Assembly: GCF_003202435.1 (NCBI RefSeq) | Contig: NZ_QJHK01000018.1 | Location: 1 to 64,000 of the forward strand | Direction of reading: 5' to 3' | Origin: Flavobacterium cheongpyeongense | Lineage (GTDB): Bacteria; Bacteroidota; Bacteroidia; Flavobacteriales; Flavobacteriaceae | Length of the DNA: 64,000 nt | Shown: positions 1 through 64,000 of the stretch, piece after piece | Numbering within the stretch: position 1 is the first letter of the stretch | Layout of the letters: the number at the start of each line of letters is the position of its first letter | The notes under the pieces: generated by a model | The model's input: the letters and a program-made list of their open reading frames with translations, nothing else | What the model was told of the DNA's origin: nothing | Database searches by the model: none | Translations under genes and position numbers: made by a program

Positions 1-381
1 GCATCCCTTATGTGATAACCGACGGTACAGCCACCGCTACCGCCAATGAATTGATTAGCGTAAGTCCTGCCAACGATGCACCGGTAGCCGTTGACGACAA
101 CTATACCGTAGCCGAAGAAGGCACCGTGACCCTGACCCCGTTAAGCTTAGATACCGATACAGATGGGGATACATTAAGCATCACCAGCATCAACGGCACA
201 GCGTTAACCCCAGGCACGGCTCAGGTAATTGCCGTGACCAACGGAACGGTTAACATCACCGCAGCGGGCGTGATTAGTTTCACTCCCTCAGCCAACTATA
301 ACGGATCGGTAAGCATCCCTTATGTGATAACCGACGGTACAGCCACCGCTACCGCCAATGAATTGATTAGCGTAAGTCCTG
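1..381 (+). repeat. 312-bp tandem coding repeat (adhesin module)
   Basis: Positions 1-69 are identical to 313-381, giving a period of 312 bp (104 codons). Only the end of one copy and one full copy are visible; the array must continue leftwards. Identity at DNA level rather than only protein level points to recent duplication or gene conversion. Confidence 0.95.
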
Positions 382-1352
382 TAGATGATCCTATTGTGGT
401 AAATAATGATGGTTTGATTACGGTTGATGGAATTAATGGAGCATTGGAATTTATTAATATTTTAGATAATGATTCGTTATATCAATTACCATTAAATCTG
501 CAAGATATCGTTGTTTCATACCCAACAAGTCTTTATTTTGAGTTTAACTCAGATGGAACAGTAAATGCAAAACCAAATATCCCGGGTGGTAATTATTCAT
601 TTACATATCAGGTATGCGAAAAAGCAAATCCATTAAATTGCGCTTCGGCAACATTAAATGTTTTTGTAGAAGTCCCAGCAATAGCAATTATAAAAACAGC
701 CACGTTTAATGACATAGATAATAGTGGTTATGCAAATGCCGGAGAGACAATTACATATAATTTCAAAGTAACTAATACAGGTAACGTTCCATTATCCGAA
801 GTAACGGTTACAGATCTTTTGCCAGGAATTGTATTGTCCGGAGAACCAATTAGTCTGGCAGTTAACGAATCTGATGAGCATACATTTACTGCAACGTATA
901 CTATTTTGCAAAGTGATATTAACAACAAGATGGTTACTAATCAGGCCAGTGTAACAGGAGTTAGTGCAATTGGGGTTACAGTAGAAGATAAATCAGATAA
1001 TGACAACGATCTTGAAGATAATCCGACGGTTACAGATCTTGAAGGTTGTGTTATTAAAGTATTTAATGCAGTCTCTCCTAATAATGATGGTGATAATGAT
1101 GAACTTTATATTCGGGGTATCGAATGTTATCCTGATAATATAGTAGAGATTTATAATCGTTGGGGCGTTTTGGTATTCGAAAAGAGTCATTATGATAATA
1201 TAGATAATACTTTTAAAGGAATGTCTGAAGGTCGTACAACGATTAAAAAATCAGAAGGACTTCCTACAGGTACTTATTTCTACATTTTGAAGTATAAAGA
1301 TAGTGATGCTAAGCAGCATGAATCATCAGGTTATTTATATCTAAGTAATTAA
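1..1352 (+). CDS. T9SS type B (CHU_C) repeat adhesin, 3' part
   Basis: The reading frame is open through the left edge, so the gene is 5'-truncated by the window; the GTG at 12 lies inside a repeat and is not a start. Order visible: two Ig/cadherin-like modules of about 104 residues (motif ending SIPYVITDGTATATANELI), one diverged linker domain, a DUF11/DUF7507-like domain (about 690-1020, motif ITYNFKVTNTGNVPLSEVTV), then a CHU_C domain (about 1050-1350; VSPNNDGDNDELYIRGIE, YNRWGVLVFE, GTYFYILKYKD). CHU_C tails direct type B substrates through the type IX system, so this is inferred to be a cell-surface adhesin or motility protein. A PorP/SprF gene follows 57 bp downstream, the usual partner arrangement. 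Repeat DNA is clearly more GC-rich than the unique C-terminus. Confidence 0.9.
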   Translation, partial: IPYVITDGTATATANELISVSPANDAPVAVDDNYTVAEEGTVTLTPLSLDTDTDGDTLSITSINGTALTPGTAQVIAVTNGTVNITAAGVISFTPSANYNGSVSIPYVITDGTATATANELISVSPVDDPIVVNNDGLITVDGINGALEFINILDNDSLYQLPLNLQDIVVSYPTSLYFEFNSDGTVNAKPNIPGGNYSFTYQVCEKANPLNCASATLNVFVEVPAIAIIKTATFNDIDNSGYANAGETITYNFKVTNTGNVPLSEVTVTDLLPGIVLSGEPISLAVNESDEHTFTATYTILQSDINNKMVTNQASVTGVSAIGVTVEDKSDNDNDLEDNPTVTDLEGCVIKVFNAVSPNNDGDNDELYIRGIECYPDNIVEIYNRWGVLVFEKSHYDNIDNTFKGMSEGRTTIKKSEGLPTGTYFYILKYKDSDAKQHESSGYLYLSN

Positions 1353-1360
1353 TAAAATAA

Positions 1361-1391
1361 ATGGCTTGCTGTTTTTTATATGGCAAGTCAT
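1361..1391 (+). terminator. weak hairpin after adhesin gene
   Basis: A 9-bp stem (1361-1369 with 1383-1391, one G-U pair) lies just after the adhesin stop. There is no strong T-run, so it may only reduce read-through into the PorP/SprF gene. Confidence 0.35.
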
Positions 1392-1409
1392 TTAAATAAA
1401 AATAATTAA

Positions 1410-2315
1410 ATGAAAAATTTAGTTTTAGTTTTCATGTTTTTTTCTGCTATAGGTTTTGCACAACAAGACTCGCAGTATACGCAATACATGTATAATACCA
1501 TCACAGTTAATCCTGCTTATGCCGGATCCCGTGGGTTATTAAGTGTGTTTGGTTTGCATCGCTCGCAATGGATTGGTTTAGAAGGTGCTCCAAGGACAAA
1601 TGCATTTTCGGTTAATACGCCTTTAAATGGCAATCATTTAGGGTTAGGAGTATCGGTTGTAAATGATAAAATCGGGCCTACAGTTGAAAATACATTTTCA
1701 GCAGATTTGTCTTATACTGTTCCTACTTCTGAAACATTTAAGCTTTCTTTTGGAATCAAAGGGACAGCGAATTTGTTTAATATTGATATGAATAAATTAG
1801 ATATAAAGGATCAGGGAGATAAGAAATTTCAGGACTTAGACGGAAAGTTATCTCCCAACATTGGAGCCGGGGTATATTTGCATTCAGATAAGATGTATGT
1901 TGGATTATCTGTTCCTAATTTTATAGAGAGCGACCGATATAATGACGATCAGGTTACTATTTTTAAAGAAAAGATCAATTATTATTTTATTGCAGGGTAT
2001 GTTTTTGATATAAATCCTTATGTTCAGTTTAAACCAGCATTACTCACCAAAATGGTACAAGGATCACCATTGCAGGTAGATGTTTCGGGTAATTTTATGT
2101 TTAATGAAAAGTTTGTTTTAGGACTGGGGTATCGCTGGAGTGCATCAGTAAGTGCAATGGCAGGATTTCAGGTTTCAGAAGGATTGTATATAGGATATGC
2201 TTATGACCATGAAACGACAAGGCTTCAAAAATATAATTCGGGATCACATGAGATTTTCTTACGTTTCGAGTTATTTAATAGTTACAGCAGAATTACTTCA
2301 CCAAGATTCTTTTAA
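1410..2315 (+). CDS. PorP/SprF family type IX secretion membrane protein
   Basis: 301 aa. A signal peptide ends near AIGFAQ, followed by the family signature QYMYN...NPAYAGS and HRSQWIGLEGAPRT, then an alternating beta-strand barrel sequence ending in FLRFELF. Family members are outer-membrane proteins; SprF of F. johnsoniae is needed to secrete or anchor the type B substrate SprB, and homologues usually sit directly after a CHU_C-tailed gene, as here. I infer this one serves the upstream adhesin. The following OmpA-like gene begins 10 bp after its stop, so the two are probably co-transcribed. It is a paralogue of the protein at 36641-37630. Confidence 0.92.
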   Translation: MKNLVLVFMFFSAIGFAQQDSQYTQYMYNTITVNPAYAGSRGLLSVFGLHRSQWIGLEGAPRTNAFSVNTPLNGNHLGLGVSVVNDKIGPTVENTFSADLSYTVPTSETFKLSFGIKGTANLFNIDMNKLDIKDQGDKKFQDLDGKLSPNIGAGVYLHSDKMYVGLSVPNFIESDRYNDDQVTIFKEKINYYFIAGYVFDINPYVQFKPALLTKMVQGSPLQVDVSGNFMFNEKFVLGLGYRWSASVSAMAGFQVSEGLYIGYAYDHETTRLQKYNSGSHEIFLRFELFNSYSRITSPRFF

Positions 2316-2325
2316 TCAGGATAAT

Positions 2326-4266
2326 ATGAAAGTTAAAAAAACAGGATACACTGTATTATTATCATTATTTGTTTTAACAGCAGTTGCTCAAAAAACAAAG
2401 ATCGAAGATGCAGATAAAAAATACGACAAATATGCTTATATAGACGCTGTTGACGTATATGAAAAGGTTGCAGAAAAGGGATATAAAGACGAAAAAATGT
2501 TTCAGCGTCTTGCAAATGCATATTATTTTAATGCAGAACTGATAAAAGCAGTAAAATGGTATGATCAGCTTTTTGCGTTGAATGTAGAACAAGATCCGGA
2601 ATATTTTTATAGATATGCACAATGTCTTAAGGCAAATGGTAACTATGAAAAGGCAGATAAAATATTGGAGGAATTCAATAAAAAAGCAAGCACTGATAAG
2701 CGTGGAATATTATTTGAAGGCAATAAAAATTATTTAGAAGTAATTAAAGCAAATTCAAATCGCTTCGAAATTGCTGATGCTGGTATAAATTCGGTCTTGT
2801 CAGATTATGGAAGTGCTTTTTTTAATAATAAAGTAGTTTTTGCCTCTGCCCGTGACACAGGCGGTGTTTCCAAAAAAACGTTTAAGTGGACAAATAAATC
2901 GTTTACAAATTTATATAGTGCGGTTTTATTGGAAGACGGAAGCTTAGGTGCACCTGAACGTTTTCATAAAAACATTAATTCAAAATTTAATGAATCAACA
3001 CCAGTTTTTACCCGGGATGGCAAAACGATGTATTTTACCCGAAATAATTTTTTGGACGGCAAGAGAAGAAGCGACGAAAAAAAAGTAACGCTTTTAAAGC
3101 TTTACAGTGCAACCCTGATTGATGAAAAATGGCAAAAAATAACCGAATTGCCTTTTAATAGTGATCAGTTTAGTGTGGCACATCCCGCATTGAGTCCAGA
3201 TGAAAAAACGTTGTATTTTGCATCAGATATGCCGGGAACTTTCGGGCAATCGGATTTGTATAAAGTTCGTATAAACGAAGATGGTACTTTTGGAAAACCC
3301 GAAAATTTGGGTACTGAAATAAATACAGAAGGAAGAGAAACTTTTCCTTACATATCAGATGAAAATGAGCTGTTTTTTGCCAGTGACGGACGACCTGGTT
3401 TAGGCGGACTGGATATATTTGTTTCAAATATAAACCCTGATTCTAGTTTTGAAGAAGTTCAGAATGTGGGAGAGCCAATAAATACAAAGCAGGATGATTT
3501 TGCTTTTATAATCAATAGCAAAAGCAGAGAGGGTTTCTTTTCTTCAAATAGAGAAAACGGACATGGATTTGATGATATTTATCGATTTAAGGAAATTCGA
3601 AAACTTACATGCAAACAAATTCTGACCGGAATAATTTCTGATTCAGGAACCGGTGAAACACTTCCGGATTCTAAAGTAGTTTTGGTTGACGAACAATTTA
3701 AAACTATTGCAGAGGCAGTGTCTGATTCAAAAGGAAATTATACTTTTTCAGATGTGAATTGTGGAAAAAAATATTATGTAAGAGCCTCAAAAGTAGATTA
3801 TGAGACAAAGGAAATTCCTGTGACAGTTATAAAATTATCAGGAGAAACCACAATCCCTATCCAATTAGAAAAAAGAATTAAGCCAATTGCAGTTGGAACA
3901 GATTTGGCAAAAATACTTGAGATTCCGATTATTTATTTTGATTTGGATAAAGCTACCATCAAAAAAGAATCTGCCTTTCAGTTAGAAAAAATAGTAGAGA
4001 TACTAAACCAATATCCTAATTTTAAATTAGATGTCCGTTCTCATACAGATAGCAGGCAAACAGCAAGGTATAACGAAGTTTTATCTGAAAAGAGAGCTAA
4101 ATCTACAATAAAATGGCTGGTTGAAAAAGGAATTGACCCGAAACGATTAACTGGTAAAGGTTATGGTGAAAACCAGCTTGTTAACCAGTGTGCAGATGGA
4201 GTTAAATGCAGTGAGGAAGAACATCAGCTTAACAGACGAAGCGAATTTATTATTACAAATTTATAA
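2326..4266 (+). CDS. OmpA family protein with TPR, PD40 propeller and carboxypeptidase-like domains
   Basis: 646 aa from the ATG at 2326, chosen because it gives a signal peptide (MKVKKTGYTVLLSLFVL...AVAQ); the frame stays open upstream inside the PorP/SprF gene but has no export signal there. Order: TPR-like helices (about 25-140), WD40/PD40 beta-propeller with STPVFTRDGKTMYFTRN and HPALSPDEKTLYFASD repeats (about 180-430), carboxypeptidase-regulatory-like fold (about 430-530), OmpA peptidoglycan-binding domain (about 540-646; IYFDLDKATIK, DVRSHTDSR, LNRRSEF). Such proteins commonly follow an adhesin and PorP/SprF gene in Bacteroidota. A periplasmic anchoring role is inference. Confidence 0.9.
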   Translation: MKVKKTGYTVLLSLFVLTAVAQKTKIEDADKKYDKYAYIDAVDVYEKVAEKGYKDEKMFQRLANAYYFNAELIKAVKWYDQLFALNVEQDPEYFYRYAQCLKANGNYEKADKILEEFNKKASTDKRGILFEGNKNYLEVIKANSNRFEIADAGINSVLSDYGSAFFNNKVVFASARDTGGVSKKTFKWTNKSFTNLYSAVLLEDGSLGAPERFHKNINSKFNESTPVFTRDGKTMYFTRNNFLDGKRRSDEKKVTLLKLYSATLIDEKWQKITELPFNSDQFSVAHPALSPDEKTLYFASDMPGTFGQSDLYKVRINEDGTFGKPENLGTEINTEGRETFPYISDENELFFASDGRPGLGGLDIFVSNINPDSSFEEVQNVGEPINTKQDDFAFIINSKSREGFFSSNRENGHGFDDIYRFKEIRKLTCKQILTGIISDSGTGETLPDSKVVLVDEQFKTIAEAVSDSKGNYTFSDVNCGKKYYVRASKVDYETKEIPVTVIKLSGETTIPIQLEKRIKPIAVGTDLAKILEIPIIYFDLDKATIKKESAFQLEKIVEILNQYPNFKLDVRSHTDSRQTARYNEVLSEKRAKSTIKWLVEKGIDPKRLTGKGYGENQLVNQCADGVKCSEEEHQLNRRSEFIITNL

Positions 4267-4456
4267 ATGAAAGTATCGTAAAAAAGGGATTTTCTAAATG
4301 TAGAAAAGCCCTTTTTTTGTTTACAATAGTTCTGAAATTTGTGTTTAAGACAATGAGAAGACTTCGTAAATCATTTATCGCTTTCGCATTTTCAGGGTTT
4401 ACAAATAAGATTTTATGAAGTTCAGTTAACAGTTCAAATTCATCAGTAGGAAACAT
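4253..4456 (-). other. possible small ORF or gene remnant opposite the terminator region
   Basis: A 67-codon minus-strand frame begins MFPTDEFELLTELHKILFVN and looks amphipathic and helical. It can be extended upstream without a stop to about 4511 but lacks another start. Its C-terminal codons run through the terminator at 4283-4318, which argues against an intact gene. No family is recognised. It may be a remnant of the same lost locus as the neighbouring XRE pseudogene. Confidence 0.2.
4283..4318 (+). terminator. intrinsic terminator after OmpA-family gene
   Basis: A 14-position stem with one mismatch (4283-4296 with 4301-4314) has a 4-base loop and is followed by a run of seven T. It closes the adhesin, PorP/SprF and OmpA unit. 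Confidence 0.85.
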
Positions 4457-4610
4457 TTTTAATACATTTCTAAGACGAGAGCTACATTCATCAGTAGATG
4501 GATTTAAGTAATGAACTAACGGTTAGCTAATTTTTTTTATCAAGTGTGTGAAAATTTTAAAGCAACATAACTATAGTGTTTTGAAGGTGATAAATAGAAA
4601 ATGCAAATTG

Positions 4611-4889
4611 TATGAAACAAAAAAAGTGTATAAGTCAGAAGAATTAAAGTGTTTCGATACCCGAATTAAAGAACTTAGAAACCACAAAGTATTATTGCAA
4701 GCTAATTTATAGGATTACTGATACTTAAAGATTTGCAATCTATCCATAAGTGAGGCTGGGGAATTCAATCCTAATCACCCTTATCTAATTGAATGATGTA
4801 AAGCTTTAGAAATAGCTGTAAATGAACTACTTGTTTTTTCATTGCATTTACAATTAAAGCTATACACAGATGAAAAGTTAAAAATCTAA
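4611..4889 (+). pseudogene. decayed XRE/Cro-type helix-turn-helix regulator
   Basis: One reading frame reads like an XRE helix-turn-helix domain: RIKELRNHKVLLQANL from 4662, then YLKICNLSISEAGEFNPNHP, then CKALEIAVNELLVF. It is interrupted by three in-frame stops (TAG 4710-4712, TGA 4719-4721, TGA 4794-4796) and ends at TAA 4887-4889. The spacing matches the family (first helix, recognition helix, GE.NP loop, KAL.I.VNEL tail) without indels, so decay was by point mutation. The frame is open back to 4527 but no ATG start is evident. It was recognised by eye only. It is the only recognisable content in the gene-free 4267-5061 interval besides the terminator. Confidence 0.6.
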
Positions 4890-5061
4890 CTTTTTAACAA
4901 AAAAGGGTTGTGATTTTTTTCTTTCTTTAGTGAATAGTTTTGTAAAATTAAAATATGATGTATTTTGTTTAAAATGAATAGATTGTGTATTAAAAAATGA
5001 AGGAAACCTGTTTTTTTGTGTTTAGTTTTTTTTAACTTTATAGTCCTAAAATTTTTCAGAT

Positions 5062-5487
5062 ATGACTGTAAATCAAATACTAAATGCAAAAGGGAAAAAT
5101 GTTTATTCCGTAGGTTCAACAACAACTGTTTATGAAGCATTGAAAATAATGGGTGAAAAAAACATAGGTGCTATCCTGATTATCGATGGTTCTGAATTAA
5201 AAGGAATATTGTCTGAAAGGGATTATGCACGAAAAATCGTTCTAAAGGACAAATCATCTAAAGAAACTTTCGTTGATGAAATTATGGAAAGTACTGTTTT
5301 TACGGTAAAACTTTCTGATAATTTAGAAAACTGCATGGAACTCATGAGTTCAAAAAGAATAAGGCATCTACCGGTTCTGGAAGACGAGATTGTTGTAGGA
5401 ATTATTTCGATTAGCGATGTTGTAAAAGCTATTATCGAATTGCAAAAAGATACCATAAATCATCTTAACTCTTATATTTCACAATAA
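5062..5487 (+). CDS. CBS domain-pair protein
   Basis: 141 aa made almost entirely of two CBS motifs (about 8-60 and 75-130; NIGAILIIDGSELKGILSERD and RIRHLPVLEDEIVVGIISISD). No other domain is attached. Such stand-alone pairs bind adenine nucleotides and act as energy sensors in several families, but the partner here is unknown. It is monocistronic in appearance: long AT-rich spacer before it and an intrinsic terminator after it. A second, unrelated CBS protein lies at 55393-56052. Confidence 0.9.
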   Translation: MTVNQILNAKGKNVYSVGSTTTVYEALKIMGEKNIGAILIIDGSELKGILSERDYARKIVLKDKSSKETFVDEIMESTVFTVKLSDNLENCMELMSSKRIRHLPVLEDEIVVGIISISDVVKAIIELQKDTINHLNSYISQ

Positions 5488-5509
5488 AAATAAATAACAA
5501 GGTTTTAGA

Positions 5510-5542
5510 AATAGTCCGAAAGTATATCGGGCTATTTTTTTT
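5510..5542 (+). terminator. intrinsic terminator after CBS gene
   Basis: The 10-bp stem AATAGTCCGA / TCGGGCTATT (5510-5519 with 5527-5536, one G-U pair) has a 7-base loop and runs into a stretch of T. Confidence 0.85.
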
Positions 5543-5607
5543 ATGAAAAATTTAAATATTCGTAGTAAAAGTACACGCAAGAACAAACAGTTTTGATCCA
5601 AGTCTTA

Positions 5608-5615
5608 TATCTTTG
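5608..5615 (+). promoter_or_regulatory. TAnnTTTG -7 element before maeB
   Basis: TATCTTTG matches the Bacteroidota -7 consensus and lies 24 bases before the chosen maeB start. No convincing -33 TTG at 17-23 bp. Confidence 0.45.
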
Positions 5616-5639
5616 TAAAGCACAATTAAAGTGAAAAGA

Positions 5640-7931
5640 ATGAATAAAGATAGTAAAAGAAGAGAAGCGTTATTGTATCATGCAGAACCTACTCCAGGGA
5701 AAATTCAGGTAGTTCCAACAAAAAAATATGCCACCCAAAGAGATTTATCATTAGCTTATTCTCCGGGAGTTGCAGAACCATGTTTAGAAATTGCAGCAAA
5801 CATTGAAGACGTCTACAAATATACAGCAAAAGGAAATTTAGTTGCCGTAATTTCAAACGGTACAGCAGTTTTGGGGCTTGGAGACATAGGTCCTGAAGCA
5901 GGAAAGCCGGTAATGGAAGGGAAAGGTTTGTTGTTTAAAATTTTCTCTGATATTGATGTTTTTGATATTGAGATAGGGACAAAAGATGTTGAAGAATTTA
6001 TTCAGACCGTAAAAAATATTGCCCCAACATTTGGCGGAATTAATCTTGAAGATATTAAAGCACCAGAATCTTTTGAAATCGAAAGAAGATTGATAGAAGA
6101 GTTAGATATTCCGGTAATGCACGATGACCAGCATGGAACCGCTATTATTTCTTCGGCAGCTTTGATTAATGCACTGGAATTGGCAGGTAAAAAACCAGAG
6201 GATGTAAAAGTTGTGGTTTCAGGTGCCGGTTCTGCTGCTATAGCCTGTACAGATTTGTATGTTTTGCTGGGGGTCAAAGTTGAGAATGTTTTAATGTTCA
6301 ACAGTAAAGGACTTTTAACAAAGGATAATCCTGCACTTTCAGAGTTGCAATTGAAATATGCTGTGAATGGTCCTAAAATTGAATTGGCAGAAGCAGTAAA
6401 AGGTGCAGATGTTTTTATTGGATTGTCTTCGGGAAATATTTTATCCTCAGAAATGTTGTTGTCAATGGCAGATAATCCTATTGTATTTGCGATGGCAAAT
6501 CCAAATCCAGAGATTGATTACAACTTAGCGGTAGAAACACGAAAAGATGTTATTATGGCCACAGGGCGTTCAGATTTTCCTAATCAGGTAAATAATGTTC
6601 TCGGATTTCCTTACATTTTTAGAGGAGCACTTGACGTAAGAGCTACAAAAATCAATGAAGCTATGAAGATGGCGGCTGTAAAGGCATTGGCTTCCTTAGC
6701 AAAGCAATCTGTTCCGGAACAGGTAAATGTAGCGTATGGTGCTACAAAATTAGGTTTCGGGCGTGAATATATTATTCCTAAACCATTTGATCCAAGATTG
6801 ATTGCAGTTGTGGCACCTGCTGTAGCAAAAGCTGCTATGGAATCAGGAATAGCTAAAAATCCAATTACAGACTGGCTTGCTTATGAGGAAAGACTTTTAG
6901 AACGTCTAGGCAACGATAATAAAATGGTTCGTTTAATTGCTAACCGTGCAAAAATGGATCCGAAAAGAATTGTTTTTCCGGAAGCAGAGCATCTTAATGT
7001 TTTAAAAGCTGCCCAAATTGTACACGAAGAAGGGATTGGCTTTCCGGTTTTATTAGGAAATAAAGAAATTATTTTAGAACTGAAAGAAGAGTTAGGTTTT
7101 GTTGCAGATGTTGAAATTATTGATCCGAAAATAAAAGAAGAAGAACAAAGAAGGGACAAATTTGCGAAGTCTTACTGGTCGACCAGAGAAAGACGTGGTA
7201 TTTCATTATTGGATGCCCAGAAATTAATGCGTGAAAGAAATTATTTTGCAGCCATGATGGTTAACGAAGGTGAAGCTGATGCCTTGGTTACAGGGCATTC
7301 ACGAAGCTACCCATCTGTTTTAAAACCAATGCTCCAATTAATTGGTAAGGCAAATGGAGCCTCACTTGTAGCAACGGCAAACATGATGCTTACAGCCAGA
7401 GGTCCAATGTTCTTGTCGGATACAGCCATTAATATCAATCCTTCTGCAGAAGATTTGATAAATATTGCTGTTATGACATCAAAAACAGCTAAAATCTTTG
7501 GAGTTGAACCAGTAATAGCAATGGTTTCTTATTCTAATTTTGGATCATCAACGCATCAGAATGCCTCAAAAGTAAGAGAAGCAGTTGCTTACTTGCATAA
7601 AAATCATCCTGATATGGTTGTTGACGGAGAAATTCAGGCTGATTTTGCCCTAAATCCAGAAATGCTTCAGGAGAAATTTCCTTTCTCTAAATTGGCAGGC
7701 AAAAAAGTAAATACATTAGTTTTTCCTAATCTTGAATCTGCAAATATTACCTATAAGCTGTTAAAAGAATTGTATCAGGTAAACTCTATTGGTCCAATTA
7801 TGATGGGAATGGGCAAACCCGTTCATATTTTTCAATTAGGTGCAAGTGTTGAAGAAATGGTAAACATGGCTGCTATTGCAGTTATTGATGCTCAGGGAAA
7901 AGAATTGAAGAAAAATAAACAGGCTATATAA
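5640..7931 (+). CDS. maeB: NADP-dependent malic enzyme (phosphotransacetylase-fused form)
   Basis: 763 aa from ATG 5640; an in-frame GTG nine bases earlier is the alternative. It decarboxylates malate to pyruvate with NADP. The N-terminal malic domain (about 1-190) has YSPGVAEPC and the acidic stretch HDDQHGTA for metal and substrate binding; a Rossmann NAD(P) domain follows ([11 protein letters not shown], about 190-420). The C-terminal third (about 425-763) is a phosphate acetyl/butyryltransferase-like domain ([22 protein letters not shown]), which in MaeB proteins is regulatory. Length matches the E. coli MaeB class. It lies between two spaced genes, so probably has its own promoter. Confidence 0.95.
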
Positions 7932-7971
7932 CAGGATGTATAAGTAGTTATTAAGATTGTCTTAATTTTAT

Positions 7972-7979
7972 TATATTTG
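7972..7979 (+). promoter_or_regulatory. TAnnTTTG -7 element before ruvA-sprA
   Basis: TATATTTG sits 17 bases before the ruvA ATG, implying a very short leader. It is the only promoter-like site I see for the ruvA-sprA pair. Confidence 0.5.
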
Positions 7980-7996
7980 GCACCACAAATAATATT

Positions 7997-8578
7997 ATGA
8001 TAGCACATTTGCAAGGAAAATTAGTAGAAAAAAACCCAACAGAGGTCATTATTGATTGCGCAGGAGTTGGTTATCAGGTCAATATCTCCCTGCATACTTT
8101 TTCGTTGATTCCAAATACTGATTTTATAAAATTATATACACATCTTTTAATCAGGGAAGATGCTCATACATTATATGGCTTTGCTGAAAAATCAGAAAGG
8201 GAAATATTTAGGATGCTAATATCTGTTTCGGGAATCGGTGCTAATATTGCCAGGACAATGCTGTCATCGATAGAACCAAGACAAATTATAAATGCAATTG
8301 CTTCGGGAGATGTAGGAATTATTCAGTCTATCAAAGGAATTGGTAATAAAACAGCTCAAAGAGTAATATTGGATTTGAAAGAGAAAGTCTTGAAATTATA
8401 CGATTTAGATGAAGTTTCTATTGTTCAAAACAATACAAATAGAGATGAAGCGTTATCTGCTTTAGAAGTTTTAGGTTTTGTTAGAAAAACTTCGGAAAAA
8501 GTGGTGGAGAAAATTGTAAAAGAGGATCCGGACGCTACTGTAGAAACTATTATCAAAAAAGCTTTAAAAGCTTTATAA
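7997..8578 (+). CDS. ruvA: Holliday junction branch migration protein RuvA
   Basis: 193 aa, normal for RuvA. It holds the Holliday junction for the RuvB motor. The OB-fold N-terminus (MIAHLQGKLVEKNPTEVIID), the first HhH region (LISVSGIGANIARTML), the second HhH (IQSIKGIGNKTAQRVILDLK) and a C-terminal RuvB-binding helical domain (EALSALEVLGF) are all present. sprA starts 25 bp downstream with no terminator, so this DNA-repair gene is likely co-transcribed with the secretion translocon gene. Confidence 0.96.
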   Translation: MIAHLQGKLVEKNPTEVIIDCAGVGYQVNISLHTFSLIPNTDFIKLYTHLLIREDAHTLYGFAEKSEREIFRMLISVSGIGANIARTMLSSIEPRQIINAIASGDVGIIQSIKGIGNKTAQRVILDLKEKVLKLYDLDEVSIVQNNTNRDEALSALEVLGFVRKTSEKVVEKIVKEDPDATVETIIKKALKAL

Positions 8579-8603
8579 ATCACTATTAAGACACCTGAAT
8601 TGT

Positions 8604-11600
8604 ATGCGTAAAATTTTACTTTTTTTACTGGTTTTAATGTGTGGTAATGCTTTGCATGCACAGGTAAATCCAACAATTCAGGATACTACCAAAACAGGGT
8701 TTTCTGTTGGGAAATTAGAGTTGGAAAATCCATCAAGCGTACTTTCGGCATACAAGTACGATCCAATTACAGACCGTTATATTCATACCAGTACAGTTGA
8801 TGGTTTTTCTATAGACTATCCTTTGGTCTTAACACCAAAAGAATATGAGAACTTACTGCTTAAAGAATCCAGAAGGAATTATTTTAGACAAAAAATGATT
8901 GCTATTGACGGAAAAAAAGCAGGAAGTGAAGAGGCAAAGAAAGATTTGTTGCCAAGATATTATATCAATTCAAGTCTTTTTGAATCTATTTTTGGAAGTA
9001 ATACAATTGATGTAAAACCGACAGGTTCTGTTGAAATGGATTTGGGGTTGCGGTATAGCAAACAAGACAATCCATCCTTTTCACCAAGAAACAGATCTAG
9101 CCTGACTTTTGATTTTGACCAACGAATTAGCATGAGCTTAATGGGGAAGGTGGGAACAAGATTAGAAGTAAATGCTAATTATGACACCCAGTCTACCTTT
9201 GCTTTTCAAAATTTATTTAAACTTGCTTACACTCCCACAGAAGATGATATTGTTCAAAAAGTAGAAGTAGGTAACGTAAGTATGCCCTTAAATAGTACTT
9301 TAATCCGTGGAGCACAAAGTTTGTTTGGTGTCAAAACCCAACTGCAATTTGGAAAAACAACAGTAACAGGTGTATTCTCTGAACAAAAGTCACAAACAAA
9401 AAGCATAGTTGCCGAAGGTGGTGGGACAATTCAGAATTTTGATTTGTATGCACTGGATTATGATAACGACAGGCACTTCTTTCTATCGCAATATTTTAGA
9501 AATAAATACGATGCTTCATTAAAAAATTATCCTTTTATTGATAGCAAGGTTCAGATTACAAGGTTGGAGATTTGGGTAACAAACAAGCAAAATCGTGTGA
9601 GTACAACAAGTAATAACCTGCGAAATGTTATTGCGCTTCAGGATTTAGGAGAAGCACAGCTTACAGGACTGTCTGATTCAGAAATAGTTATTAATACTTC
9701 TGCCGGTTTTTTTAATGTGAATGCTGACTCACCTACAGATAATGGAAATAACAAATATGATCCGGCTGTAATTGGTCAGCCCGCCTCTTATCTAAATTCA
9801 AAAATAAGAGAAATTGTAACAGCCAAATCTGGTTTTAATCCTGCAGATGTTCCTAATGTTAACGAAGGAACGGATTATTCTGTACTGGAAAATGCCAGAA
9901 AATTAACGGCGACTGAATATACTTTTAACCCTCAGTTAGGTTATATTTCTTTACAGCAGCGTTTAGCCAATGATGAAATTTTAGCAGTAGCGTATGAATA
10001 TACTGTTGGTGGAGTTGTATATCAGGTAGGAGAATTTGGTAGTGACGGTGTTGATGGAACGGTGGTAACAGGAAGTACTCAGAATAATAATCAGGCTGTT
10101 ATTACGCAAAGTTTGATTTTGAAAATGCTGAAAAGTAGCTTAACAAATGTTAATAATCCGGTTTGGAACCTGATGATGAAAAACATTTATCAAATACCGG
10201 GTGCTTACCAGGTAAAACAAGATGACTTTAGATTCAATATCCTTTATGCAGATCCTTCTCCAATAAATTATATAAAGCCTGTTGATGATGCAAACCCTTT
10301 TCCTTCAAATCCTGCGGTAGGTAATGAAGTAACAGAAACACCATTGTTGAAAGTTTTTAATCTGGATAAATTAAATTATAATAATGACCCGCAGGCCGGT
10401 GGTGATGGTTTCTTCGATTATCTTCAGGGAATCACCTTTGATGCACAAAACGGACGAATTATTTTTACGACTAAAGAGCCTTTTGGGAAGTTGTTATTCG
10501 ATAAATTGAATACAGGAACGGGAGAAAACTACAATGTTCCGTCTACATATAACCCCAATCAAAAGAAATATGTGTTTCAAAACATGTATAAAACTACACA
10601 GTCAGGTGCTTTACAAGACAGCGATAAAAATAAGTTTTTATTAAGAGGAAAATATAAATCATCAGGAAGTGATGGAATTCCGATAGGTGCTTTTAATGTT
10701 CCGCAAGGTTCTGTAGTAGTTACTGCCGGAGGAAGAGTTCTTGTTGAAGGAGTGGATTATAGTGTCGATTATCAGTTAGGACGAGTTCAGATTTTGGATG
10801 CATCCTTACAGGCTTCTAATACACCAATAGAAGTTTCCTTAGAAAATAATTCGGTTTTCGGTCAACAGACCAGAAGGTTTATGGGATTAAATGTTGAGCA
10901 TAAAATTTCGGATAAATTTATAGTTGGCGGTACCTATTTAAAAATGACAGAAAAACCGTTTACTCAAAAATCGAGTTACGGACAGGAATCTGTAAATAAT
11001 ACAATTTTTGGATTTAATGGAAATTATTCAACGGAAATTCCATTTTTTACCAGATTAGTAAATAAACTGCCTAACATTGATACAGATGTTCCTTCTAATC
11101 TTTCGATAAGAGGGGAAGTTGCTTTTTTAAAACCGGATGCACCAAAAGCAAGTGATTTTGAAGGAGAGGCTACTATATACGTAGATGATTTCGAAGGATC
11201 ACAATCAACAATAGATATGCGATCTGCTTATGCCTGGAGCCTGTCTTCGACACCATATATTAACTCAACAGGGGATAATACTTTTGGAGCAGATTTTAAT
11301 ACTCTGAATTATGGATATAAAAGAGCAAAATTATCATGGTATTCTATCGATCCAATTTTTTACACTCAAAAACCATCCGGAATATCAAACGATGATTTGT
11401 CTTTGAATACTACAAGAAGAATTTACAGCAAAGAGTTATATCCAAATACAGATATTGCTCAAGGACAATTGCAGGTAATCAATACGCTTGATTTGAGCTA
11501 TTATCCTTCTGAAAGGGGGCCTTATAATAATAATCCAGATTTTGGAACAAGTGCTGCAAATGGTAATTTCGGTGGAATTATGCGTTCTTTAAATTCAACG

Positions 11601-14600
11601 AATTTTGAGCAGAGTAATGTAGAATATATTCAGTTTTGGGTACTCGACCCGTATGTAGGAAATGCATCTGCACAGCCTTCTAATGTTGGAAAAATATATT
11701 TTAACTTAGGAGAAATCTCGGAAGATGTTTTAAAAGACGGAAGAAAGCAATATGAAAACGGACTTGGTCCGGATCAGGTCTTAGTAAACCCGCAGCCAAT
11801 TTGGGGAGATGTTCCGGCTTCGCAATCCTTAATTTATGCATTTGACAACAATGCGGGTAACAGAACCAATCAGGATGTTGGTCTGGATGGTTTGCCAAAT
11901 GGAAAAGAAGCTACTATTTATAATAATTATGCTTCAGAATCTGATCCGGCGGCAGATGATTATACCTATTTCTTAAATACTGACGGAGATGTTCTGAATC
12001 GGTATAAAAAATATAATGGTGTTGATGGAAACTCTGCCGTAGATATAAATTCTGCCAATAGAGGATCAACTACGCTTCCGGATGTAGAAGATATCAATCG
12101 GGACAATACCATGAACACGATTAATGCTTATTATGAATATAGTATTGATATTAAGCCCAATATGAAAATTGGAGAAAATTATATAACAGATATAAGAGAA
12201 CCCGAGACAGTTGGAACTATAAATTTGCCTAATGGCGGAAACACAACAGCCAGATGGATCCAGTTTAAAATACCGGTTGCAGAATATAAAAATAAAATTG
12301 GAACTATTTCTGATTTTAGGTCTATCCGATTCATGAGAATGTTCATGACCGGTTTTAATGATCAGGTTACAGTACGTTTTGGAGCATTGGATTTGGTTAG
12401 AGGAGAATGGAGAAAATATGATGGGAATCTTGATGCAGCAGATGATAATCTGAGCAATAGTAATGATGGAACAGACTTTAATGTTCAGGCGGTAAATATT
12501 CAGGAAAATGATACTAAATGCCCAGTTAATTATGTTATGCCGCCAAATGTTCAAAGAGAACAGCTGTATAACAATAATACAGTAATCAATCAAAATGAGC
12601 AGTCATTGGCATTACGTGTTTCCGGAAATGGATTAGAAAAGCAAGATTCAAGGGCGGCGTTTAAAAACGTAAGTCTTGATATGCGTCAGTACAAAAAACT
12701 AAAAATGTTTCTGCATGCTGAATCATTAGATAATGAAGTGGCTCTTGGGGAGGACGAAATGATAGCATTTATTCGTTTTGGAAATGACTTTACAGAAAAT
12801 TTCTATCAGGTTGAAATGCCATTAAAAGTTACTCCAACAGGAGGTGGTTGTACTATCAATCCAAATCAGGTTTGGCTCGACGCTAATCAAATGGATTTGG
12901 CTCTTGCGTTATTGACAAAAATGAAGATTAAGGGGATGAGTGTTGATTTTAACTCCCCTAAACGTGATATAAACGGAATTTATTATCCGGATAATGATCC
13001 TGAACTGATTCCTGAAGGAGGTGATGGAGACAGTAAATTGAAATTAGGAATAAAAGGGAATCCTAATTTTGGGTTAGTGCGAAATTTAATGGTAGGTTTA
13101 AAGAACAATACTACTGATAAAAAGATAAAGGGGGAGGTCTGGTTCAACGAACTTCGCTTGTCTGATATGGATAATAAGGGTGGTATGGCCGCCATATTAA
13201 GTATTGATACGAACATGGCGGATTTCGCTACAGTTTCAGCAACGGGCCGAAAAAGCACCATTGGTTTTGGATCTCTCGAGCAAGGTGCAAACGAAAGAGA
13301 TCGTGAAGATGTTCAGCAGTATAATATTGTTACGAATTTGAATTTAGGAAAATTATTGCCACCAAAATGGGGCATTAACCTTCCGTTTAATTATGCAATT
13401 GGAGAAGAGGTAATTACACCTGAATACGATCCTTTTAATCAGGATATTAAATTAAAACAATTGCTTGATGAAACAACAGATCAGGCAACAAAAGAGAATT
13501 ACAAAAACAGAGCAATAGATTATACCAAGCGAAAAAGTATCAACTTTATTGGAGTTAGAAAAGACAGGGCGCCGGAACAAAAACCACATGTTTACGATGT
13601 AGAGAATTTTACTTTTTCTCAATCCTACAATCAGGTCGAACGGCATGATTATGAGATTGAAGATTATGAAGATCAACTGTCAAATTCATCAGTAAATTAT
13701 ACTTATACATTTCAGCCGAAAGAAGTAGTGCCTTTCAAAAAGACTAAATTCATGAAGAAAAGCGAATATTGGAAACTGTTAAGCGACTTCAATTTTAACT
13801 ATTTGCCTTCTAATATTTCATTTAATTCAAATATTATAAGACAAAGCAATAGCCAGCAATTCAGACAGGTTGAAGATGTTCCCGGAATTGGTCTGGAAAC
13901 CCTTTACAGAAGAAACTTTGCACATAATTATCAATATGGATTTGGATTCAATCTGACCAAATCTTTGAAACTAAACTATACGGCTGCTTCAAATAATATT
14001 GTTAAAAATTATTTGAATGATGACAATACCCCAAAAGACGATTTTAATTTCTGGGATGATTATTTTGATCTCGGTACACCAAATCAGCATACACAACAAT
14101 TAGTTTTAAATTATGATATTCCAATCAATAAATTGCCAATTTTTAGTTTTGTAAAGGCAAATTATTCGTACACGGCAGATTATAACTGGCAGCGTTCTTC
14201 ATCTGCAATGTCTCAACTTGAAGTAGAAAATACTGACGGATCGACCACAATCAATAATCTGGGAAATACAATTCAAAATGCAAATTCAAATACATTAAGT
14301 ACAACCTTTAATATGGGAACGTTGTACAAGTATTTAGGGCTAACGCCAGGAGTCAAAAAAACAGCAAAACCAAAATCTGTTGCCCCTCCAAAACCCGGAG
14401 AAAAAGTAGTAAATACGAATAAAGCACCAACAGCCAAAAGTCCGTTTTATGATGGTTTAATTGGAGTTTTGACCAGTGTAAAAAATATTCAGGTAAATTA
14501 TACAGAAAACAGTGGGACAGTTTTACCGGGCTATACACCAAGCATTGGGTTTTTAGGAACTTCAAAACCAACGTTAGGTTTTATTTTTGGAAGCCAGGAT

Positions 14601-15875
14601 GACGTACGTTATGAGTCAGCTAAAAATGGCTGGCTAACGACTTCTGATAAGTTCAATCAAAATTTCACACAAGTCAATAATAAACTATTAAAGATAACAG
14701 CGAATGTTGATTTGTTTCCTGATTTTAAAATAGATTTAACAATGGACAGGTCGTATTCTGAAAACACTTCAGAACAGTATAGCGTTACCAATGGAGTATA
14801 TAAGCCGTTGTCCCCGTATACATATGGAATGTTTTCTATTTCTACCGTATTAATCAAAACAGCATTTTCTGCCAGTGATGAAAATGTATCAGCAGCTTTT
14901 GATGATTTTAGAGAGAATCGATTAACAATAGCTAATCGCTTAGCAGAAGATCGATATGGTACTGCTATTCCAAGATATGATGCAGCAGCTCTTCCTGTTG
15001 AAGATGTAAATGTGCCTATAGATAATCTCGCAAACCCAAATAATACTGAAAGGAAACAAATTATAGCAAATGATGGCTATCCTGTGGGATATGGTAAAAG
15101 TAATCAGGCTGTTTTATTGCCTGCTTTTTTAGCTGCTTATTCAGGCGGTGATGCCTCTAAGACCTCGACTGGGATTTTTAGAAATTTCCCGATTCCAAAC
15201 TGGAGTATAAAATACAATGGACTGATGCGTTATAAGTATTTCAAAGACAGGTTTAAACGCTTTTCTTTACAGCATAATTACAGAGCTTCCTACACAATTA
15301 ATCAATTCAGATCAAATTTTGATTATAATGAAAATCCAGATGGCACGGATGTAAATGGTAATTTCTTCAATAAGACGATCATGTCTAATGTGAATTTGGT
15401 AGAACAGTTTAGTCCGCTGCTTCGTGTTGATTTCGAATTGAAAGGATCTTTAAGAGTGCTTACAGAAGTTAAAAAAGACAGGGCTTTATCAATGAGTTTT
15501 GATAATAATTTATTGACAGAAGTAAAAGGTATTGAGTATGTTGTTGGTTTAGGATATCGTTTTAAAGATGTTATTTTTTCATCGACTTTGGCAGATAATC
15601 CTACCGGAATTATAAAAAGCGATATTAATATCAAGGCAGATTTCTCCTATCGAAATAACCAGACTCTGGTTCGTTATTTAGATTATGACAATAATCAATT
15701 GGCAGCCGGGCAAAATATCTGGTCATTAAAACTTACTGCCGATTATGCTTTTAGCAAAAATCTTACGGCAATATTCTATTATGATCATTCGTTCTCTAAG
15801 GCTGTAATATCGACATCATTTCCATTGACCAATATTCGATCTGGATTTACCCTTCGCTACAATTTCGGAAATTAA
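8604..15875 (+). CDS. sprA: SprA (Sov) type IX secretion translocon / gliding motility protein
   Basis: 2423 aa, the expected size for SprA, the giant outer-membrane barrel that forms the T9SS protein-conducting channel and is required for gliding in F. johnsoniae. A signal peptide ends at NALHAQ. Recognisable family segments include the N-terminal RSSLTFDFDQRISMSLMGKVG, the conserved IYVDDFEGSQSTIDMRSAYAW (about residues 855-875) and long stretches of alternating beta-strand sequence rich in N, Y, F and T to a C-terminal barrel strand ending RYNFGN. No frameshift or stop is seen across 7.3 kb. It is followed 83 bp later by gcvH, which has its own -7 element. Confidence 0.97.
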   Translation: MRKILLFLLVLMCGNALHAQVNPTIQDTTKTGFSVGKLELENPSSVLSAYKYDPITDRYIHTSTVDGFSIDYPLVLTPKEYENLLLKESRRNYFRQKMIAIDGKKAGSEEAKKDLLPRYYINSSLFESIFGSNTIDVKPTGSVEMDLGLRYSKQDNPSFSPRNRSSLTFDFDQRISMSLMGKVGTRLEVNANYDTQSTFAFQNLFKLAYTPTEDDIVQKVEVGNVSMPLNSTLIRGAQSLFGVKTQLQFGKTTVTGVFSEQKSQTKSIVAEGGGTIQNFDLYALDYDNDRHFFLSQYFRNKYDASLKNYPFIDSKVQITRLEIWVTNKQNRVSTTSNNLRNVIALQDLGEAQLTGLSDSEIVINTSAGFFNVNADSPTDNGNNKYDPAVIGQPASYLNSKIREIVTAKSGFNPADVPNVNEGTDYSVLENARKLTATEYTFNPQLGYISLQQRLANDEILAVAYEYTVGGVVYQVGEFGSDGVDGTVVTGSTQNNNQAVITQSLILKMLKSSLTNVNNPVWNLMMKNIYQIPGAYQVKQDDFRFNILYADPSPINYIKPVDDANPFPSNPAVGNEVTETPLLKVFNLDKLNYNNDPQAGGDGFFDYLQGITFDAQNGRIIFTTKEPFGKLLFDKLNTGTGENYNVPSTYNPNQKKYVFQNMYKTTQSGALQDSDKNKFLLRGKYKSSGSDGIPIGAFNVPQGSVVVTAGGRVLVEGVDYSVDYQLGRVQILDASLQASNTPIEVSLENNSVFGQQTRRFMGLNVEHKISDKFIVGGTYLKMTEKPFTQKSSYGQESVNNTIFGFNGNYSTEIPFFTRLVNKLPNIDTDVPSNLSIRGEVAFLKPDAPKASDFEGEATIYVDDFEGSQSTIDMRSAYAWSLSSTPYINSTGDNTFGADFNTLNYGYKRAKLSWYSIDPIFYTQKPSGISNDDLSLNTTRRIYSKELYPNTDIAQGQLQVINTLDLSYYPSERGPYNNNPDFGTSAANGNFGGIMRSLNSTNFEQSNVEYIQFWVLDPYVGNASAQPSNVGKIYFNLGEISEDVLKDGRKQYENGLGPDQVLVNPQPIWGDVPASQSLIYAFDNNAGNRTNQDVGLDGLPNGKEATIYNNYASESDPAADDYTYFLNTDGDVLNRYKKYNGVDGNSAVDINSANRGSTTLPDVEDINRDNTMNTINAYYEYSIDIKPNMKIGENYITDIREPETVGTINLPNGGNTTARWIQFKIPVAEYKNKIGTISDFRSIRFMRMFMTGFNDQVTVRFGALDLVRGEWRKYDGNLDAADDNLSNSNDGTDFNVQAVNIQENDTKCPVNYVMPPNVQREQLYNNNTVINQNEQSLALRVSGNGLEKQDSRAAFKNVSLDMRQYKKLKMFLHAESLDNEVALGEDEMIAFIRFGNDFTENFYQVEMPLKVTPTGGGCTINPNQVWLDANQMDLALALLTKMKIKGMSVDFNSPKRDINGIYYPDNDPELIPEGGDGDSKLKLGIKGNPNFGLVRNLMVGLKNNTTDKKIKGEVWFNELRLSDMDNKGGMAAILSIDTNMADFATVSATGRKSTIGFGSLEQGANERDREDVQQYNIVTNLNLGKLLPPKWGINLPFNYAIGEEVITPEYDPFNQDIKLKQLLDETTDQATKENYKNRAIDYTKRKSINFIGVRKDRAPEQKPHVYDVENFTFSQSYNQVERHDYEIEDYEDQLSNSSVNYTYTFQPKEVVPFKKTKFMKKSEYWKLLSDFNFNYLPSNISFNSNIIRQSNSQQFRQVEDVPGIGLETLYRRNFAHNYQYGFGFNLTKSLKLNYTAASNNIVKNYLNDDNTPKDDFNFWDDYFDLGTPNQHTQQLVLNYDIPINKLPIFSFVKANYSYTADYNWQRSSSAMSQLEVENTDGSTTINNLGNTIQNANSNTLSTTFNMGTLYKYLGLTPGVKKTAKPKSVAPPKPGEKVVNTNKAPTAKSPFYDGLIGVLTSVKNIQVNYTENSGTVLPGYTPSIGFLGTSKPTLGFIFGSQDDVRYESAKNGWLTTSDKFNQNFTQVNNKLLKITANVDLFPDFKIDLTMDRSYSENTSEQYSVTNGVYKPLSPYTYGMFSISTVLIKTAFSASDENVSAAFDDFRENRLTIANRLAEDRYGTAIPRYDAAALPVEDVNVPIDNLANPNNTERKQIIANDGYPVGYGKSNQAVLLPAFLAAYSGGDASKTSTGIFRNFPIPNWSIKYNGLMRYKYFKDRFKRFSLQHNYRASYTINQFRSNFDYNENPDGTDVNGNFFNKTIMSNVNLVEQFSPLLRVDFELKGSLRVLTEVKKDRALSMSFDNNLLTEVKGIEYVVGLGYRFKDVIFSSTLADNPTGIIKSDINIKADFSYRNNQTLVRYLDYDNNQLAAGQNIWSLKLTADYAFSKNLTAIFYYDHSFSKAVISTSFPLTNIRSGFTLRYNFGN

Positions 15876-15912
15876 TTTTGTGATTATAAACTAATTTTTA
15901 TTAGAAGATTGT

Positions 15913-15920
15913 TACATTTG
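15913..15920 (+). promoter_or_regulatory. TAnnTTTG -7 element before gcvH
   Basis: TACATTTG lies 38 bases before gcvH. No -33 TTG at the usual distance. Confidence 0.45.
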
Positions 15921-15958
15921 TTGCTTTAAAATAAATTATCAATTTCAAACATAGTAAT

Positions 15959-16339
15959 ATGAGCATACCGGCAAATTTAAAGTACACAAAAGATCACGAA
16001 TGGGTTAGCATCGATGGAGATGTTGCAACTGTAGGAATTACTCATTTCGCTCAAAAAGAATTGGGAGACATCGTGTACGTTGAAGTAGAAACTTTAGATC
16101 AGACATTAGGTAAAGATGAAGTTTTTGGAACTGTTGAGGCTGTAAAAACAGTTTCTGATTTGTTTCTTCCCTTATCAGGAGAAATCATTGCTTTTAATGG
16201 AGATTTGGAAAGCACACCGGAGGCAGTAAATTCTGATCCTTACGGAGCAGGATGGATGATTAAAGTAAAAATAGCTAACGCTTCAGAAATTGATACATTA
16301 TTATCAGACGAAGCATACAAACAACTAATAGGTGCCTAA
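15959..16339 (+). CDS. gcvH: glycine cleavage system H protein
   Basis: 126 aa, the usual length. It carries the lipoyl-lysine arm that shuttles the aminomethyl group between the P, T and L proteins. The lipoylation site is Lys63 in [12 protein letters not shown], and the C-terminus [10 protein letters not shown] is typical. No other gcv genes are in the window, which is normal for this phylum. The VanZ-like gene overlaps its last 8 bases, implying co-translation. Confidence 0.96.
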
Positions 16340-16715
16340 ACAACTTCTTTTATTGTGGGCTATAATTTGCTCAGGAATCATTACCTATTTTTGTCTGACA
16401 GACTCAGGTAATGTTCCCGCAGTAAGTTTTCCCAGTATCGATAAAATAGTACATTTTTGTTTCCATTTTGGTTTTACGTTTTCGTGGATTTTGTTTTTTA
16501 AAAAAGAATTTAAAGGAAAGGTACCAGATGATTATAAAGTCTATTTAATTTCATTTATATTTTCAGTTTTTTTTGGAATAACCATTGAAATATTACAAGG
16601 TGTTTTTACTAAAACAAGATCGGCAGATGTAACGGATATTTTAGGAAATGCAATTGGTGCCACAGCAGCTGTTTTTGCTGCAATGGTTTTTAAAAATCAG
16701 ATCGATAAAATATAA
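16332..16715 (+). CDS. VanZ-like membrane protein
   Basis: 127 aa starting at a GTG inside the gcvH stop region (8-bp overlap). Several hydrophobic helices are visible, with the VanZ-family signatures [16 protein letters not shown] and [11 protein letters not shown]...[13 protein letters not shown]. The family name comes from a teicoplanin-resistance accessory protein, but most chromosomal members have no assigned role; resistance should not be assumed. The conserved position between gcvH and deoC in the sprA locus is known to me from F. johnsoniae. Confidence 0.85.
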
Positions 16716-16723
16716 AAAAAGAA

Positions 16724-16747
16724 CTCCCACTTCGGTGGGTTTTTTAT
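16724..16747 (+). terminator. intrinsic terminator with UUCG loop
   Basis: CCCAC-TTCG-GTGGG (16726-16739) is a compact GC stem capped by a stable UUCG tetraloop and followed by a run of T. It ends the gcvH-vanZ transcript. Confidence 0.85.
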
Positions 16748-16764
16748 TTTCTGAATTTTAAATG

Positions 16765-16772
16765 TATTTTTG
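16765..16772 (+). promoter_or_regulatory. TAnnTTTG -7 element before deoC
   Basis: TATTTTTG lies 24 bases before the deoC ATG and just after the preceding terminator, so deoC-remB can be an independent unit. Confidence 0.45.
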
Positions 16773-16796
16773 TCACAATACCGTAATTTTAAAATC

Positions 16797-17540
16797 ATGA
16801 ATATTAAACAATATTTAGATTCTACTTACTTAAAGACTGCCTCTCAGTCCGGTCTTTCGGAAACAGAAAATACTGTTTTGGTTAAAAATGCAATTACAGA
16901 AGCGATTACGGAAGATTTTAAGTTGATTATGATCCGGCCGGAACATGTTGGTTTAGCTAAAGAAATGATTTTGAAAGCAAATTCAAGTTTGCTTGTGGGA
17001 ACTGTTATTGATTTTCCTGAGGGTAAATCAGCCCTGGAAACCAAAAGCAAAGAAGCAAATAAAGCAATTGAAGACGGTGCAGATGATTTGGACTTTGTCT
17101 GTAATTACGAAGCTTTTAAAAATGGAGATATTGAACTGGTAAAGAAAGAAATTTTAGCAGGGACACAAATAGGACTTACCCATAATAAAACAGTCAAATG
17201 GATTATTGAAGTTGTGGCTTTAGATGATAAAGAAATCATTCAGCTTTCAGCTTTAATAAAAAATATTGTTATTTCGAATTTTGATGAAGAAGATTACGCT
17301 TCGGTTTATGTGAAATCATCAACGGGATTTTATAAAACTCATCATAATTTGCCTAATAATACAACCCTTCCGGCTATTGTTATGATGCTCGAAAATGCCG
17401 CACCCTTGCCGGTAAAAGCATCCGGAGGAATTAAGTCATACACAGAAGCAATAGAGATGATCCGTTTAGGGGTTAAACGAATCGGGACTTCATCTGCAAA
17501 AGCAATAGCAAATGGTGAAAATACCACAAATCAATATTAA
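16797..17540 (+). CDS. deoC: deoxyribose-phosphate aldolase
   Basis: 247 aa from ATG 16797; an upstream in-frame start would include the promoter motif. It cleaves 2-deoxyribose-5-phosphate to acetaldehyde and glyceraldehyde-3-phosphate. Schiff-base Lys173 in VYVKSSTGFY, the second lysine Lys207 in PVKASGGIKS and the acidic residue in DDLDFVCNY are present, as is LVGTVIDFPEG. The remB start codon overlaps its stop (TAATG at 17538), so the two are translationally coupled although functionally unrelated as far as is known. Confidence 0.95.
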   Translation: MNIKQYLDSTYLKTASQSGLSETENTVLVKNAITEAITEDFKLIMIRPEHVGLAKEMILKANSSLLVGTVIDFPEGKSALETKSKEANKAIEDGADDLDFVCNYEAFKNGDIELVKKEILAGTQIGLTHNKTVKWIIEVVALDDKEIIQLSALIKNIVISNFDEEDYASVYVKSSTGFYKTHHNLPNNTTLPAIVMMLENAAPLPVKASGGIKSYTEAIEMIRLGVKRIGTSSAKAIANGENTTNQY

Positions 17541-19678
17541 TGAAAATCAAAAATATTTTGAATAAAAGTTTTATAGCTTTCAGTCTGGCGTTATTATCAT
17601 TATCTGTTTTCTCACAGGAAACTCATAATTCTTCTGTGAAACCAGGTTTTTATGCAGAAAGGTTTCCGGTATTTCCGGGGTGTGAAAATTTAGAAACTAA
17701 GCATTTAGAAAATTGTTTTTATAAAGAAGTCCAGGATTTAGTTTATCAAAATTTTCAAATTCCTGAAAATTTAAAACAGGCAAATTACAAAGGTGAAATT
17801 AAAGTGCTGTTCGAAGTAGATGAAAACGGCGTTTTTAAAGTAATTTACGTAAATGCCTCAAATGATGATTTAGCTAAGGAAGCCAAACGTGTTTTTGAGA
17901 AATTCCCAAAAATCAAGCCTTCTACTTATAATGGTGTTGCAACTTATTCAAAATACACTATTTCAATAAATATACCTTTAAAAAGTACGGAGCAAATTGC
18001 CGAAGAGGCTTTGGCAGCAGCCGGGATTTTAAAACCAGCCAAAAAACCAATGACAGAACTGGATAGCATTGTATATAAAAAATATAATAATCCTGAATTC
18101 GAAAGTCATTTAAATATGCCCTTTTCACATAGTTATTATGCACAATTTGACGAGGCTATGAATCAGGTAGGAAGTAATAATCACACGTCTTCGAAACCTT
18201 ATACTTATGCAGAAGTTTCAAAATATTATGATTTAAAAGCCGTAAACGAATCGCTTCAGAAAAAAGCTTCAGGCTGGTTGGGGAGAAAGTGGTGGAATGA
18301 GAATATGGTGCAGATTCAGGGAGAAGATTATTGGTTATCACTAAATCCAATTGTCGATTTGCAAATGGGTAAAGCTTCGGATCTGGATTCCTATACTTAT
18401 GTAAATACCAGAGCTGTTAATTTTAGGGGTGGGTTAGGAAAACAAATTAATTTTACTACGACTATTTTTGAAAGTCAGGGCAGGTTTGCAGGATATTTTA
18501 ATGATTATGCAAATTCTTTAAAACCTTCAGGGGGAAATCCTGCTATAATTCCGGGTATGGGGATTGCAAAACAATTTAAAACCGATTCGTATGATTTTCC
18601 TTTAGCAGAGGCCAATATAACATACACCCCAAGTAAAATTTTTGATTTTCAATTGGGTTATGGAAGAAATTTCATTGGTGATGGATACCGTTCATTACTG
18701 GAAAGTGACGGGGCAAGTCCCTATCCTTATTTTAAAATCAATACAACTTTCTGGAAAATAAAATATACGAATACGTATATGTGGCTCAAAGATGTTCGTC
18801 CGGATGCTACGGTAGATAAGACGTATGCTTCAAAATATATGGCAAATCATTATTTGAGCTGGAATGTTTCAAACAAACTGAATTTAGGTTTCTTTGAATC
18901 AGTAGTCTGGACAGATACTAATAATAGAGGATTTGATGTGAATTTTGTGAATCCGATTATTTTTTATCGTTCTGTTGAATTTGCTTCGTCTTCTAAAAGC
19001 GGAAATGCTCTTTTAGGTATCACATCAAAATTTAAATGGAATAATCAGATTAATTTATATGGGCAGTTTTTAATTGATGAATTTTCATTTGGAGATATAA
19101 AGTCAGGTGATAATAGCTGGAAAAACAAACTGGGATATCAGTTGGGGGCTAAATATTTTAATGCTTTTAAAGTTAAAGATCTGCTTCTTCAGTTAGAGTA
19201 CAATCATGTAAGGCCGTATGTGTACTCTCATAGCGCAGCTATTACTAATTATGCACATAATAATCAGAGTATTGGTCATCAGTGGGGCGGTAATTTTGAA
19301 GAACTCATTGCCATAGGACGTTATCACAAAGGTCGTTATTTTGCTGATGCAAAGTTGACAGTGGGTAAAAGAGGTTTTGATTTTGATACCGCCGGAGACT
19401 CATTTAATTATGGAGGCAACATTTATAAAAGTTATGATGAAAACCGACCTTACGATAGTGGGGTAAAGGTAGGTCAGGGTAACACAACCAATATTTTTAT
19501 TGCTGATGTTCAGGCAGGATATTTAATAAATCCAATGACTAATTTAAAGTTTTTTGGAAGTTTTATCTACAGGAATTTTGATCCTGTTCAAAATACGGCA
19601 ACTACTTTTAAGCAAAGTACAACCTGGTTCACAATTGGATTGCGTTCGGATGTCTTTAATTGGTATTTTGATTATTAA
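17540..19678 (+). CDS. remB: RemB-like gliding motility outer-membrane protein with N-terminal TonB-C-like domain
   Basis: 712 aa. A signal peptide (ending SVFSQ) is followed by a Bacteroidota TonB-C-like domain (about 35-150): FPVFPGCEN, then FQIPENL, GEIKVLFEVDENGVFKVIYV and EEAKRVFEKFPKIKP-like spacing. A connector and a Wzi-like beta-barrel follow (about 215-712; LGYGRNFIGDGYRSL, GHQWGGNFEELIA, final WFTIGLRSDVFNWYFDY). RemB of F. johnsoniae lies at this exact place, after sprA-gcvH-vanZ-deoC, and mutants have reduced motility. The name rests on gene order plus protein type remembered from that species. The combination of a TonB-C-like domain with an outer-membrane barrel is uncommon. Confidence 0.8.
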   Translation: MKIKNILNKSFIAFSLALLSLSVFSQETHNSSVKPGFYAERFPVFPGCENLETKHLENCFYKEVQDLVYQNFQIPENLKQANYKGEIKVLFEVDENGVFKVIYVNASNDDLAKEAKRVFEKFPKIKPSTYNGVATYSKYTISINIPLKSTEQIAEEALAAAGILKPAKKPMTELDSIVYKKYNNPEFESHLNMPFSHSYYAQFDEAMNQVGSNNHTSSKPYTYAEVSKYYDLKAVNESLQKKASGWLGRKWWNENMVQIQGEDYWLSLNPIVDLQMGKASDLDSYTYVNTRAVNFRGGLGKQINFTTTIFESQGRFAGYFNDYANSLKPSGGNPAIIPGMGIAKQFKTDSYDFPLAEANITYTPSKIFDFQLGYGRNFIGDGYRSLLESDGASPYPYFKINTTFWKIKYTNTYMWLKDVRPDATVDKTYASKYMANHYLSWNVSNKLNLGFFESVVWTDTNNRGFDVNFVNPIIFYRSVEFASSSKSGNALLGITSKFKWNNQINLYGQFLIDEFSFGDIKSGDNSWKNKLGYQLGAKYFNAFKVKDLLLQLEYNHVRPYVYSHSAAITNYAHNNQSIGHQWGGNFEELIAIGRYHKGRYFADAKLTVGKRGFDFDTAGDSFNYGGNIYKSYDENRPYDSGVKVGQGNTTNIFIADVQAGYLINPMTNLKFFGSFIYRNFDPVQNTATTFKQSTTWFTIGLRSDVFNWYFDY

Positions 19679-19790
19679 AATTAATAAGATTTTTCAAAAC
19701 AATTGTATTGAAAGATAGCAAGTCCTTATTTTATAATGGTTTTAATGAAAAAATCTAATTTTATAGGTCAGAATTCTATAATCTAATTTG

Positions 19791-19798
19791 TACATTTG
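19791..19798 (+). promoter_or_regulatory. TAnnTTTG -7 element before ctaB
   Basis: TACATTTG lies inside the longest possible reading frame of the heme O synthase gene, which excludes the far-upstream TTG at 19788 as start if the site is used. Confidence 0.5.
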
Positions 19799-19832
19799 CA
19801 CCACTCAAAAAAACAGACAAATAATTACCGTA

Positions 19833-20735
19833 TTGAACGCTATTAAAAATACAATTTCACTCAAATCAATATTTCTGGATTTCAAAGAAATTACTAAGGC
19901 TGGTTTAGCTATCAGTGTTTTGTTTTCTTCTATTGCGGGTTATTTATTAGGTGTGAACAATGAAAATCCTTTTGAATGGAGTGTTTTAGCTGTTTTAATG
20001 ATTGGGGGGTATTGTATGGTTGGGGCTTCTAATGCGTTTAATCAGGTCATAGAAAAAGATATTGATTCTTTAATGGACCGTACCAAAAACCGACCAGTTC
20101 CTTCGGGGCGGATGTCTCCAAAAGTGGCTTTGCTGGTTGCTGGTTTGCTTACAGTTATTGGTATTACTTTATTGTATACGATAAATGCAAAATCGGCCAT
20201 GTTTGCGGCAATTTCGATATTTTTATATACAAGTATTTATACACCTTTAAAAACGGTAACATCATTATCTGTTTTTGTAGGTGCTTTTCCCGGGGCGATA
20301 CCTTTTATGTTAGGATGGGTTGCAGCAACAGGAGAATTTGGAATAGAAGCAGGTACTCTGTTTTTAATTCAGTTTTTCTGGCAGTTTCCTCATTTTTGGG
20401 CAATTGGATGGTTCTTGTATGGCGATTATGAAAAAGCCGGAATCTTTATGCTTCCAACAGGAAAAAAAGATAAAGGAACAGCTTTGCAGATTATATTATA
20501 TACGATTTGGCTTATTATAGCTTCATTATTGCCAGTTTTAGGGTATACGGGGCAGTTATATATTTCGACAATCGCAGCAGTTTTGGTATTTGTACTTGGT
20601 TTGTGGATGTTGTTTTATGCAGTTCGTTTGTATCAGTTAAGGACAGCGAAATCTGCGAGAACCTTAATGCTGGTGAGTGTTTCGTATATTTCTTTATTAC
20701 AGATTGTATATATAGTAGATAAATTTTTAAGATAG
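19833..20735 (+). CDS. ctaB: protoheme IX farnesyltransferase (heme O synthase)
   Basis: 300 aa from the TTG at 19833. No ATG exists before the conserved sequence, and the -7 element at 19791 argues for this start. A UbiA-type prenyltransferase, it converts heme B to heme O for terminal oxidases. It has the aspartate-rich motif NQVIEKDIDSLMDRTKNRPVP, the second loop GDYEKAGIFMLP and eight or nine hydrophobic helices. It begins the oxidase block; subunit III follows 2 bp after the stop. Confidence 0.95.
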   Translation: MNAIKNTISLKSIFLDFKEITKAGLAISVLFSSIAGYLLGVNNENPFEWSVLAVLMIGGYCMVGASNAFNQVIEKDIDSLMDRTKNRPVPSGRMSPKVALLVAGLLTVIGITLLYTINAKSAMFAAISIFLYTSIYTPLKTVTSLSVFVGAFPGAIPFMLGWVAATGEFGIEAGTLFLIQFFWQFPHFWAIGWFLYGDYEKAGIFMLPTGKKDKGTALQIILYTIWLIIASLLPVLGYTGQLYISTIAAVLVFVLGLWMLFYAVRLYQLRTAKSARTLMLVSVSYISLLQIVYIVDKFLR

Positions 20736-20737
20736 TT

Positions 20738-21325
20738 ATGGAAATGACAATGAAAATAAGTGAAGAGCAAGTGCAAAAATCAAAATCTGCCAAATTGATT
20801 TTGTTGTTCGCAATGGTTAGTATGACCATGATGTTTGCAGGGCTTACAAGTGCATTTGTAGTTAGTAAATCAAGAGCAGACTGGCTGAAGGATTTTCAAA
20901 TCCCAACTGCTTTTTATTTTAGTACAGCAGTCATTATTGGCTGTAGTGTTGCTTTTTATTTAGCAAAAAAAGCAATTGAAAAAGGAAATAGAAGTGCAAC
21001 TACTGCATTTCTTTTAGGGACATTTGCTATGGGAATTGCTTTTGTGGTTTTACAATTCAGAGGTTTTGGACAAATCATCGAAAGTGGTTATTATATGACA
21101 GGACAGGGTAGTTCAATTACTACAACTTTTCTTTATGTAATTGCACTTATGCATCTGTTACACCTGGCCGGCGGATTAATTTCACTTTTAATTATAATTT
21201 ATAATCATTTTAAACAAAAATACAATCCGGCCCAAACTCTTGGAATAGAACTAGGTGCGATGTATTGGCACTTTTTGGATTTATTATGGGTATTATTATT
21301 TTTATTTTTATATTTCTTTAAATAA
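20738..21325 (+). CDS. heme-copper oxidase subunit III (short form)
   Basis: 195 aa, five predicted membrane helices. Family motifs are AGLTSAFVVSKSRADW, the central loop GQGSSITTTFLYVIALMHLLHLAGG and the C-terminal AMYWHFLDLLWVLLFLFLYF. Subunit III supports proton uptake and stability in cytochrome oxidases. It is the first of two tandem subunit III genes, which is common in Bacteroidota cytochrome clusters. The catalytic subunits I and II are not in this window. Confidence 0.92.
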   Translation: MEMTMKISEEQVQKSKSAKLILLFAMVSMTMMFAGLTSAFVVSKSRADWLKDFQIPTAFYFSTAVIIGCSVAFYLAKKAIEKGNRSATTAFLLGTFAMGIAFVVLQFRGFGQIIESGYYMTGQGSSITTTFLYVIALMHLLHLAGGLISLLIIIYNHFKQKYNPAQTLGIELGAMYWHFLDLLWVLLFLFLYFFK

Positions 21326-21335
21326 GAAAAAAACG

Positions 21336-21343
21336 TAAATTTG
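21336..21343 (+). promoter_or_regulatory. TAnnTTTG -7 element between the subunit III genes
   Basis: TAAATTTG lies 25 bases before the second subunit III ATG, suggesting an internal promoter within the oxidase block. Confidence 0.45.
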
Positions 21344-21367
21344 GGAACTTTTTAATGAATAATTTTT

Positions 21368-22354
21368 ATGGGAGCGACAGTTACTACTGCAAATAACGAC
21401 GAAAAAACTTGGGGAGGCGGAGGAGATATCCAGCCATTAGGAGCAAGTTATGGTAAAATGATGATGTGGTTTTTTATCGTATCAGATGCCTTGACATTCT
21501 CAGGATTCCTTGCGGCTTATGGATTTTCTAGATTTAAATTTATTGAAACATGGCCCTTGGCTGATGAAGTGTTTACCCACTTTCCTTTTATGCACGGTGT
21601 TTCTGCTCCGATGTATTATGTAGCCTTAATGACTTTTATTTTGATTTTCTCATCTGTGACAATGGTTTTAGCTGTTGATGCAGGGCATCAGTTAAAGAAA
21701 ACAAAAGTTGCGGTCTATATGTTCTTAACTATTATTGGAGGTTTTATCTTCGTTGGTTCTCAAGCCTGGGAGTGGAAAAACTTCATTAAAGGAGAATATG
21801 GTGCCGTTGAAACAGCAGGTGGAAGTTTGTTGCAATTTGTTGATGCAAGCGGAAAAAGAGTAGCTTTGGCCGATTTTGCAGTAAAATTACCGGAGCAAAG
21901 AGAAGCTTTGACAAGAAGTCATTCAACTTGGTTTGTTGAAGATGCTGAAACACAACCAACTTTTACAGTTGCCGAAGTTCAGGCTGGTTTTAAAGCACAT
22001 CCTGAATTATTAATAAGAACCGAACAGCTTACTGCAAAAAAGAAAAAAACAGTATTGACCAGAGCAGAATCTGAGTCTCGTTTAGGTACTGCAAAATATG
22101 TTGTAGAAGGAGCTAACCTTACAAGAAATGAATACGGAAGCAAACTATTTGCAGATTTCTTTTTCTTTATTACAGGATTCCACGGTTTCCACGTGTTTTC
22201 GGGAGTTATTATCAATATCATTATTTTCTTTAATGTATTATTAGGTACTTACGAAAAGAGAAGAAGCTACGAAATGGTAGAGAAAGTTGGTTTGTACTGG
22301 CACTTTGTCGATCTTGTTTGGGTGTTTGTATTTACAGTTTTCTACTTAGTTTAA
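21368..22354 (+). CDS. cytochrome c oxidase subunit III (long form with soluble insertion)
   Basis: 328 aa. Membrane helices at about 30-55, 82-105, 113-136, 260-290 and 305-328, with family motifs SQAWEW, FFFFITGFHGFHVFSG and GLYWHFVDLVWVFVFTVFYLV. Residues about 140-258 form a hydrophilic insertion, absent from the classical protein, that separates the EW and TGFHG motifs. I believe related Flavobacteria have comparable long forms, but I know no function for the insert. Subunit IV follows 18 bp downstream. Confidence 0.93.
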   Translation: MGATVTTANNDEKTWGGGGDIQPLGASYGKMMMWFFIVSDALTFSGFLAAYGFSRFKFIETWPLADEVFTHFPFMHGVSAPMYYVALMTFILIFSSVTMVLAVDAGHQLKKTKVAVYMFLTIIGGFIFVGSQAWEWKNFIKGEYGAVETAGGSLLQFVDASGKRVALADFAVKLPEQREALTRSHSTWFVEDAETQPTFTVAEVQAGFKAHPELLIRTEQLTAKKKKTVLTRAESESRLGTAKYVVEGANLTRNEYGSKLFADFFFFITGFHGFHVFSGVIINIIIFFNVLLGTYEKRRSYEMVEKVGLYWHFVDLVWVFVFTVFYLV

Positions 22355-22372
22355 TTTTACATTTTAATTATT

Positions 22373-22723
22373 ATGTCACACGAGCACGTATCAAATACAA
22401 AAAGAATCTGGTTAGTTTTTGGTTACCTGTCAGTAATAACTACAGTAGAAGTTATTTTAGGTATCATTAAACCAGAATCATTAGAGTTTACGCATTTTAT
22501 TGGTTTAAATTTGTTAAACTGGATTTTTTATATTCTAACACTTGTTAAAGCTTATTTTATTGTATGGGCATTTATGCACATGGAAGGTGAAAAAAGCAGC
22601 CTTAGATGGTCTGTTGTTTCGCCTGTTATTTTCCTGGTTTTATATTTATTGTTTATTCTGCTTACAGAAGGACATTATATTTATGGGGTTTTTAAAGATT
22701 CTACTATTAAATGGAATTTTTAA
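22373..22723 (+). CDS. cytochrome c oxidase subunit IV family protein (caa3-type)
   Basis: 116 aa, three hydrophobic helices, beginning MSHEHVSNTKRIWLVFGYLS and carrying WAFMHMEGE, typical of the small prokaryotic subunit IV. It follows the long subunit III and precedes an intrinsic terminator, closing the ctaB-III-III-IV unit. Confidence 0.88.
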   Translation: MSHEHVSNTKRIWLVFGYLSVITTVEVILGIIKPESLEFTHFIGLNLLNWIFYILTLVKAYFIVWAFMHMEGEKSSLRWSVVSPVIFLVLYLLFILLTEGHYIYGVFKDSTIKWNF

Positions 22724-22743
22724 CATGATATTAATTCGAAAAG

Positions 22744-22769
22744 AGGCTCCGTTTAACGGAGCTTTTTTT
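22744..22769 (+). terminator. intrinsic terminator after oxidase subunit IV
   Basis: AGGCTCCG / CGGAGCTT (22744-22751 with 22757-22764) with a 5-base loop and seven T. The T-tail runs straight into the TATTTTTG motif at 22769-22776. Confidence 0.88.
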
Positions 22770-22776
22770 ATTTTTG
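22769..22776 (+). promoter_or_regulatory. TAnnTTTG -7 element fused to the terminator tail
   Basis: TATTTTTG lies 26 bases before the next start codon, directly at the end of the preceding terminator. Confidence 0.4.
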
Positions 22777-22801
22777 TACTCCAATAACTTCCCTACTTAC
22801 A

Positions 22802-23458
22802 ATGAAAAAAAATATAGTTCTCTTTGTACTTTTTGTTTTGCCAATTGTAGCCTATTTATTTTTTGCTTCAGGTGTTAATAGTTTTACAACATTACCTGTA
22901 ATTACACCTAAAATTGCTGATTTTGGTAATTGGAAATCCCTAAATGGCAAAGAAGTTCTTCTGGATAAAAAGATAACTGTTTTGGGTTTTTCAGGATCTG
23001 ATATTTTGAGTAACAGAGGAAATTATTTCAATCTAAATGAAAAAATTTACAAGCGTTATAATGGTTTTGAAGACCTTCAGTTTGTAGTTATATGTCCGCT
23101 TGGGACAGAGAAAGAGGCTCAGAAAATAGTGGATGCTTTATCACCTTTTACAGATGTAAAAAACTGGAATTTTGTTTTTGCATCAAATCAAGAGATTCAG
23201 AAGTTTTACGATCAATTGCATTTAAAAGGGAAACTGGATAAAAATCTTGGTACTTCTAATGTTTATATTGTAGACAAAGAACGAAACTTAAGAGGTAGAA
23301 AAGGTGTTGCTAAAGATCAAAAAGAAGAATACAAAGAAGGTTATAATACTTTTCATCCTTCTGAATTGAGCAACGAGATGTTGGATGACTTTAAGATTAT
23401 TTTGTATGAATATCGTGCTGCTCTTAAAAAGAATCATAATGCTACTAAACAACTCTAA
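22802..23458 (+). CDS. membrane-anchored SCO/thioredoxin-like protein lacking CxxxC
   Basis: 218 aa. One N-terminal membrane helix (4-24) is followed by a thioredoxin-like extracytoplasmic domain: strand KKITVLGFSGSDIL where SCO proteins carry the copper-binding CxxxC, then FVVICPLGTE, WNFVFASNQEIQKFY and VYIVDKERNLRGRKG. There is one Cys only (in VICPLG), so copper binding of the SCO kind is not possible. The true SCO gene follows after 12 bp. It is probably an oxidase-assembly accessory derived from a SCO-like duplication; that is inference. Confidence 0.7.
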   Translation: MKKNIVLFVLFVLPIVAYLFFASGVNSFTTLPVITPKIADFGNWKSLNGKEVLLDKKITVLGFSGSDILSNRGNYFNLNEKIYKRYNGFEDLQFVVICPLGTEKEAQKIVDALSPFTDVKNWNFVFASNQEIQKFYDQLHLKGKLDKNLGTSNVYIVDKERNLRGRKGVAKDQKEEYKEGYNTFHPSELSNEMLDDFKIILYEYRAALKKNHNATKQL

Positions 23459-23470
23459 ATTGAACTCATA

Positions 23471-24160
23471 ATGTTTAAAAATAAATCATATATCGGTATT
23501 TCGTTTATTATTTTAATTTTCGGAATCTATGCAGTGCCAAAAATCGTAGACAGAATAAAAAATGGAGACGTTGTAAAAAACGATCGGCTGGATAATGCAG
23601 ATTTGAAAAATTCAAAATCGGATACAAAGTTGTTGACCATTGGTTCGGCACCAAAATTTGAATTAACCAATCAGGACAATCTGAAAATTTCTAATGAAAG
23701 CTATAAAGGAAAAGTATATGTATTAGAATTTTTCTTTACTACTTGTCCGTCTATCTGTCCAAAAATGAATTTAAGCATGTTAGAGATTGAAAAAACTTTT
23801 TTCGGGAATCCTAACTTTGGTATTGTTTCCATAACGATTGATCCAACTCATGATACTCCGCAGGTTTTAAAAGATCACAGAAAATTGTTAGGCGTTAAAT
23901 CATCAAACTGGAATTTTTTAACCGGAGATAAAGCAACTATTATGGATTTGTCAAACAAGGGTTTTAATTTGTACGCAGGAGAAAATGCGAAAGTAAATGG
24001 TGGTTTTGAACATTCGGGATTATTTGCATTAATTGATAAAGAAGGGAATATTCGTTGCCGTAAGGACGATTTCGGAAATCCAATTTTATATTATGACGGC
24101 TTGGACAAAAAAGGCGTTAGAGACATTCAGCAGGATATTAAAATATTATTAGAAGAATAA
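23471..24160 (+). CDS. SCO1/SenC family copper chaperone
   Basis: 229 aa, one N-terminal membrane helix, then a thioredoxin-like fold. The copper ligands are present: Cys92 and Cys96 in FFFTTCPSICPKMN and His181 in GGFEHSGLF. The family delivers copper to the CuA site of cytochrome c oxidase subunit II. Its place after the oxidase genes and before DUF420 is conserved in Bacteroidota. Confidence 0.94.
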   Translation: MFKNKSYIGISFIILIFGIYAVPKIVDRIKNGDVVKNDRLDNADLKNSKSDTKLLTIGSAPKFELTNQDNLKISNESYKGKVYVLEFFFTTCPSICPKMNLSMLEIEKTFFGNPNFGIVSITIDPTHDTPQVLKDHRKLLGVKSSNWNFLTGDKATIMDLSNKGFNLYAGENAKVNGGFEHSGLFALIDKEGNIRCRKDDFGNPILYYDGLDKKGVRDIQQDIKILLEE

Positions 24161-24162
24161 AA

Positions 24163-24702
24163 ATGGAAGATCATTCATTAGAAAAAAAGTACAACAAGTT
24201 TATTATTGCTGTTTCAATCGTTATTCCTGTTGTAGTGGCTATTTTATTTGGTGTCAAACTTAAAGATTTCGGTTACAATGTAGAACCATTTTCATTTTTA
24301 CCTCCTATATACGCAACTATAAATGGTATTACTGCGGTAGTTTTGATTTTGGCAGTAATTGCTATTAAAAAAGGGAATCAGAAACTACATGAAAGGTTAA
24401 TGACAACTGCCATTGTATTATCTGTTGCTTTTTTGGTAATGTATGTAGCGTATCATATGACGGCTGACTCAACTAAGTTTGGAGGGGAAGGAATCATTAA
24501 ATATGTTTATTTCTTTATTTTAATAACCCATATTCTATTATCAATTGCGATTATCCCTTTAGTTTTAATTACATATGTTAGAGCTTTAGCACAGCGTTTT
24601 GACAGGCATAGTAAGATAGCCAGAATAACTTTTCCGCTTTGGTTGTATGTTGCTGTGACTGGTGTTGTGGTTTATTTAATGATTTCTCCTTATTATGCAT
24701 AA
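24163..24702 (+). CDS. DUF420 membrane protein
   Basis: 179 aa with five hydrophobic helices (about 12-28, 42-64, 75-95, 108-130, 150-172) and family residues including LHERLMTTA and a His-bearing helix FILITHILLSI. DUF420 proteins are usual companions of caa3 oxidase and SCO genes and are thought to help oxidase or heme assembly, but no mechanism is established. It starts 2 bp after the SCO stop; the next gene overlaps its end by 8 bp. Confidence 0.9.
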   Translation: MEDHSLEKKYNKFIIAVSIVIPVVVAILFGVKLKDFGYNVEPFSFLPPIYATINGITAVVLILAVIAIKKGNQKLHERLMTTAIVLSVAFLVMYVAYHMTADSTKFGGEGIIKYVYFFILITHILLSIAIIPLVLITYVRALAQRFDRHSKIARITFPLWLYVAVTGVVVYLMISPYYA

Positions 24703-24991
24703 AATAGAAAATAGAATAAACAATAAAGAAAATAGAATAGAAAATAGAATTCTGTTTGGGAGTTTATTCTCCAATAAATATTTCTATATTCTGTTCTCTA
24801 TATTCTTTTCTCTTACTGCGAATGCTCAATGTGCGATGTGTCGTGCTGCTCTTTCTGGAGAATCAAACATTAAAAAAGCTGAGGCAGTAAATGATGGAAT
24901 CGTTTATTTAATGGTAATTCCGTATTTGCTGGTTGCAATCATTGGAGTTTTGATTTACAGAATGTACAAATCAAAAAAGCAAGCCCAATAA
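24695..24991 (+). CDS. small CxxC membrane protein of the oxidase cluster
   Basis: 98 aa, overlapping DUF420 by 8 bp. The conserved core is a signal-like hydrophobic stretch ending TANAQ, then CAMCRAALSGES, NDGIVYLMVIPYLLVAIIGVLIYR (one C-terminal helix) and a basic tail. The first 20 or so residues (KIENRINNKENRIENRI) come from an A-rich direct repeat, so the N-terminus may be lineage-specific. I have seen this core beside DUF420 in Bacteroidota, with no assigned function. The last codons form the left arm of the shared terminator. Confidence 0.75.
   Translation: MHKIENRINNKENRIENRILFGSLFSNKYFYILFSIFFSLTANAQCAMCRAALSGESNIKKAEAVNDGIVYLMVIPYLLVAIIGVLIYRMYKSKKQAQ
24700..24812 (+). repeat. A-rich AAAATAGAAT direct repeats with T-rich inverted copy
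   Basis: Several copies of a unit like GAAAATAGAAT occupy 24700-24752, and a partly complementary TTCTATATTCT pattern follows at 24779-24812. Together they make an imperfect inverted repeat inside the 5' coding part of the small CxxC gene. Confidence 0.7.
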
Positions 24992-25014
24992 ATTTTTATT
25001 CGGCTTGCTTTTTT
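24973..25014. terminator. bidirectional terminator shared by two convergent genes
   Basis: A perfect 13-bp stem (24973-24985 with 25002-25014) has A6 on one side and T6 on the other. The left arm encodes the last residues of the small CxxC protein and the right arm reaches the stop codon of the convergent DUF4403 gene. Confidence 0.92.
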
Positions 25015-26416
25015 ACTTCAATCCATCAACCGAAACATTTACAGTTCCGTTTATTTTGATAAATGCAATAATTGCCTGATTGGTTAATTGAATTCTGTCA
25101 AATTGAATATCTTCCATTTTTCCATTAATGAAAACACCAGGCATTGGGGAATAATTTTTAAGATAAGCGGTCATGTTTTTTTTGCCTTCTTCTAAATTAG
25201 GTTGTATCGAATATCTGCAGTTTTCTTCCATTTTTTTCAGTATATAACCTTGGGCAAGCCAGTTTGCTGTTCGTATTAATTTGCTTTTCGTATCTAAAAC
25301 ATAATCCAGTTTCTCAAAATAAATTTCTTTTGTTTTAGGATTATATTGAGGAAAACCGTTTAAATAAATAGTTCCGTTTACAGATCCCAATACATCGAGT
25401 GCAATAACCATTTTACCATCTTTATGCCAAATTTCAACGTTTTTCACAGTCACTTTTTTATTGCCGGAACCAAACTCCTGTCCAGCAAAATTTTTAGTCA
25501 TGATTTTTGAAGCGTCAACATAACTTGATATTGCGGCAATATTAGCAGTTATCTGATTTGGAATCTTAGCAACTGGCTTCACAGTAATTTTGGAGGTGTT
25601 AAACTTAGATTCGGGTTGTTTGCCAATTATTGTTTCCATATTGCATTTCATTCCCATATTTAGCAAAAACAAATCATTTTTTAGTTTTGCATTTGTTGAA
25701 TATATTTCTAAAGGAACAATTAGTAACCAGCTATCATAAGTGTCACTCATTTGAAAAGGAGTGCATATTTTTTCTAAAGCAGATAAAACATTTGGTTTGA
25801 AATCCGTTGATTTTTCAATTGCTTCGTCTATGCTTTTTTCAATTTTTGATTTAAAAATAGAGATTGCCGGATTTGCCAAATAAGTTATAGGTATGTTTTT
25901 TCCTAAAACGGTCATGGTTGGACTTTCGCTCCAGTCAAGAGATTTAAATTCTGTTTTTGTGTTGAGTTTCCAATTCGTTAAAGCAACTTCACTCAATAAA
26001 GTTATTATGCCATTTAAGTTAAACTCACGGGTGTCATAAAGTTCAATACCCAGTTTTTTAGTGCCAATTCTATATTTGATAGTTACTTTTAAAGGTAAAA
26101 TTGTTTTTATTCTTTTATCTGCATTTGTTGGATCATTTTGAATTTTTATTGGAGCCTGCTTCCAGATGCTTATTTCAATGTCATCGTCTTCAATATTGTT
26201 ATCTTCGTAAATCAATCCGTTTAAAAGAGTGTTTGTTTGGTTTTCAACATCTTTTAATTTTACAGTAATTGGCAAATTAATAAAAGATGGATTGCTGTCG
26301 TAAAGTAAAGGGCTGGCATCGTCCGGTTCGGGTTTTAGAGTTGCTAATTTTTGGGAAGTTGAGCAGCTGATTAGTGTTGCTATTGTAAAAGAAGCCAAAA
26401 AAGAAAAAAATTTCAT
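25013..26416 (-). CDS. DUF4403 lipoprotein
   Basis: 467 aa with a lipoprotein signal (TIATLISC, lipid-Cys18). DUF4403 motifs include INLPITVKLKDVENQTNTLLNG near the N-terminus, LDWSESPTMTVLG, and the C-terminal VFINGKMEDIQFDRIQLTNQAI. The family consists of long, repeat-like beta-rich lipoproteins of unknown role, probably in the periplasm or outer-membrane inner leaflet. It is transcribed away from the efflux operon and shares a 170-bp divergent region with it. Confidence 0.88.
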   Translation of the reverse strand: MKFFSFLASFTIATLISCSTSQKLATLKPEPDDASPLLYDSNPSFINLPITVKLKDVENQTNTLLNGLIYEDNNIEDDDIEISIWKQAPIKIQNDPTNADKRIKTILPLKVTIKYRIGTKKLGIELYDTREFNLNGIITLLSEVALTNWKLNTKTEFKSLDWSESPTMTVLGKNIPITYLANPAISIFKSKIEKSIDEAIEKSTDFKPNVLSALEKICTPFQMSDTYDSWLLIVPLEIYSTNAKLKNDLFLLNMGMKCNMETIIGKQPESKFNTSKITVKPVAKIPNQITANIAAISSYVDASKIMTKNFAGQEFGSGNKKVTVKNVEIWHKDGKMVIALDVLGSVNGTIYLNGFPQYNPKTKEIYFEKLDYVLDTKSKLIRTANWLAQGYILKKMEENCRYSIQPNLEEGKKNMTAYLKNYSPMPGVFINGKMEDIQFDRIQLTNQAIIAFIKINGTVNVSVDGLK

Positions 26417-26432
26417 TTGTACAGTTTTGCAA

Positions 26433-26440
26433 CAAAATTA
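26433..26440 (-). promoter_or_regulatory. TAnnTTTG -7 element for DUF4403 gene
   Basis: TAATTTTG on the minus strand lies 16 bases before the DUF4403 start. Confidence 0.4.
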
Positions 26441-26586
26441 AGAAAACAATTATATTCTTTGAAAAAAGTGTAACAATTAGTGAATAATGTAGTCTTATTC
26501 TAAAAGTCAGATTAAATTTATTAACTTTTCGTTACCATAAAATACGTAATTAAAATGGTATTATTGTCTTAAAATTCATCGGTATT

Positions 26587-27288
26587 ATGATTGAAATCAA
26601 AGATTTGCATAAATCCTATAAAATGGGTAGTTCGGAATTGCATGTATTAAAAGGAATAAATTTTAATATAGAAGAAGGAGAACTGGTAGCCATAATGGGG
26701 TCTTCTGGCTCAGGAAAATCTACGCTTCTTAATATTTTAGGGATTTTGGATGAAGCTGATTCAGGGAGTTATGTACTTGATAAAACCCCAATAAAGAAAC
26801 TTAACGAAACGATAGCATCAAAATATAGGAATAAATTTCTGGGATTTGTTTTTCAGTCTTTCAATTTAATAAATTACAAGACAGCATTAGATAATGTTGC
26901 AATGCCTTTGTATTATCAAGGTATCAAGAGAAAGGAACGTTATGAAATTGCAATGAGATACCTTGAGAAAGTTGGTTTAGGGTCCCATTCACATCATTTG
27001 CCAAACGAACTTTCAGGGGGACAAAAACAACGTGTGGCCATTGCAAGGGCTTTGGCATCCAATCCTAAAGTTTTATTGGCCGATGAACCTACCGGAGCCT
27101 TAGATACTAAAACCTCTTATGAAGTCATGGAACTTATTCAGGGAATTAACGATGAAGGAAAAACAATTTTGATCGTTACTCACGAACCTGATATTGCAGC
27201 AATGTGCAAAAGAAATGTAGTCCTGAAAGACGGATTAATTATTGACGATAAAATAGTAGAACAAGTTAGAGCTTCATCTTATGTTTAA
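26587..27288 (+). CDS. MacB/LolD-like ABC transporter ATP-binding protein
   Basis: 233 aa. Walker A GSSGSGKST, Q-loop FVFQSFNL, signature LSGGQKQRVAIARAL, Walker B VLLADEPTGALD and the H-loop VTHEP are all present, and the sequence resembles the MacB/LolD group. It powers the two permeases that follow. The first permease overlaps its 3' end by 8 bp. Confidence 0.95.
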   Translation: MIEIKDLHKSYKMGSSELHVLKGINFNIEEGELVAIMGSSGSGKSTLLNILGILDEADSGSYVLDKTPIKKLNETIASKYRNKFLGFVFQSFNLINYKTALDNVAMPLYYQGIKRKERYEIAMRYLEKVGLGSHSHHLPNELSGGQKQRVAIARALASNPKVLLADEPTGALDTKTSYEVMELIQGINDEGKTILIVTHEPDIAAMCKRNVVLKDGLIIDDKIVEQVRASSYV

Positions 27289-28525
27289 TATTGAGCGTTG
27301 GCAGGAAATTTTTGAAGCAATCTCAAAAAACAGGTTAAGAACATTTCTTACAGGGGTTTCTGTGGCTTCAGGAATTTTTATTTTAGTGATTTTACTGGGC
27401 GCTGGAAAAGGACTTCAGAACGGAATTGAAAAGCAATTCGAGAATGATGCCGAAGGAATAATTGAAGTTTGGTCCAATGTAACGACTAAAGAATATAAAG
27501 GGTTAAATCCGGGAAGACAAATTCAGTTAAGAAATAGTGATTTTGAACTTCCTGTAAAAAAATATAACGACGAGATCAGTAAAAAATCATCTACGCGAAA
27601 TACCTGGGGAGGAACTGTGACTTACGGAAAAGAATCAGGAAATTATCAATTTAGAGGTGTTAGTCCTGATTATTTAGACATTGAAAATGCAACGATTATT
27701 CAAGGACGATTTTTGAATAGTAATGATTTAAAAAGTAATGAAAAAGTTGTTGCAATTGGATTAAAAGTAAAACAAGATTTGTTTAAAGAGGAGGATGCAG
27801 TTGGGAAAATAATTTTGGTTAATGGTGTTAATTTCAAAATAATTGGTGTTTTTACAGATCCTTCCGGGGAAAGGGAAGAATCAAGGGTATACATGCCAAT
27901 GACGACTAATCAGCGTGCGTATGGTGCCGGAGATAAAATTAGCGGAATGATGTTCGTTTTAAATAAAAAAACGAATTATGATGAAGCACTGGCGCAATCC
28001 AAAAAATTTACTGAGGGTGTAAAAGAGTTATTAAAGAGTAAAAATATTATTGCTCCTAATGATGATAGTGCGATAGGGGTTTATAATTCTGTAGAAGAAG
28101 CAAAGCAATTTTATGATTTAAACCTTTATATCAGGTTGTTCTTTTGGTGGGTTGGTATTTGTACCATTATCGCCGGTGTTGTTGGGGTAAGTAATATTAT
28201 GCTCATTATTGTAAAAGAAAGAACAAAAGAAATTGGAATTAGAAAAGCATTGGGAGCGTCACCGTTTTCTATTATTTCTATGATTCTTCATGAATCAATT
28301 TTTATTACAACCATTGCCGGTTTTTCGGGGTTGATAGCAAGTTTGTTATTACTGGAATTTGTTGGGCCAATGGTGCAAAGTGAATATTTCAGAAATCCTG
28401 AAGTCGATTTTAGTGTGGCTTTAACAACACTTGTTTTGCTTGTATTTGCAGGGGCAATAGCTGGTTTTTTTCCGGCATACAGGGCTGCAAAAATAAAACC
28501 TATTGTAGCACTTAGAGACGAATAG
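27281..28525 (+). CDS. MacB-type ABC transporter permease (first)
   Basis: 414 aa. One N-terminal helix (about 20-42), a large periplasmic MacB_PCD-like domain (about 45-265) and three C-terminal helices with the FtsX signature NIMLIIVKERTKEIGIRKALGA. It works as a mechanotransmitting permease with the ATPase and outer-membrane channel of the same operon. The second permease starts 2 bp after its stop; the pair probably forms a heterodimer. Confidence 0.93.
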   Translation: MFNIERWQEIFEAISKNRLRTFLTGVSVASGIFILVILLGAGKGLQNGIEKQFENDAEGIIEVWSNVTTKEYKGLNPGRQIQLRNSDFELPVKKYNDEISKKSSTRNTWGGTVTYGKESGNYQFRGVSPDYLDIENATIIQGRFLNSNDLKSNEKVVAIGLKVKQDLFKEEDAVGKIILVNGVNFKIIGVFTDPSGEREESRVYMPMTTNQRAYGAGDKISGMMFVLNKKTNYDEALAQSKKFTEGVKELLKSKNIIAPNDDSAIGVYNSVEEAKQFYDLNLYIRLFFWWVGICTIIAGVVGVSNIMLIIVKERTKEIGIRKALGASPFSIISMILHESIFITTIAGFSGLIASLLLLEFVGPMVQSEYFRNPEVDFSVALTTLVLLVFAGAIAGFFPAYRAAKIKPIVALRDE

Positions 28526-28527
28526 TT

Positions 28528-29793
28528 ATGTTTAAAAAAGATAATTGGGATGAGATTTTACAGGCTTTGACAGCCAATGTATTCAGGACAATCCTGACTG
28601 CATTTGGTGTGTTCTGGGGAATTTTTATTTTGGTAATATTACTTGCAGCAGGAAATGGTCTAGAAAATGGTGTTAAAAAAGGCTTTGACGGAATCGCTAC
28701 AAACACCATGTTTATGTGGAGCCAAACCACATCAAAGGCCTATAAGGGTTTACCAAAAGTACGTCGATATGATTTTAGAAATAGCGATGTAGCATCTTTA
28801 AAAGAGGCTTTTCCGGATTTATTATATGTTTCACCCCGAAACCAATTGGGTGATTTTAACGGAACCAATAATGTGGTCCGGGGAACAAAAACGTCAGCAT
28901 TTACCATTTACGGAGACTACCCTGAACTGATCAGGCAGCAGCCCATGGACATTATAAAAGGACGTTTTGTAAACCAACAGGATATTCTTGATCAAAGAAA
29001 AACAGCTGTTATTGGAAAAGGTGTTATCTCTGAACTTTACGGAAAAGAAGAGGAGGCTGTTGGTACGTATATAAAAATCAACGGCATTAATTTTATGGTT
29101 GTTGGTGTTTATAAATCTAAGCAACAGGGAGGAAATGCTGAACAGGAACAAAAAAATATCTTTATTCCTTTTACCACTTTTCAACAGGCTTTTAATTATG
29201 GTGATAAAGTAGGATGGATGGCACTTACGGCGAAAGATGAAACATCTATTACAGATTTAAAACCAAAAATTTTAGAGAAAATAAAAGCACTTCACTCTGT
29301 TAATCCTGCTGATGAAAGAGCGGTTGGTAATTTTGATTTGTATGAACAATTCAATAAAGTGCAAAGTCTTTTTAATATTTTAAAAATCATTGCTTATTTT
29401 GTAGGAACTTTGGTTTTGATTTCAGGTGTAATCGGTATTTCAAACATTATGCTTATTGTGGTGAAAGAACGTACAAAAGAAATTGGAATTCGAAGAGCTT
29501 TAGGTGCCACTCCTGCAGCTATCAGAGGACAGATTTTATCTGAGTCTATATTTTTGACCATCATTTCAGGTATGTTGGGCATCGCAGTTGCAACCGGAAT
29601 TATTGCACTTTTAAATATGGCCTTAGATTCAATGCCACCAGATAGTAATACAATGTTTGCCAACCCAAGTGTGGATTTATCAGTAGTATTTGTGGCTTTA
29701 TTAATATTGGTTGGTTCAGGGTTACTGGCAGGATTAATACCGGCACAGACTGCAATTAATGTAAAACCAATTGACGCTTTACGTACAGAATAA
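28528..29793 (+). CDS. MacB-type ABC transporter permease (second)
   Basis: 421 aa with the same layout as its upstream neighbour (RTILTAFGVFWGIFILVILL helix, periplasmic domain, NIMLIVVKERTKEIGIRRALGA, C-terminal AGLIPAQTAINVKPIDALRTE). The two permeases are clearly paralogous but well diverged, fitting an obligate heterodimer. Substrate unknown: macrolide, peptide, lipoprotein or siderophore export are all possible for the family. Confidence 0.93.
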   Translation: MFKKDNWDEILQALTANVFRTILTAFGVFWGIFILVILLAAGNGLENGVKKGFDGIATNTMFMWSQTTSKAYKGLPKVRRYDFRNSDVASLKEAFPDLLYVSPRNQLGDFNGTNNVVRGTKTSAFTIYGDYPELIRQQPMDIIKGRFVNQQDILDQRKTAVIGKGVISELYGKEEEAVGTYIKINGINFMVVGVYKSKQQGGNAEQEQKNIFIPFTTFQQAFNYGDKVGWMALTAKDETSITDLKPKILEKIKALHSVNPADERAVGNFDLYEQFNKVQSLFNILKIIAYFVGTLVLISGVIGISNIMLIVVKERTKEIGIRRALGATPAAIRGQILSESIFLTIISGMLGIAVATGIIALLNMALDSMPPDSNTMFANPSVDLSVVFVALLILVGSGLLAGLIPAQTAINVKPIDALRTE

Positions 29794-29832
29794 ATTATCA
29801 GTCACAATATAATCGAATTAAACAAAATCAAA

Positions 29833-30954
29833 ATGAAAAAAGGAGTAACTGTAACCATTTTAATCTTTATAGCTATCGTTTTCTTTGGCGCACTTTACTA
29901 TCTGTATGCAAAGAATCAGGAGTCGCCCATTGTTTTTAAAACAGAAAAAGCTGAGATTAAAACAATTGTTAAAAACACTATTGCAACCGGAAATATTCAG
30001 CCAGATGAGGAGGTATTAATCAAACCAAACATTTCAGGTATTATTGAAACTGTTTACATCAAAGCAGGTGAAAGAATCAAAGCAGGTGATATGATTGCGA
30101 AAATTAAAGTTGTTGCTAATGTTTCAAACGTAAGCAGTACTCAAAATCAGGTTCAGACAGCTAAAATTGCTTTAGATAATCAGGAAAAAATCTATCAGAG
30201 ACAAAAAACCTTATTTGAAAAAGATGTAATTTCTGCAAATGATTTTGATGCAGCTCAATTAGCTTATAAGCAGGCAAAACAAAACTATCAAGCTGCAAAA
30301 CAAAGTCTGGATATCGTAAAAACAGGGACAACATCGTCATTAGGAAATTATGCAAATACACTCATTCGTTCAACAGTAAACGGAATGATATTAGACGTAC
30401 CTGTAAAAGTAGGTAATCAGGTTATTGAAAGTAATAATTTTAACGAAGGAACTACAATAGCAAGTGTTGCGGATGTTGGAAGGATGATTTTTGTTGGAAA
30501 AATTGACGAATCAGAAGTTGGTAAGATAAAAGAAAAAATGCCAATTGAGATTACTGTGGGAGCTATTGAGAATAAAAAATTCAATGCAGTTCTAACATAT
30601 ATAGCCCCAAAAGGAGTAACTGAAAATGGTGCTATACAATTCGAAATTAAAGCTTCTTTAGAGAATAAAGATGCGACTTTTATAAGGGCTGGCTTAAGTG
30701 CGAATGCTTCTATTATTTTAGAAAAAGCAGACAAGGTTTTGGCAATCAAGGAATCATTGATTCAGTTTGATAAAAAAACAGAAAAACCTTATATTGAAAT
30801 TGAAACTGCTCCTCAAAAGTTCCAGAGAAAGAATGTAACCTTAGGAGTAAGCGACGGAATTTACGTTCAGGTTAAAAGTGGTGTTAAGGCTTCGGATAAA
30901 ATTAAAATCTGGAATCAGGGGCTTATTAATGAAGGAGAAGGTGAAAAGAAATAA
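29833..30954 (+). CDS. HlyD/MacA-like periplasmic adaptor (first)
   Basis: 373 aa. An N-terminal membrane anchor (5-26) is followed by the split biotinyl-lipoyl half-motif IIETVYIKAGERIKAGDMIAKI, a coiled-coil hairpin with YKQAKQNYQAAKQSLDI (about 100-160), the returning lipoyl half and beta-barrel (about 165-300) and a membrane-proximal domain. It bridges the MacB-type permeases to TolC. A TolC-like gene follows, then a second adaptor of the same family. Confidence 0.92.
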   Translation: MKKGVTVTILIFIAIVFFGALYYLYAKNQESPIVFKTEKAEIKTIVKNTIATGNIQPDEEVLIKPNISGIIETVYIKAGERIKAGDMIAKIKVVANVSNVSSTQNQVQTAKIALDNQEKIYQRQKTLFEKDVISANDFDAAQLAYKQAKQNYQAAKQSLDIVKTGTTSSLGNYANTLIRSTVNGMILDVPVKVGNQVIESNNFNEGTTIASVADVGRMIFVGKIDESEVGKIKEKMPIEITVGAIENKKFNAVLTYIAPKGVTENGAIQFEIKASLENKDATFIRAGLSANASIILEKADKVLAIKESLIQFDKKTEKPYIEIETAPQKFQRKNVTLGVSDGIYVQVKSGVKASDKIKIWNQGLINEGEGEKK

Positions 30955-30993
30955 TTTGATTGTTTAAAGGAATTTTTGAGTTTATAAAATAGC

Positions 30994-31001
30994 TAAATTT
31001 G
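30994..31001 (+). promoter_or_regulatory. TAnnTTTG -7 element before tolC-like gene
   Basis: TAAATTTG lies 38 bases before the chosen TolC start; a TTG at 30976-30978 is 15 bp upstream of it, slightly short of the usual spacing. Confidence 0.45.
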
Positions 31002-31038
31002 CATGGTGTTTTTTTGCTGTGCCTTCATTTCAAAATAT

Positions 31039-32415
31039 ATGAAAATAAATAAATATAATTGTCTTGTTTTACTTTTCGTGTTTGGATTATCAGCTCAGGC
31101 ACAAACAAAACAATGGACACTAGAAGAATGTGTACGATATGCACTAGATAATAATATCACAATTAAACTATCGGAACTCGATGTTAAAAATGCTGCAATA
31201 GATAAAAAAGATGCTTTTGGAAATTATTTGCCTTCTGTAAGCGGAAATGCTCAGCACTCGTGGAATATTGGTCGAAATACTAATCCTATCACCAATGCTA
31301 ATACTACAGAAACGACACAGTATACACAATTAGGAGTCAGTGCTGGTGTAGATATCTACAAAGGTTTGCAAAATCAAAATATATATAGGAGAACAAAGCT
31401 TTCTATTATAGCATCTCGATATCAATTACTTAAGATGCAGGAAGATGTCTCATTGAATGTAGCCAATGCGTTTTTGGAAATTCTTTTTAATAAAGAGAAT
31501 TTAAAAGTAAGAAAAGAACAATTAGCGATTGATGAAAAACGTTTTACGCGTTCTGAAGAAATGGTTAACGCCGGAACCATACCCCGCGGAGATTTATTTG
31601 ATTTAAAGGCTACAGTTGCAACTGACAAACAAAATATTATTGTTGCAGAAAATGCTTTGTTAATTTCTAAATTAAGTTTGGCTCAGTTGTTACAATTGAA
31701 AGATTTTACGGATTTTGATGTTATTGATGATACAAATGTTAAGGATGAAAATGGAATCTTATTGCAAAATCCAGTTGATATTTATAATAAGGCGAAAGAA
31801 ATAAGAACAGATTTAAAAATAGCACAAACAAATCTGGAAATTGCTGAAAAAAACGTTGTCATTGCAAAAGGAGCCTATCAACCGACACTTTCAGGTTTTT
31901 ATGGTTTTAATACAAGAGCAGGTTATAGTGATCAGGTTAAATTGGACGAAAATAACATTCCCTATACTACAGGTCCTGATCCAGTATTTAGACAATTTAG
32001 TGATAATAAAGGGCATAACTTTGGTTTCCAGTTAAATGTTCCAATTTTTAACGGTTTTTCAGTAAGAAATAATGTAGAGCGTAATAAAGTCACTTTAGAA
32101 AAATCTAAAATAGATTTAGAACAAAAAAGTTTAGATTTACAGCGTAATGTTTACACGGCTTTTACAGATGCAAAAGGGGCATTAAATGCTTACGAATCTT
32201 CGACTGTAACATTAGAGGCAAGACAACAGTCCTATAATTATGCAAAAGAAAAGTATGATGTAGGTTTAATGAACTCATTTGATTTTACACAGGCACAGAC
32301 ATTATTAACAAATGCACAATCAGATGTTATTAGAGCGAAATACGATTATATGTTCAAAATAAAGATACTTGAATTCTACTTTGGAATTCCGATTGTTCCA
32401 ATTATTACAAAATAA
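31039..32415 (+). CDS. TolC-family outer-membrane efflux protein
   Basis: 458 aa from ATG 31039, which gives a clean signal peptide (MKINKYNCLVLLFVFGLSAQAQ) and leaves the -7 element outside the gene; an upstream in-frame ATG at 31003 is rejected. Two OEP repeats are seen: WTLEECVRYALDNN, then long helices (DLKIAQTNLEIAEKNVVIAKGAY) and a second half ending NAQSDVIRAKYDYMFKIKIL. It forms the outer-membrane duct of the export complex. The second adaptor starts 6 bp later. Confidence 0.93.
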   Translation: MKINKYNCLVLLFVFGLSAQAQTKQWTLEECVRYALDNNITIKLSELDVKNAAIDKKDAFGNYLPSVSGNAQHSWNIGRNTNPITNANTTETTQYTQLGVSAGVDIYKGLQNQNIYRRTKLSIIASRYQLLKMQEDVSLNVANAFLEILFNKENLKVRKEQLAIDEKRFTRSEEMVNAGTIPRGDLFDLKATVATDKQNIIVAENALLISKLSLAQLLQLKDFTDFDVIDDTNVKDENGILLQNPVDIYNKAKEIRTDLKIAQTNLEIAEKNVVIAKGAYQPTLSGFYGFNTRAGYSDQVKLDENNIPYTTGPDPVFRQFSDNKGHNFGFQLNVPIFNGFSVRNNVERNKVTLEKSKIDLEQKSLDLQRNVYTAFTDAKGALNAYESSTVTLEARQQSYNYAKEKYDVGLMNSFDFTQAQTLLTNAQSDVIRAKYDYMFKIKILEFYFGIPIVPIITK

Positions 32416-32421
32416 TTTATT

Positions 32422-33714
32422 ATGTCAAAAAAAACAATTTATTTCCTGACTGGTAGTGCCTTAATCATTATTGTAGCCTTAGTAGCACTTTCAAAATCAG
32501 GAGTTATAGGAAATAAGGACGAAGGTAAAGAAGTAGAAATTTCAAAAGTAATGGCTTCTACAATTATTGAAACCGTTTCGGCTACAGGTAAAATTCAGCC
32601 TGAAATTGAGGTGAAAATTTCACCAGAAGTTTCAGGAGAAATCATTTTGTTGAATGTAAAAGAAGGCCAGGTTGTTAAAAAAGGAGATTTGTTAGTAAAG
32701 ATAAATCCGGATCTATATACTTCCAGCTATAATCGTTCGGTTTCCAATTTATCGGGAACCAAGGCGGGTCTGACACAATCTGAAGCCAGTTTTAAAGAAG
32801 CAAAAGCAAATTATGAGCGAAATAAAACGCTGTACGATAAAGGCGTTATTTCAAAGTCAGACTGGGATAAGGCAATTGCTTCTTTTGAAGTCGCTAAAGC
32901 TACCAGACAAAGTTCTTACTATAATGTGCAAAGTGCCTCTGCATCGGTAAACGAAGCAAAAGACAATTTAGGACGTACGACTATATATTCTCCTGCAGAC
33001 GGAACTATTTCGGTATTAAATGTAGAATTGGGAGAACGTGTATTAGGGACTCAGCAAATGGCCGGGACAGAACTTTTAAGAGTAGCAAATCTTAATAATA
33101 TGGAGGTTGAAGTTGATGTAAATGAAAATGATATCGTTAAAATAAAAATCGGTGACGAAGCAAATGTTGAAGTTGATGCTTATCTGAAAAAGAAATTTAA
33201 AGGCGTTGTAACGAGTATTTCCAATTCTGCCAGCAGCACATTGACTTCAGATCAGGTTACTAATTTTAAAGTAAAAGTTCGTATTTTAAAAGAATCATAT
33301 CAGGATTTACTGGAAGGTAAACCAAGTGCTTATTCGCCTTTCAGACCCGGAATGACAGCTACTGTAGATATAATTACGACAACTAAAACAAATGTTTTGG
33401 CAGTGCCAATTAGCTCTGTTGTGGTAAAATCAGATACTACAGCGGTTAAAGATTTTAAGGTTGAAGATCCGAACGAAGATAAAAAAGCAGCACCCAAAAT
33501 GGATAAAAAATTCGAATGCGTTTTTGTAAAAGTGGGCGATAAAGCAAAAATCAGAATTATCAAAACCGGAATTCAGGATGATACCAATATCGAAGTAATG
33601 TCAGGATTGAAACCCGGAGATGTTGTTATTACCGGACCTTATACGACTGTTTCGAAAGAATTAAACTCGGGAGATAAAGTAAGACTTAAAAAGGCTGAAG
33701 TTCCAAAAAAATAA
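32422..33714 (+). CDS. HlyD/MacA-like periplasmic adaptor (second)
   Basis: 430 aa, N-terminal anchor (7-27), lipoyl halves (SGEIILLNVKEGQVVKKGDLLVKI... and TIYSPADGTISVLNVELGERV), coiled coil (about 115-185), beta-barrel and C-terminal membrane-proximal domain. A charged insert (about 345-365, DPNEDKKAAPKMDKKFE) interrupts the last domain. It is a paralogue of the adaptor at 29833-30954; two adaptors around one TolC gene suggest alternative or duplicated pump assembly. Confidence 0.92.
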   Translation: MSKKTIYFLTGSALIIIVALVALSKSGVIGNKDEGKEVEISKVMASTIIETVSATGKIQPEIEVKISPEVSGEIILLNVKEGQVVKKGDLLVKINPDLYTSSYNRSVSNLSGTKAGLTQSEASFKEAKANYERNKTLYDKGVISKSDWDKAIASFEVAKATRQSSYYNVQSASASVNEAKDNLGRTTIYSPADGTISVLNVELGERVLGTQQMAGTELLRVANLNNMEVEVDVNENDIVKIKIGDEANVEVDAYLKKKFKGVVTSISNSASSTLTSDQVTNFKVKVRILKESYQDLLEGKPSAYSPFRPGMTATVDIITTTKTNVLAVPISSVVVKSDTTAVKDFKVEDPNEDKKAAPKMDKKFECVFVKVGDKAKIRIIKTGIQDDTNIEVMSGLKPGDVVITGPYTTVSKELNSGDKVRLKKAEVPKK

Positions 33715-33723
33715 ATTAATAGT

Positions 33724-33963
33724 ATGATTTCACTATGCGGAAGTCCTCCCTTAGGTTTTATTCTGGCATTAATTACCGGACTCATAATAGCATTAGGCTT
33801 TCTTTTTATTAGTCATTATAAAGCCTATAATAGTCGATACTTCAAAGAAGAGTATGTTTATTTTCCTGTTACCAAGAAAGTGATACTCTATATTAGTTTT
33901 CTGGCTATTAATTTATGTATTTTGCCACTATTACTTTTAATATGTGTCATTCTTTTTTCTTGA
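33724..33963 (+). CDS. small two-helix membrane protein, unknown
   Basis: 79 aa with helices at about 10-30 and 52-78, joined by a loop containing SHYKAYNSRYFKEEYVYFPV. It starts 9 bp after the second adaptor gene, so it may be the last gene of the efflux operon. No family recognised; the hydrophobic profile and fit in a tight gap are the support for coding. Confidence 0.5.
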   Translation: MISLCGSPPLGFILALITGLIIALGFLFISHYKAYNSRYFKEEYVYFPVTKKVILYISFLAINLCILPLLLLICVILFS

Positions 33964-33995
33964 TTTATCGATAATAACAATTAAAATTAAACATT

Positions 33996-34664
33996 TTGTC
34001 TTTCATTCTCAATATCGAAACCGCTACTAAAAATTGTTCAGTATCCATTGCTAAAGATGGAAAAACGATTATTTGCAAAGAAATTGCTGAAGAAGGTTAT
34101 TCGCATGCCGAAAAACTGCATGTTTTTATTGAAGAGGTAATTGCTGAATCCGGTATCTCTGTTCATGATTTAGTGGCTGTTGCGGTAAGTCAGGGACCCG
34201 GTTCTTATACGGGACTTCGAATTGGTATTTCAGCTGCAAAGGGGTTATGTTTTACTTTAAATATTCCACTGATCGCAATAGATACTTTACAAACTTTAGC
34301 ATCTCAGGCCAAAGTTTCTGAAGGTAAAATAATTCCAATGCTGGATGCCAGAAGAATGGAGGTTTACAGCGCAATTTTTGGTGTCGACTTAGAAATTGAA
34401 AGACCAATCCTTGCAGAATTGATTGATGAAAATTCATTTAAAGAATTTACAGAAACACTATATTTTGTTGGCGATTGTGCAGAGAAATGCAGACAAGTAC
34501 TGACGAAAGAAAATTTTGTGTTTTTAGAGGATATAAAATATCCTTCAGCCGCTGCAATGAGTAAGATCAGTTATGATAAATATCAAATAAGCGACACTGT
34601 TGATGTCGCTTATTTTGAACCGTATTATTTAAAAGATTTTATGATTACTGCTTCAAAAAAATGA
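33996..34664 (+). CDS. tsaB: tRNA threonylcarbamoyladenosine biosynthesis protein TsaB
   Basis: 222 aa starting at TTG 33996, since no ATG precedes the conserved MSFILNIETATKNCSVSI. The ASKHA-type N-terminus and AVSQGPGSYTGLRIGISAAKGLC are diagnostic. TsaB pairs with TsaD to make t6A on tRNAs that read ANN codons. It converges on mscS with only a 5-bp gap. Confidence 0.93.
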   Translation: MSFILNIETATKNCSVSIAKDGKTIICKEIAEEGYSHAEKLHVFIEEVIAESGISVHDLVAVAVSQGPGSYTGLRIGISAAKGLCFTLNIPLIAIDTLQTLASQAKVSEGKIIPMLDARRMEVYSAIFGVDLEIERPILAELIDENSFKEFTETLYFVGDCAEKCRQVLTKENFVFLEDIKYPSAAAMSKISYDKYQISDTVDVAYFEPYYLKDFMITASKK

Positions 34665-34669
34665 GAAAA

Positions 34670-35497
34670 TCATGAATTTTTTTTACTTAGTTCCTGCAGG
34701 TAAGGCTGAATTCTGATGCCTTCTTTGTCGAAAGCGATTTTACAGTTTTCTAATGTTTCTGAACTAACCTCTCCGAAGTCAGTATTATTAGCCCAGGGCC
34801 TAACAGCAAAGATGACAGCACTATCAGTTAAGCTTTGCACAAAAACAGCAGGAGCCGGATTTTTTAAGACCTTTGGGTTGTCATTTAAAATTTTAAGTAA
34901 AATTTCTTTCGCTTTTTTTAAATCCGTATCATAAGAAACGGCAAAAGAAAAATCGGCTCTTCTTTGTCCCTGCATAGAGTAATTCATAATATTACCATTA
35001 GATAATGCTCCATTGGGTACAAAGACGGTCTGGTTATTTGCGGTCAGAATTTTTGTTACAAAAATTTGAATTTCGCTTACAGTCCCAGTAACGCCCTGAG
35101 CTTCAATTGTATCTCCTAGTTTAAAAGGCTTAAAAAGAATGATTAACATTCCGCCGGCAAAATTAGAAAGCGAACCTTGTAGTGATAACCCGACAGCGAG
35201 TCCCATAGCTCCTAAAATAGCCACAAAAGACGAAGTTTCGATACCTAATTTTGAAATAAAGGTTACAAATAATAAAACCCGTAAAGCCCAAAGTAAAAAA
35301 TCTGCCAGGAATTTTGTCAGTGTAGGATCCAAATTTCTTTTAAGCATTATTTTTCGAATAACTCTGTTGACGAGTCTGATAGCATATAACCCGAAAAATA
35401 AAATAAGTATTGCCGAGATTAATTTAGGAGAATAATCAATTAAAATATTGATGAATTTTGTTGCGTAATTCGTGATTTCATTTGGGTTGACTTCCAT
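34670..35497 (-). CDS. mscS: small-conductance mechanosensitive channel (MscS family)
   Basis: 275 aa, three N-terminal helices and the pore-lining segment ILGAMGLAVGLSLQGSLSNFAGGMLI, then the cytoplasmic beta domain (FKLGDTIEAQGVTGTVSEIQ) and alpha/beta domain ending LQELSKKNS. It releases solutes on hypo-osmotic shock. Its predicted leader carries a terminator-like hairpin (see 35507-35533). Confidence 0.94.
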   Translation of the reverse strand: MEVNPNEITNYATKFINILIDYSPKLISAILILFFGLYAIRLVNRVIRKIMLKRNLDPTLTKFLADFLLWALRVLLFVTFISKLGIETSSFVAILGAMGLAVGLSLQGSLSNFAGGMLIILFKPFKLGDTIEAQGVTGTVSEIQIFVTKILTANNQTVFVPNGALSNGNIMNYSMQGQRRADFSFAVSYDTDLKKAKEILLKILNDNPKVLKNPAPAVFVQSLTDSAVIFAVRPWANNTDFGEVSSETLENCKIAFDKEGIRIQPYLQELSKKNS

Positions 35498-35506
35498 TTT
35501 TTCTGA

Positions 35507-35533
35507 TAAAAAAACCTTCTCATTGAGAAGGTT
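35507..35533 (-). terminator. terminator hairpin between nfu and mscS
   Basis: A perfect 9-bp stem AACCTTCTC / GAGAAGGTT with a 3-base loop (35513-35533) reads into a T-run on the minus strand. It can end the nfu transcript, but it also lies between the -7 element at 35548 and the mscS start. Confidence 0.85.
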
Positions 35534-35547
35534 ATGAATTAATGATG

Positions 35548-35555
35548 CAAATATA
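35548..35555 (-). promoter_or_regulatory. TAnnTTTG -7 element for mscS
   Basis: TATATTTG on the minus strand, 50 bases before the mscS start and 50 bases after the nfu stop. The terminator hairpin lies downstream of it. Confidence 0.45.
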
Positions 35556-35605
35556 GAAACATTTATTTTTATATGGAAAGTTTGTGATGTTATTGTAGTG
35601 TTAGT

Positions 35606-36505
35606 TTAAGCATTCAAAGCCTCAACAGTAATTTGCTCGTCATTAAGCATACTTTTCAGCATGTTTTCAATACCGCTTTTCAAAGTAAAAGTAGATGAAG
35701 GACAACCACTGCAGGCTCCCTGCAAAATTACTTTTACAACCTTGTTGTCTTCATTATAAGAATCAAAAGCAATGTTTCCGCCATCAGCAGCAACAGCAGG
35801 CTTTACATATTCTTCGAGTATGTTGATGATTTGTTGTGATGTTACATCTAACTTTTCAAAAGCGTCATCTTTAGAGACATCATTTTTATTGACAGTCTCA
35901 ATTAAGCTTTCATCTAGGACAGTCCCGCCATTTTCAATATATTGTTTGATAAAAGTCCTGATTTCCAAGGTGATTTCCTGCCAGTCATTAATGTCGTATT
36001 TAGTGACAGAAATGTAATTTTCATCAATAAAAATTTCTTTGACATAGGGAAACTTGAATAACTCTTTTGCTAATGGAGAGGAAGCGGTCTGATCAATATT
36101 TTTGTATTCGACAGCATTTTTAGTCAACATTCTGCTTACCACAAATTTTAAAGCAGCCGGATTAGGTGTTGTTTCTCCGTAAACAGTAATAGGTTGTTTT
36201 TTAGGCTTGTTTTCATCAATATTTATGATAACACCGCCATTATTTACAAAAGTTTCAATTTGTTCAGCAACGGCATCCTGAACATTTTCCCATTCTACAA
36301 TACTGAATCTTTCAACGGCAATAAAATTTCCTGAAATATAAACTGTTTTTACAAAAGGAAGGTAGAATAATTGTTGTGCCAATGGTGATGATTTTGCTTC
36401 ATCGATATTTTTGAATTCAAAATTTTGATTTTGAGTAATGAAATCATCAAACTCGAATTTTATGATCGTCGGATTTTGAGTTTCTTTTATAGTGATTTTT
36501 ACCAT
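35606..36505 (-). CDS. Nfu-type iron-sulfur scaffold with duplicated N-terminal domain
   Basis: 299 aa. Two Nfu_N-type domains in tandem (about 1-95 and 108-200; each with the NIDEAKSSPLAQQLFYLP or NIDQTASSPLAKELFKFP pattern) precede a C-terminal NifU domain (about 215-299) with the cluster-binding CxxC in GACSGCPSSTFTLKSGIENML. It carries or delivers Fe-S clusters. The N-terminal duplication is the odd feature; single-copy is the usual form in other phyla. Confidence 0.92.
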   Translation of the reverse strand: MVKITIKETQNPTIIKFEFDDFITQNQNFEFKNIDEAKSSPLAQQLFYLPFVKTVYISGNFIAVERFSIVEWENVQDAVAEQIETFVNNGGVIINIDENKPKKQPITVYGETTPNPAALKFVVSRMLTKNAVEYKNIDQTASSPLAKELFKFPYVKEIFIDENYISVTKYDINDWQEITLEIRTFIKQYIENGGTVLDESLIETVNKNDVSKDDAFEKLDVTSQQIINILEEYVKPAVAADGGNIAFDSYNEDNKVVKVILQGACSGCPSSTFTLKSGIENMLKSMLNDEQITVEALNA

Positions 36506-36553
36506 GTCTGTATATTTTTTGTAAATTTAATAAAGTTATTTTCTACTAATGGC

Positions 36554-36561
36554 TATATTTG
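36554..36561 (+). promoter_or_regulatory. TAnnTTTG -7 element before second PorP/SprF gene
   Basis: TATATTTG lies 80 bases before the ATG at 36641, in the divergent region shared with the nfu gene. No good -33. Confidence 0.4.
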
Positions 36562-36640
36562 GTATTTTAATAAAACAATTAAGATTCTTTTTGTAATCAG
36601 TCTTGTTAAAATCTATAGGCATCTAAATATGTTTACTTAC

Positions 36641-37630
36641 ATGAAATTGAAAATCAGGATCTTATTAATTTGTATAGTCACTTCACTTTATTCCTATTCG
36701 CAAGAAGGAATTCCTGTGTATTCTGATTATTTATCGGATAATTATTATTTGATTCATCCTTCGATGGCTGGGGCTGCGAATTGTGCCAAGATAAGGCTGA
36801 CAGCCCGAAAGCAATGGTTTGGACAGGACGATGCGCCTTCTTTACAAACCTTAAGTTTCAACGGAAGAATAGGTGAAAGATCAGGGGCTGGTATTATTGT
36901 TTTTAATGATAAAAACGGTTATCATTCGCAAAAAGGGGTAAAACTTACTTATGCACATCATATTATGTTTTCAAGAAACGAACTGGATTTAAACCAGCTT
37001 TCTTTTGGTATAAGCGGAGGTGTAATTCAAAGTCAGTTGGATGAAACCTCTTTTGGAGGAACTTTCGATCCAATCGTTTTCGGATCAGTTCAATCAGATT
37101 CGTACTTTAATGTTGATGTAGGTGCTTCATATAATTTTTTGAATTTTTATGCTCATGCAACTGTTCAGGGACTGATTGAAACCAGAAGAAAATTATATAC
37201 GGATTATGAGAGCGATAATTTGAGAAAATTTCTTTTGAGCGCAGGATATGTTTTTGGAAAGTCAGAAAATATTACATGGGAACCTTCGATTTTATTTCAG
37301 TATTTTGATAAAACGAAAGAAAAGTCGGTTGACCTGAATTTAAAAGCTTATAAAAACATGGATTTCGGTAGTTTATGGGCGGCATTGTCTTACAGAAGAA
37401 GTTTTGATGGGGCAAGATATAATGCAGGAAGTGGAGTAAGTAATCAAAAATTGCAGTATATAACACCAATTATTGGACTTAATTATAAAAAATTCATGTT
37501 TGCCTATACTTATACAAACGTTACAGGAGATGTGAAATTTGATACAGGAGGATATCACCAAATTACCCTGGGGATTAACTTGTTTTGTACCAGAGAACGT
37601 TATGATTGTAAATGTCCTGCCGTTAATTAA
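36641..37630 (+). CDS. PorP/SprF family type IX secretion membrane protein (second)
   Basis: 329 aa from ATG 36641 (MKLKIRILLICIVTSLYSYS signal). The frame is open far upstream, over the nfu start, but that part is not protein-like. Family features are NYYLIHPSMAGAANC, RKQWFGQDDAPSLQTLSF and FNDKNGYHSQKGVKLTYAHH. It ends in a Cys-rich RYDCKCPAVN tail not seen in the first copy. No CHU_C-tailed gene is adjacent, so this copy is an orphan and may be a core component or serve a distant substrate. Confidence 0.9.
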   Translation: MKLKIRILLICIVTSLYSYSQEGIPVYSDYLSDNYYLIHPSMAGAANCAKIRLTARKQWFGQDDAPSLQTLSFNGRIGERSGAGIIVFNDKNGYHSQKGVKLTYAHHIMFSRNELDLNQLSFGISGGVIQSQLDETSFGGTFDPIVFGSVQSDSYFNVDVGASYNFLNFYAHATVQGLIETRRKLYTDYESDNLRKFLLSAGYVFGKSENITWEPSILFQYFDKTKEKSVDLNLKAYKNMDFGSLWAALSYRRSFDGARYNAGSGVSNQKLQYITPIIGLNYKKFMFAYTYTNVTGDVKFDTGGYHQITLGINLFCTRERYDCKCPAVN

Positions 37631-37642
37631 ATTTAGAATATC

Positions 37643-38161
37643 ATGTTAATAAAAGCTGTAAACGGGAAATCTCCTTTAATTCCTGATGATTGTTATGTTG
37701 CTGAAAATGCTACTATTGTTGGAGATGTAACATTTGGTGATTCATGCAGTGTCTGGTTTAATGCAGTGATTCGCGGGGATGTCAATTTTATTAAAATAGG
37801 AAATAAAGTCAATATTCAGGATGGTGCCATTGTTCATTGTACTTATCAAAAGCATCCTACAATTATTGGCAATAACGTTTCGATAGGACATAATGCTATT
37901 GTTCATGGTTGTACTATTCATGATAATGTATTGATTGGAATGGGCGCTATCGTAATGGATAATTGTGTTGTCGAAAGCAATTCAATTATCGCAGCCGGGG
38001 CAGTTTTAACTCAAAACACAGTGGTAAGCTCAGGAAGTATCTACGCAGGTGTTCCAGCCAAAAAGGTAAAAGATATTGATCAGTCAGATTTTGCTGGTGA
38101 AATTGAACGTATTTCTAATAATTACGTAATGTATTCAGGCTGGTTCAAAAAGGAAAAATAG
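37643..38161 (+). CDS. gamma-class carbonic anhydrase-like hexapeptide protein
   Basis: 172 aa left-handed beta-helix with hexapeptide repeats and the family signature GDVNFIKIGNKVNIQDGAIVHC plus the metal histidines in VHC and GHNAIVHGC. It ends with the expected helix (YAGVPAKKVKDID). It may hydrate CO2 or be an inactive homologue (YrdA/PaaY type). It lies 12 bp after the PorP/SprF gene and is probably co-transcribed. Confidence 0.92.
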   Translation: MLIKAVNGKSPLIPDDCYVAENATIVGDVTFGDSCSVWFNAVIRGDVNFIKIGNKVNIQDGAIVHCTYQKHPTIIGNNVSIGHNAIVHGCTIHDNVLIGMGAIVMDNCVVESNSIIAAGAVLTQNTVVSSGSIYAGVPAKKVKDIDQSDFAGEIERISNNYVMYSGWFKKEK

Positions 38162-38162
38162 A

Positions 38163-38882
38163 TTATAAATTGATTCTTTCGAAAAAAGCATTTTTATAGC
38201 TTTCACTGATCGGAATTCGTTTGTCACTAATCAAAACCTTATTTTTTTGTATTGATTTGACATGTTTGATGTTGATGATATAGGATCTGTGAATTCTCGA
38301 GAATCCTTTGCTGAAAAGTAAATTTTCTAATTTTATCAGGCTAATCAGTGTCAGGGTAAATTTATTATCAGTAGTGTAAATTTTCACGTAATCTTTTAAG
38401 CCTTCGATAAATAAAATATCTGCAAAATTCATTTTCACGTTTTCATATTCAGCCCTTACAAACATAAAATCCTGCTCTAGTTCAGGAAAAGTTGTGCTTT
38501 CAGAAATAGTCTGAACGGCAGCGGCTGTCGGAATTAAAATTTGCTGGGCTCTTACTACCGATTTTAGAAACCGGTGAAAAGGAATTGGTTTGACCAAATA
38601 ATCTACTGCACCAAGATTAAAACCTTCGACAGCATAATCAGAATAGGCTGTGGTAAAAATAATTAAAGGTTTTTTTTCGATCGTATTTAAAAATTCAATC
38701 CCTGAAAAATGAGGCATTTGGATATCAAGGAAAATTAAATCCACATTATTTTGATTAATAAAAGATACTGCATCGATAGCATTGTTGAAAGTGGTAATTA
38801 ATTCTAATGATTCAACTTTGCTAACAAAATCTTTTAGCAAATCTACTGCTAAAGGTTCATCATCTATAATTACGCATTTCAT
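38163..38882 (-). CDS. LytTR-family response regulator
   Basis: 239 aa. Receiver domain (1-120) with acidic pocket IIDDEP, phospho-acceptor Asp53 in FLDIQMP and the conserved T and K (IIFTTAYSDYA, YLVKPIPF). C-terminal LytTR DNA-binding domain (about 135-238; LFIEGLKDYVKIYT, FSRIHRSYIINIKHV). It is the likely partner of the histidine kinase encoded 114 bp upstream. It converges on the carbonic anhydrase-like gene. Confidence 0.95.
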   Translation of the reverse strand: MKCVIIDDEPLAVDLLKDFVSKVESLELITTFNNAIDAVSFINQNNVDLIFLDIQMPHFSGIEFLNTIEKKPLIIFTTAYSDYAVEGFNLGAVDYLVKPIPFHRFLKSVVRAQQILIPTAAAVQTISESTTFPELEQDFMFVRAEYENVKMNFADILFIEGLKDYVKIYTTDNKFTLTLISLIKLENLLFSKGFSRIHRSYIINIKHVKSIQKNKVLISDKRIPISESYKNAFFERINL

Positions 38883-38917
38883 CTTTTTAGATTTAAATTT
38901 TAATAAATTGGTCAGGT

Positions 38918-38925
38918 CAAAAGTA
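38918..38925 (-). promoter_or_regulatory. TAnnTTTG -7 element before LytTR regulator
   Basis: TACTTTTG on the minus strand, 36 bases before the regulator start, within the 114-bp gap to the kinase gene; the regulator may have its own promoter. Confidence 0.4.
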
Positions 38926-38996
38926 GCTTTAAACGAAAGACTTACATTTTAAAATTTAGTTAAAATATTGATTTAGTCTATTTGTTTAATACTGTT

Positions 38997-40085
38997 TTAA
39001 TGAATGTCAGTTTGAATTTTATCTAATTTCAAGTTCAGGTGTACACGATAGTACTGGTTGTCTTGTTTTATAGTCAATTCATGTGCATTCGGGTATAATA
39101 AATCGAGTCTGTTTTGAATGTTTGCTAATCCGATGCCTGAATTTTCGGGATCTTTTACATAGTTCTCGATGGCATTTTCTATCCAGAAATCGAGATTATT
39201 CTCCAGGATGAAAATTTTAATTTTTACGTGAGCAGCTCCTTTATAATCTGTTCCGTATTTAAAAGCATTTTCAATAAACGAAATTAATAACAAAGGTTCG
39301 ATGAATTTATTTTTAGTATTTCCGTGAACGTTTATAACGATGTCTTCAATATTGTTAAGCCTTAGTTTTTGTAATTCAATATAATTCTGAATATAATTGA
39401 TTTCTTTTTCTAAAGCCACCGTTTTATTATCCGTTTCATACAGCATATACCGCATTAATTCAGATAATGTCACGATGGCATCAGGGACCAAATCAGATTT
39501 TTTGTGAGCCAGAGAATAGATGCTGTTAAGAGAATTAAATAAAAAATGGGGATTAGTCTGTTTTCGTAAATAATTCAATTCTGTATTTGTTCTATGTGTT
39601 TCGGCTTTTAATTTATTTTGTTGATTTTGATAAAATTCGGTTAAGGTTCTAATAATAGTACTAATTGCTGTAATAAGAAGATAGAAAAAAGAAGGGCCTA
39701 TTTTAAAAAAAAGGGGCGGTTTATGCATACGGGCTTTCATTCTTCCTTCTTTAAAAAGCATCTTTGCTTCCTCGGGATTCATCCTTGGAGGCATTATATC
39801 GGTCATAAAATAATTAATTCTGATGAACATAAAAAATGAAATAAGCCCCAGAATAAAAGTAAAATAGAGCCAGTATTTTTTTTCTAAAAGTAAAGTAGGT
39901 ACCAGATAAAAATAATTCAGATAAAACAAAATAATTCCTGTTCCCCATTGTACATAGAAATCATTGTTGATTCTAAAGGGACTTTCATAAAATTGAATCA
40001 AGGATGTCAATATAAAGAAAGTCCAAATAGTGATATGAAATAGAATTTTATTTGAATTTGTATTTTTAAGGGTACCGATATTCAT
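38997..40085 (-). CDS. LytS-type sensor histidine kinase
   Basis: 362 aa. Four hydrophobic segments in the first 150 residues, a coiled linker, then the His_kinase domain with phospho-acceptor His180 in RKQTNPHFLFNSLNSIYS and an HATPase domain (LISFIENAFKYGTD, GIGLANIQNRLDLLYP). There is no periplasmic sensor domain beyond short loops; a Met- and charge-rich cytoplasmic or loop stretch (about 95-125) is notable. The gene abuts the DUF4907 gene without a gap, making these genes one transcription unit. Confidence 0.94.
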   Translation of the reverse strand: MNIGTLKNTNSNKILFHITIWTFFILTSLIQFYESPFRINNDFYVQWGTGIILFYLNYFYLVPTLLLEKKYWLYFTFILGLISFFMFIRINYFMTDIMPPRMNPEEAKMLFKEGRMKARMHKPPLFFKIGPSFFYLLITAISTIIRTLTEFYQNQQNKLKAETHRTNTELNYLRKQTNPHFLFNSLNSIYSLAHKKSDLVPDAIVTLSELMRYMLYETDNKTVALEKEINYIQNYIELQKLRLNNIEDIVINVHGNTKNKFIEPLLLISFIENAFKYGTDYKGAAHVKIKIFILENNLDFWIENAIENYVKDPENSGIGLANIQNRLDLLYPNAHELTIKQDNQYYRVHLNLKLDKIQTDIH

Positions 40086-40427
40086 TTACAGTTTTATTTT
40101 TAATAAAATTAAATCATTTTTGGTTACCGATGGAGACGTATTATGTTTGAGTTTTTTTATAACCAAATCAGCAACTTTTAAGGCATCACCTTCTGAGTTA
40201 AAACTTTTGGTATCACTAATAACAGGTATTATAGTTTGTCTGATTACAATTTTATTATCGTATAAAATTGTATAGCCCCACCCAGATGCTGTTTTGATAG
40301 ATTGAGCCTGGAGTTTTTCTTTTTTTGAACAGGCTGTCAGCAAAAGCAAAAATAAAATAAGAAATAAATTCTTCCGGAAAATGTTCCGGAAGAATTTTAG
40401 ATTTGGGGCATTAATTATCATCGTCAT
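40086..40427 (-). CDS. DUF4907 lipoprotein
   Basis: 113 aa. A hydrophobic stretch ends in the lipobox LLLLTAC (Cys33), then ASGWGYTILYDNKIVIRQTIIP and KSFNSEGDALKVADLVIKKL, which I recognise as the DUF4907 pattern. Function unknown. The start overlaps the end of the Kelch gene by 17 bp and the stop abuts the kinase start. A perfect hairpin at 40369-40394 lies in the codons of its signal peptide n-region. Confidence 0.8.
   Translation of the reverse strand: MTMIINAPNLKFFRNIFRKNLFLILFLLLLTACSKKEKLQAQSIKTASGWGYTILYDNKIVIRQTIIPVISDTKSFNSEGDALKVADLVIKKLKHNTSPSVTKNDLILLKIKL
40369..40394 (-). promoter_or_regulatory. perfect 11-bp hairpin inside DUF4907 coding start
   Basis: TTCTTCCGGAA / TTCCGGAAGAA with a 4-base loop, 17-42 bases after the Kelch stop. 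The T-rich stretch downstream on the minus strand makes it terminator- or attenuator-like, yet it encodes residues of the DUF4907 signal peptide. Confidence 0.7.
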
Positions 40428-41418
40428 TTTGTTCTTCTAATGGTTTGAATTCCCAGGCATCATCAAAATAAGTTGAACCGATTCTTCCTAACATTAAAAA
40501 ACCTCTATTGTTAATTGCAAAACCTACAGCGTCAGTTCTGGTAGCTCCTTCAAGCGCAGTTCTTTCTTCCCAGAGGTCAGTTGTAGGGTTGTATTCCCAT
40601 ACGGTTTTGATCCCTTCACCGCCTACAATATAACCCAATCCGTTTAAGCTGAAACTGGAGGCATTGGTTCGGGTTATCGCATAGTCATCGTTCCAGCTGT
40701 AATCATCATCATCATCCTGATCGATATCACGTTTTCTGGTCCACACATCTGTTGATGGATCAAATTCCCAAAAATCTACCTGATTGGTTCCGTTATTGAC
40801 ACCGGTTCCTAAATAGGCTTTATCATTAATGACAAAAACTGTAGCATGACGTCTTTTGTTTCCGCTAAACCCGCTGACAAGTGTCCAGGTGTTGTCGGTA
40901 TCGTTATACTGATAAAAATCTTTCAGATAGTTTCCATCGTAACCCGTTCCAAAATAAGCTTTTCCGCCTACCTGAAAACCTACAGCACCATAGCGTCCTG
41001 TACCGCCAAAGTCAGCCTTTGCTTCCCAACTATTGCTAACAGGGTCATACTGATAAAAATCTTTCAGTTTATTAGTCCCGTCATATCCAAGACCTATGTA
41101 GCCTTTACCATTTAGTTCAAAGCTAGATGCAGAACTTCTTGCTGATCCGGTGAAATCAGCTTTTTGTTCCCAGTAATCTCCATTCGAGTTGTAGGCCCAT
41201 AAATCTTTTAAATATTCATCTCCAGTGTAACCCGTTGTGATATAAGCATAATCTCCAATTACAAAACTTGTTGAGCTGGATCTGGCAGGTCCATCAAATG
41301 AAGATTTTTTAATCCAGTTTCCTATTAATTCATCATCATCATCATCGTTACTGCAGCCTATAAAAAACAGGCTTGAAAATAGTGCCGCGAATAATATTCC
41401 TTTTTTTAAATTATTCAT
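40411..41418 (-). CDS. Kelch-repeat lipoprotein
   Basis: 335 aa with a lipobox (LFFIGC, Cys22) followed at once by five Asp. Six Kelch-like blades follow, with repeated patterns such as FVIGDYAYITTGYTGDEYLKDLW, FQVGGKAYFGTGYDG and LNGLGYIVGGEG, each ending in W-Y/F pairs. Asp-rich patches also occur in one loop (DIDQDDDDDYSW) and at the C-terminus (EEQNDDDN), suggesting metal or Ca binding, which is inference. Such propellers bind protein or glycan partners at the cell surface. It lies 16 bp after the barrel-protein gene. Confidence 0.9.
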   Translation of the reverse strand: MNNLKKGILFAALFSSLFFIGCSNDDDDDELIGNWIKKSSFDGPARSSSTSFVIGDYAYITTGYTGDEYLKDLWAYNSNGDYWEQKADFTGSARSSASSFELNGKGYIGLGYDGTNKLKDFYQYDPVSNSWEAKADFGGTGRYGAVGFQVGGKAYFGTGYDGNYLKDFYQYNDTDNTWTLVSGFSGNKRRHATVFVINDKAYLGTGVNNGTNQVDFWEFDPSTDVWTRKRDIDQDDDDDYSWNDDYAITRTNASSFSLNGLGYIVGGEGIKTVWEYNPTTDLWEERTALEGATRTDAVGFAINNRGFLMLGRIGSTYFDDAWEFKPLEEQNDDDN

Positions 41419-41434
41419 AGTGTATTAAATTTAT

Positions 41435-42277
41435 TTATTGTTTGTATTTGATCCCAATGCTTAAAACAGAACCGTTGCCGGTATTAAAATCATATAGTTT
41501 GTGGTTGTTTTTATCCAGAAGATTGTACTTTTTGTCAAAATCATAACCTGCTTTAAAATTGATAAACCAGTTTTTATCCACATTTCTTTCGTATTCAATT
41601 GCAGTTGTTACTTGCGAAGTACTAATTTTTGTTGCTGTATCGTATATCGTATGAGGTTTATCCAGATTATAAAAACTACCGTTAAAACGATTACTCAGGC
41701 TAAATTTATTTCGTTCATTATTAGAATACGATATTTTTGAATCCGGAAAACCTATTAACAAGCTGCTTTGATTGTTTATTTTTCCTGAAAATGATAATGT
41801 AGGTATGAATTTGGGAGAACCGAAAACTGTTGATCTCTCAAAACCAATGTTTAAAGCTATTTTTGAATTTAATTGTTGATTCAATTGAAAACTTCCTAAA
41901 ACATTTGCATCTGAAATGCCCAAATTTTGTTGAAAATTAATTGTTGGCGTAATGGCTAAATTTAATTTTGCTGCATCAGAAACGGTATGTGAAATCTTAA
42001 ATTCGTTTTGAATCCGGTTAAACTGATTCAGATTTTCAAAAGAATCATAAGCTCCCATTTCATATTTTATTCTAAGATTTGTATATTCAAGTTTATTTGT
42101 AATTTCATTTTTATCGTTTAATTTAGCAGTAACCGATATAACGCCATTTGCTTCATTAAATTTAATTTCATCTGTTGCTTCATTCTTTAAACTAAAATCT
42201 ACAGAAATTTTTTCTTGTGACTTACTACTTAAAGTACAAACTAAAAATACCAACCAAACTAAAACCTTTATTTTCAT
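41435..42277 (-). CDS. outer-membrane beta-barrel protein (DUF6268-like)
   Basis: 280 aa, signal peptide (VWLVFLVCTLSSKSQ) and about 14 alternating amphipathic strands (TNKLEYTNLRIKYEMGAY, SKIALNIGFERSTVFGSP, NWFINFKAGYDFDKK), ending in a strand GSVLSIGIKYKQ with no C-terminal aromatic residue. I associate it with the DUF6268 group with moderate certainty. It is the first gene of the minus-strand run leading to the kinase and regulator. Confidence 0.7.
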   Translation of the reverse strand: MKIKVLVWLVFLVCTLSSKSQEKISVDFSLKNEATDEIKFNEANGVISVTAKLNDKNEITNKLEYTNLRIKYEMGAYDSFENLNQFNRIQNEFKISHTVSDAAKLNLAITPTINFQQNLGISDANVLGSFQLNQQLNSKIALNIGFERSTVFGSPKFIPTLSFSGKINNQSSLLIGFPDSKISYSNNERNKFSLSNRFNGSFYNLDKPHTIYDTATKISTSQVTTAIEYERNVDKNWFINFKAGYDFDKKYNLLDKNNHKLYDFNTGNGSVLSIGIKYKQ

Positions 42278-42294
42278 TCCTTATTTAATTGATT

Positions 42295-42302
42295 CAAAAG
42301 TA
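42295..42302 (-). promoter_or_regulatory. TAnnTTTG -7 element for barrel-Kelch-DUF4907-kinase unit
   Basis: TACTTTTG on the minus strand, 18 bases before the barrel-protein start, in the 232-bp divergent region with DUF4270. Confidence 0.5.
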
Positions 42303-42465
42303 GGGGGCAACCTGTCTTAAAAAAAAGAAGATATATGTATTGGGTTTTTTGATAGACTAATTGGCGATTTTTACAGTTTAATCAAATATTAGTTTGTTAA
42401 AGCCAGTTGTAGATTGTTTTGTACTATCTATAGTCTAAAAAAGGGGTATTGTATATGTTATAGTG

Positions 42466-42493
42466 TTGTCCAGAAATGTGCCTTTTATATTTG
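42466..42493 (+). promoter_or_regulatory. promoter of DUF4270 gene (TTG-N17-TATATTTG)
   Basis: TTG at 42466-42468, 17-bp spacer, TATATTTG at 42486-42493: both elements of the Flavobacterium consensus. It supports the DUF4270 start at 42510. Confidence 0.65.
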
Positions 42494-42509
42494 TTCAAAA
42501 AATTGGATT

Positions 42510-43832
42510 ATGTATAAGTTTATATTGATGTTGTTTTTTGCTTTTGGGATAGTTTCATGTGGGACGGATACAGATGCAGGAGAGTTTGTTGTGGGATCTG
42601 ATTATCTGGCAGTAAACAACAAGGTAATTTTAATTGATACGGTAACAGTCGAAATGTCTACCATAAATTTTGATTCTCTTATTACATCTAATCAAAGCAG
42701 AATTTTAATTGGCAGTTATGAGGATCCTTTATTTGGCAAAGTAAAATCAAACAGTTATTTTCAATTGGCATCAGATTCCTATAGTCTGATTAACAGTTCA
42801 TCTGATACAGAAGGGACAAATTATGTTTTTGATTCTATTTCCATGATTTTAAAATATGATAATTATTATTACGGAGATACGACTAAAGTACAAACATTTA
42901 ATATTCATCAATTACTGCAGAAGGTAAAACCCAATACAGATGATGACTACTTTTATAATAATTCGGCTTTGAATTATAGTTCTGAAAGTTTAGGAACTAT
43001 TTCGTATAAACCGAGGCCTGTTGAAAAAGATTCTATAAATATTAAAATGAATGCTGCTTTTGGCGAAGCTCTTTTTCAAAAATTTAAGAAAAGAGATATT
43101 ACAGATTTTGATAATTTCACTGAATACTTAAAAGGATTGGTACTTGTGCCGTCAACAGAAAATTCCTCAAGTATTATTGGATTTGGTTTAACGAGTAAAG
43201 TGCGACTTTATTATTCAAAATATTTAGGTGATGATATTGATTCTTATGTAAAAGATTTTTCCATTGTAGATGCAACCAAACAATTTAATGCTATATCGTT
43301 GGACAAAACGGGTACGCTGATTCAGAATCTACCTGTTTCAAATAGCAGATTATCCAGCCTTTTGACCAATAATCAGAGTTATATTCAATCGGGAACCGGG
43401 GTAGCATGCCGAATCGATTTTCCAAACATAAAACAACTTAAATATATATCTGATAAAGGGGCTATTGTTGATGCTAAATTGATTTTAAAACCTGTTAATA
43501 ATACATATTCTGAGAAATTTCCTTTATCGGACTCATTACGTGTTTATGTCGCTGATAAACTCAACAGGATTAGTGGTACCCTAAACACAACATCAGGAAC
43601 GCCTTTATATGCTATGCTGAATAAACAAAGTGATGAATTCAATGAAAATGTTGGGTATTCATTGTCAGTTGGTGGTTTTCTGCAAAAAGAAATGCTAAAA
43701 CAATCAGATTCCAGATCTTCATTGATTTTTGTTTTACCAAACATCTATAAAGCAGTTAACAGGCTGGTTTTGGGTGATCAAAAACATCTGAATAATAAAA
43801 TTCAATTGAAAATTTATTACCTCTCTTATTAA
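42510..43832 (+). CDS. DUF4270 lipoprotein
   Basis: 440 aa from ATG 42510; the frame is open further upstream but this start gives a lipoprotein signal (LFFAFGIVSC, Cys17) and lies 17 bp after a good promoter. DUF4270 features include IDTVTVEMSTINFDSLITSNQSRILIGSYEDPLFGKVKSNSYFQL (shown here in fragments: VEMSTINFDSLIT, GSYEDPLFGKVKS) and IKQLKYISDKGAIVDAKLIL. Function unknown; a surface or periplasmic lipoprotein. The next gene starts on the very next base. Confidence 0.88.
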   Translation: MYKFILMLFFAFGIVSCGTDTDAGEFVVGSDYLAVNNKVILIDTVTVEMSTINFDSLITSNQSRILIGSYEDPLFGKVKSNSYFQLASDSYSLINSSSDTEGTNYVFDSISMILKYDNYYYGDTTKVQTFNIHQLLQKVKPNTDDDYFYNNSALNYSSESLGTISYKPRPVEKDSINIKMNAAFGEALFQKFKKRDITDFDNFTEYLKGLVLVPSTENSSSIIGFGLTSKVRLYYSKYLGDDIDSYVKDFSIVDATKQFNAISLDKTGTLIQNLPVSNSRLSSLLTNNQSYIQSGTGVACRIDFPNIKQLKYISDKGAIVDAKLILKPVNNTYSEKFPLSDSLRVYVADKLNRISGTLNTTSGTPLYAMLNKQSDEFNENVGYSLSVGGFLQKEMLKQSDSRSSLIFVLPNIYKAVNRLVLGDQKHLNNKIQLKIYYLSY

Positions 43833-45068
43833 ATGAAAAATAAAATCACCTTTTTAAGTTGCTTCATTTTAATGTATGTAACCTCGTTTTCGCAAAGTAT
43901 TTCCAGTTCCCCGTATTCATTGTACGGTGTGGGTAGCCTATATGATGCAGATTATGGTTCAATCCCTTCCATCGGTTCTTCAGGAATTGCATTGCCATCA
44001 GATACTTTTATCAATAATCTCAATCCGGCTTCACTAGGTTATATCCCATTGAATCATTTTATGTTTGAAATAGGAGGTAAAGCGATCGGAACAACGTTTC
44101 AGAGCAGTACTAAATCTGAAAAACGCAATAATTTTCAGTTTTCACATATTGCTTTTGCATTTCCGGTAACTAAAAAATCTGCTTTCAGTATTGCTTTACG
44201 ACCTTATTCAAGCGCTTCGTTTAAAATTTCAGATTTAAAATTACCTATTTCGAATACTTCGGAATATTATACTTTAAATGCTGAGGGGGCAGGAGGATTG
44301 AATAATTTTGATCTTTCATACGGGTATCGTGTAAACAAAAAAATAGCAATAGGGATTTCGGGGACTGTACTTTTTGGAAATACGACTGATGAGAGAAGTT
44401 ATATCATTTCAAATTCACTGACAACAATTAACAAAAAAACAACTTATAGCGGCTTACGGGCAACTTTAGGGACTCAGTATAAAATAGATTCGACCTTTAC
44501 CATTGCATCAACTTTTAAATTGCCTGTCCAGGTTAAGGCTTCTAAAGTGCAGTCGGTAGAGAATGTAAACGATTCAAATGAGAGTGCTTTTGAGTCAGAT
44601 GTAGCTTCCGATACAGATGATTATTATATACCCTTGGAAATAGGTTTTGGTGTTAGTAAACGTTTCAAAAACAATTTCACGATGACTCTTGATTATGAAA
44701 AAAGTTTATGGAATGAAACCAATCAATCCAAATTATATGGCGATTTTGTTAATCAGGATCGTTTTGCTTTGGGGTTTAGTTTTAGAAAAAATAAAAACAT
44801 CAGAAGTTATTGGGATGGCGTTCAATATGGAACAGGCTTGAATTTTGATACCGGTTATCTTGAAGTCGATGGGAAAAGGGTCAATAATGCAGCAATTTCT
44901 TTTGGAGTTTCCTTACCGGTTGATAACACTTATTCAGTTCTTAATATTTCGTATTCTTACGGACAAAAAGGCAAAATTGGTGATGGGTTAATAAAAGAAA
45001 ATTACCACAAACTATCACTAAATTTATCATTAGACGGAATTTGGTTCGTCAAGCGAAAGATAGAATAA
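43833..45068 (+). CDS. outer-membrane beta-barrel protein paired with DUF4270
   Basis: 411 aa, signal peptide ending VTSFSQ, then SISSSPYSLYGVGSLYD and a FadL/OmpP1-like beginning (NNLNPASLGYIPLNHFMFEIGG) with barrel strands to the C-terminus (KLSLNLSLDGIWFVKRKIE). Start directly abuts the DUF4270 stop, so the two are translationally coupled. The pairing of a DUF4270 lipoprotein with a barrel suggests a lipoprotein-plugged or surface-displayed complex; this is inference. Confidence 0.8.
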   Translation: MKNKITFLSCFILMYVTSFSQSISSSPYSLYGVGSLYDADYGSIPSIGSSGIALPSDTFINNLNPASLGYIPLNHFMFEIGGKAIGTTFQSSTKSEKRNNFQFSHIAFAFPVTKKSAFSIALRPYSSASFKISDLKLPISNTSEYYTLNAEGAGGLNNFDLSYGYRVNKKIAIGISGTVLFGNTTDERSYIISNSLTTINKKTTYSGLRATLGTQYKIDSTFTIASTFKLPVQVKASKVQSVENVNDSNESAFESDVASDTDDYYIPLEIGFGVSKRFKNNFTMTLDYEKSLWNETNQSKLYGDFVNQDRFALGFSFRKNKNIRSYWDGVQYGTGLNFDTGYLEVDGKRVNNAAISFGVSLPVDNTYSVLNISYSYGQKGKIGDGLIKENYHKLSLNLSLDGIWFVKRKIE

Positions 45069-45072
45069 CAGT

Positions 45073-45849
45073 TTAAAATTCTTTTTGTATGACGTCATAC
45101 TTATTATTTAAAATTGATTTTAAAACGGCAGGATTTGAATTGACATAAAATACAGGTTCGCTTTTTTCTCTATCAGAGAAACCTACTTTTTCGCGTAAAA
45201 TATTTTTGGTTTGCCGGGCTACCGCTTCTCCTGAATCAATAATCTGAATATGTTCAGGTAGTATTTTTTTAATCTGCGGAATCAGGTAAGGATAATGACT
45301 GCAGCCTAAAACCAGATAATCAATATTAGCATCAATCATAGGTTTAAGATATGACTCTAACAACTGAGTCATCTCAGGAGAATTCAGGTTGCCATCTTCA
45401 ATGAGCTGCACCAGTCCGTGGCCTACTTGTTCTATGATTTTTGTGTCATGAAACATTTCGGCAGTTTTGTTGAAAAGCTCGCTGTTCAGTGTGCCTTTTG
45501 TAGCCAGAATGCCAATAACCTGTGTTTTCGAATTATTGGCGGCTGGTTTAATGGCAGGTTCAATTCCAATAAACGGAATGTCATAATTGGCACGAAGTTC
45601 ACTAATTGCATTTGTTGTGGCAGTATTGCAGGCTACGACAATTAATTTACAGTTTTTTGCTATTAAAAAATCAGTATTTTTTTTGCTCAAAGCAACAATT
45701 TCTTCTTTGGTTTTTTGACCATATGGAGCATTTTTGCTATCGGCTAAATAAATGGTCTTTTCGTTCGGAAGCAGTTCGTGAATGGCACTCCATATTGAAG
45801 TCCCCCCAATTCCGGAATCAAAAACACCTATAGGATTGTTGTTTGTCAT
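45073..45849 (-). CDS. murI: glutamate racemase
   Basis: 258 aa, normal length. It makes D-glutamate for peptidoglycan. The catalytic cysteines are Cys74 (VVACNTATTN) and Cys183 (LGCSHYPYL), with GVFDSGIGGTSIW at the N-terminus. The gene is monocistronic in appearance and converges on the barrel gene with a 4-bp gap. Confidence 0.96.
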   Translation of the reverse strand: MTNNNPIGVFDSGIGGTSIWSAIHELLPNEKTIYLADSKNAPYGQKTKEEIVALSKKNTDFLIAKNCKLIVVACNTATTNAISELRANYDIPFIGIEPAIKPAANNSKTQVIGILATKGTLNSELFNKTAEMFHDTKIIEQVGHGLVQLIEDGNLNSPEMTQLLESYLKPMIDANIDYLVLGCSHYPYLIPQIKKILPEHIQIIDSGEAVARQTKNILREKVGFSDREKSEPVFYVNSNPAVLKSILNNKYDVIQKEF

Positions 45850-45853
45850 AAAA

Positions 45854-45861
45854 CAAAGTTA
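45854..45861 (-). promoter_or_regulatory. TAnnTTTG -7 element at murI start
   Basis: TAACTTTG on the minus strand ends 5 bases before the murI ATG, which would give an almost leaderless mRNA if used. Confidence 0.4.
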
Positions 45862-45984
45862 CATTTTTTCGGAAATCTAAATTCGTACTTTTTATTGAAT
45901 TTTAGGTTAAATAAATCAGAAATTTATAGATATGATCTGCATTTTTATAAGACAAACAGTGAAAGATTTCTCTATATTTACAGC

Positions 45985-46311
45985 ATGAAATTAACCTGGT
46001 TTTTGCTTGCAGTTTATCTTATTTCATTGTCATTACTTCCTTGTAATGACATAGATGATTGTACTGATTTTGCAAAAACTGAACTTCATAAGAATCATTC
46101 CCGAAATAAAAAAACAGAAACTCAAAACGATCTGTGTGCTCCTTTTTGTTCTTGTGCCTGTTGTGGAGTTCATGGTTTTCAATTTCAATACCAGATTTAT
46201 AAAGAAGAAAAGAACCTGAGTTTTGCTACTAAAGAGCAAACGGTTTTTTATGTCTACAATAACTACAAAACAATTTATTTAGGAATCTGGCAGCCTCCAA
46301 AATTAAGTTAA
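45985..46311 (+). CDS. Cys-rich DUF6660-like protein
   Basis: 108 aa from ATG 45985 (MKLTWFLLAVYLISLSLLPC: signal peptide or single anchor). The conserved part is DLCAPFCSCACCGVHGF, a dense cluster of Cys preceded by a His- and Lys-rich linker (ELHKNHSRNKK). I recognise the group as DUF6660. It sits 60 bp upstream of a TonB-dependent receptor, the usual context, so metal sensing or handling at the cell envelope is a reasonable guess. Confidence 0.72.
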   Translation: MKLTWFLLAVYLISLSLLPCNDIDDCTDFAKTELHKNHSRNKKTETQNDLCAPFCSCACCGVHGFQFQYQIYKEEKNLSFATKEQTVFYVYNNYKTIYLGIWQPPKLS

Positions 46312-46371
46312 ATCAATATTGACATTTCCCATCGTATTTACTTGGGCAATTTATTATTTATTTAATTTAAT

Positions 46372-48558
46372 ATGAAAATGACAAAATATGTAATTATTTT
46401 GGCTGCATTTATATGTTCGTTCGCATATAGCCAAAACACTTTAAGAATTATCGTAAAAGATAGTGAAACCCTGAAAAGTTTAGCAGGTGTTTCAGTTAGT
46501 ATTCATAATAGTACTATTTCCGGAATAACAGATGACAAAGGTTTTTTAGAATTAAATCCTATTGAAAATGGGGAGCACAAAATTAATTTTGTTCTTTTAG
46601 GGTACGAAGAATTTTCATTAAATGTAATTCTTCCAAAGCAGAATGGAGAACTTGTAAGCGTTCAGTTGAAATCGAGTGAAGAAGAAGAACTGGATGCGGT
46701 TGTTGTTCAGTCAACACGAACCAGCAGGACAATCAAAAATACACCAACAAGAATCGAATCCATTGATGCCGAAGAACTTGATGAAAAGGCCAATATGAAA
46801 CCAGCAAATGTAAGTATGGTGTTGCATGAAAGCACCGGTTTGCAGGTGCAGCAAACATCTGCCACCAGTGGTAATGCAAGTATCAGGGTACAGGGGCTTG
46901 ACGGCCGCTATACGCAATTATTGAAAGATGGATATGCTAATTTTGGGAATTTTGCAAGCGGTTTAAGTATTCTTGAAATTCCACCTTTAGATTTGCAGCA
47001 GGTTGAGGTAATCAAAGGACCTTCTTCAACATTGTACGGAGGAGGAGCAATAGCAGGTGCGATTAATTTTATTTCAAAGACACCAAAACAAAAAGGAGAA
47101 TATAATTTTATACTGAATCAATCCAATATCAATCAAACGAATATTGGGGCGTATGCATCACAACGAAAAGGCAAATTTGGGTATTCGATATTAGGGTTGG
47201 TTAATTTTCAAAAAGCTTTTGATGTCGATGATGATGATTTTTCAGAGACTCCAAAATCGCATAATTTTACCATAAACCCCAGATTGTTTTATTATCCTTC
47301 AGAAAATTTGAGTTTTATGTTGGGTAATAGTTTTACCAAGACTGACATCGAAGGAGGGGATATGCATGTTATTGAAGGTTATCCCGATGCGTATCATGTT
47401 TATTTCGAAAAAAACAAAACAATACGCAATACAACTACTTTTGAACTGGATAAGAAATTTGATAATCAAAATAGTTTGAAATTAAAACAGAGCCTGAGTG
47501 TTTTTGACCGAAAAATCAATATTCCGGATTATGAGTTTTCGGGAGTAAATACCAATTCTTTTACTGAAGTATCCTATGTCGTAAACAAATCAAGATATAC
47601 TATTATTAGTGGTTTGAATTTAGTTTATGATAAATTTAAACAAAGAAATTCCGGTATTTTGGATGCTCAATCTTTTACTACGGGTGCATATTTTCAGCAT
47701 ACGTGGGATGTGACTGAAAGGGTAAAGTTAGAGAATGGTTTAAGATTGGATAATGTATCGTATTCGAATACTAATTTTTCAAAAAATCAGACTTTCTTTT
47801 TACCAAAAGTGGCCGCATTGTTTAAAATAAATTCACAATTAAGCAGTAGAGTTGGTGCTGGTCTTGGATACAAAATTCCAACTGTTTTTACAGAACAAAC
47901 AGAATCTGTTCAATATCAAAATCTCCTGCCTTTGCAAAATGTAGTTGCAGAAAAAAGTATCGGAGGAACGGCAGATATAAATTACAAAGTAAATATTTTT
48001 TCTGATTTGAAATTTTCTGTTAATCAGATGTTTTTTATAACAGAAATTAGCAAACCATTGGTTTTGGAAAATGAGGCAGATTATTCATTCTTTGTAAATG
48101 CATCAGATCCTGTTGTTAGTAAAGGTTTTGAAACTAACATTAAGTTTGTTTATAAGGAAGATCTAAAACTTTTTGTTGGGTATACTTTTACTGACGCACA
48201 GGCTCAATATTTAACAGGAAATCAATTTTTGCCTTTATTACCAAAAAACAAAGTAAACCTGGCACTGATTTATGAAAAGGAGACCAATTTTAAAATAGGA
48301 TTGGAAGGTTATTTTACAGATGAACAATATTTATATAACGGTGATAAAACGCCAACTTATTGGGAATTTGGTTTTATGGTAGAGAAAACACTATGGGATA
48401 AATTTGCTTTTTTTATCAATTTTGAGAACTTTACGGATACACGACAGAGTACTTATAAGAGAGTGGTCAATGAGCCTCACAACAAACCAACATTTGATGA
48501 TATCTGGACACATACAGAAGGATTTACAATTAATGGTGGCGTAAAAATAAAATTATAA
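46372..48558 (+). CDS. TonB-dependent receptor
   Basis: 728 aa. Signal peptide (FAYSQ), carboxypeptidase-regulatory-like domain (about 22-102; GVSVSIHNSTISGITDDKGF), then the plug (about 125-235; RIQVQ-type segment NASIRVQGLDGRYTQLLKDG and PLDLQQVEVIKGPSSTLYGG) and the barrel to the C-terminus (FINFENFTDTRQ, GFTINGGVKIKL). It resembles siderophore, cobalamin or metal receptors. The Cys-rich neighbour favours a metal ligand. No SusD partner is present. Confidence 0.93.
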   Translation: MKMTKYVIILAAFICSFAYSQNTLRIIVKDSETLKSLAGVSVSIHNSTISGITDDKGFLELNPIENGEHKINFVLLGYEEFSLNVILPKQNGELVSVQLKSSEEEELDAVVVQSTRTSRTIKNTPTRIESIDAEELDEKANMKPANVSMVLHESTGLQVQQTSATSGNASIRVQGLDGRYTQLLKDGYANFGNFASGLSILEIPPLDLQQVEVIKGPSSTLYGGGAIAGAINFISKTPKQKGEYNFILNQSNINQTNIGAYASQRKGKFGYSILGLVNFQKAFDVDDDDFSETPKSHNFTINPRLFYYPSENLSFMLGNSFTKTDIEGGDMHVIEGYPDAYHVYFEKNKTIRNTTTFELDKKFDNQNSLKLKQSLSVFDRKINIPDYEFSGVNTNSFTEVSYVVNKSRYTIISGLNLVYDKFKQRNSGILDAQSFTTGAYFQHTWDVTERVKLENGLRLDNVSYSNTNFSKNQTFFLPKVAALFKINSQLSSRVGAGLGYKIPTVFTEQTESVQYQNLLPLQNVVAEKSIGGTADINYKVNIFSDLKFSVNQMFFITEISKPLVLENEADYSFFVNASDPVVSKGFETNIKFVYKEDLKLFVGYTFTDAQAQYLTGNQFLPLLPKNKVNLALIYEKETNFKIGLEGYFTDEQYLYNGDKTPTYWEFGFMVEKTLWDKFAFFINFENFTDTRQSTYKRVVNEPHNKPTFDDIWTHTEGFTINGGVKIKL

Positions 48559-48562
48559 AAAC

Positions 48563-48599
48563 AAAAATGGCTTAGTTTTTTTAAACTGAGCCATTTTTT
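48563..48599. terminator. bidirectional terminator between TonB receptor and OmpH genes
   Basis: A 16-bp stem with one G-U pair (48563-48578 with 48583-48598), a 4-base loop, T-run on the right and A-run on the left; it can end both converging transcripts. Confidence 0.88.
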
Positions 48600-48617
48600 G
48601 TAATAAGAAATTTGTTC

Positions 48618-49121
48618 TTAGAATCCTAAATCTTTTTTAACATCAGCAGTAATGTTTGGACCATCAGCTAATAAAAGAGTTGAACCGTCTAATACGTACT
48701 GGAAACCTTTTGCTTTTCCAATTTTTTGGATAGAAGCTCTTACTTTTTCCATTAAAGGTTTTACTAAATCAGTTTCTTTTTGTTGAAGTTCTTTTTGAGC
48801 ATTGTCTCTGTAATCCCCAATTCTCTTTTGCATATCCTGAACTTCTTTGGCACGCTCAGTATTTACTGCTTCAGTTGCAGTTGCAGATTCAGCATCATAC
48901 TTTTTGATTTTTGTTTGGTATTCTTCGATCATTTTTTTGTATTCTGCATCGTATGTTCCACTTAATTTTTGTAATTGAGTTTGGGCATCAAGCATAGCTG
49001 GCATCTTCGACATAATCTCGCTAACATCAACATGAGCTGTTTTAGCCTGCGCATTCATTGTATTGTTTGCAGTTAAAAAAAGCACTGCAGCAATTACTAA
49101 AGTTTTGATTTGTTTCATCAT
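48618..49121 (-). CDS. OmpH/Skp family periplasmic chaperone (short)
   Basis: 167 aa, signal peptide (AANNTMNAQA-type, cleavage near MNAQA) and a long charged coiled coil (about 45-120) followed by the Skp trimerisation-like part ending LDGSTLLLADGPNITADVKKDLGF. Skp proteins keep unfolded outer-membrane proteins soluble before BamA inserts them. It is the last gene of the bamA operon. Confidence 0.92.
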   Translation of the reverse strand: MMKQIKTLVIAAVLFLTANNTMNAQAKTAHVDVSEIMSKMPAMLDAQTQLQKLSGTYDAEYKKMIEEYQTKIKKYDAESATATEAVNTERAKEVQDMQKRIGDYRDNAQKELQQKETDLVKPLMEKVRASIQKIGKAKGFQYVLDGSTLLLADGPNITADVKKDLGF

Positions 49122-49135
49122 TTTAAAAATATTAA

Positions 49136-50128
49136 TTAATTATTGGTCGTATTTGTTTTTTGTGTTTCTGCTTCTTTAGCTTTTTTAGCGGCTTCTCTTT
49201 CTTCTAAAATTTTCTTTCTTTTTTCTTCTAATTCTTTTTTACGCTGGTCATAAAGTTTCTGCCTTTCTTCGGCCTTATTGACTGCAGGCTCAGCAGTTGT
49301 TTGTTCTGTACTTACAACAGGTTTAGCAGTTTGCGTTGTCTCTGTTGTTTTTGTTGTTTCAGAAACTGTGCCATTTTTCTTGGCAGCTTTTTCAGCGGCT
49401 ATGGCGTTTCTTTTATCTTCGTATTCTTTTCGTTTTGCTTCCTGTTCTAGTTTTCTGTCAGCAACTAATTTATCTCTTGCTGCTTTTCTTGCATCCAGGG
49501 CTTTTTGTCTGTCTGCCATTGCCGGATTTTCATCAATTTCGTTTTCACGATTTTCTTTGGCTTCTTGTTCTTTTAATTGTTTTTTAGTGAGCTGTTCTCT
49601 TTTATCTGCTCTGTTTAAAATACGAATAACCTGATCGCTTATATCAAATCTCTTAGCTGAAAATAGCATTGTCAAATCAGATGATTTATCAAATATAAAA
49701 TCATAGTTTTTAGCTTCGGCAATGTCCTGAACAGCAGTAAAAACCTGATCTTGTATTGGTTTTGCCAAAGATGCTTTTTGATGCATTAAATTTCCGTCAA
49801 CTCCAAATTGTTTTTGTTGATATTCCAGCATCTCATTTTCCAGAAATTTAATTTCTGTTTCTCTTTCCTCGATAAGTTCTTTTGTAAGTAAAGCTTTTTC
49901 AGTTTTGAGAGTTTCTTTTAATTTATTTATTTCTAATTTTTTGATTTCAATTTCCTGTTTCCACTTAGTTGCTTTTAAGTCTAATTGAGATTTGGCTTCT
50001 TTGTAATCAGAAACATTTTCTAAAATATATTCCATGTCGATGTAGCCAATTCTGGTCGATCTTGTCTGCGCCTCATTTGTATTTGCTACAATCAGGGATA
50101 AAAATATAAATAAAAACTGTTTTCTCAT
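49136..50128 (-). CDS. OmpH/Skp family chaperone with charged C-terminal extension
   Basis: 330 aa. Signal peptide (IVANTNEAQ), then an OmpH-like core (about 20-180; TRIGYIDMEYILENVSDYKEAKSQL, FIFDKSSDLTMLF). The C-terminal 150 residues are a low-complexity K, E, R and A tail with coiled-coil character (ADRQKALDARKAARDKLVAD) and a Thr-rich interruption (about 255-280). The tail is not part of a normal Skp. It lies directly after bamA, 41 bp apart. Confidence 0.9.
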   Translation of the reverse strand: MRKQFLFIFLSLIVANTNEAQTRSTRIGYIDMEYILENVSDYKEAKSQLDLKATKWKQEIEIKKLEINKLKETLKTEKALLTKELIEERETEIKFLENEMLEYQQKQFGVDGNLMHQKASLAKPIQDQVFTAVQDIAEAKNYDFIFDKSSDLTMLFSAKRFDISDQVIRILNRADKREQLTKKQLKEQEAKENRENEIDENPAMADRQKALDARKAARDKLVADRKLEQEAKRKEYEDKRNAIAAEKAAKKNGTVSETTKTTETTQTAKPVVSTEQTTAEPAVNKAEERQKLYDQRKKELEEKRKKILEEREAAKKAKEAETQKTNTTNN

Positions 50129-50169
50129 ACCATTACTTTATTTCCAAATTTTAACCAAATATCATCTTT

Positions 50170-52815
50170 TTAAAATTGTTGTCCAATAATAAAGTGTATT
50201 TCCTGACCGTGTGCTTTTGTTTCACCTGTCTGAGCATCAAATCCGTAACCAAAATCAATACCTAATAATCCAAATGCAGGCATAAATACACGCAAACCAA
50301 AACCTGCAGAACGATACAAGTCAAAAGGATTGTAGTTTTTAAATCCATCGTAAGCAGCACCAGCTTCAAGAAAAGTCAAAGCATATATTGATGCTGATGG
50401 TTTCAGTGTAATAGGATAACGTAATTCCATAGAGAATTTGTTATAAATCGTAGCACCAATTTGTTGACCGTTTTTTATTGGAGTCAAAGAATTATTTTCG
50501 TATCCTCTTAATCCAATAGTTTCCCTGCCATCCATCGAGTAGTTAGCCATACCGTCTCCACCTAAATAAAAACGTTCAAAAGGAACAATACCTCTGTCCT
50601 GATTATAAGCACCCATGAAACCAAATTCAGTTAATGTTCTTAAAACTAATTTTCCATATACTTTATTATACCAGTCTGCTTTAAATTTAACTTTATAATA
50701 TTCGAGCCAGTTGTATTTTTCCTGATCTACTTTTGCCGGATCAGCGGCAGCTTCCTGAGGAGTACTTACTTTGTTTCCGGATGAATCAAGATAGTCACCC
50801 TTTTCAATCATTTGTCCATTTGCATCTGGTACTGTTGAATCAGCGCTTGCTCTTAATTTATATTCTTCTTTGTCACCTAAGGTTGCATAATCTACATTGT
50901 TAAATAAAGAGTAAGGAGGTGTTACTTTTGCTGAAACACTGAACTCAGAACCGTAAGTTGGGAATATAGGATTCACCCCTTTATTACTTCTCGTAAGACC
51001 AATTGTATAGGCTAAATTTCTTGAAGTTCCATTACCAAAAGTAAAAAGACCCGTAAAATAATTATTCAAGTCATAGTGCTGATAACTTACAGACTGCGAT
51101 AGTACGAAATAATCATCCGGAACAGTTAATCTCTTTGCAAGTCCAACTTGTAAAGTTAGAATGTTAAAGCTTTGGCTTTTGTCTACATTATTTCCATAGC
51201 TGTAATTGAACTGCTTACTGTATGAAATAGATGAACTAAATTGTACCGGTTTTTTTCCTCCAAACCAAGGTTCTGAGAACGATATACTATAAGTTTGAAA
51301 ATAAGTACTTCCTTGTAAACGAAGGGAAACTTTTTGGCCATCTCCCATAGGCAATGGTTTGTAGGCTTCTTTTTTAAACATGTTCCTTGCCGAAAAGTTA
51401 TTGAAAGATAATCCTAAAGTCCCTATGAAACCTCCTCCACCGTATCCTCCTTGTAATTCTACCTGGCTGGAACCTTTTTCGACTAGGTTGTACTCAATAT
51501 CTACTGTTCCGGCTGCGGCATCTACATTTTTAAATTTAGGATCAATTGCTTCAGGGTCAAAAAAGCCTAACTGCCCAATTTCACGAATGGTTCTTACTAA
51601 TAACTCTTTACTGTATTTTTCACCCGGTTTAGTTCTTAGCTCACGATAGATAACATGGTCATTCGTTTTATCATTTCCTACTACAGATATTTTATTGAAA
51701 TAGGCGATAGGTCCTTCGGTGATTCTAATTTCAAAATCAATTGTATCATTTACTGTTTTAACCTCTACTGCATTAATATTTGAAAATAGATACCCGTTGT
51801 TTTGGTATAGGTTTGTAATGTCTTCGCCGTCAGGTTTTGTTTTGTCTGCTATTCTTTTTTCAAGTAATACTCCGTTGTAGGTTTCTCCCTTTTTAATTCC
51901 CAGATAACGATTAAGCTGTTGGTCAGAATAAACGGTATTTCCTAAAAATTTAATATTTCCGAAGTAATATTTATTTCCTTCTTCCAGATTAATTTTAATA
52001 GCAAGCATGTTTTTTTCTTTATTATAAGTGACAGAGTCATATATAATACGTGCATCACGATATCCTTTTTCTTTATAGGATGCAATAACTTTTTCTAAGT
52101 CGGTTTTGTATTTTTCAGGAATAAATTTTGAGGCTTTCAGTACACGCAATATATTTTTTTGTTTGGTGTCTTTCATGGCACTTCTTAGCTGATTGTCTGT
52201 AAGTTGCTTGTTGCCTGTAAAGTCAATACTTTTGATTTTTACTTTGTCTCCTTTGTCTATGCGAACCAGCATGTTTACACTGTTTCCTGCAGTAGCGTCT
52301 GGAGTAGTTGTGATAGTTACTTTTGTATTGTAAAAACCTTCTTTTTTGTATTTGTTTTCGATGTAATTTTTTGTCGTAGTGATTAGATTTTCGTTTACAA
52401 TCTTACTTTTTGTCAGGTTGTTATCTTTTATAAGACCTTCTACTTTACCCTTTTTTATACCAACAAATTTTACTTCGTTTAGTTTAGGAAGTTCAACTAT
52501 ATTTAAGTCCAGGTATATACTGTCATTTTCGGCTTTATTTACGTAAAATGAAATTTCATCAAAAAGGCCAAGCTTTCCTAATTTCTTAATCGCTCCACTA
52601 ATTTCTTCACCAGGAACAGTAATTTCCTGTCCTTTTTGCAGGCCAGAAAATGTTACAACGGTTTGTTCATTGAAGCTTATTTTACCAACAACAGAAACTT
52701 TTGCAAGAATATATTTTTTTCCCTGATCAAAAGGGATTCTTTCTTGAGCTTTAATTTGAGAAAAACTACCCAAAAGAAATAGGGTAAGTACTATTTGTAT
52801 TCTTTTTTGTAACAC
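50170..52815 (-). CDS. bamA: outer-membrane protein assembly factor BamA
   Basis: 881 aa from GTG at 52815 (8 bp after the uppS stop); an in-frame GTG at 52839, overlapping uppS, is the alternative. Either gives a signal peptide ending in SFSQIKAQ. Five POTRA domains follow (about 30-430; GKISFNEQTVVTFSGLQKG, KVKIKSIDFTGNKQLTDNQL) and a 16-strand barrel (Bac_surface_Ag; LQGGYGGGGFIGTLGLSF, RLQGSTYFQTYSISFSEPWF, GIDFGYGFDAQTGE). It inserts barrel proteins into the outer membrane. Confidence 0.95.
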   Translation of the reverse strand: MLQKRIQIVLTLFLLGSFSQIKAQERIPFDQGKKYILAKVSVVGKISFNEQTVVTFSGLQKGQEITVPGEEISGAIKKLGKLGLFDEISFYVNKAENDSIYLDLNIVELPKLNEVKFVGIKKGKVEGLIKDNNLTKSKIVNENLITTTKNYIENKYKKEGFYNTKVTITTTPDATAGNSVNMLVRIDKGDKVKIKSIDFTGNKQLTDNQLRSAMKDTKQKNILRVLKASKFIPEKYKTDLEKVIASYKEKGYRDARIIYDSVTYNKEKNMLAIKINLEEGNKYYFGNIKFLGNTVYSDQQLNRYLGIKKGETYNGVLLEKRIADKTKPDGEDITNLYQNNGYLFSNINAVEVKTVNDTIDFEIRITEGPIAYFNKISVVGNDKTNDHVIYRELRTKPGEKYSKELLVRTIREIGQLGFFDPEAIDPKFKNVDAAAGTVDIEYNLVEKGSSQVELQGGYGGGGFIGTLGLSFNNFSARNMFKKEAYKPLPMGDGQKVSLRLQGSTYFQTYSISFSEPWFGGKKPVQFSSSISYSKQFNYSYGNNVDKSQSFNILTLQVGLAKRLTVPDDYFVLSQSVSYQHYDLNNYFTGLFTFGNGTSRNLAYTIGLTRSNKGVNPIFPTYGSEFSVSAKVTPPYSLFNNVDYATLGDKEEYKLRASADSTVPDANGQMIEKGDYLDSSGNKVSTPQEAAADPAKVDQEKYNWLEYYKVKFKADWYNKVYGKLVLRTLTEFGFMGAYNQDRGIVPFERFYLGGDGMANYSMDGRETIGLRGYENNSLTPIKNGQQIGATIYNKFSMELRYPITLKPSASIYALTFLEAGAAYDGFKNYNPFDLYRSAGFGLRVFMPAFGLLGIDFGYGFDAQTGETKAHGQEIHFIIGQQF

Positions 52816-52822
52816 TAAAATA

Positions 52823-53563
52823 TTATTTAATTTGTTCACTGGTTTTTCCAAATCTACGTTCTCTTTTTTGATAACTAATGATAGCCTCATATAAATCTTG
52901 TTCTTTAAAGTCGGGCCAGAGTACATCAGTAAAATATAATTCTGCGTAGGCAATCTGCCATAACAGGAAATTACTTATTCTGTGTTCTCCACTTGTTCGT
53001 ATTAATAAATCTACATCAGGTAAATTTTGCGTGTAAAGATGCTCATTTATAATTGAATCGTCAATAGCGTCTAATGAAATTATATTATTTTTAACTTTAT
53101 CACTGATGATTCTCACGGCGTTTACCAATTCTTCTCTCGATCCGTAACTTAAGGCTAATGTTAGTGTTAATCGGGTATTGTTTTTCGTCTTATCGATAAC
53201 ATCCAATAATTCTGTTTGAGCAGATTTTGGTAATTTGTCAAGATTTCCAATAGCATTAAGTCTGATGTTGTTTTCTTGTAAAGTAGTAAGTTCTTTTCTT
53301 AATGAATTGATTAGTAATTTCATTAAAGTATCTACTTCTACTTTAGGCCGGTTCCAGTTTTCGGTAGAAAAAGCGTATAAAGTTAAAAATTCAACACCAA
53401 GTTTAGCACATGTTTTAATAGTTTCCTTAACTGATTTTGCGCCATTTTCATGTCCAAACGTGCGAAGAAAGCCTTGCTGTTTCGCCCAACGACCATTTCC
53501 ATCCATAATAATGGCAAGATGTTTGGGTAAATTTGTTTTATCTATGGATTCTAGTAAATTCAT
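52823..53563 (-). CDS. uppS: undecaprenyl diphosphate synthase
   Basis: 246 aa from ATG 53563, just one base after the porG stop. It makes the C55 lipid carrier for peptidoglycan and surface glycans. The catalytic Asp21 in AIIMDGNGRWAKQ and the conserved FSTENWNRP and IRTSGEHRISNFLLWQIAYAE are present. uppS beside bamA is the common order in Bacteroidota. Confidence 0.97.
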   Translation of the reverse strand: MNLLESIDKTNLPKHLAIIMDGNGRWAKQQGFLRTFGHENGAKSVKETIKTCAKLGVEFLTLYAFSTENWNRPKVEVDTLMKLLINSLRKELTTLQENNIRLNAIGNLDKLPKSAQTELLDVIDKTKNNTRLTLTLALSYGSREELVNAVRIISDKVKNNIISLDAIDDSIINEHLYTQNLPDVDLLIRTSGEHRISNFLLWQIAYAELYFTDVLWPDFKEQDLYEAIISYQKRERRFGKTSEQIK

Positions 53564-53564
53564 T

Positions 53565-54248
53565 TTATTCTGCGCAATAGCAAGGTTTTTGTCCAAAGGT
53601 ATATGTTAATGTTACTCCCGTAAAAACATACCAATCATTATTATTTAAATTGCCAAACTGATTATTTTTGAAAGAATCGTTTTCAGGATTGCTTCCGTCT
53701 ATGTTGTCCGTGAAAGCATATCGTGCTCCAATTTCAGCTGCTAAAATAAAATTGCGGTTAATATTTGATTTTATTCCTAATATTATAGGTATAGCAAAAG
53801 AACCAGATTTTTTGTCTTTTTTAGTTATCCCGTTTTCAATATATAATTCATCATACCTGAAATAATTTAGACCTGAAAATATATAGGGTGTAATTTTTAG
53901 ATCTTCATCGTGTAAATTAAAGTCAAAAAAATTAAACTCCAGACCGGCAGAAAGTTCTTTTACATCGTTTTTAAAGTTGTAGCCTCTTTTGTTTCGGCCG
54001 GGTTCTTCAGATTTTGAATCATTTCCTGTTACAGTTGATTGGGTATAGGAAAACCGATACGAATGACGAGGGCTTTTATTCCATTTGTATAGTATTCCGA
54101 AAGCAAGATTTTCGGGTGCTATATAAGTGGTTTTTCCAACATCTCCTACAAAGTTGCTTCCGCCTAAAAAAACACCAATCTCATTAATTTGAGCATTGAG
54201 TGTAATAAAAGGGAAAAAACATAACAATAAATTAAAAATTTTCTTCAT
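53565..54248 (-). CDS. porG: PorG-like T9SS outer-membrane protein (DUF6089)
   Basis: 227 aa. Signal peptide (FPFITLNAQ), then an 8-strand barrel-like sequence with EIGVFLGGSNFVGDVGKTTYI near the N-terminus and a C-terminal YTFGQKPCYC. This matches the PorG family, an outer-membrane component of type IX secretion that recruits periplasmic PorK/N rings. The gene heads the uppS-bamA-ompH-ompH operon and has a two-element promoter. Confidence 0.85.
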   Translation of the reverse strand: MKKIFNLLLCFFPFITLNAQINEIGVFLGGSNFVGDVGKTTYIAPENLAFGILYKWNKSPRHSYRFSYTQSTVTGNDSKSEEPGRNKRGYNFKNDVKELSAGLEFNFFDFNLHDEDLKITPYIFSGLNYFRYDELYIENGITKKDKKSGSFAIPIILGIKSNINRNFILAAEIGARYAFTDNIDGSNPENDSFKNNQFGNLNNNDWYVFTGVTLTYTFGQKPCYCAE

Positions 54249-54266
54249 TTAATTCAAAATTGCGTG

Positions 54267-54295
54267 CAAATATAATAATTATCAATACGAATCAA
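54267..54295 (-). promoter_or_regulatory. promoter of porG operon (TTG-N18-TATATTTG)
   Basis: On the minus strand TTG (54293-54295) is followed after 18 bp by TATATTTG (54267-54274), 18 bases before the porG ATG. Confidence 0.65.
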
Positions 54296-54310
54296 AGTTC
54301 CTTTGGCTAA

Positions 54311-54424
54311 ATGTGTCTTTTTTTAAATTTACTATATGATTTTGAGACATTTAATGAAGATTCGATATATGCTAAACGAGAAAAGCACTATTATCGTATA
54401 GTTAAGATTGGTAAAAGAGATTAA
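54311..54424 (+). CDS. candidate 37-aa basic protein, unknown
   Basis: A complete short frame, ATG 54311 to TAA 54422-54424, that reads MCLFLNLLYDFETFNED and then a basic part SIYAKREKHYYRIVKIGKRD. It is charged and protein-like. It runs convergent to nadK and its stop codon overlaps the nadK stop. No clear promoter is seen. It could be a small conserved gene or a remnant. Confidence 0.3.
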   Translation: MCLFLNLLYDFETFNEDSIYAKREKHYYRIVKIGKRD

Positions 54425-55308
54425 TTCCTTTTGTCCTCTCCCCAAAGCAATTTTTTTCTGAGTGTTTTTAAAAAAGTTTCACCTGGAATTTCAACCATTT
54501 TAATTTTAAAATCTGTTTTTTTAATAGTTAGAACGGATTCATTTTTAATGGACGCAATTCTTGAGTCCAATGATACTAAATATTGATCCTCCCTTCCGGA
54601 AACACGAAGTTTTATTTCGGTATCATCAGGTATAACCAATGGTCTTGCGTTTAAATTATGAGGGGCAATAGGGGTAATTACTAAACTTTTTACATCTGGT
54701 GTTAGTATTGGCCCGCCACAACTTAATGAATATCCCGTGGAACCTGTTGGTGTTGAAAGAATGAGTCCATCAGCCCAATATGAGTTTAAATACTCATTGT
54801 TTAAATAGGTTTCAACGGTAATCATCGAAGTGGTGTCTTTCCTGCTGACTGTAACCTCATTCATTGCGAAATTTAAGTCATCTTCTATTGCATCACTTTT
54901 CGGATCACAGGTAAGACTTAGCAAGGCTCTTTCAGATACACTGTAGTTTTTATCAATTACGAATTGCAAAAAAACATCAATGCTCTCTTTTGGGACAGTT
55001 GCAAGAAAACCTAATCTTCCGGCATTGATCCCTAAAATCGGGACACCGGAATTACGAACTAAACTGGCGGCTCTTAAAATGGTTCCATCACCTCCAATAC
55101 TAAGTAACATTTCAAAACTATTATCAAGTTTTGTTTTTGCTGAGAAAGTTTTGTATTCTTTTTTTATCAATTGTTTCTCATACAGCATTTTCAAAAAGTT
55201 TTCTTCAATGACCATTTCGACATTATTGTTGTTAAAAAACACAAAAATATCCTTGATAATGGGTTCGGTACTGTTTTGATAATATTGTCCGTAAATTGCT
55301 ACTTTCAT
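54421..55308 (-). CDS. nadK: NAD kinase
   Basis: 295 aa, normal length. Phosphorylates NAD to NADP. The ATP-binding GGDGT is present in LLSIGGDGTILRA, with NMNEV-like FAMNEVTVSRKD and the substrate segment YWADGLILSTPTGSTGYSLS. NADP for the malic enzyme elsewhere in the window depends on this step, but the genes are not linked. Confidence 0.95.
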   Translation of the reverse strand: MKVAIYGQYYQNSTEPIIKDIFVFFNNNNVEMVIEENFLKMLYEKQLIKKEYKTFSAKTKLDNSFEMLLSIGGDGTILRAASLVRNSGVPILGINAGRLGFLATVPKESIDVFLQFVIDKNYSVSERALLSLTCDPKSDAIEDDLNFAMNEVTVSRKDTTSMITVETYLNNEYLNSYWADGLILSTPTGSTGYSLSCGGPILTPDVKSLVITPIAPHNLNARPLVIPDDTEIKLRVSGREDQYLVSLDSRIASIKNESVLTIKKTDFKIKMVEIPGETFLKTLRKKLLWGEDKRN

Positions 55309-55315
55309 TTTTTTG

Positions 55316-55385
55316 AATTACATAATGAGAAAACTAGATAATGTGCTAATGCGAAAATCTATTGACTCATTTTCTGATTGCCGTA
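55316..55385. repeat. TAATG-type phrase repeats between nadK and the CBS gene
   Basis: The gap contains AATGAGAAAAC, AATGTGCTAATGCGAAAAT and CTCATTTTCTGATT, short direct and inverted variants of one phrase. Similar phrases are common between genes in Flavobacterium, from memory. Confidence 0.5.
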
Positions 55386-55392
55386 TTAAGGA

Positions 55393-56052
55393 TTATATAT
55401 TAAGGTATTTGTCTAAATAGTCAGAACGCTCTTTTAAACTGTTAATATAGGTGTCTTCCTGATGTTCTGAAATAATTTCGTAATTGTATCTTCTAAAAGT
55501 CTGAATGATTTCATTCATTGGCCCAACGCCAATTTTTATTGTAATGTGAACATTTTCTAAATCGGCTTCGGATATAAAGCAACCCAGGATTTTACCATTA
55601 TTACTTTCTACGATTTGGGTTACCTGACCCATAGAATAATCTAAAAGTCCTTTTTGTACAATAATAATGCCGCCTTGTTCTTTTAAAAATGGAGTTTCCT
55701 GAAAAAATTTCATAATATCTTCCATTTCATAATAACCAGTATAAGTATTGTTTTCGTCAAGTACCGGAATTACATTGGTATGATTTTTAGCGAAAATTTC
55801 TAAAACATCCAGCCAGATCATTGATTTTCTTGCAAAAAAACGTTCTAAAGTATATTTGTAATCAATGGTTTTTTTATCAGTATCAAATGTTTCAACATCA
55901 TCTGAAGCAATGCTTCCTATGAAAATTCCGTTTTCTAAAACAGGGAAATGAGAAAAACTTAAATCGGCAAAAAAGTCCTGAACTGAGGCTATCGTTTCCT
56001 GACTGTCGATTGCTCTAAAATCGTTGGTGATATAGTTGGTGATTTCTGTCAT
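55393..56052 (-). CDS. AcuB-like CBS domain protein
   Basis: 219 aa from ATG 56052 (MTEITNYITNDFRAIDSQE); the frame stays open 15 codons upstream but that extension is not conserved-looking. Two CBS motifs (about 10-60 and 75-130; FPVLENGIFIGSIASDDV and NVIPVLDENNTYTGYYEMED) precede a C-terminal ACT-like region (about 140-215; GIIIVQKGLLDYSMGQVTQIVE). Likely a ligand-sensing regulator of unknown target. It is divergent from pdxJ and precedes nadK on the same strand. Confidence 0.88.
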   Translation of the reverse strand: MTEITNYITNDFRAIDSQETIASVQDFFADLSFSHFPVLENGIFIGSIASDDVETFDTDKKTIDYKYTLERFFARKSMIWLDVLEIFAKNHTNVIPVLDENNTYTGYYEMEDIMKFFQETPFLKEQGGIIIVQKGLLDYSMGQVTQIVESNNGKILGCFISEADLENVHITIKIGVGPMNEIIQTFRRYNYEIISEHQEDTYINSLKERSDYLDKYLNI

Positions 56053-56118
56053 AAGTCGGTTGAAGATATTGGATGCAAAATAATCAAAAAATAGCAAAAA
56101 ACGCTACGTTTTACTTTG

Positions 56119-56126
56119 TATTTTTG
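56119..56126 (+). promoter_or_regulatory. TAnnTTTG -7 element before pdxJ
   Basis: TATTTTTG, 43 bases before the pdxJ start, in the divergent region with the CBS gene. Confidence 0.45.
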
Positions 56127-56168
56127 TCCTTACAAATATAATGTTATCAGAATTAATAATCTATTTAT

Positions 56169-56882
56169 ATGACAAAGTTAAGTGTAAATATCAATAAAAT
56201 TGCTACCCTGAGAAATGCACGTGGAGGCAATGTACCTGATTTATTAAAAGTTGCCACAGATATTCAGAATTTTGGGGGTCAGGGAATCACAATTCATCCA
56301 CGTCCGGATGAGCGTCATATCCGTTATAAGGATGCCCGCGATTTAAAAGCAATTGTTACTACAGAGTATAATATTGAAGGAAATCCGCAGCATAATTTTA
56401 TTGATTTGGTTATAGAATGTAAGCCGGATCAGGTAACATTAGTCCCGGATGCAATTGGTGCTATTACTTCTTCTGCGGGTTGGGATACCATTAAAAATCA
56501 GGCTTATTTGACTGAAGTTATTCAGGAATTTCAACGAAACGGAATCAGGACTTCCATTTTTGTTGATCCGGTTCTGGAAATGATAGAAGGTGCCAAAAAA
56601 ACAGGCACTGATAGAATCGAATTATATACGGAAGCTTTTGCTCACGAATATGCTTTGGGAAATAAAAACGGAATCGATCCTTATATGAAAGCAGCCGAAT
56701 TAGCAAACCAATTAGGTTTAGGTATCAATGCCGGACATGACTTGAGTCTGGATAACATTCAGTTTTTTAAACAAAATATTCCCGGATTATTAGAAGTTTC
56801 TATTGGGCATGCCTTGATTGCAGAAGCGCTTTATCTTGGTTTGGATAATGTAGTGAATATGTATTTAAATAAACTGAAATAA
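56169..56882 (+). CDS. pdxJ: pyridoxine 5'-phosphate synthase
   Basis: 237 aa, normal length. It condenses 1-deoxyxylulose-5-phosphate with 3-amino-2-oxopropyl phosphate in vitamin B6 synthesis. Family motifs: LSVNINKIATLRNARGGNVPD, GITIHPRPDERHI, the catalytic Glu region IDLVIECKPDQVTLVPD, and the phosphate loop GINAGHDLSLDN. The hydrolase gene follows after 1 bp. Confidence 0.96.
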   Translation: MTKLSVNINKIATLRNARGGNVPDLLKVATDIQNFGGQGITIHPRPDERHIRYKDARDLKAIVTTEYNIEGNPQHNFIDLVIECKPDQVTLVPDAIGAITSSAGWDTIKNQAYLTEVIQEFQRNGIRTSIFVDPVLEMIEGAKKTGTDRIELYTEAFAHEYALGNKNGIDPYMKAAELANQLGLGINAGHDLSLDNIQFFKQNIPGLLEVSIGHALIAEALYLGLDNVVNMYLNKLK

Positions 56883-56883
56883 T

Positions 56884-57648
56884 ATGCTTTATTCAAAAAT
56901 AGAAGGCAAAGGAAAACCATTCATCATCATGCACGGATTTCTTGGAATGTCTGATAACTGGAAAACCCTCGCAGGACAATATGTTGAGACCGGATTTCAG
57001 GTTCATATTTTAGACCTGCGAAATCACGGACGAAGTTTTCATTCAGATGAATGGAGTTATGAAGCCATGGTGCAGGATGTTTTCGAATATTGTCAGGCAA
57101 ATCAGTTAAATAAAATCGATATTTTAGGACATTCTATGGGCGGAAAAGTAGCGATGCTTTTTGCAGCTACTCATTCAGATTTAGTTGATAAATTAATTGT
57201 AGCAGATATTGGCTCTAAATTCTATAAACCACATCATCAGGATATTTTGGAAGGATTAAATGCGGTTGATTTTTCTGTAAAGCCAAGCCGGAATGATGTC
57301 GAAGCAATTGTGGCGCAATATGTGCCAGATTTTGGAACACGCCAGTTTTTATTAAAAAATCTATATTGGAAAGAACCAGGGCAACTAGCTTTTAGATTCA
57401 ATCTGGAAGTTTTTAATAATAACCTGGATGCTATAGGAAAACCTTTGGCAGAAGGTTTAGTTTTTGATAAGCCAACTCTGTTTATAAGAGGAGGGAATTC
57501 AGGATATATCCCTGATTCGGATATTGAAGATATTCAAAAACACTTTCCGGATTTCAAATTAGAAACAATTCCAAATGCCGGACACTGGCTTCATGCTGAA
57601 AACCCGAAAATGTTTTTTGAGTTGACTAACGCATTTTTGAAATCTTAA
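56884..57648 (+). CDS. alpha/beta hydrolase (YbfF-like)
   Basis: 254 aa. Oxyanion-hole region MHGFLGMSDNWKTLA, nucleophile elbow GHSMGG, a later Asp in FIRGGNSGYIPDSDIEDIQ and the catalytic His in AGHWLHAENP. It resembles small-ester hydrolases such as YbfF. One base after pdxJ, hence co-transcribed, though no metabolic link is known to me. Confidence 0.9.
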   Translation: MLYSKIEGKGKPFIIMHGFLGMSDNWKTLAGQYVETGFQVHILDLRNHGRSFHSDEWSYEAMVQDVFEYCQANQLNKIDILGHSMGGKVAMLFAATHSDLVDKLIVADIGSKFYKPHHQDILEGLNAVDFSVKPSRNDVEAIVAQYVPDFGTRQFLLKNLYWKEPGQLAFRFNLEVFNNNLDAIGKPLAEGLVFDKPTLFIRGGNSGYIPDSDIEDIQKHFPDFKLETIPNAGHWLHAENPKMFFELTNAFLKS

Positions 57649-57699
57649 ATTTGATAAAAATTTTAGTACTTTTATTGAAAAATTAAAAAAGAAAAAACC

Positions 57700-58047
57700 A
57701 TGAAATTATTACTTAGACTCCTTGTTACTGCAGCTTTGGTTTTATTATTGTCTAATATTTTGTCTGGCGTACATGTTGCCAGTTTTGGTACAGCAGTAAT
57801 TGTAGCAGTAGTTTTAGGGTTATTAAACCTTTTTATTAAACCCATTTTAGTTGTGTTGACCTTGCCGGTTACTGTTGTTACTTTGGGGTTGTTTTTACTC
57901 GTTATCAATGCGCTTATTATTTTGCTGTGTACCAAAATAGTTGGAGGTTTTACGGTCGATTCGTTTTTGGCGGCATTAATTTTTAGTGTTATTTTATCGC
58001 TATTACAGTCTATCACCTATAAAATATTAGGAGATGATAAAAAATAA
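57700..58047 (+). CDS. phage holin family 4-like membrane protein
   Basis: 115 aa, four hydrophobic segments (about 3-22, 27-48, 52-78, 88-110) with GLLNLFIKPILVVLTLPVTV, the core of the holin-4 superfamily (PF04020). Despite the name, members are widespread chromosomal membrane proteins and no phage genes are present here. Function unknown. Confidence 0.85.
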   Translation: MKLLLRLLVTAALVLLLSNILSGVHVASFGTAVIVAVVLGLLNLFIKPILVVLTLPVTVVTLGLFLLVINALIILLCTKIVGGFTVDSFLAALIFSVILSLLQSITYKILGDDKK

Positions 58048-58090
58048 AATGAAGAGTTATAAAACGCTTCAAATACAATACATTAAAAAC

Positions 58091-58121
58091 TTGGCTGGGT
58101 TGCAAAAATTTTATAATTTTG
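58091..58121 (+). promoter_or_regulatory. tig promoter (TTG-N20-TAATTTTG) overlapping a hairpin
   Basis: TTG at 58091-58093 and TAATTTTG at 58114-58121, 20 bp apart, 35 bases before the tig ATG. An 11-bp hairpin (58097-58107 with 58117-58127) covers the spacer and -7 element, and could also end the upstream transcript. Confidence 0.6.
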
Positions 58122-58155
58122 CGACCCAATTTTATTATGTAAATTAAAGAAGAAG

Positions 58156-59481
58156 ATGGATATTAAAAGAGTAGCAATAGACGCTGTGAATGAAACAATT
58201 GTAATGAATGTTGTTCACATGGATTATAAAGGTCAGGTAGCAAAAAGAATCAACGAAAAATTGCCTTTGGCACAAGTAAAAGGATTTAGAAAAGGACAAG
58301 TGCCTAAAGATCTTGTTGAAAAACAATACGGAAAAGCTATTAAGCAGGAAGAAATTAAAAAAGTAGTTGATTTGGCTTTAGAGCGTTATATTCAATCTGA
58401 AAGATTAAATCTTTTAGGTACTCCACTTCCGAAAGTTAATGAGAATTTTGACTGGGATGCTGAAGAATTAACTTTCGAATACGAAATTGGTTTAGTGCCA
58501 AATTTCGAAATTGATCTTGAAGCAAAAAATGATATCGTAAAATATATCGTTACTGCAGATGATAAATTAATCGACGGACAGGTAGAGCGTATCCAAAAAC
58601 AATTCGGAAAAGCAAATCCTGTTGAAAAAGTGACTGCAGATTCTGATATCACAGGAACTTTTGTAAATGAAGAAAACGGAATCGAAAACAAAACAACTTT
58701 TTCATTGTCAGTTTTCAAAGATAAAAAAACAGCGGATTCATTTATAGGTAAAGAAGTGGGTGATGTAGTAACGGTAAACACAAAAGGTTTATTTGAAGAC
58801 GATCACCAATTAATGGATTACTTAAAAGTTCCTCATGATAATGTACATAATTTAGCAGTTGATGTGGCTTTTACAATTGAGACAATCAATGTTTCTGAAC
58901 CGGCAGAATTAAATCAGGAATTATTCGACAAACTTTTTGGTGAAGGGAAAGTTGCTTCTTTAGAAGATTTAAAAGTTAAAATTAAAGAAGATGCTGAGGC
59001 GCAATTTGCTCAGCAGGCTGACCAAAAATTATTAATGGATGTTCAGGATTTCTTAATCGAAAACACAAAATTCGATTTACCAGCTGAGTTCCTTAAAAAA
59101 TGGTTGCAAACCGTAGGAGAGAAAAAACTTTCTGCAGAAGAAGCTGAAGTAGAATACGCCAGATCCGAAAAAGGTTTGCGTTTTCAATTGATCGAAGGAA
59201 AAGCAATGGCTCAAAGCAACATCCAGATCACTTTTGAAGATTTGAAAGCTTTCGCATCAAACGCAATCAGACAGCAAATGGCGCAATTTGGACAAACAAA
59301 TCCAACTGCAGAGGAAGTAGAAGGAATTGTTGCAAGAGTTTTATCTAACCAGGAAGAAGTAAAAAGACTTTCTGAGCAGGTTGTTGCAGCTAAATTGTTA
59401 GATTTGTTCAAAGAAAAAGCAAATCCAACCACAAAAGAAGTTACTTACGATGAATTTATTGCTGCGTCTTACGGAGAATAA
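58156..59481 (+). CDS. tig: trigger factor
   Basis: 441 aa, within the normal range. Ribosome-associated chaperone and prolyl isomerase. The ribosome-binding signature appears as VKGFRKGQVPKDLVEKQYGK (about 37-57), the middle FKBP-like region is shortened or diverged (about 155-235) and the C-terminal helical arms follow (about 250-441). The Bacteroidota type often lacks a classical FKBP active site. It stands before clpP-clpX, the conserved order in bacteria. Confidence 0.93.
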   Translation: MDIKRVAIDAVNETIVMNVVHMDYKGQVAKRINEKLPLAQVKGFRKGQVPKDLVEKQYGKAIKQEEIKKVVDLALERYIQSERLNLLGTPLPKVNENFDWDAEELTFEYEIGLVPNFEIDLEAKNDIVKYIVTADDKLIDGQVERIQKQFGKANPVEKVTADSDITGTFVNEENGIENKTTFSLSVFKDKKTADSFIGKEVGDVVTVNTKGLFEDDHQLMDYLKVPHDNVHNLAVDVAFTIETINVSEPAELNQELFDKLFGEGKVASLEDLKVKIKEDAEAQFAQQADQKLLMDVQDFLIENTKFDLPAEFLKKWLQTVGEKKLSAEEAEVEYARSEKGLRFQLIEGKAMAQSNIQITFEDLKAFASNAIRQQMAQFGQTNPTAEEVEGIVARVLSNQEEVKRLSEQVVAAKLLDLFKEKANPTTKEVTYDEFIAASYGE

Positions 59482-59489
59482 ATTCAGGC

Positions 59490-59795
59490 GAAAGTCAAAA
59501 GTTGTAAAGTCGAAAGTTGTGAGTTAGGCATTTATTAGTTTTATTTCAATTTTAAGATTTTATTACAGATACTGAAAGATAAAAAATAGTTATATTTGAG
59601 CGTCAAAAAGATAATTTTTGACGCTCTTTTTTTAAGTTTTAAGCTTATGTTTTAAATTTTTATTTCATAAATTTCAAAACTTATCAGATTATAAAAAGAA
59701 GACAAATTGACATCATTTATAAAAAGGTATGAACTTTGTTTAATTTGTTTAAAGTCACTTTCAGACTTTAGACTTTCAAACTTTTAAACTAAAAA
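59490..59795. repeat. AAAGTC/GACTTT inverted repeats between tig and clpP
   Basis: The 315-bp tig-clpP gap starts with AAAGTC-type units (59490-59520) and ends with the inverse GACTTT-type units (59752-59786). The middle is AT-rich with the terminator at 59598. Confidence 0.7.
59591..59633 (+). terminator. 12-bp perfect hairpin terminator abutted by a TATATTTG motif
   Basis: GAGCGTCAAAAA / TTTTTGACGCTC (59598-59609 with 59615-59626), 5-base loop and a run of seven T. TATATTTG (59591-59598) matches the -7 promoter consensus and ends at the first base of the stem. Confidence 0.88.
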
Positions 59796-59796
59796 T

Positions 59797-60471
59797 ATGA
59801 ACTACGGTAAAGAATTCAAAAAATTTGCGACAAAGCACCAGGGAGTAAACGCCATGTACTATGACAAAATAGTAGCAGCAATGAACCCAACAAACATGAC
59901 TCCATATATTATCGAAGAGCGTCAAATGAATATGACTTCGATGGATGTGTTCTCAAGGTTAATGATGGACAGAATTATCTTTTTAGGAACCGGTATCGAT
60001 GACCAGATTGCCAATATCGTTCAGGCACAATTACTTTTCTTAGAGAGTGCTGATGCTTCAAAAGATATTCAGATTTATTTAAATTCTCCTGGAGGAAGCG
60101 TTTATGCTGGTTTAGGAATTTATGATACCATGCAGTACATTAAACCAGATGTAGCTACAATTTGTACAGGTATGGCAGCCTCAATGGGAGCTGTTTTATT
60201 ATGCGCAGGTGCTGCAGGAAAACGTTCGGCTTTACCACATTCAAGAGTAATGATTCACCAGCCATCCGGAGGAGCACAAGGGGTTGCAACTGACATGGAA
60301 ATCAACTTACGCGAAATGTTAAAGCTGAAAGACGAATTATACAATATCATCTCTCAACATTCAGGACAAACTTTTGAAAGAGTGCACAAAGACAGTGAGC
60401 GTGATTACTGGATGAAAGCTGACGAAGCAAAAGAATACGGAATGATTGATGAAGTATTGAGAAGAGGATAA
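59797..60471 (+). CDS. clpP: ATP-dependent Clp protease proteolytic subunit
   Basis: 224 aa. Catalytic triad Ser129 (GMAASMGA), His154 (MIHQPSGGAQG) and Asp203 (SERDYWMKADEA). The N-terminus carries an extension (about 1-35) before the conserved IYLNSPGGS region, compatible with a processed propeptide. It forms the proteolytic chamber with the ClpX unfoldase encoded next. A conserved tig-clpP-clpX order. Confidence 0.97.
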   Translation: MNYGKEFKKFATKHQGVNAMYYDKIVAAMNPTNMTPYIIEERQMNMTSMDVFSRLMMDRIIFLGTGIDDQIANIVQAQLLFLESADASKDIQIYLNSPGGSVYAGLGIYDTMQYIKPDVATICTGMAASMGAVLLCAGAAGKRSALPHSRVMIHQPSGGAQGVATDMEINLREMLKLKDELYNIISQHSGQTFERVHKDSERDYWMKADEAKEYGMIDEVLRRG

Positions 60472-60479
60472 AAATAGTA

Positions 60480-60551
60480 GTCGAAAGTCAAAAGTCTTAA
60501 AGTTGCAAGTTTTGCTGACTTTATGACTTTTGACTTTAAGACTTTAGACTA
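60480..60551. repeat. AAAGTC palindromic repeat between clpP and clpX
   Basis: GTCGAAAGTCAAAAGTC (60480-60496) is nearly inverted by GACTTTTGACTTTAAGAC (60525-60542), then GACTTTAGACT follows. It fills most of the 86-bp gap. Confidence 0.75.
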
Positions 60552-60557
60552 AAAGGA

Positions 60558-61790
60558 ATGGCAAAAGTAGTATTAGAATGTTCGTTTTGTGGAAGAAAAA
60601 AGCCAGAAACTAATTTATTAATTGCAGGTATCAATGCACATATCTGTGATAAATGTATTGAACAAGCACATGGAATTGTTTTAGAAGAATTAAAATCCAG
60701 CGGAAGTGCTAAACTTGTTGGGGATTTAATTTTAAAGAAACCAAAAGAAATCAGGGCTTTTTTAGATCAATATGTTATTGGTCAGGATCAGACAAAAAAA
60801 GTAATGTCGGTTGCGGTTTACAATCACTACAAGCGTTTAATGCAACAGCAGTTAGACGATGAAGTAGAGATTGAAAAAAGCAATATCATCATGGTTGGTC
60901 AAACCGGGACCGGAAAAACATTGGTGGCGAAAACCATTGCAAAAATGTTGGATGTTCCGTTAGCGATTGTTGATGCAACTGTTTTAACAGAAGCAGGTTA
61001 TGTTGGTGAAGATGTCGAAAGTATTTTGACACGTTTACTGCAAGCCGCAGATTATGATGTAACCAAAGCCGAAAGAGGAATTGTGTTTATTGACGAAATT
61101 GACAAAATTGCCCGTAAGAGTGATAACCCATCTATAACACGTGATGTTTCTGGAGAAGGTGTTCAACAGGCTTTATTGAAATTATTAGAAGGAACAGTTG
61201 TAAACGTACCTCCAAAAGGTGGCCGTAAACATCCGGATCAGAAATTTGTTGAGGTAAACACACAAAACATCTTGTTTATAGCCGGTGGAGCTTTTGACGG
61301 CGTAGAACGTATTATTTCTAAGCGTTTAAACCGTCAGGCAGTGGGATATTCTACTTCTAAAAATGTAGATAATATTGACAAAGACAATCTATTACAATAT
61401 ATTATTCCAAAAGATATTAAAGATTTTGGCTTGATTCCGGAGATTATTGGTCGTTTGCCTGTTTTGACGCATATGGATCCTCTGGACAGAGAAACATTGC
61501 GAGCGATTTTAACGCAGCCTAAAAATGCCTTAATCAAACAATATCAAAAGTTATTTTTGATGGATGAAGTGGAATTCAGTATTACTGACGAAGCTCTGGA
61601 TTTTATTGTTGATAAAGCCTTAGAATACAAATTAGGTGCTCGTGGATTACGTTCTTTGTGTGAAGCAATCTTAACAGATGCTATGTACGAATTGCCAAGT
61701 TCTGACGATAAAGTTCTGTCTATAGATAGAGAGTATGCAGAACATACTTTAAGCAAAAATTTATTGAAGAGAATGGAAATTGCTTCTTAA
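60558..61790 (+). CDS. clpX: ATP-dependent Clp protease ATP-binding subunit ClpX
   Basis: 410 aa. N-terminal C4 zinc finger (CSFCGRKK and AHICDKCIE), Walker [11 protein letters not shown], Walker [10 protein letters not shown], sensor and pore motifs ([14 protein letters not shown]). It unfolds and feeds substrates to ClpP. Confidence 0.97.
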
Positions 61791-61817
61791 TTAGCAATTG
61801 ACTTTTATAGTTATCAG

Positions 61818-61849
61818 AACCTGTTCATTTATTTGAGCAGGTTTTTTTT
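61818..61849 (+). terminator. intrinsic terminator after clpX
   Basis: AACCTGTTCA / TGAGCAGGTT (61818-61827 with 61834-61843, one G-U pair), 6-base loop and T-run. Confidence 0.88.
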
Positions 61850-61894
61850 ATGTTTTTCTAATTTTTTTAGTTGCCTTTTATTTAAATTGCCAGT

Positions 61895-62545
61895 ATGAAA
61901 AAAATGATTTTTATAATTTATACAGCGCTGTTTTGGTCTTGCAATAAAGAACTTAATAAAGTAAATACTCCTCAAAATGAATCTAAAAGAGAAATAGCTG
62001 TAGTAGAAAAACCTCGCATTGAAACCGATTATAAAAACTATTATAACGAAGCACAGCAATATTGCAAAAAAAATAATCTTAATCAGACGAAATTTATCCT
62101 GATTGATTTGAGCATACATTCCGGTTTAAAAAGATTTTTTGTTTATGATTTTAAAAAAAATGCTGTCGTAAGATCATACATGGTAAGTCATGGCTGCGGC
62201 GATAATCCTTGGGGCTCGACAGCTTCAAAAGATGATGCGCCAATCAGTAACGAATTTGATTCGCATTGTTCGTCGCTTGGGAAATATGTGATTGAAGATC
62301 GCGGTGTGAGTCAATGGGGAATTAAAGTGAATTATATTTTGCAGGGAAAAGAAAAATCGAACTCAAATGCAGCTAAACGCGCAATAGTCCTGCATTCGTG
62401 GGATGCAATTCCGGATAATGAAGTTTTTCCGGAAGGAACAGCCGAAGGCTGGGGATGTCCTGCGGTTTCTAACGAAAGCATGAAAGAAATTGACAAACTT
62501 TTGAAAAAGAACAGAAAAGTCCTAATGTGGATTATTAAGACCTGA
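61895..62545 (+). CDS. murein L,D-transpeptidase-like lipoprotein
   Basis: 216 aa. Lipobox ALFWSC (Cys16), a low-complexity linker, then a YkuD_2-like catalytic domain: GVSQWGIKVNYI, VLHSWDAIP and the active-site Cys in GWGCPAVSNESM. Expected to act on peptidoglycan cross-links or peptide tails in the periplasm. No partner gene is next to it. Confidence 0.85.
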   Translation: MKKMIFIIYTALFWSCNKELNKVNTPQNESKREIAVVEKPRIETDYKNYYNEAQQYCKKNNLNQTKFILIDLSIHSGLKRFFVYDFKKNAVVRSYMVSHGCGDNPWGSTASKDDAPISNEFDSHCSSLGKYVIEDRGVSQWGIKVNYILQGKEKSNSNAAKRAIVLHSWDAIPDNEVFPEGTAEGWGCPAVSNESMKEIDKLLKKNRKVLMWIIKT

Positions 62546-62576
62546 TTGTCTCCTGTTGTGAAAACGAATTTTCTAC

Positions 62577-62652
62577 TTAGCCCTGATCGAAGCGTTATCC
62601 TCTGGCTGCGGGGTTCGCAGACTGAGATAAAGCGCAGAGCAGGACAGAAGGC
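62577..62652. other. GC-rich structured intergenic element
   Basis: A 76-bp stretch far more GC-rich than its surroundings. An inner CTGCG-GGGTT-CGCAG hairpin sits inside TATCCTC...GAGATA pairing, with a possible outer CCCTG/CAGG pair. I recall very similar TAGCCCTGAT...GCAGGAC intergenic elements in many Flavobacterium genomes, not tied to a known function. Confidence 0.65.
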
Positions 62653-62690
62653 CTGGGAGAGAAATTGATTTTCTGCTCCTGAAAAAAAAA

Positions 62691-63656
62691 TTACCGAACC
62701 CTAAATTTCTCCCGATATTCAATTGGTTTCATTCCGACCATTTTATAGAACACTTTTCTAAACGCTTTTGGGTCGTTGTAACCCGTTTTTTCGATGATTT
62801 CTGAAATCGAAAGCTGGGTTTGTTCCAGGTATTTCTTTGAACTTTCAACTCTTATATTTTGTAGATATTCGATAGGGGGGATGCCTGTAACTTGTTTAAA
62901 CCTTCGTGTCATGTTTCGGGTACTTGTTGGAATATCTTTGGTGATTTCTTCTAAGGTTTCGATTGTACTGTATTCGTTTTCAATTTTTTGCTGTAATCTC
63001 GCAACCAAAGTGTCATTGTGCAAATGATTGGGTCTGAAAGTACTGAAATAACTCTGTTTGTATCGGTTTAAATCGATCGAGAAGATTTTGGCAATCTGCA
63101 CAGCAATTTCGTTGCCGCAATATTTTTGCACCAATAGAATCAATAAATGAAAGGTTGATGTCGATCCGCCGCTGGTATACAAACTTCCGTCTGCAGTAAG
63201 GGTTTCTTCGGGTTTTAAGTTCACTAGCGGAAAAGCTTTTGTAAAAGCACTACAGGCATCAACATGTGTGGTGGCCAGTTTTTGATTGAGTAAACCTGAG
63301 GCTGCAAACAAAAATGCTCCGGTGCAAAAACTGGCGAGTTCGGTTCCGGATTTATGATGTTTTTGTAACCATGGAATGAAATTGTAGTTTTTAGCAATCA
63401 TCTCGCTCATATTATCTGTCGTAAAAGCGGGTATCAAAATCAGATCTAAATTTTGATCAGAAGCCTCAATTGAATTCACTTCATAACCAAATATTTTTTT
63501 TTCATTGATCTGTTCAGGCGATTGAAAAACCATAATCTCAAAAGGTTTTTCAGTTTCTTTATGTAATTTATTTGCTGTTTCAAAGACTTCCAGGATAGCT
63601 GCTACACTTAATAATTTGTAGTCATGTCCTAAAATTAAACCTAATTTCCTGTTCAT
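62691..63656 (-). CDS. GlxA/AraC-family transcriptional regulator with DJ-1/PfpI domain
   Basis: 321 aa. N-terminal DJ-1/PfpI-like domain (about 5-175; LGLILGHDYKLLSVAAILEVF, SFCTGAFLFAASGLL) and C-terminal AraC DNA-binding helices (about 215-320; NMTRRFKQVTGIPPIEYLQNIRVE, RKVFYKMVGMKPIEYREKFRV). Usually an activator of metabolic genes; ligand unknown. It is divergent from the VOC gene, which may be its target. Confidence 0.93.
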   Translation of the reverse strand: MNRKLGLILGHDYKLLSVAAILEVFETANKLHKETEKPFEIMVFQSPEQINEKKIFGYEVNSIEASDQNLDLILIPAFTTDNMSEMIAKNYNFIPWLQKHHKSGTELASFCTGAFLFAASGLLNQKLATTHVDACSAFTKAFPLVNLKPEETLTADGSLYTSGGSTSTFHLLILLVQKYCGNEIAVQIAKIFSIDLNRYKQSYFSTFRPNHLHNDTLVARLQQKIENEYSTIETLEEITKDIPTSTRNMTRRFKQVTGIPPIEYLQNIRVESSKKYLEQTQLSISEIIEKTGYNDPKAFRKVFYKMVGMKPIEYREKFRVR

Positions 63657-63751
63657 GATTTTAGCTTTTTTAGTTTTACGAAGATATACATTTTGTCTTA
63701 AATGACCCTAAAGTTGACTTTTATTGTAAGGCTAAATGTTTTGTAATATTT

Positions 63752-63759
63752 TACTTTTG
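63752..63759 (+). promoter_or_regulatory. TAnnTTTG -7 element before VOC gene
   Basis: TACTTTTG in the 216-bp divergent region, 114 bases before the VOC start; no -33 at standard distance. Confidence 0.35.
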
Positions 63760-63872
63760 TTTTTATTAATTTGTATTTTTATGAATATAAATTATTCATT
63801 ATTAGTGTTTTGTTTTAAATAAAAAACAGAAATTAAACCATAATAGATTTAATGAATAATAAATCAGGCCAT

Positions 63873-64000
63873 ATGAAAACAGAAATTTTCTTAAATCTTC
63901 CGGTGAAAGATTTAAACCGTTCGATGGATTTTTTTACAGCATTGGGTTTTACATTTAATTTGAAATTTACAGATGAAAAGGTAGCTTGTATGGAAATCGG
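63873..64000 (+). CDS. VOC/glyoxalase-family protein, 5' part
   Basis: Cut by the right edge. From ATG 63873 (or 63852) it reads [20 protein letters not shown], then [12 protein letters not shown]...CMEIG, the first betaalphabeta unit of a glyoxalase/bleomycin-resistance fold. Substrate cannot be judged from this fragment. Confidence 0.75.

Follow-up and report, generated by a model that had tools for sequence, protein, structure and literature searches.

A conserved divergent cassette joining BamG and BamH paralogues to a Kelch lipoprotein and a LytTR-type two-component pair in Flavobacterium cheongpyeongense, possibly an inducible alternative BAM canopy

A divergent seven-gene locus of Flavobacterium cheongpyeongense is, judged from gene content and order in its relatives, one conserved unit whose arrangement is far above chance. 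It combines paralogues of BamG and BamH, canopy subunits of the beta-barrel assembly machine (BAM) of Bacteroidota, with a Kelch lipoprotein, a DUF4907 protein, an optional outer-membrane barrel and a two-component pair. The sequence gives good evidence for control of both operons by one regulator, regulator binding and co-expression being inferred. Whether the cassette is an inducible alternative BAM canopy is an even call: the signal, the clients and the binding to BamA are inferred, without physical or expression data. BamG2 and BamH2 were known before, having been named in two 2025 papers (PMC12611786, PMC12578637) which, in the parts available, found them unexpressed. The stretch of DNA analysed, hereafter the window, comprises 64,000 nt (assembly GCF_003202435.1, contig NZ_QJHK01000018.1, forward strand, positions 1-64,000) and contains the following genes.

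38163..38882, minus strand: LytTR response regulator, LytT-like (Pfam Response_reg 5.4e-21, LytTR 6.4e-18; phospho-acceptor D53 in FLDIQMP)
38997..40085, minus strand: histidine kinase, His_kinase/GHKL (PF06580 7.8e-25; NPHF, N and G boxes; hydropathy)
40086..40427, minus strand: DUF4907 protein, membrane-anchored, a lipoprotein in the window (PF16250 2.3e-22; N-termini; AlphaFold2 pLDDT 90)
40411..41418, minus strand: Kelch lipoprotein (Kelch families; alignment; acidic-residue counts)
41435..42277, minus strand: DUF6268 outer-membrane barrel, optional member (PF19783 2.8e-10)
42510..43832, plus strand: bamH2, DUF4270 lipoprotein, surface-exposed by inference, BamH paralogue (PF14092 2.2e-30; AlphaFold2 fold match)
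43833..45068, plus strand: bamG2, FadL-type barrel, BamG paralogue (NF053685; PDB BamG-type chains; N-terminal tail motif)
50170..52953, minus strand: bamA, BAM core, a neighbour (TIGR03303 335.7 bits, cut-off 297)

All seven genes that a sequence-only reading had placed here were recovered, with their junctions and families. On the minus strand, the barrel and Kelch genes are 16 bp apart, the Kelch and DUF4907 genes overlap by 17 bp, the DUF4907 and kinase genes abut and 114 bp separate kinase from regulator. The DUF4270 and BamG barrel genes abut on the plus strand, and the divergent intergenic region (42278-42509) spans 232 bp. That reading had missed both the identity of the plus-strand pair as BamH2-BamG2 and the presence of bamA 5 kb away. 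Its count of three lipoproteins holds in the window's genus but mostly not elsewhere, DUF4907 there being anchored in most cases by an N-terminal membrane segment (no lipobox-like motif in 24 of 44). The proximity of bamA (~5 kb) was seen in the genus Flavobacterium only; among 80 named loci, 72 have bamA inside the flank that was fetched. Those 80 rank highest of 521 and, as with the genus-rich phylum sample, are not independent. Two other assignments were ruled out. Domains of the SusC or SusD kind are missing from all seven genes, which excludes a polysaccharide-utilisation locus. A PorP/SprF gene at 36425-37630 adjoins, as in a T9SS gene set, but was not found beside the cassette in relatives outside the genus.

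The second barrel has no Pfam match and scores 404.8 bits against NF053685 (cut-off 250, profile 2-397); its comparison with BamG-type chains of the PDB gives E values of 3e-35 to 4e-31. An extended N-terminal tail separates BamG from the FadL proteins of transport. The tail motif SPYS..G.G is present in 16/16 canonical BamG and in 39/43 cassette copies, the window's included. BamG2 is thus classed by its sequence as a BamG-family paralogue, binding to BamA being inferred without binding data. The DUF4270 protein (106.6 bits against Pfam DUF4270, cut-off 27) reaches only 31.2 bits with the BamH equivalog NF053686, whose cut-off is 420, and neither sequence nor profile searches of the PDB retrieved any BamH. 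Only fold comparison did: the AlphaFold2 model matches three solved BamH chains, from F. johnsoniae, P. gingivalis and B. thetaiotaomicron, with Z of 25.8, 24.7 and 21.2, the best being 9n2d_C (Z 25.8 over 392 residues, 5.6 A) and the next fold 8wab_B at Z 12.0. On these predictions the protein is filed as the paralogue BamH2, not as BamH. Canonical identity was ruled out for the cassette pair by canonical bamG and bamH copies located elsewhere in the genome, the canonical BamH (609 bits against NF053686) lying between a glycogen-synthase-like gene and glmS. The window's BamH2 has 440 residues vs 575 in this canonical copy, and cassette BamH2 proteins lack eight blocks of canonical BamH in the alignment (6-31 columns each). 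F. johnsoniae BamH2 is described, in the accessible part of the source, as devoid of the hairpin on which BamM docks (PMC12611786); the hairpin position was not mapped onto these blocks. In a tree, cassette and canonical copies form separate clades; it covers 15/30 BamG loci and 15/33 BamH loci, the remainder being in an orientation not read by the script.

These paralogues could have left BAM altogether, BamG2 acting as a FadL-type transporter or receptor and BamH2 and the Kelch protein as surface ligand-binding lipoproteins with their own two-component pair. This is judged unlikely, without being dismissed. The fold match to 8wab_B reflects a carbohydrate-binding-module-like domain within the BamH fold, FadL-type barrels can transport hydrophobic molecules according to the available text (PMC12611786), and nearby BamG2 is missing at seven BamH2 loci. 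The genetics of B. thetaiotaomicron, as far as the source was available, also gave no sign of a second BAM: a strain lacking both bamH and bamH2 fared no worse than one lacking bamH, from which the authors argue against a rescuing alternative complex (PMC12578637). Against a departure from BAM stand the BamA-directed tail motif kept in most cassette BamG copies, the BamH fold kept over its 392 matched residues, and a complete genome, G014, in which only cassette BamG and BamH were found, although both proteins are essential in F. johnsoniae (PMC12611786, available part).

Conservation carries the argument for a single unit. Of 149 family genomes, 23 have BamH2, and precisely those 23 have the cassette-type Kelch protein, which supports the earlier proposal of one envelope system. 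In 21/22 relatives of the family sample, the genes for regulator, kinase, Kelch, BamH2 and BamG2 keep their order and strands, and in three loci where the order is rearranged (L094, L101, L106) the genes remain together. Independent shuffling in relatives, which would have refuted the unit, is the opposite of what was found. The window's flanking genes were recognised only in a same-genus relative, except for a 45-bit TonB-receptor match in L041; the flanks of L035 and L038 are similar in ORF size, so that not every relative has a flank of its own. Among 54 BamH2 loci, the Kelch gene is close by in 54, BamG2 in 47 (absent nearby in 7), DUF4907 in 45 (absent in 9) and kinase plus regulator in 42 (the full pair lacking in 12), with any 75-bit match no more than 6 kb away counted for the latter two. 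This tally comprises 23 BamH2-anchored family loci, 22 DUF4907-anchored loci and nine added after the Kelch gene was noticed; 57 loci entered it and three without BamH2 were dropped. Its Kelch and DUF4907 figures lean upward because DUF4907-anchored and Kelch-prompted loci are included. The cleanest part, the BamH2-anchored family draw, has Kelch in 23/23. That these genes are merely adjacent, without functional link, has nothing in its favour beyond the lack of bench data and deserves almost no credence, being already refuted by co-occurrence, kept order and the operator geometry described below.

At class level, a BamH2 profile also reaches canonical BamH and gives matches in 344/395 genomes. 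Twenty places were taken from the matches listed (the 12 best new ones and eight from below, others between being passed over), of which nine have Kelch close by and 11 lie in canonical-BamH surroundings. Nine of these 11 are flanked by ORFs of ~270-285 and 612-614 residues, L270 and L273 by the ~270-285 ORF only; the flanking ORFs were judged by size alone. No clean score gap divides the two kinds, L266 (257 bits) being canonical-like and L267 (237 bits) having Kelch.

The regulatory evidence lies in the divergent region, where the following elements are predicted.

42295..42302, minus strand: -7 box TACTTTTG (TAnnTTTG) of the minus-strand operon, located together with the operator through a combined pattern
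42332..42363: LytTR-type operator of the minus-strand operon, half-sites 42332-42342 and 42353-42363 at a spacing of 21 bp, with 29 bp between operator and -7 box
42403..42455: series of weak half-sites facing bamH2, 42403-42413, 42424-42434 and 42445-42455 at a spacing of 21 bp, with 30 bp between the series and the right -7 box
42486..42493, plus strand: -7 box TATATTTG of bamH2-bamG2

LytTR-family operators are direct repeats with half-sites about two helical turns apart, according to the accessible text of PMC11347149. Both marks of the family, a receiver with a LytTR domain and direct repeats ~two turns apart at target promoters, are present here, without binding data. The combined operator and -7 box pattern has one match in the 64 kb, with 0.01 expected, and the operator block of the minus operon is conserved across 85 aligned Flavobacterium-type sequences. 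Among repeat spacings of 12-39, only 21 is enriched (Z 7.4-9.2). The gap between -7 box and operator is 29, 30 or 50 bp in all 13/29 regions where it was measurable on the left, and 29-30 bp in all 6/29 measurable on the right. The 29-bp pattern has 118 matches in divergent regions vs four elsewhere in 2.09 Mb, one of the four lying upstream of the rearranged single-strand cassette L094. Such a repeat at a fixed promoter spacing on both sides supports, as far as sequence can, the shared regulation proposed earlier.

The divergent regions under test had also served to train the operator matrix; the in-sample count (40 sites in 23/28 loci, none in 20 resampled sets) is therefore given less weight than a test in which the locus, or its whole genus, was left out. 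For 20/29 loci withheld in this way, the top-scoring site anywhere in the locus lies inside the divergent region, the half-sites of the remaining loci still coming from the joint fit. Random controls for spacing and site counts were first-order resamplings. The window's own operator is weak, at rank 14 across the 64 kb, and the paired half-sites facing bamH2 reach just 3.9-4.0, being stronger in many relatives. The worst-ranked site among relatives belongs to L053, which has no two-component pair. A sigma-70 promoter scan fell below its shuffle mean. The kinase has about four membrane helices predicted by hydropathy and no recognised sensor domain; its NPHF and EN[AS] motifs are both present in 33/40, and the narrow phospho-acceptor motif of the regulator in 28/39.

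The Kelch protein is the constant partner of BamH2. Six repeats were counted by eye in the alignment, without a structure model, and are read as a six-bladed propeller. Acidic residues of the surface-export type follow its lipid cysteine, from which a surface location is inferred. The first repeat begins ~11 residues past this cysteine in the window protein, and the absence of an N-terminal Ig-like domain before the propeller rules out membership in BamI. BamI was not among the best 60 of 109 PDB matches listed for the Kelch profile, which are mostly Kelch proteins. Literature searches combining Kelch and Flavobacterium found nothing with histidine kinase and only unrelated work with transcriptomics. 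For DUF4907, no papers were found, a profile search of the PDB gave no match, and a fold search gave no Foldseek match at E <= 0.001, its best Z of 5.4 being too low to inform.

The presence of Kelch at every one of the 54 loci would be expected of a client no less than of a partner. BamG2-BamH2 may accordingly be pictured as a dedicated, client-specific BAM attachment for the Kelch and DUF6268 proteins, Kelch being cargo and not a subunit. The DUF6268 gene, where mapped, sits beside Kelch, but it occurs in only 21/54 loci and is absent from the other 33. No sequence feature distinguishes partner from client, and this explanation remains improbable in our estimate.

Apparently the cassette pair can suffice by itself: in G014 no other BamG or BamH was found. 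A second genome without canonical copies, G016, is 91% complete in 220 contigs, and its BamH search gave an extra 25-residue match (E 0.23) on another contig, in an unidentified frame with a lipoprotein-like start; G014 is the stronger case. Apparent replacement in G014, the own regulator and the proximity of bamA in Flavobacterium would also suit an envelope-stress backup, in which the kinase senses BAM failure and induces a spare, unspecialised BamG/BamH. Such a backup is very unlikely. BamG2 and BamH2 went undetected in B. thetaiotaomicron, in the delta-bamH strain too, according to the part of PMC12578637 available; BamH2 is confined to 23/149 family genomes, and the cassette and canonical copies form separate clades.

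If the cassette is instead an inducible alternative canopy, a membrane or envelope signal, perhaps sensed via the membrane-anchored DUF4907 protein, would activate the kinase. Phosphorylated LytT would bind the 21-bp repeats upstream of both promoters and switch on both operons together with its own genes. BamG2 would then take over the docking position of BamG at the back of BamA, with BamH2 lying over the BamA barrel. The Kelch propeller would attach to BamH2 in the manner of the BamI propeller on BamH in Bacteroides. The analogy with BamI is inferred from propeller count, presumed surface location and linkage only. The altered canopy would serve particular outer-membrane clients, the DUF6268 barrel being a candidate. 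Only tentatively can this be extended to many Bacteroidota having two interchangeable extracellular faces for one BamA, swapped by LytTR regulators outside rich medium, with some species keeping only the switchable set; were it true, BAM client choice would be under transcriptional control.

Silence in laboratory medium is what such a switchable cover may explain. In F. johnsoniae, BamG2 and BamH2 can be deleted and show no appreciable expression in rich medium (PMC12611786, available part). The sole paper found containing the word DUF4270, PMC10434189, lists in its accessible part a 3.6-fold rise under iron depletion (P 0.437) for BT1785-86, which encode BamG2-BamH2 of B. thetaiotaomicron; the values 3.551 and 0.437 recur there for many other genes, so these genes appear near-silent and not iron-responsive. 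The available text of PMC12578637 describes no regulation of BamG2-BamH2. The main text of PMC12611786, figures including gene order not being covered, contains neither 'Kelch' nor 'two-component', and the searched portions of both 2025 papers give no link to Kelch, DUF4907 or LytTR. These so far silent puzzles now gain a likely regulator, an operator with exact geometry, a constant partner and a natural species without recognisable canonical copies. Whether Bacteroidota have a second, conditional BAM complex would become directly testable with the regulator locked on, including in F. johnsoniae, for which bamG2 and bamH2 deletions and BAM depletion strains are reported in the part of PMC12611786 available.

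Compared with known systems, the cassette resembles LytTR two-component systems in its receiver-LytTR regulator, His_kinase partner and direct-repeat operator; it differs in having a kinase without recognised sensor and an operator in a divergent promoter pair for outer-membrane assembly paralogues. With the BAM of B. thetaiotaomicron and P. gingivalis, BamADGHIJK (PMC12578637; PDB 9his, 9hjm), it shares a BamH2 that matches BamH, and B. thetaiotaomicron owns a BamG2-BamH2 operon according to the available part of that source. BamI of these species is a six-bladed-propeller surface lipoprotein touching BamH, of which the window's Kelch protein is a putative counterpart, although its propeller is Kelch-type and lacks the Ig-like domain. 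The closest likeness is with F. johnsoniae, whose BAM is BamADGHMP (PMC12611786; PDB 9n2d): the BamG and BamH folds and families are the same, the window's genome also has canonical BamH and BamG, the bamA locus has skpA and porG, and paralogues BamG2 and BamH2 are named there. Unlike that BAM, the pair of the window is a paralogue set with a shorter BamH2, tied to Kelch, DUF4907 and LytS/LytT.

The sequence-only reading had placed a two-way locus of seven genes at 38163-45068, and all seven lie where it described them, with exactly matching positions. By domain search, the minus-strand genes encode a DUF6268 barrel, then a Kelch lipoprotein, DUF4907 protein, histidine kinase and LytTR regulator; those on the plus strand encode a lipoprotein of the DUF4270 family and the second barrel. 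The second barrel has no Pfam match; NCBIfam's BamG model gives it 404.8 bits (cut-off 250), and the BamH model gives the DUF4270 protein only 31.2 bits (cut-off 420). Since the same genome encodes a canonical BamH (609 bits, flanked by a glycogen-synthase-like gene and glmS) and a canonical BamG (455.7 bits) outside the cassette, the window pair are paralogues of these subunits of the beta-barrel assembly machine (BAM), i.e. BamH2 and BamG2. The two BamG copies of the genome share 24% identity.

Features of the window in and around the cassette
25013-26416: full-length DUF4403 match (438 bits) in a protein whose function is unknown
36425-37630: membrane protein of the T9SS, PorP/SprF family, next to the cassette (PF11751, 244 bits)
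38163-45068: the cassette, five minus-strand genes divergent from plus-strand bamH2-bamG2
42278-42509: divergent region between the two operons
46372-48558: TonB-receptor gene between murI and skp, not in several Flavobacterium relatives
48618-54248: skp-like gene, skpA-like OmpH gene, bamA (50170-52953; TIGR03303, 335.7 bits, cut-off 297) and T9SS gene porG (53565-54248), a group starting 3.5 kb past the cassette
62575-62650: Flavo-1 RNA (Rfam RF01705, 50.2 bits, gathering score 42)

The identity of the pair was also addressed by structure. The DUF4270 protein, modelled with AlphaFold2 (43 sequences, pLDDT 88, pTM 0.81), resembles BamH from three solved BAM complexes (Foldseek E 1.2e-22 to 3.4e-17), namely 9n2d_C (Z 25.8, 392 residues, 5.6 A), 9hjm_G (Z 24.7) and 9his_G (Z 21.2); the next-ranked structure is a carbohydrate-binding module (Z 12.0). 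The second barrel matches BamG-type PDB chains with E-values of 3e-35 to 4e-31. An N-terminal SPYS..G.G motif is found in 16/16 canonical and 39/43 cassette BamG proteins. The solved BAM structure of F. johnsoniae has the BamG N-tail passing through the lateral opening and contacting BamA (PMC12611786). Cassette and canonical proteins are separated with a support of 1.0 in both the BamG tree (43 versus 16) and the BamH tree (45 versus 15).

The cassette is conserved as one unit. BamH2 is present in 23 of 149 family genomes, and a strong Kelch match (E <= 4e-69) occurs in the identical 23, the best Kelch match elsewhere being 1e-11; any Kelch match at E <= 0.001 is found in 32 of the 149. DUF4907 occurs in 20, every time within the cassette. 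The arrangement regulator-kinase-(DUF4907)-Kelch-(DUF6268) divergent from BamH2-BamG2 is retained in 21 of 22 family-sample relatives, while the genes flanking the window's cassette were recognised in the same-genus relative only, except for a 45-bit TonB-receptor match in one locus (L041). Another locus, L053, carries two Kelch genes beside BamH2-BamG2 and is missing the kinase-regulator pair. Across the phylum, DUF4907 is found in 29 of 395 genomes, with an adjacent Kelch gene in all 29, BamH2 in 26 and BamG2 in 24. Among the further places matched by the BamH2 profile in the class, 20 were retrieved, with Kelch nearby in 9 and canonical-BamH-like surroundings, judged from ORF size, in 11. 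BamH2 is present in 54 of 57 pooled loci, and among these 54 Kelch is nearby in 54, BamG2 in 47, DUF4907 in 45, kinase and regulator in 42 and DUF6268 in 21. This tally is biased, nine class loci having been added once Kelch was seen and 22 found via DUF4907; its cleanest part is the family draw (Kelch in 23/23). Among the best 80 of 521 named loci, all Flavobacterium or filed near it and including one F. johnsoniae strain, 74 carry all seven genes, five are without DUF6268 and one is cut by its contig. Gene order is altered in three loci (L094, L101, L106), the cassette genes still being together.

Several variants were encountered. In L033 an intradiol-dioxygenase-like lipoprotein (8015-8713; PF00775, 48.7 bits) replaces the DUF6268 barrel in the position between the Kelch gene and BamH2, and five Flavobacterium cassettes (L084, L089, L091, L092, L093) have an extra ORF of ~236 aa between kinase and regulator. 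Of the three DUF4907 loci without BamH2, L099 has three tandem Kelch copies; in L102, where BamH2 was not found, ORFs of 514 and 249 aa (5169-8508) directly precede a shortened Kelch gene, an insertion-sequence-like pair that we take to resemble istA/istB of the IS21 type. Several cassette-less family genomes (e.g. G005, G012, G054) show two BamG-family matches and one DUF4270 protein only.

Repeated words in 29 divergent regions are enriched at a single spacing, 21 bp, among the 12-39 tested (Z 7.4, 8.7 and 9.2 for three word lengths; all other spacings -2.6 to 1.6). The fitted half-site is approximately T[AC][GT]AC.AA[CT], with a log-likelihood of 194 at spacing 21 versus 66-107 at eight other spacings (fewer restarts). 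With a matrix built without the test locus, the highest-scoring paired site anywhere in the 14-64 kb of each locus fell in the divergent region in 20/29 cases; with all Flavobacterium excluded, the divergent-region site came top in 31 of the 79 named loci and was among the five best in 74. By matrix score the window's own site ranks only 14 in 64 kb; its operator block is conserved across an alignment of 85 Flavobacterium-type sequences. The poorest site rank among relatives belongs to L053, where the kinase-regulator pair is missing.

The most telling regulatory evidence is the geometry of the operator and a TAnnTTTG box, which we take to be the -7 motif of Bacteroidota. The F. johnsoniae paper likewise mentions -33 and -7 motifs (PMC12611786). 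The box lies outside the scored operator on the left in 13/29 regions, with a gap of 29, 30 or 50 (29+21) bp in 13/13, and on the right in 6/29, with a gap of 29-30 bp in 6/6. The window's gaps are 29 bp (left) and 30 bp (right), its sites falling under the score threshold of that count. The combined pattern matches the window once, at 42295-42361 (0.01 expected). Across 127 sequences totalling 2.09 Mb, a spacing of 29 bp gave 118 matches in the divergent regions of 108 loci versus 4 elsewhere, and one of 30 bp gave 39 versus 10; other spacings gave 0-7 inside. One of the four outside matches lies in L094, upstream of a single-strand run of BamH2, Kelch, DUF4907, kinase and regulator. According to the available part of PMC11347149, the target of a LytTR protein is a pair of 9-bp direct repeats separated by 10-13 bp, and these proteins are mostly activators acting upstream of the -35 region; the cassette operator fits this description. 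Enrichment, geometry and literature fit together make regulation by the linked LytT well supported on sequence grounds, although it has not been shown.

About four membrane helices are predicted for the kinase, in which domain search recognised no sensor domain, so that its signal may arrive through a partner, for which DUF4907, encoded directly upstream, is a candidate. At least two acidic residues after the lipobox Cys are reported to indicate surface export in Bacteroidota (PMC12578637, available in part). Lipobox-like motifs were found in 44/49 Kelch proteins of relatives (mean 3.75 acidic among the seven residues after Cys), 41/44 BamH2 (2.05 acidic) and 20/44 DUF4907 proteins (0.65 acidic, 1.75 basic). 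Kelch and BamH2 are accordingly predicted outside and DUF4907 in the periplasm.

BamG2 and BamH2 were already named by two 2025 papers (PMC12611786, PMC12578637), both available to us in part. In F. johnsoniae they are deletable and not appreciably expressed in rich medium (PMC12611786). In B. thetaiotaomicron the pair is a putative operon whose products proteomics did not detect, and that study argues against an alternative complex coming to the rescue (PMC12578637). Neither "Kelch" nor "two-component" appears in the main texts of these papers, figures excluded, and our search of a limited literature library found, among the papers listed, none linking the paralogues with Kelch, DUF4907 or a LytTR system.

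Two family genomes bear on a BAM role. G014 (single contig, listed 100% complete) has one BamG match, inside the cassette, and one DUF4270 match, whose E-value agrees with the cassette BamH2; no BamH-model match was found outside the cassette. G016 (91% complete) gives the same picture except for one weak 25-residue match elsewhere. The Flavobacterium cassette lies near bamA and skp: the retrieved flanking sequence contains bamA in 72 of 80 named loci (the best 80 of 521), in 0/21 family loci outside Flavobacterium and in 0/9 class loci. The cassette-only BamG/BamH of G014 and this proximity point to a BAM role. From these two observations and a parallel with BamI, we therefore propose that the cassette encodes an inducible alternative canopy, BamA binding, the signal and the clients being inferred. 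BamG2 would sit on BamA, BamH2 would cover the BamG2-bearing BamA, and Kelch would sit alongside BamH2, by inference as a partner rather than a client. In the BAM of B. thetaiotaomicron, the lipoprotein BamI is described as touching BamH via a six-bladed propeller (PMC12578637); the cassette Kelch protein, the constant neighbour of BamH2, likewise shows six repeats when the alignment of cassette Kelch proteins is read by eye.
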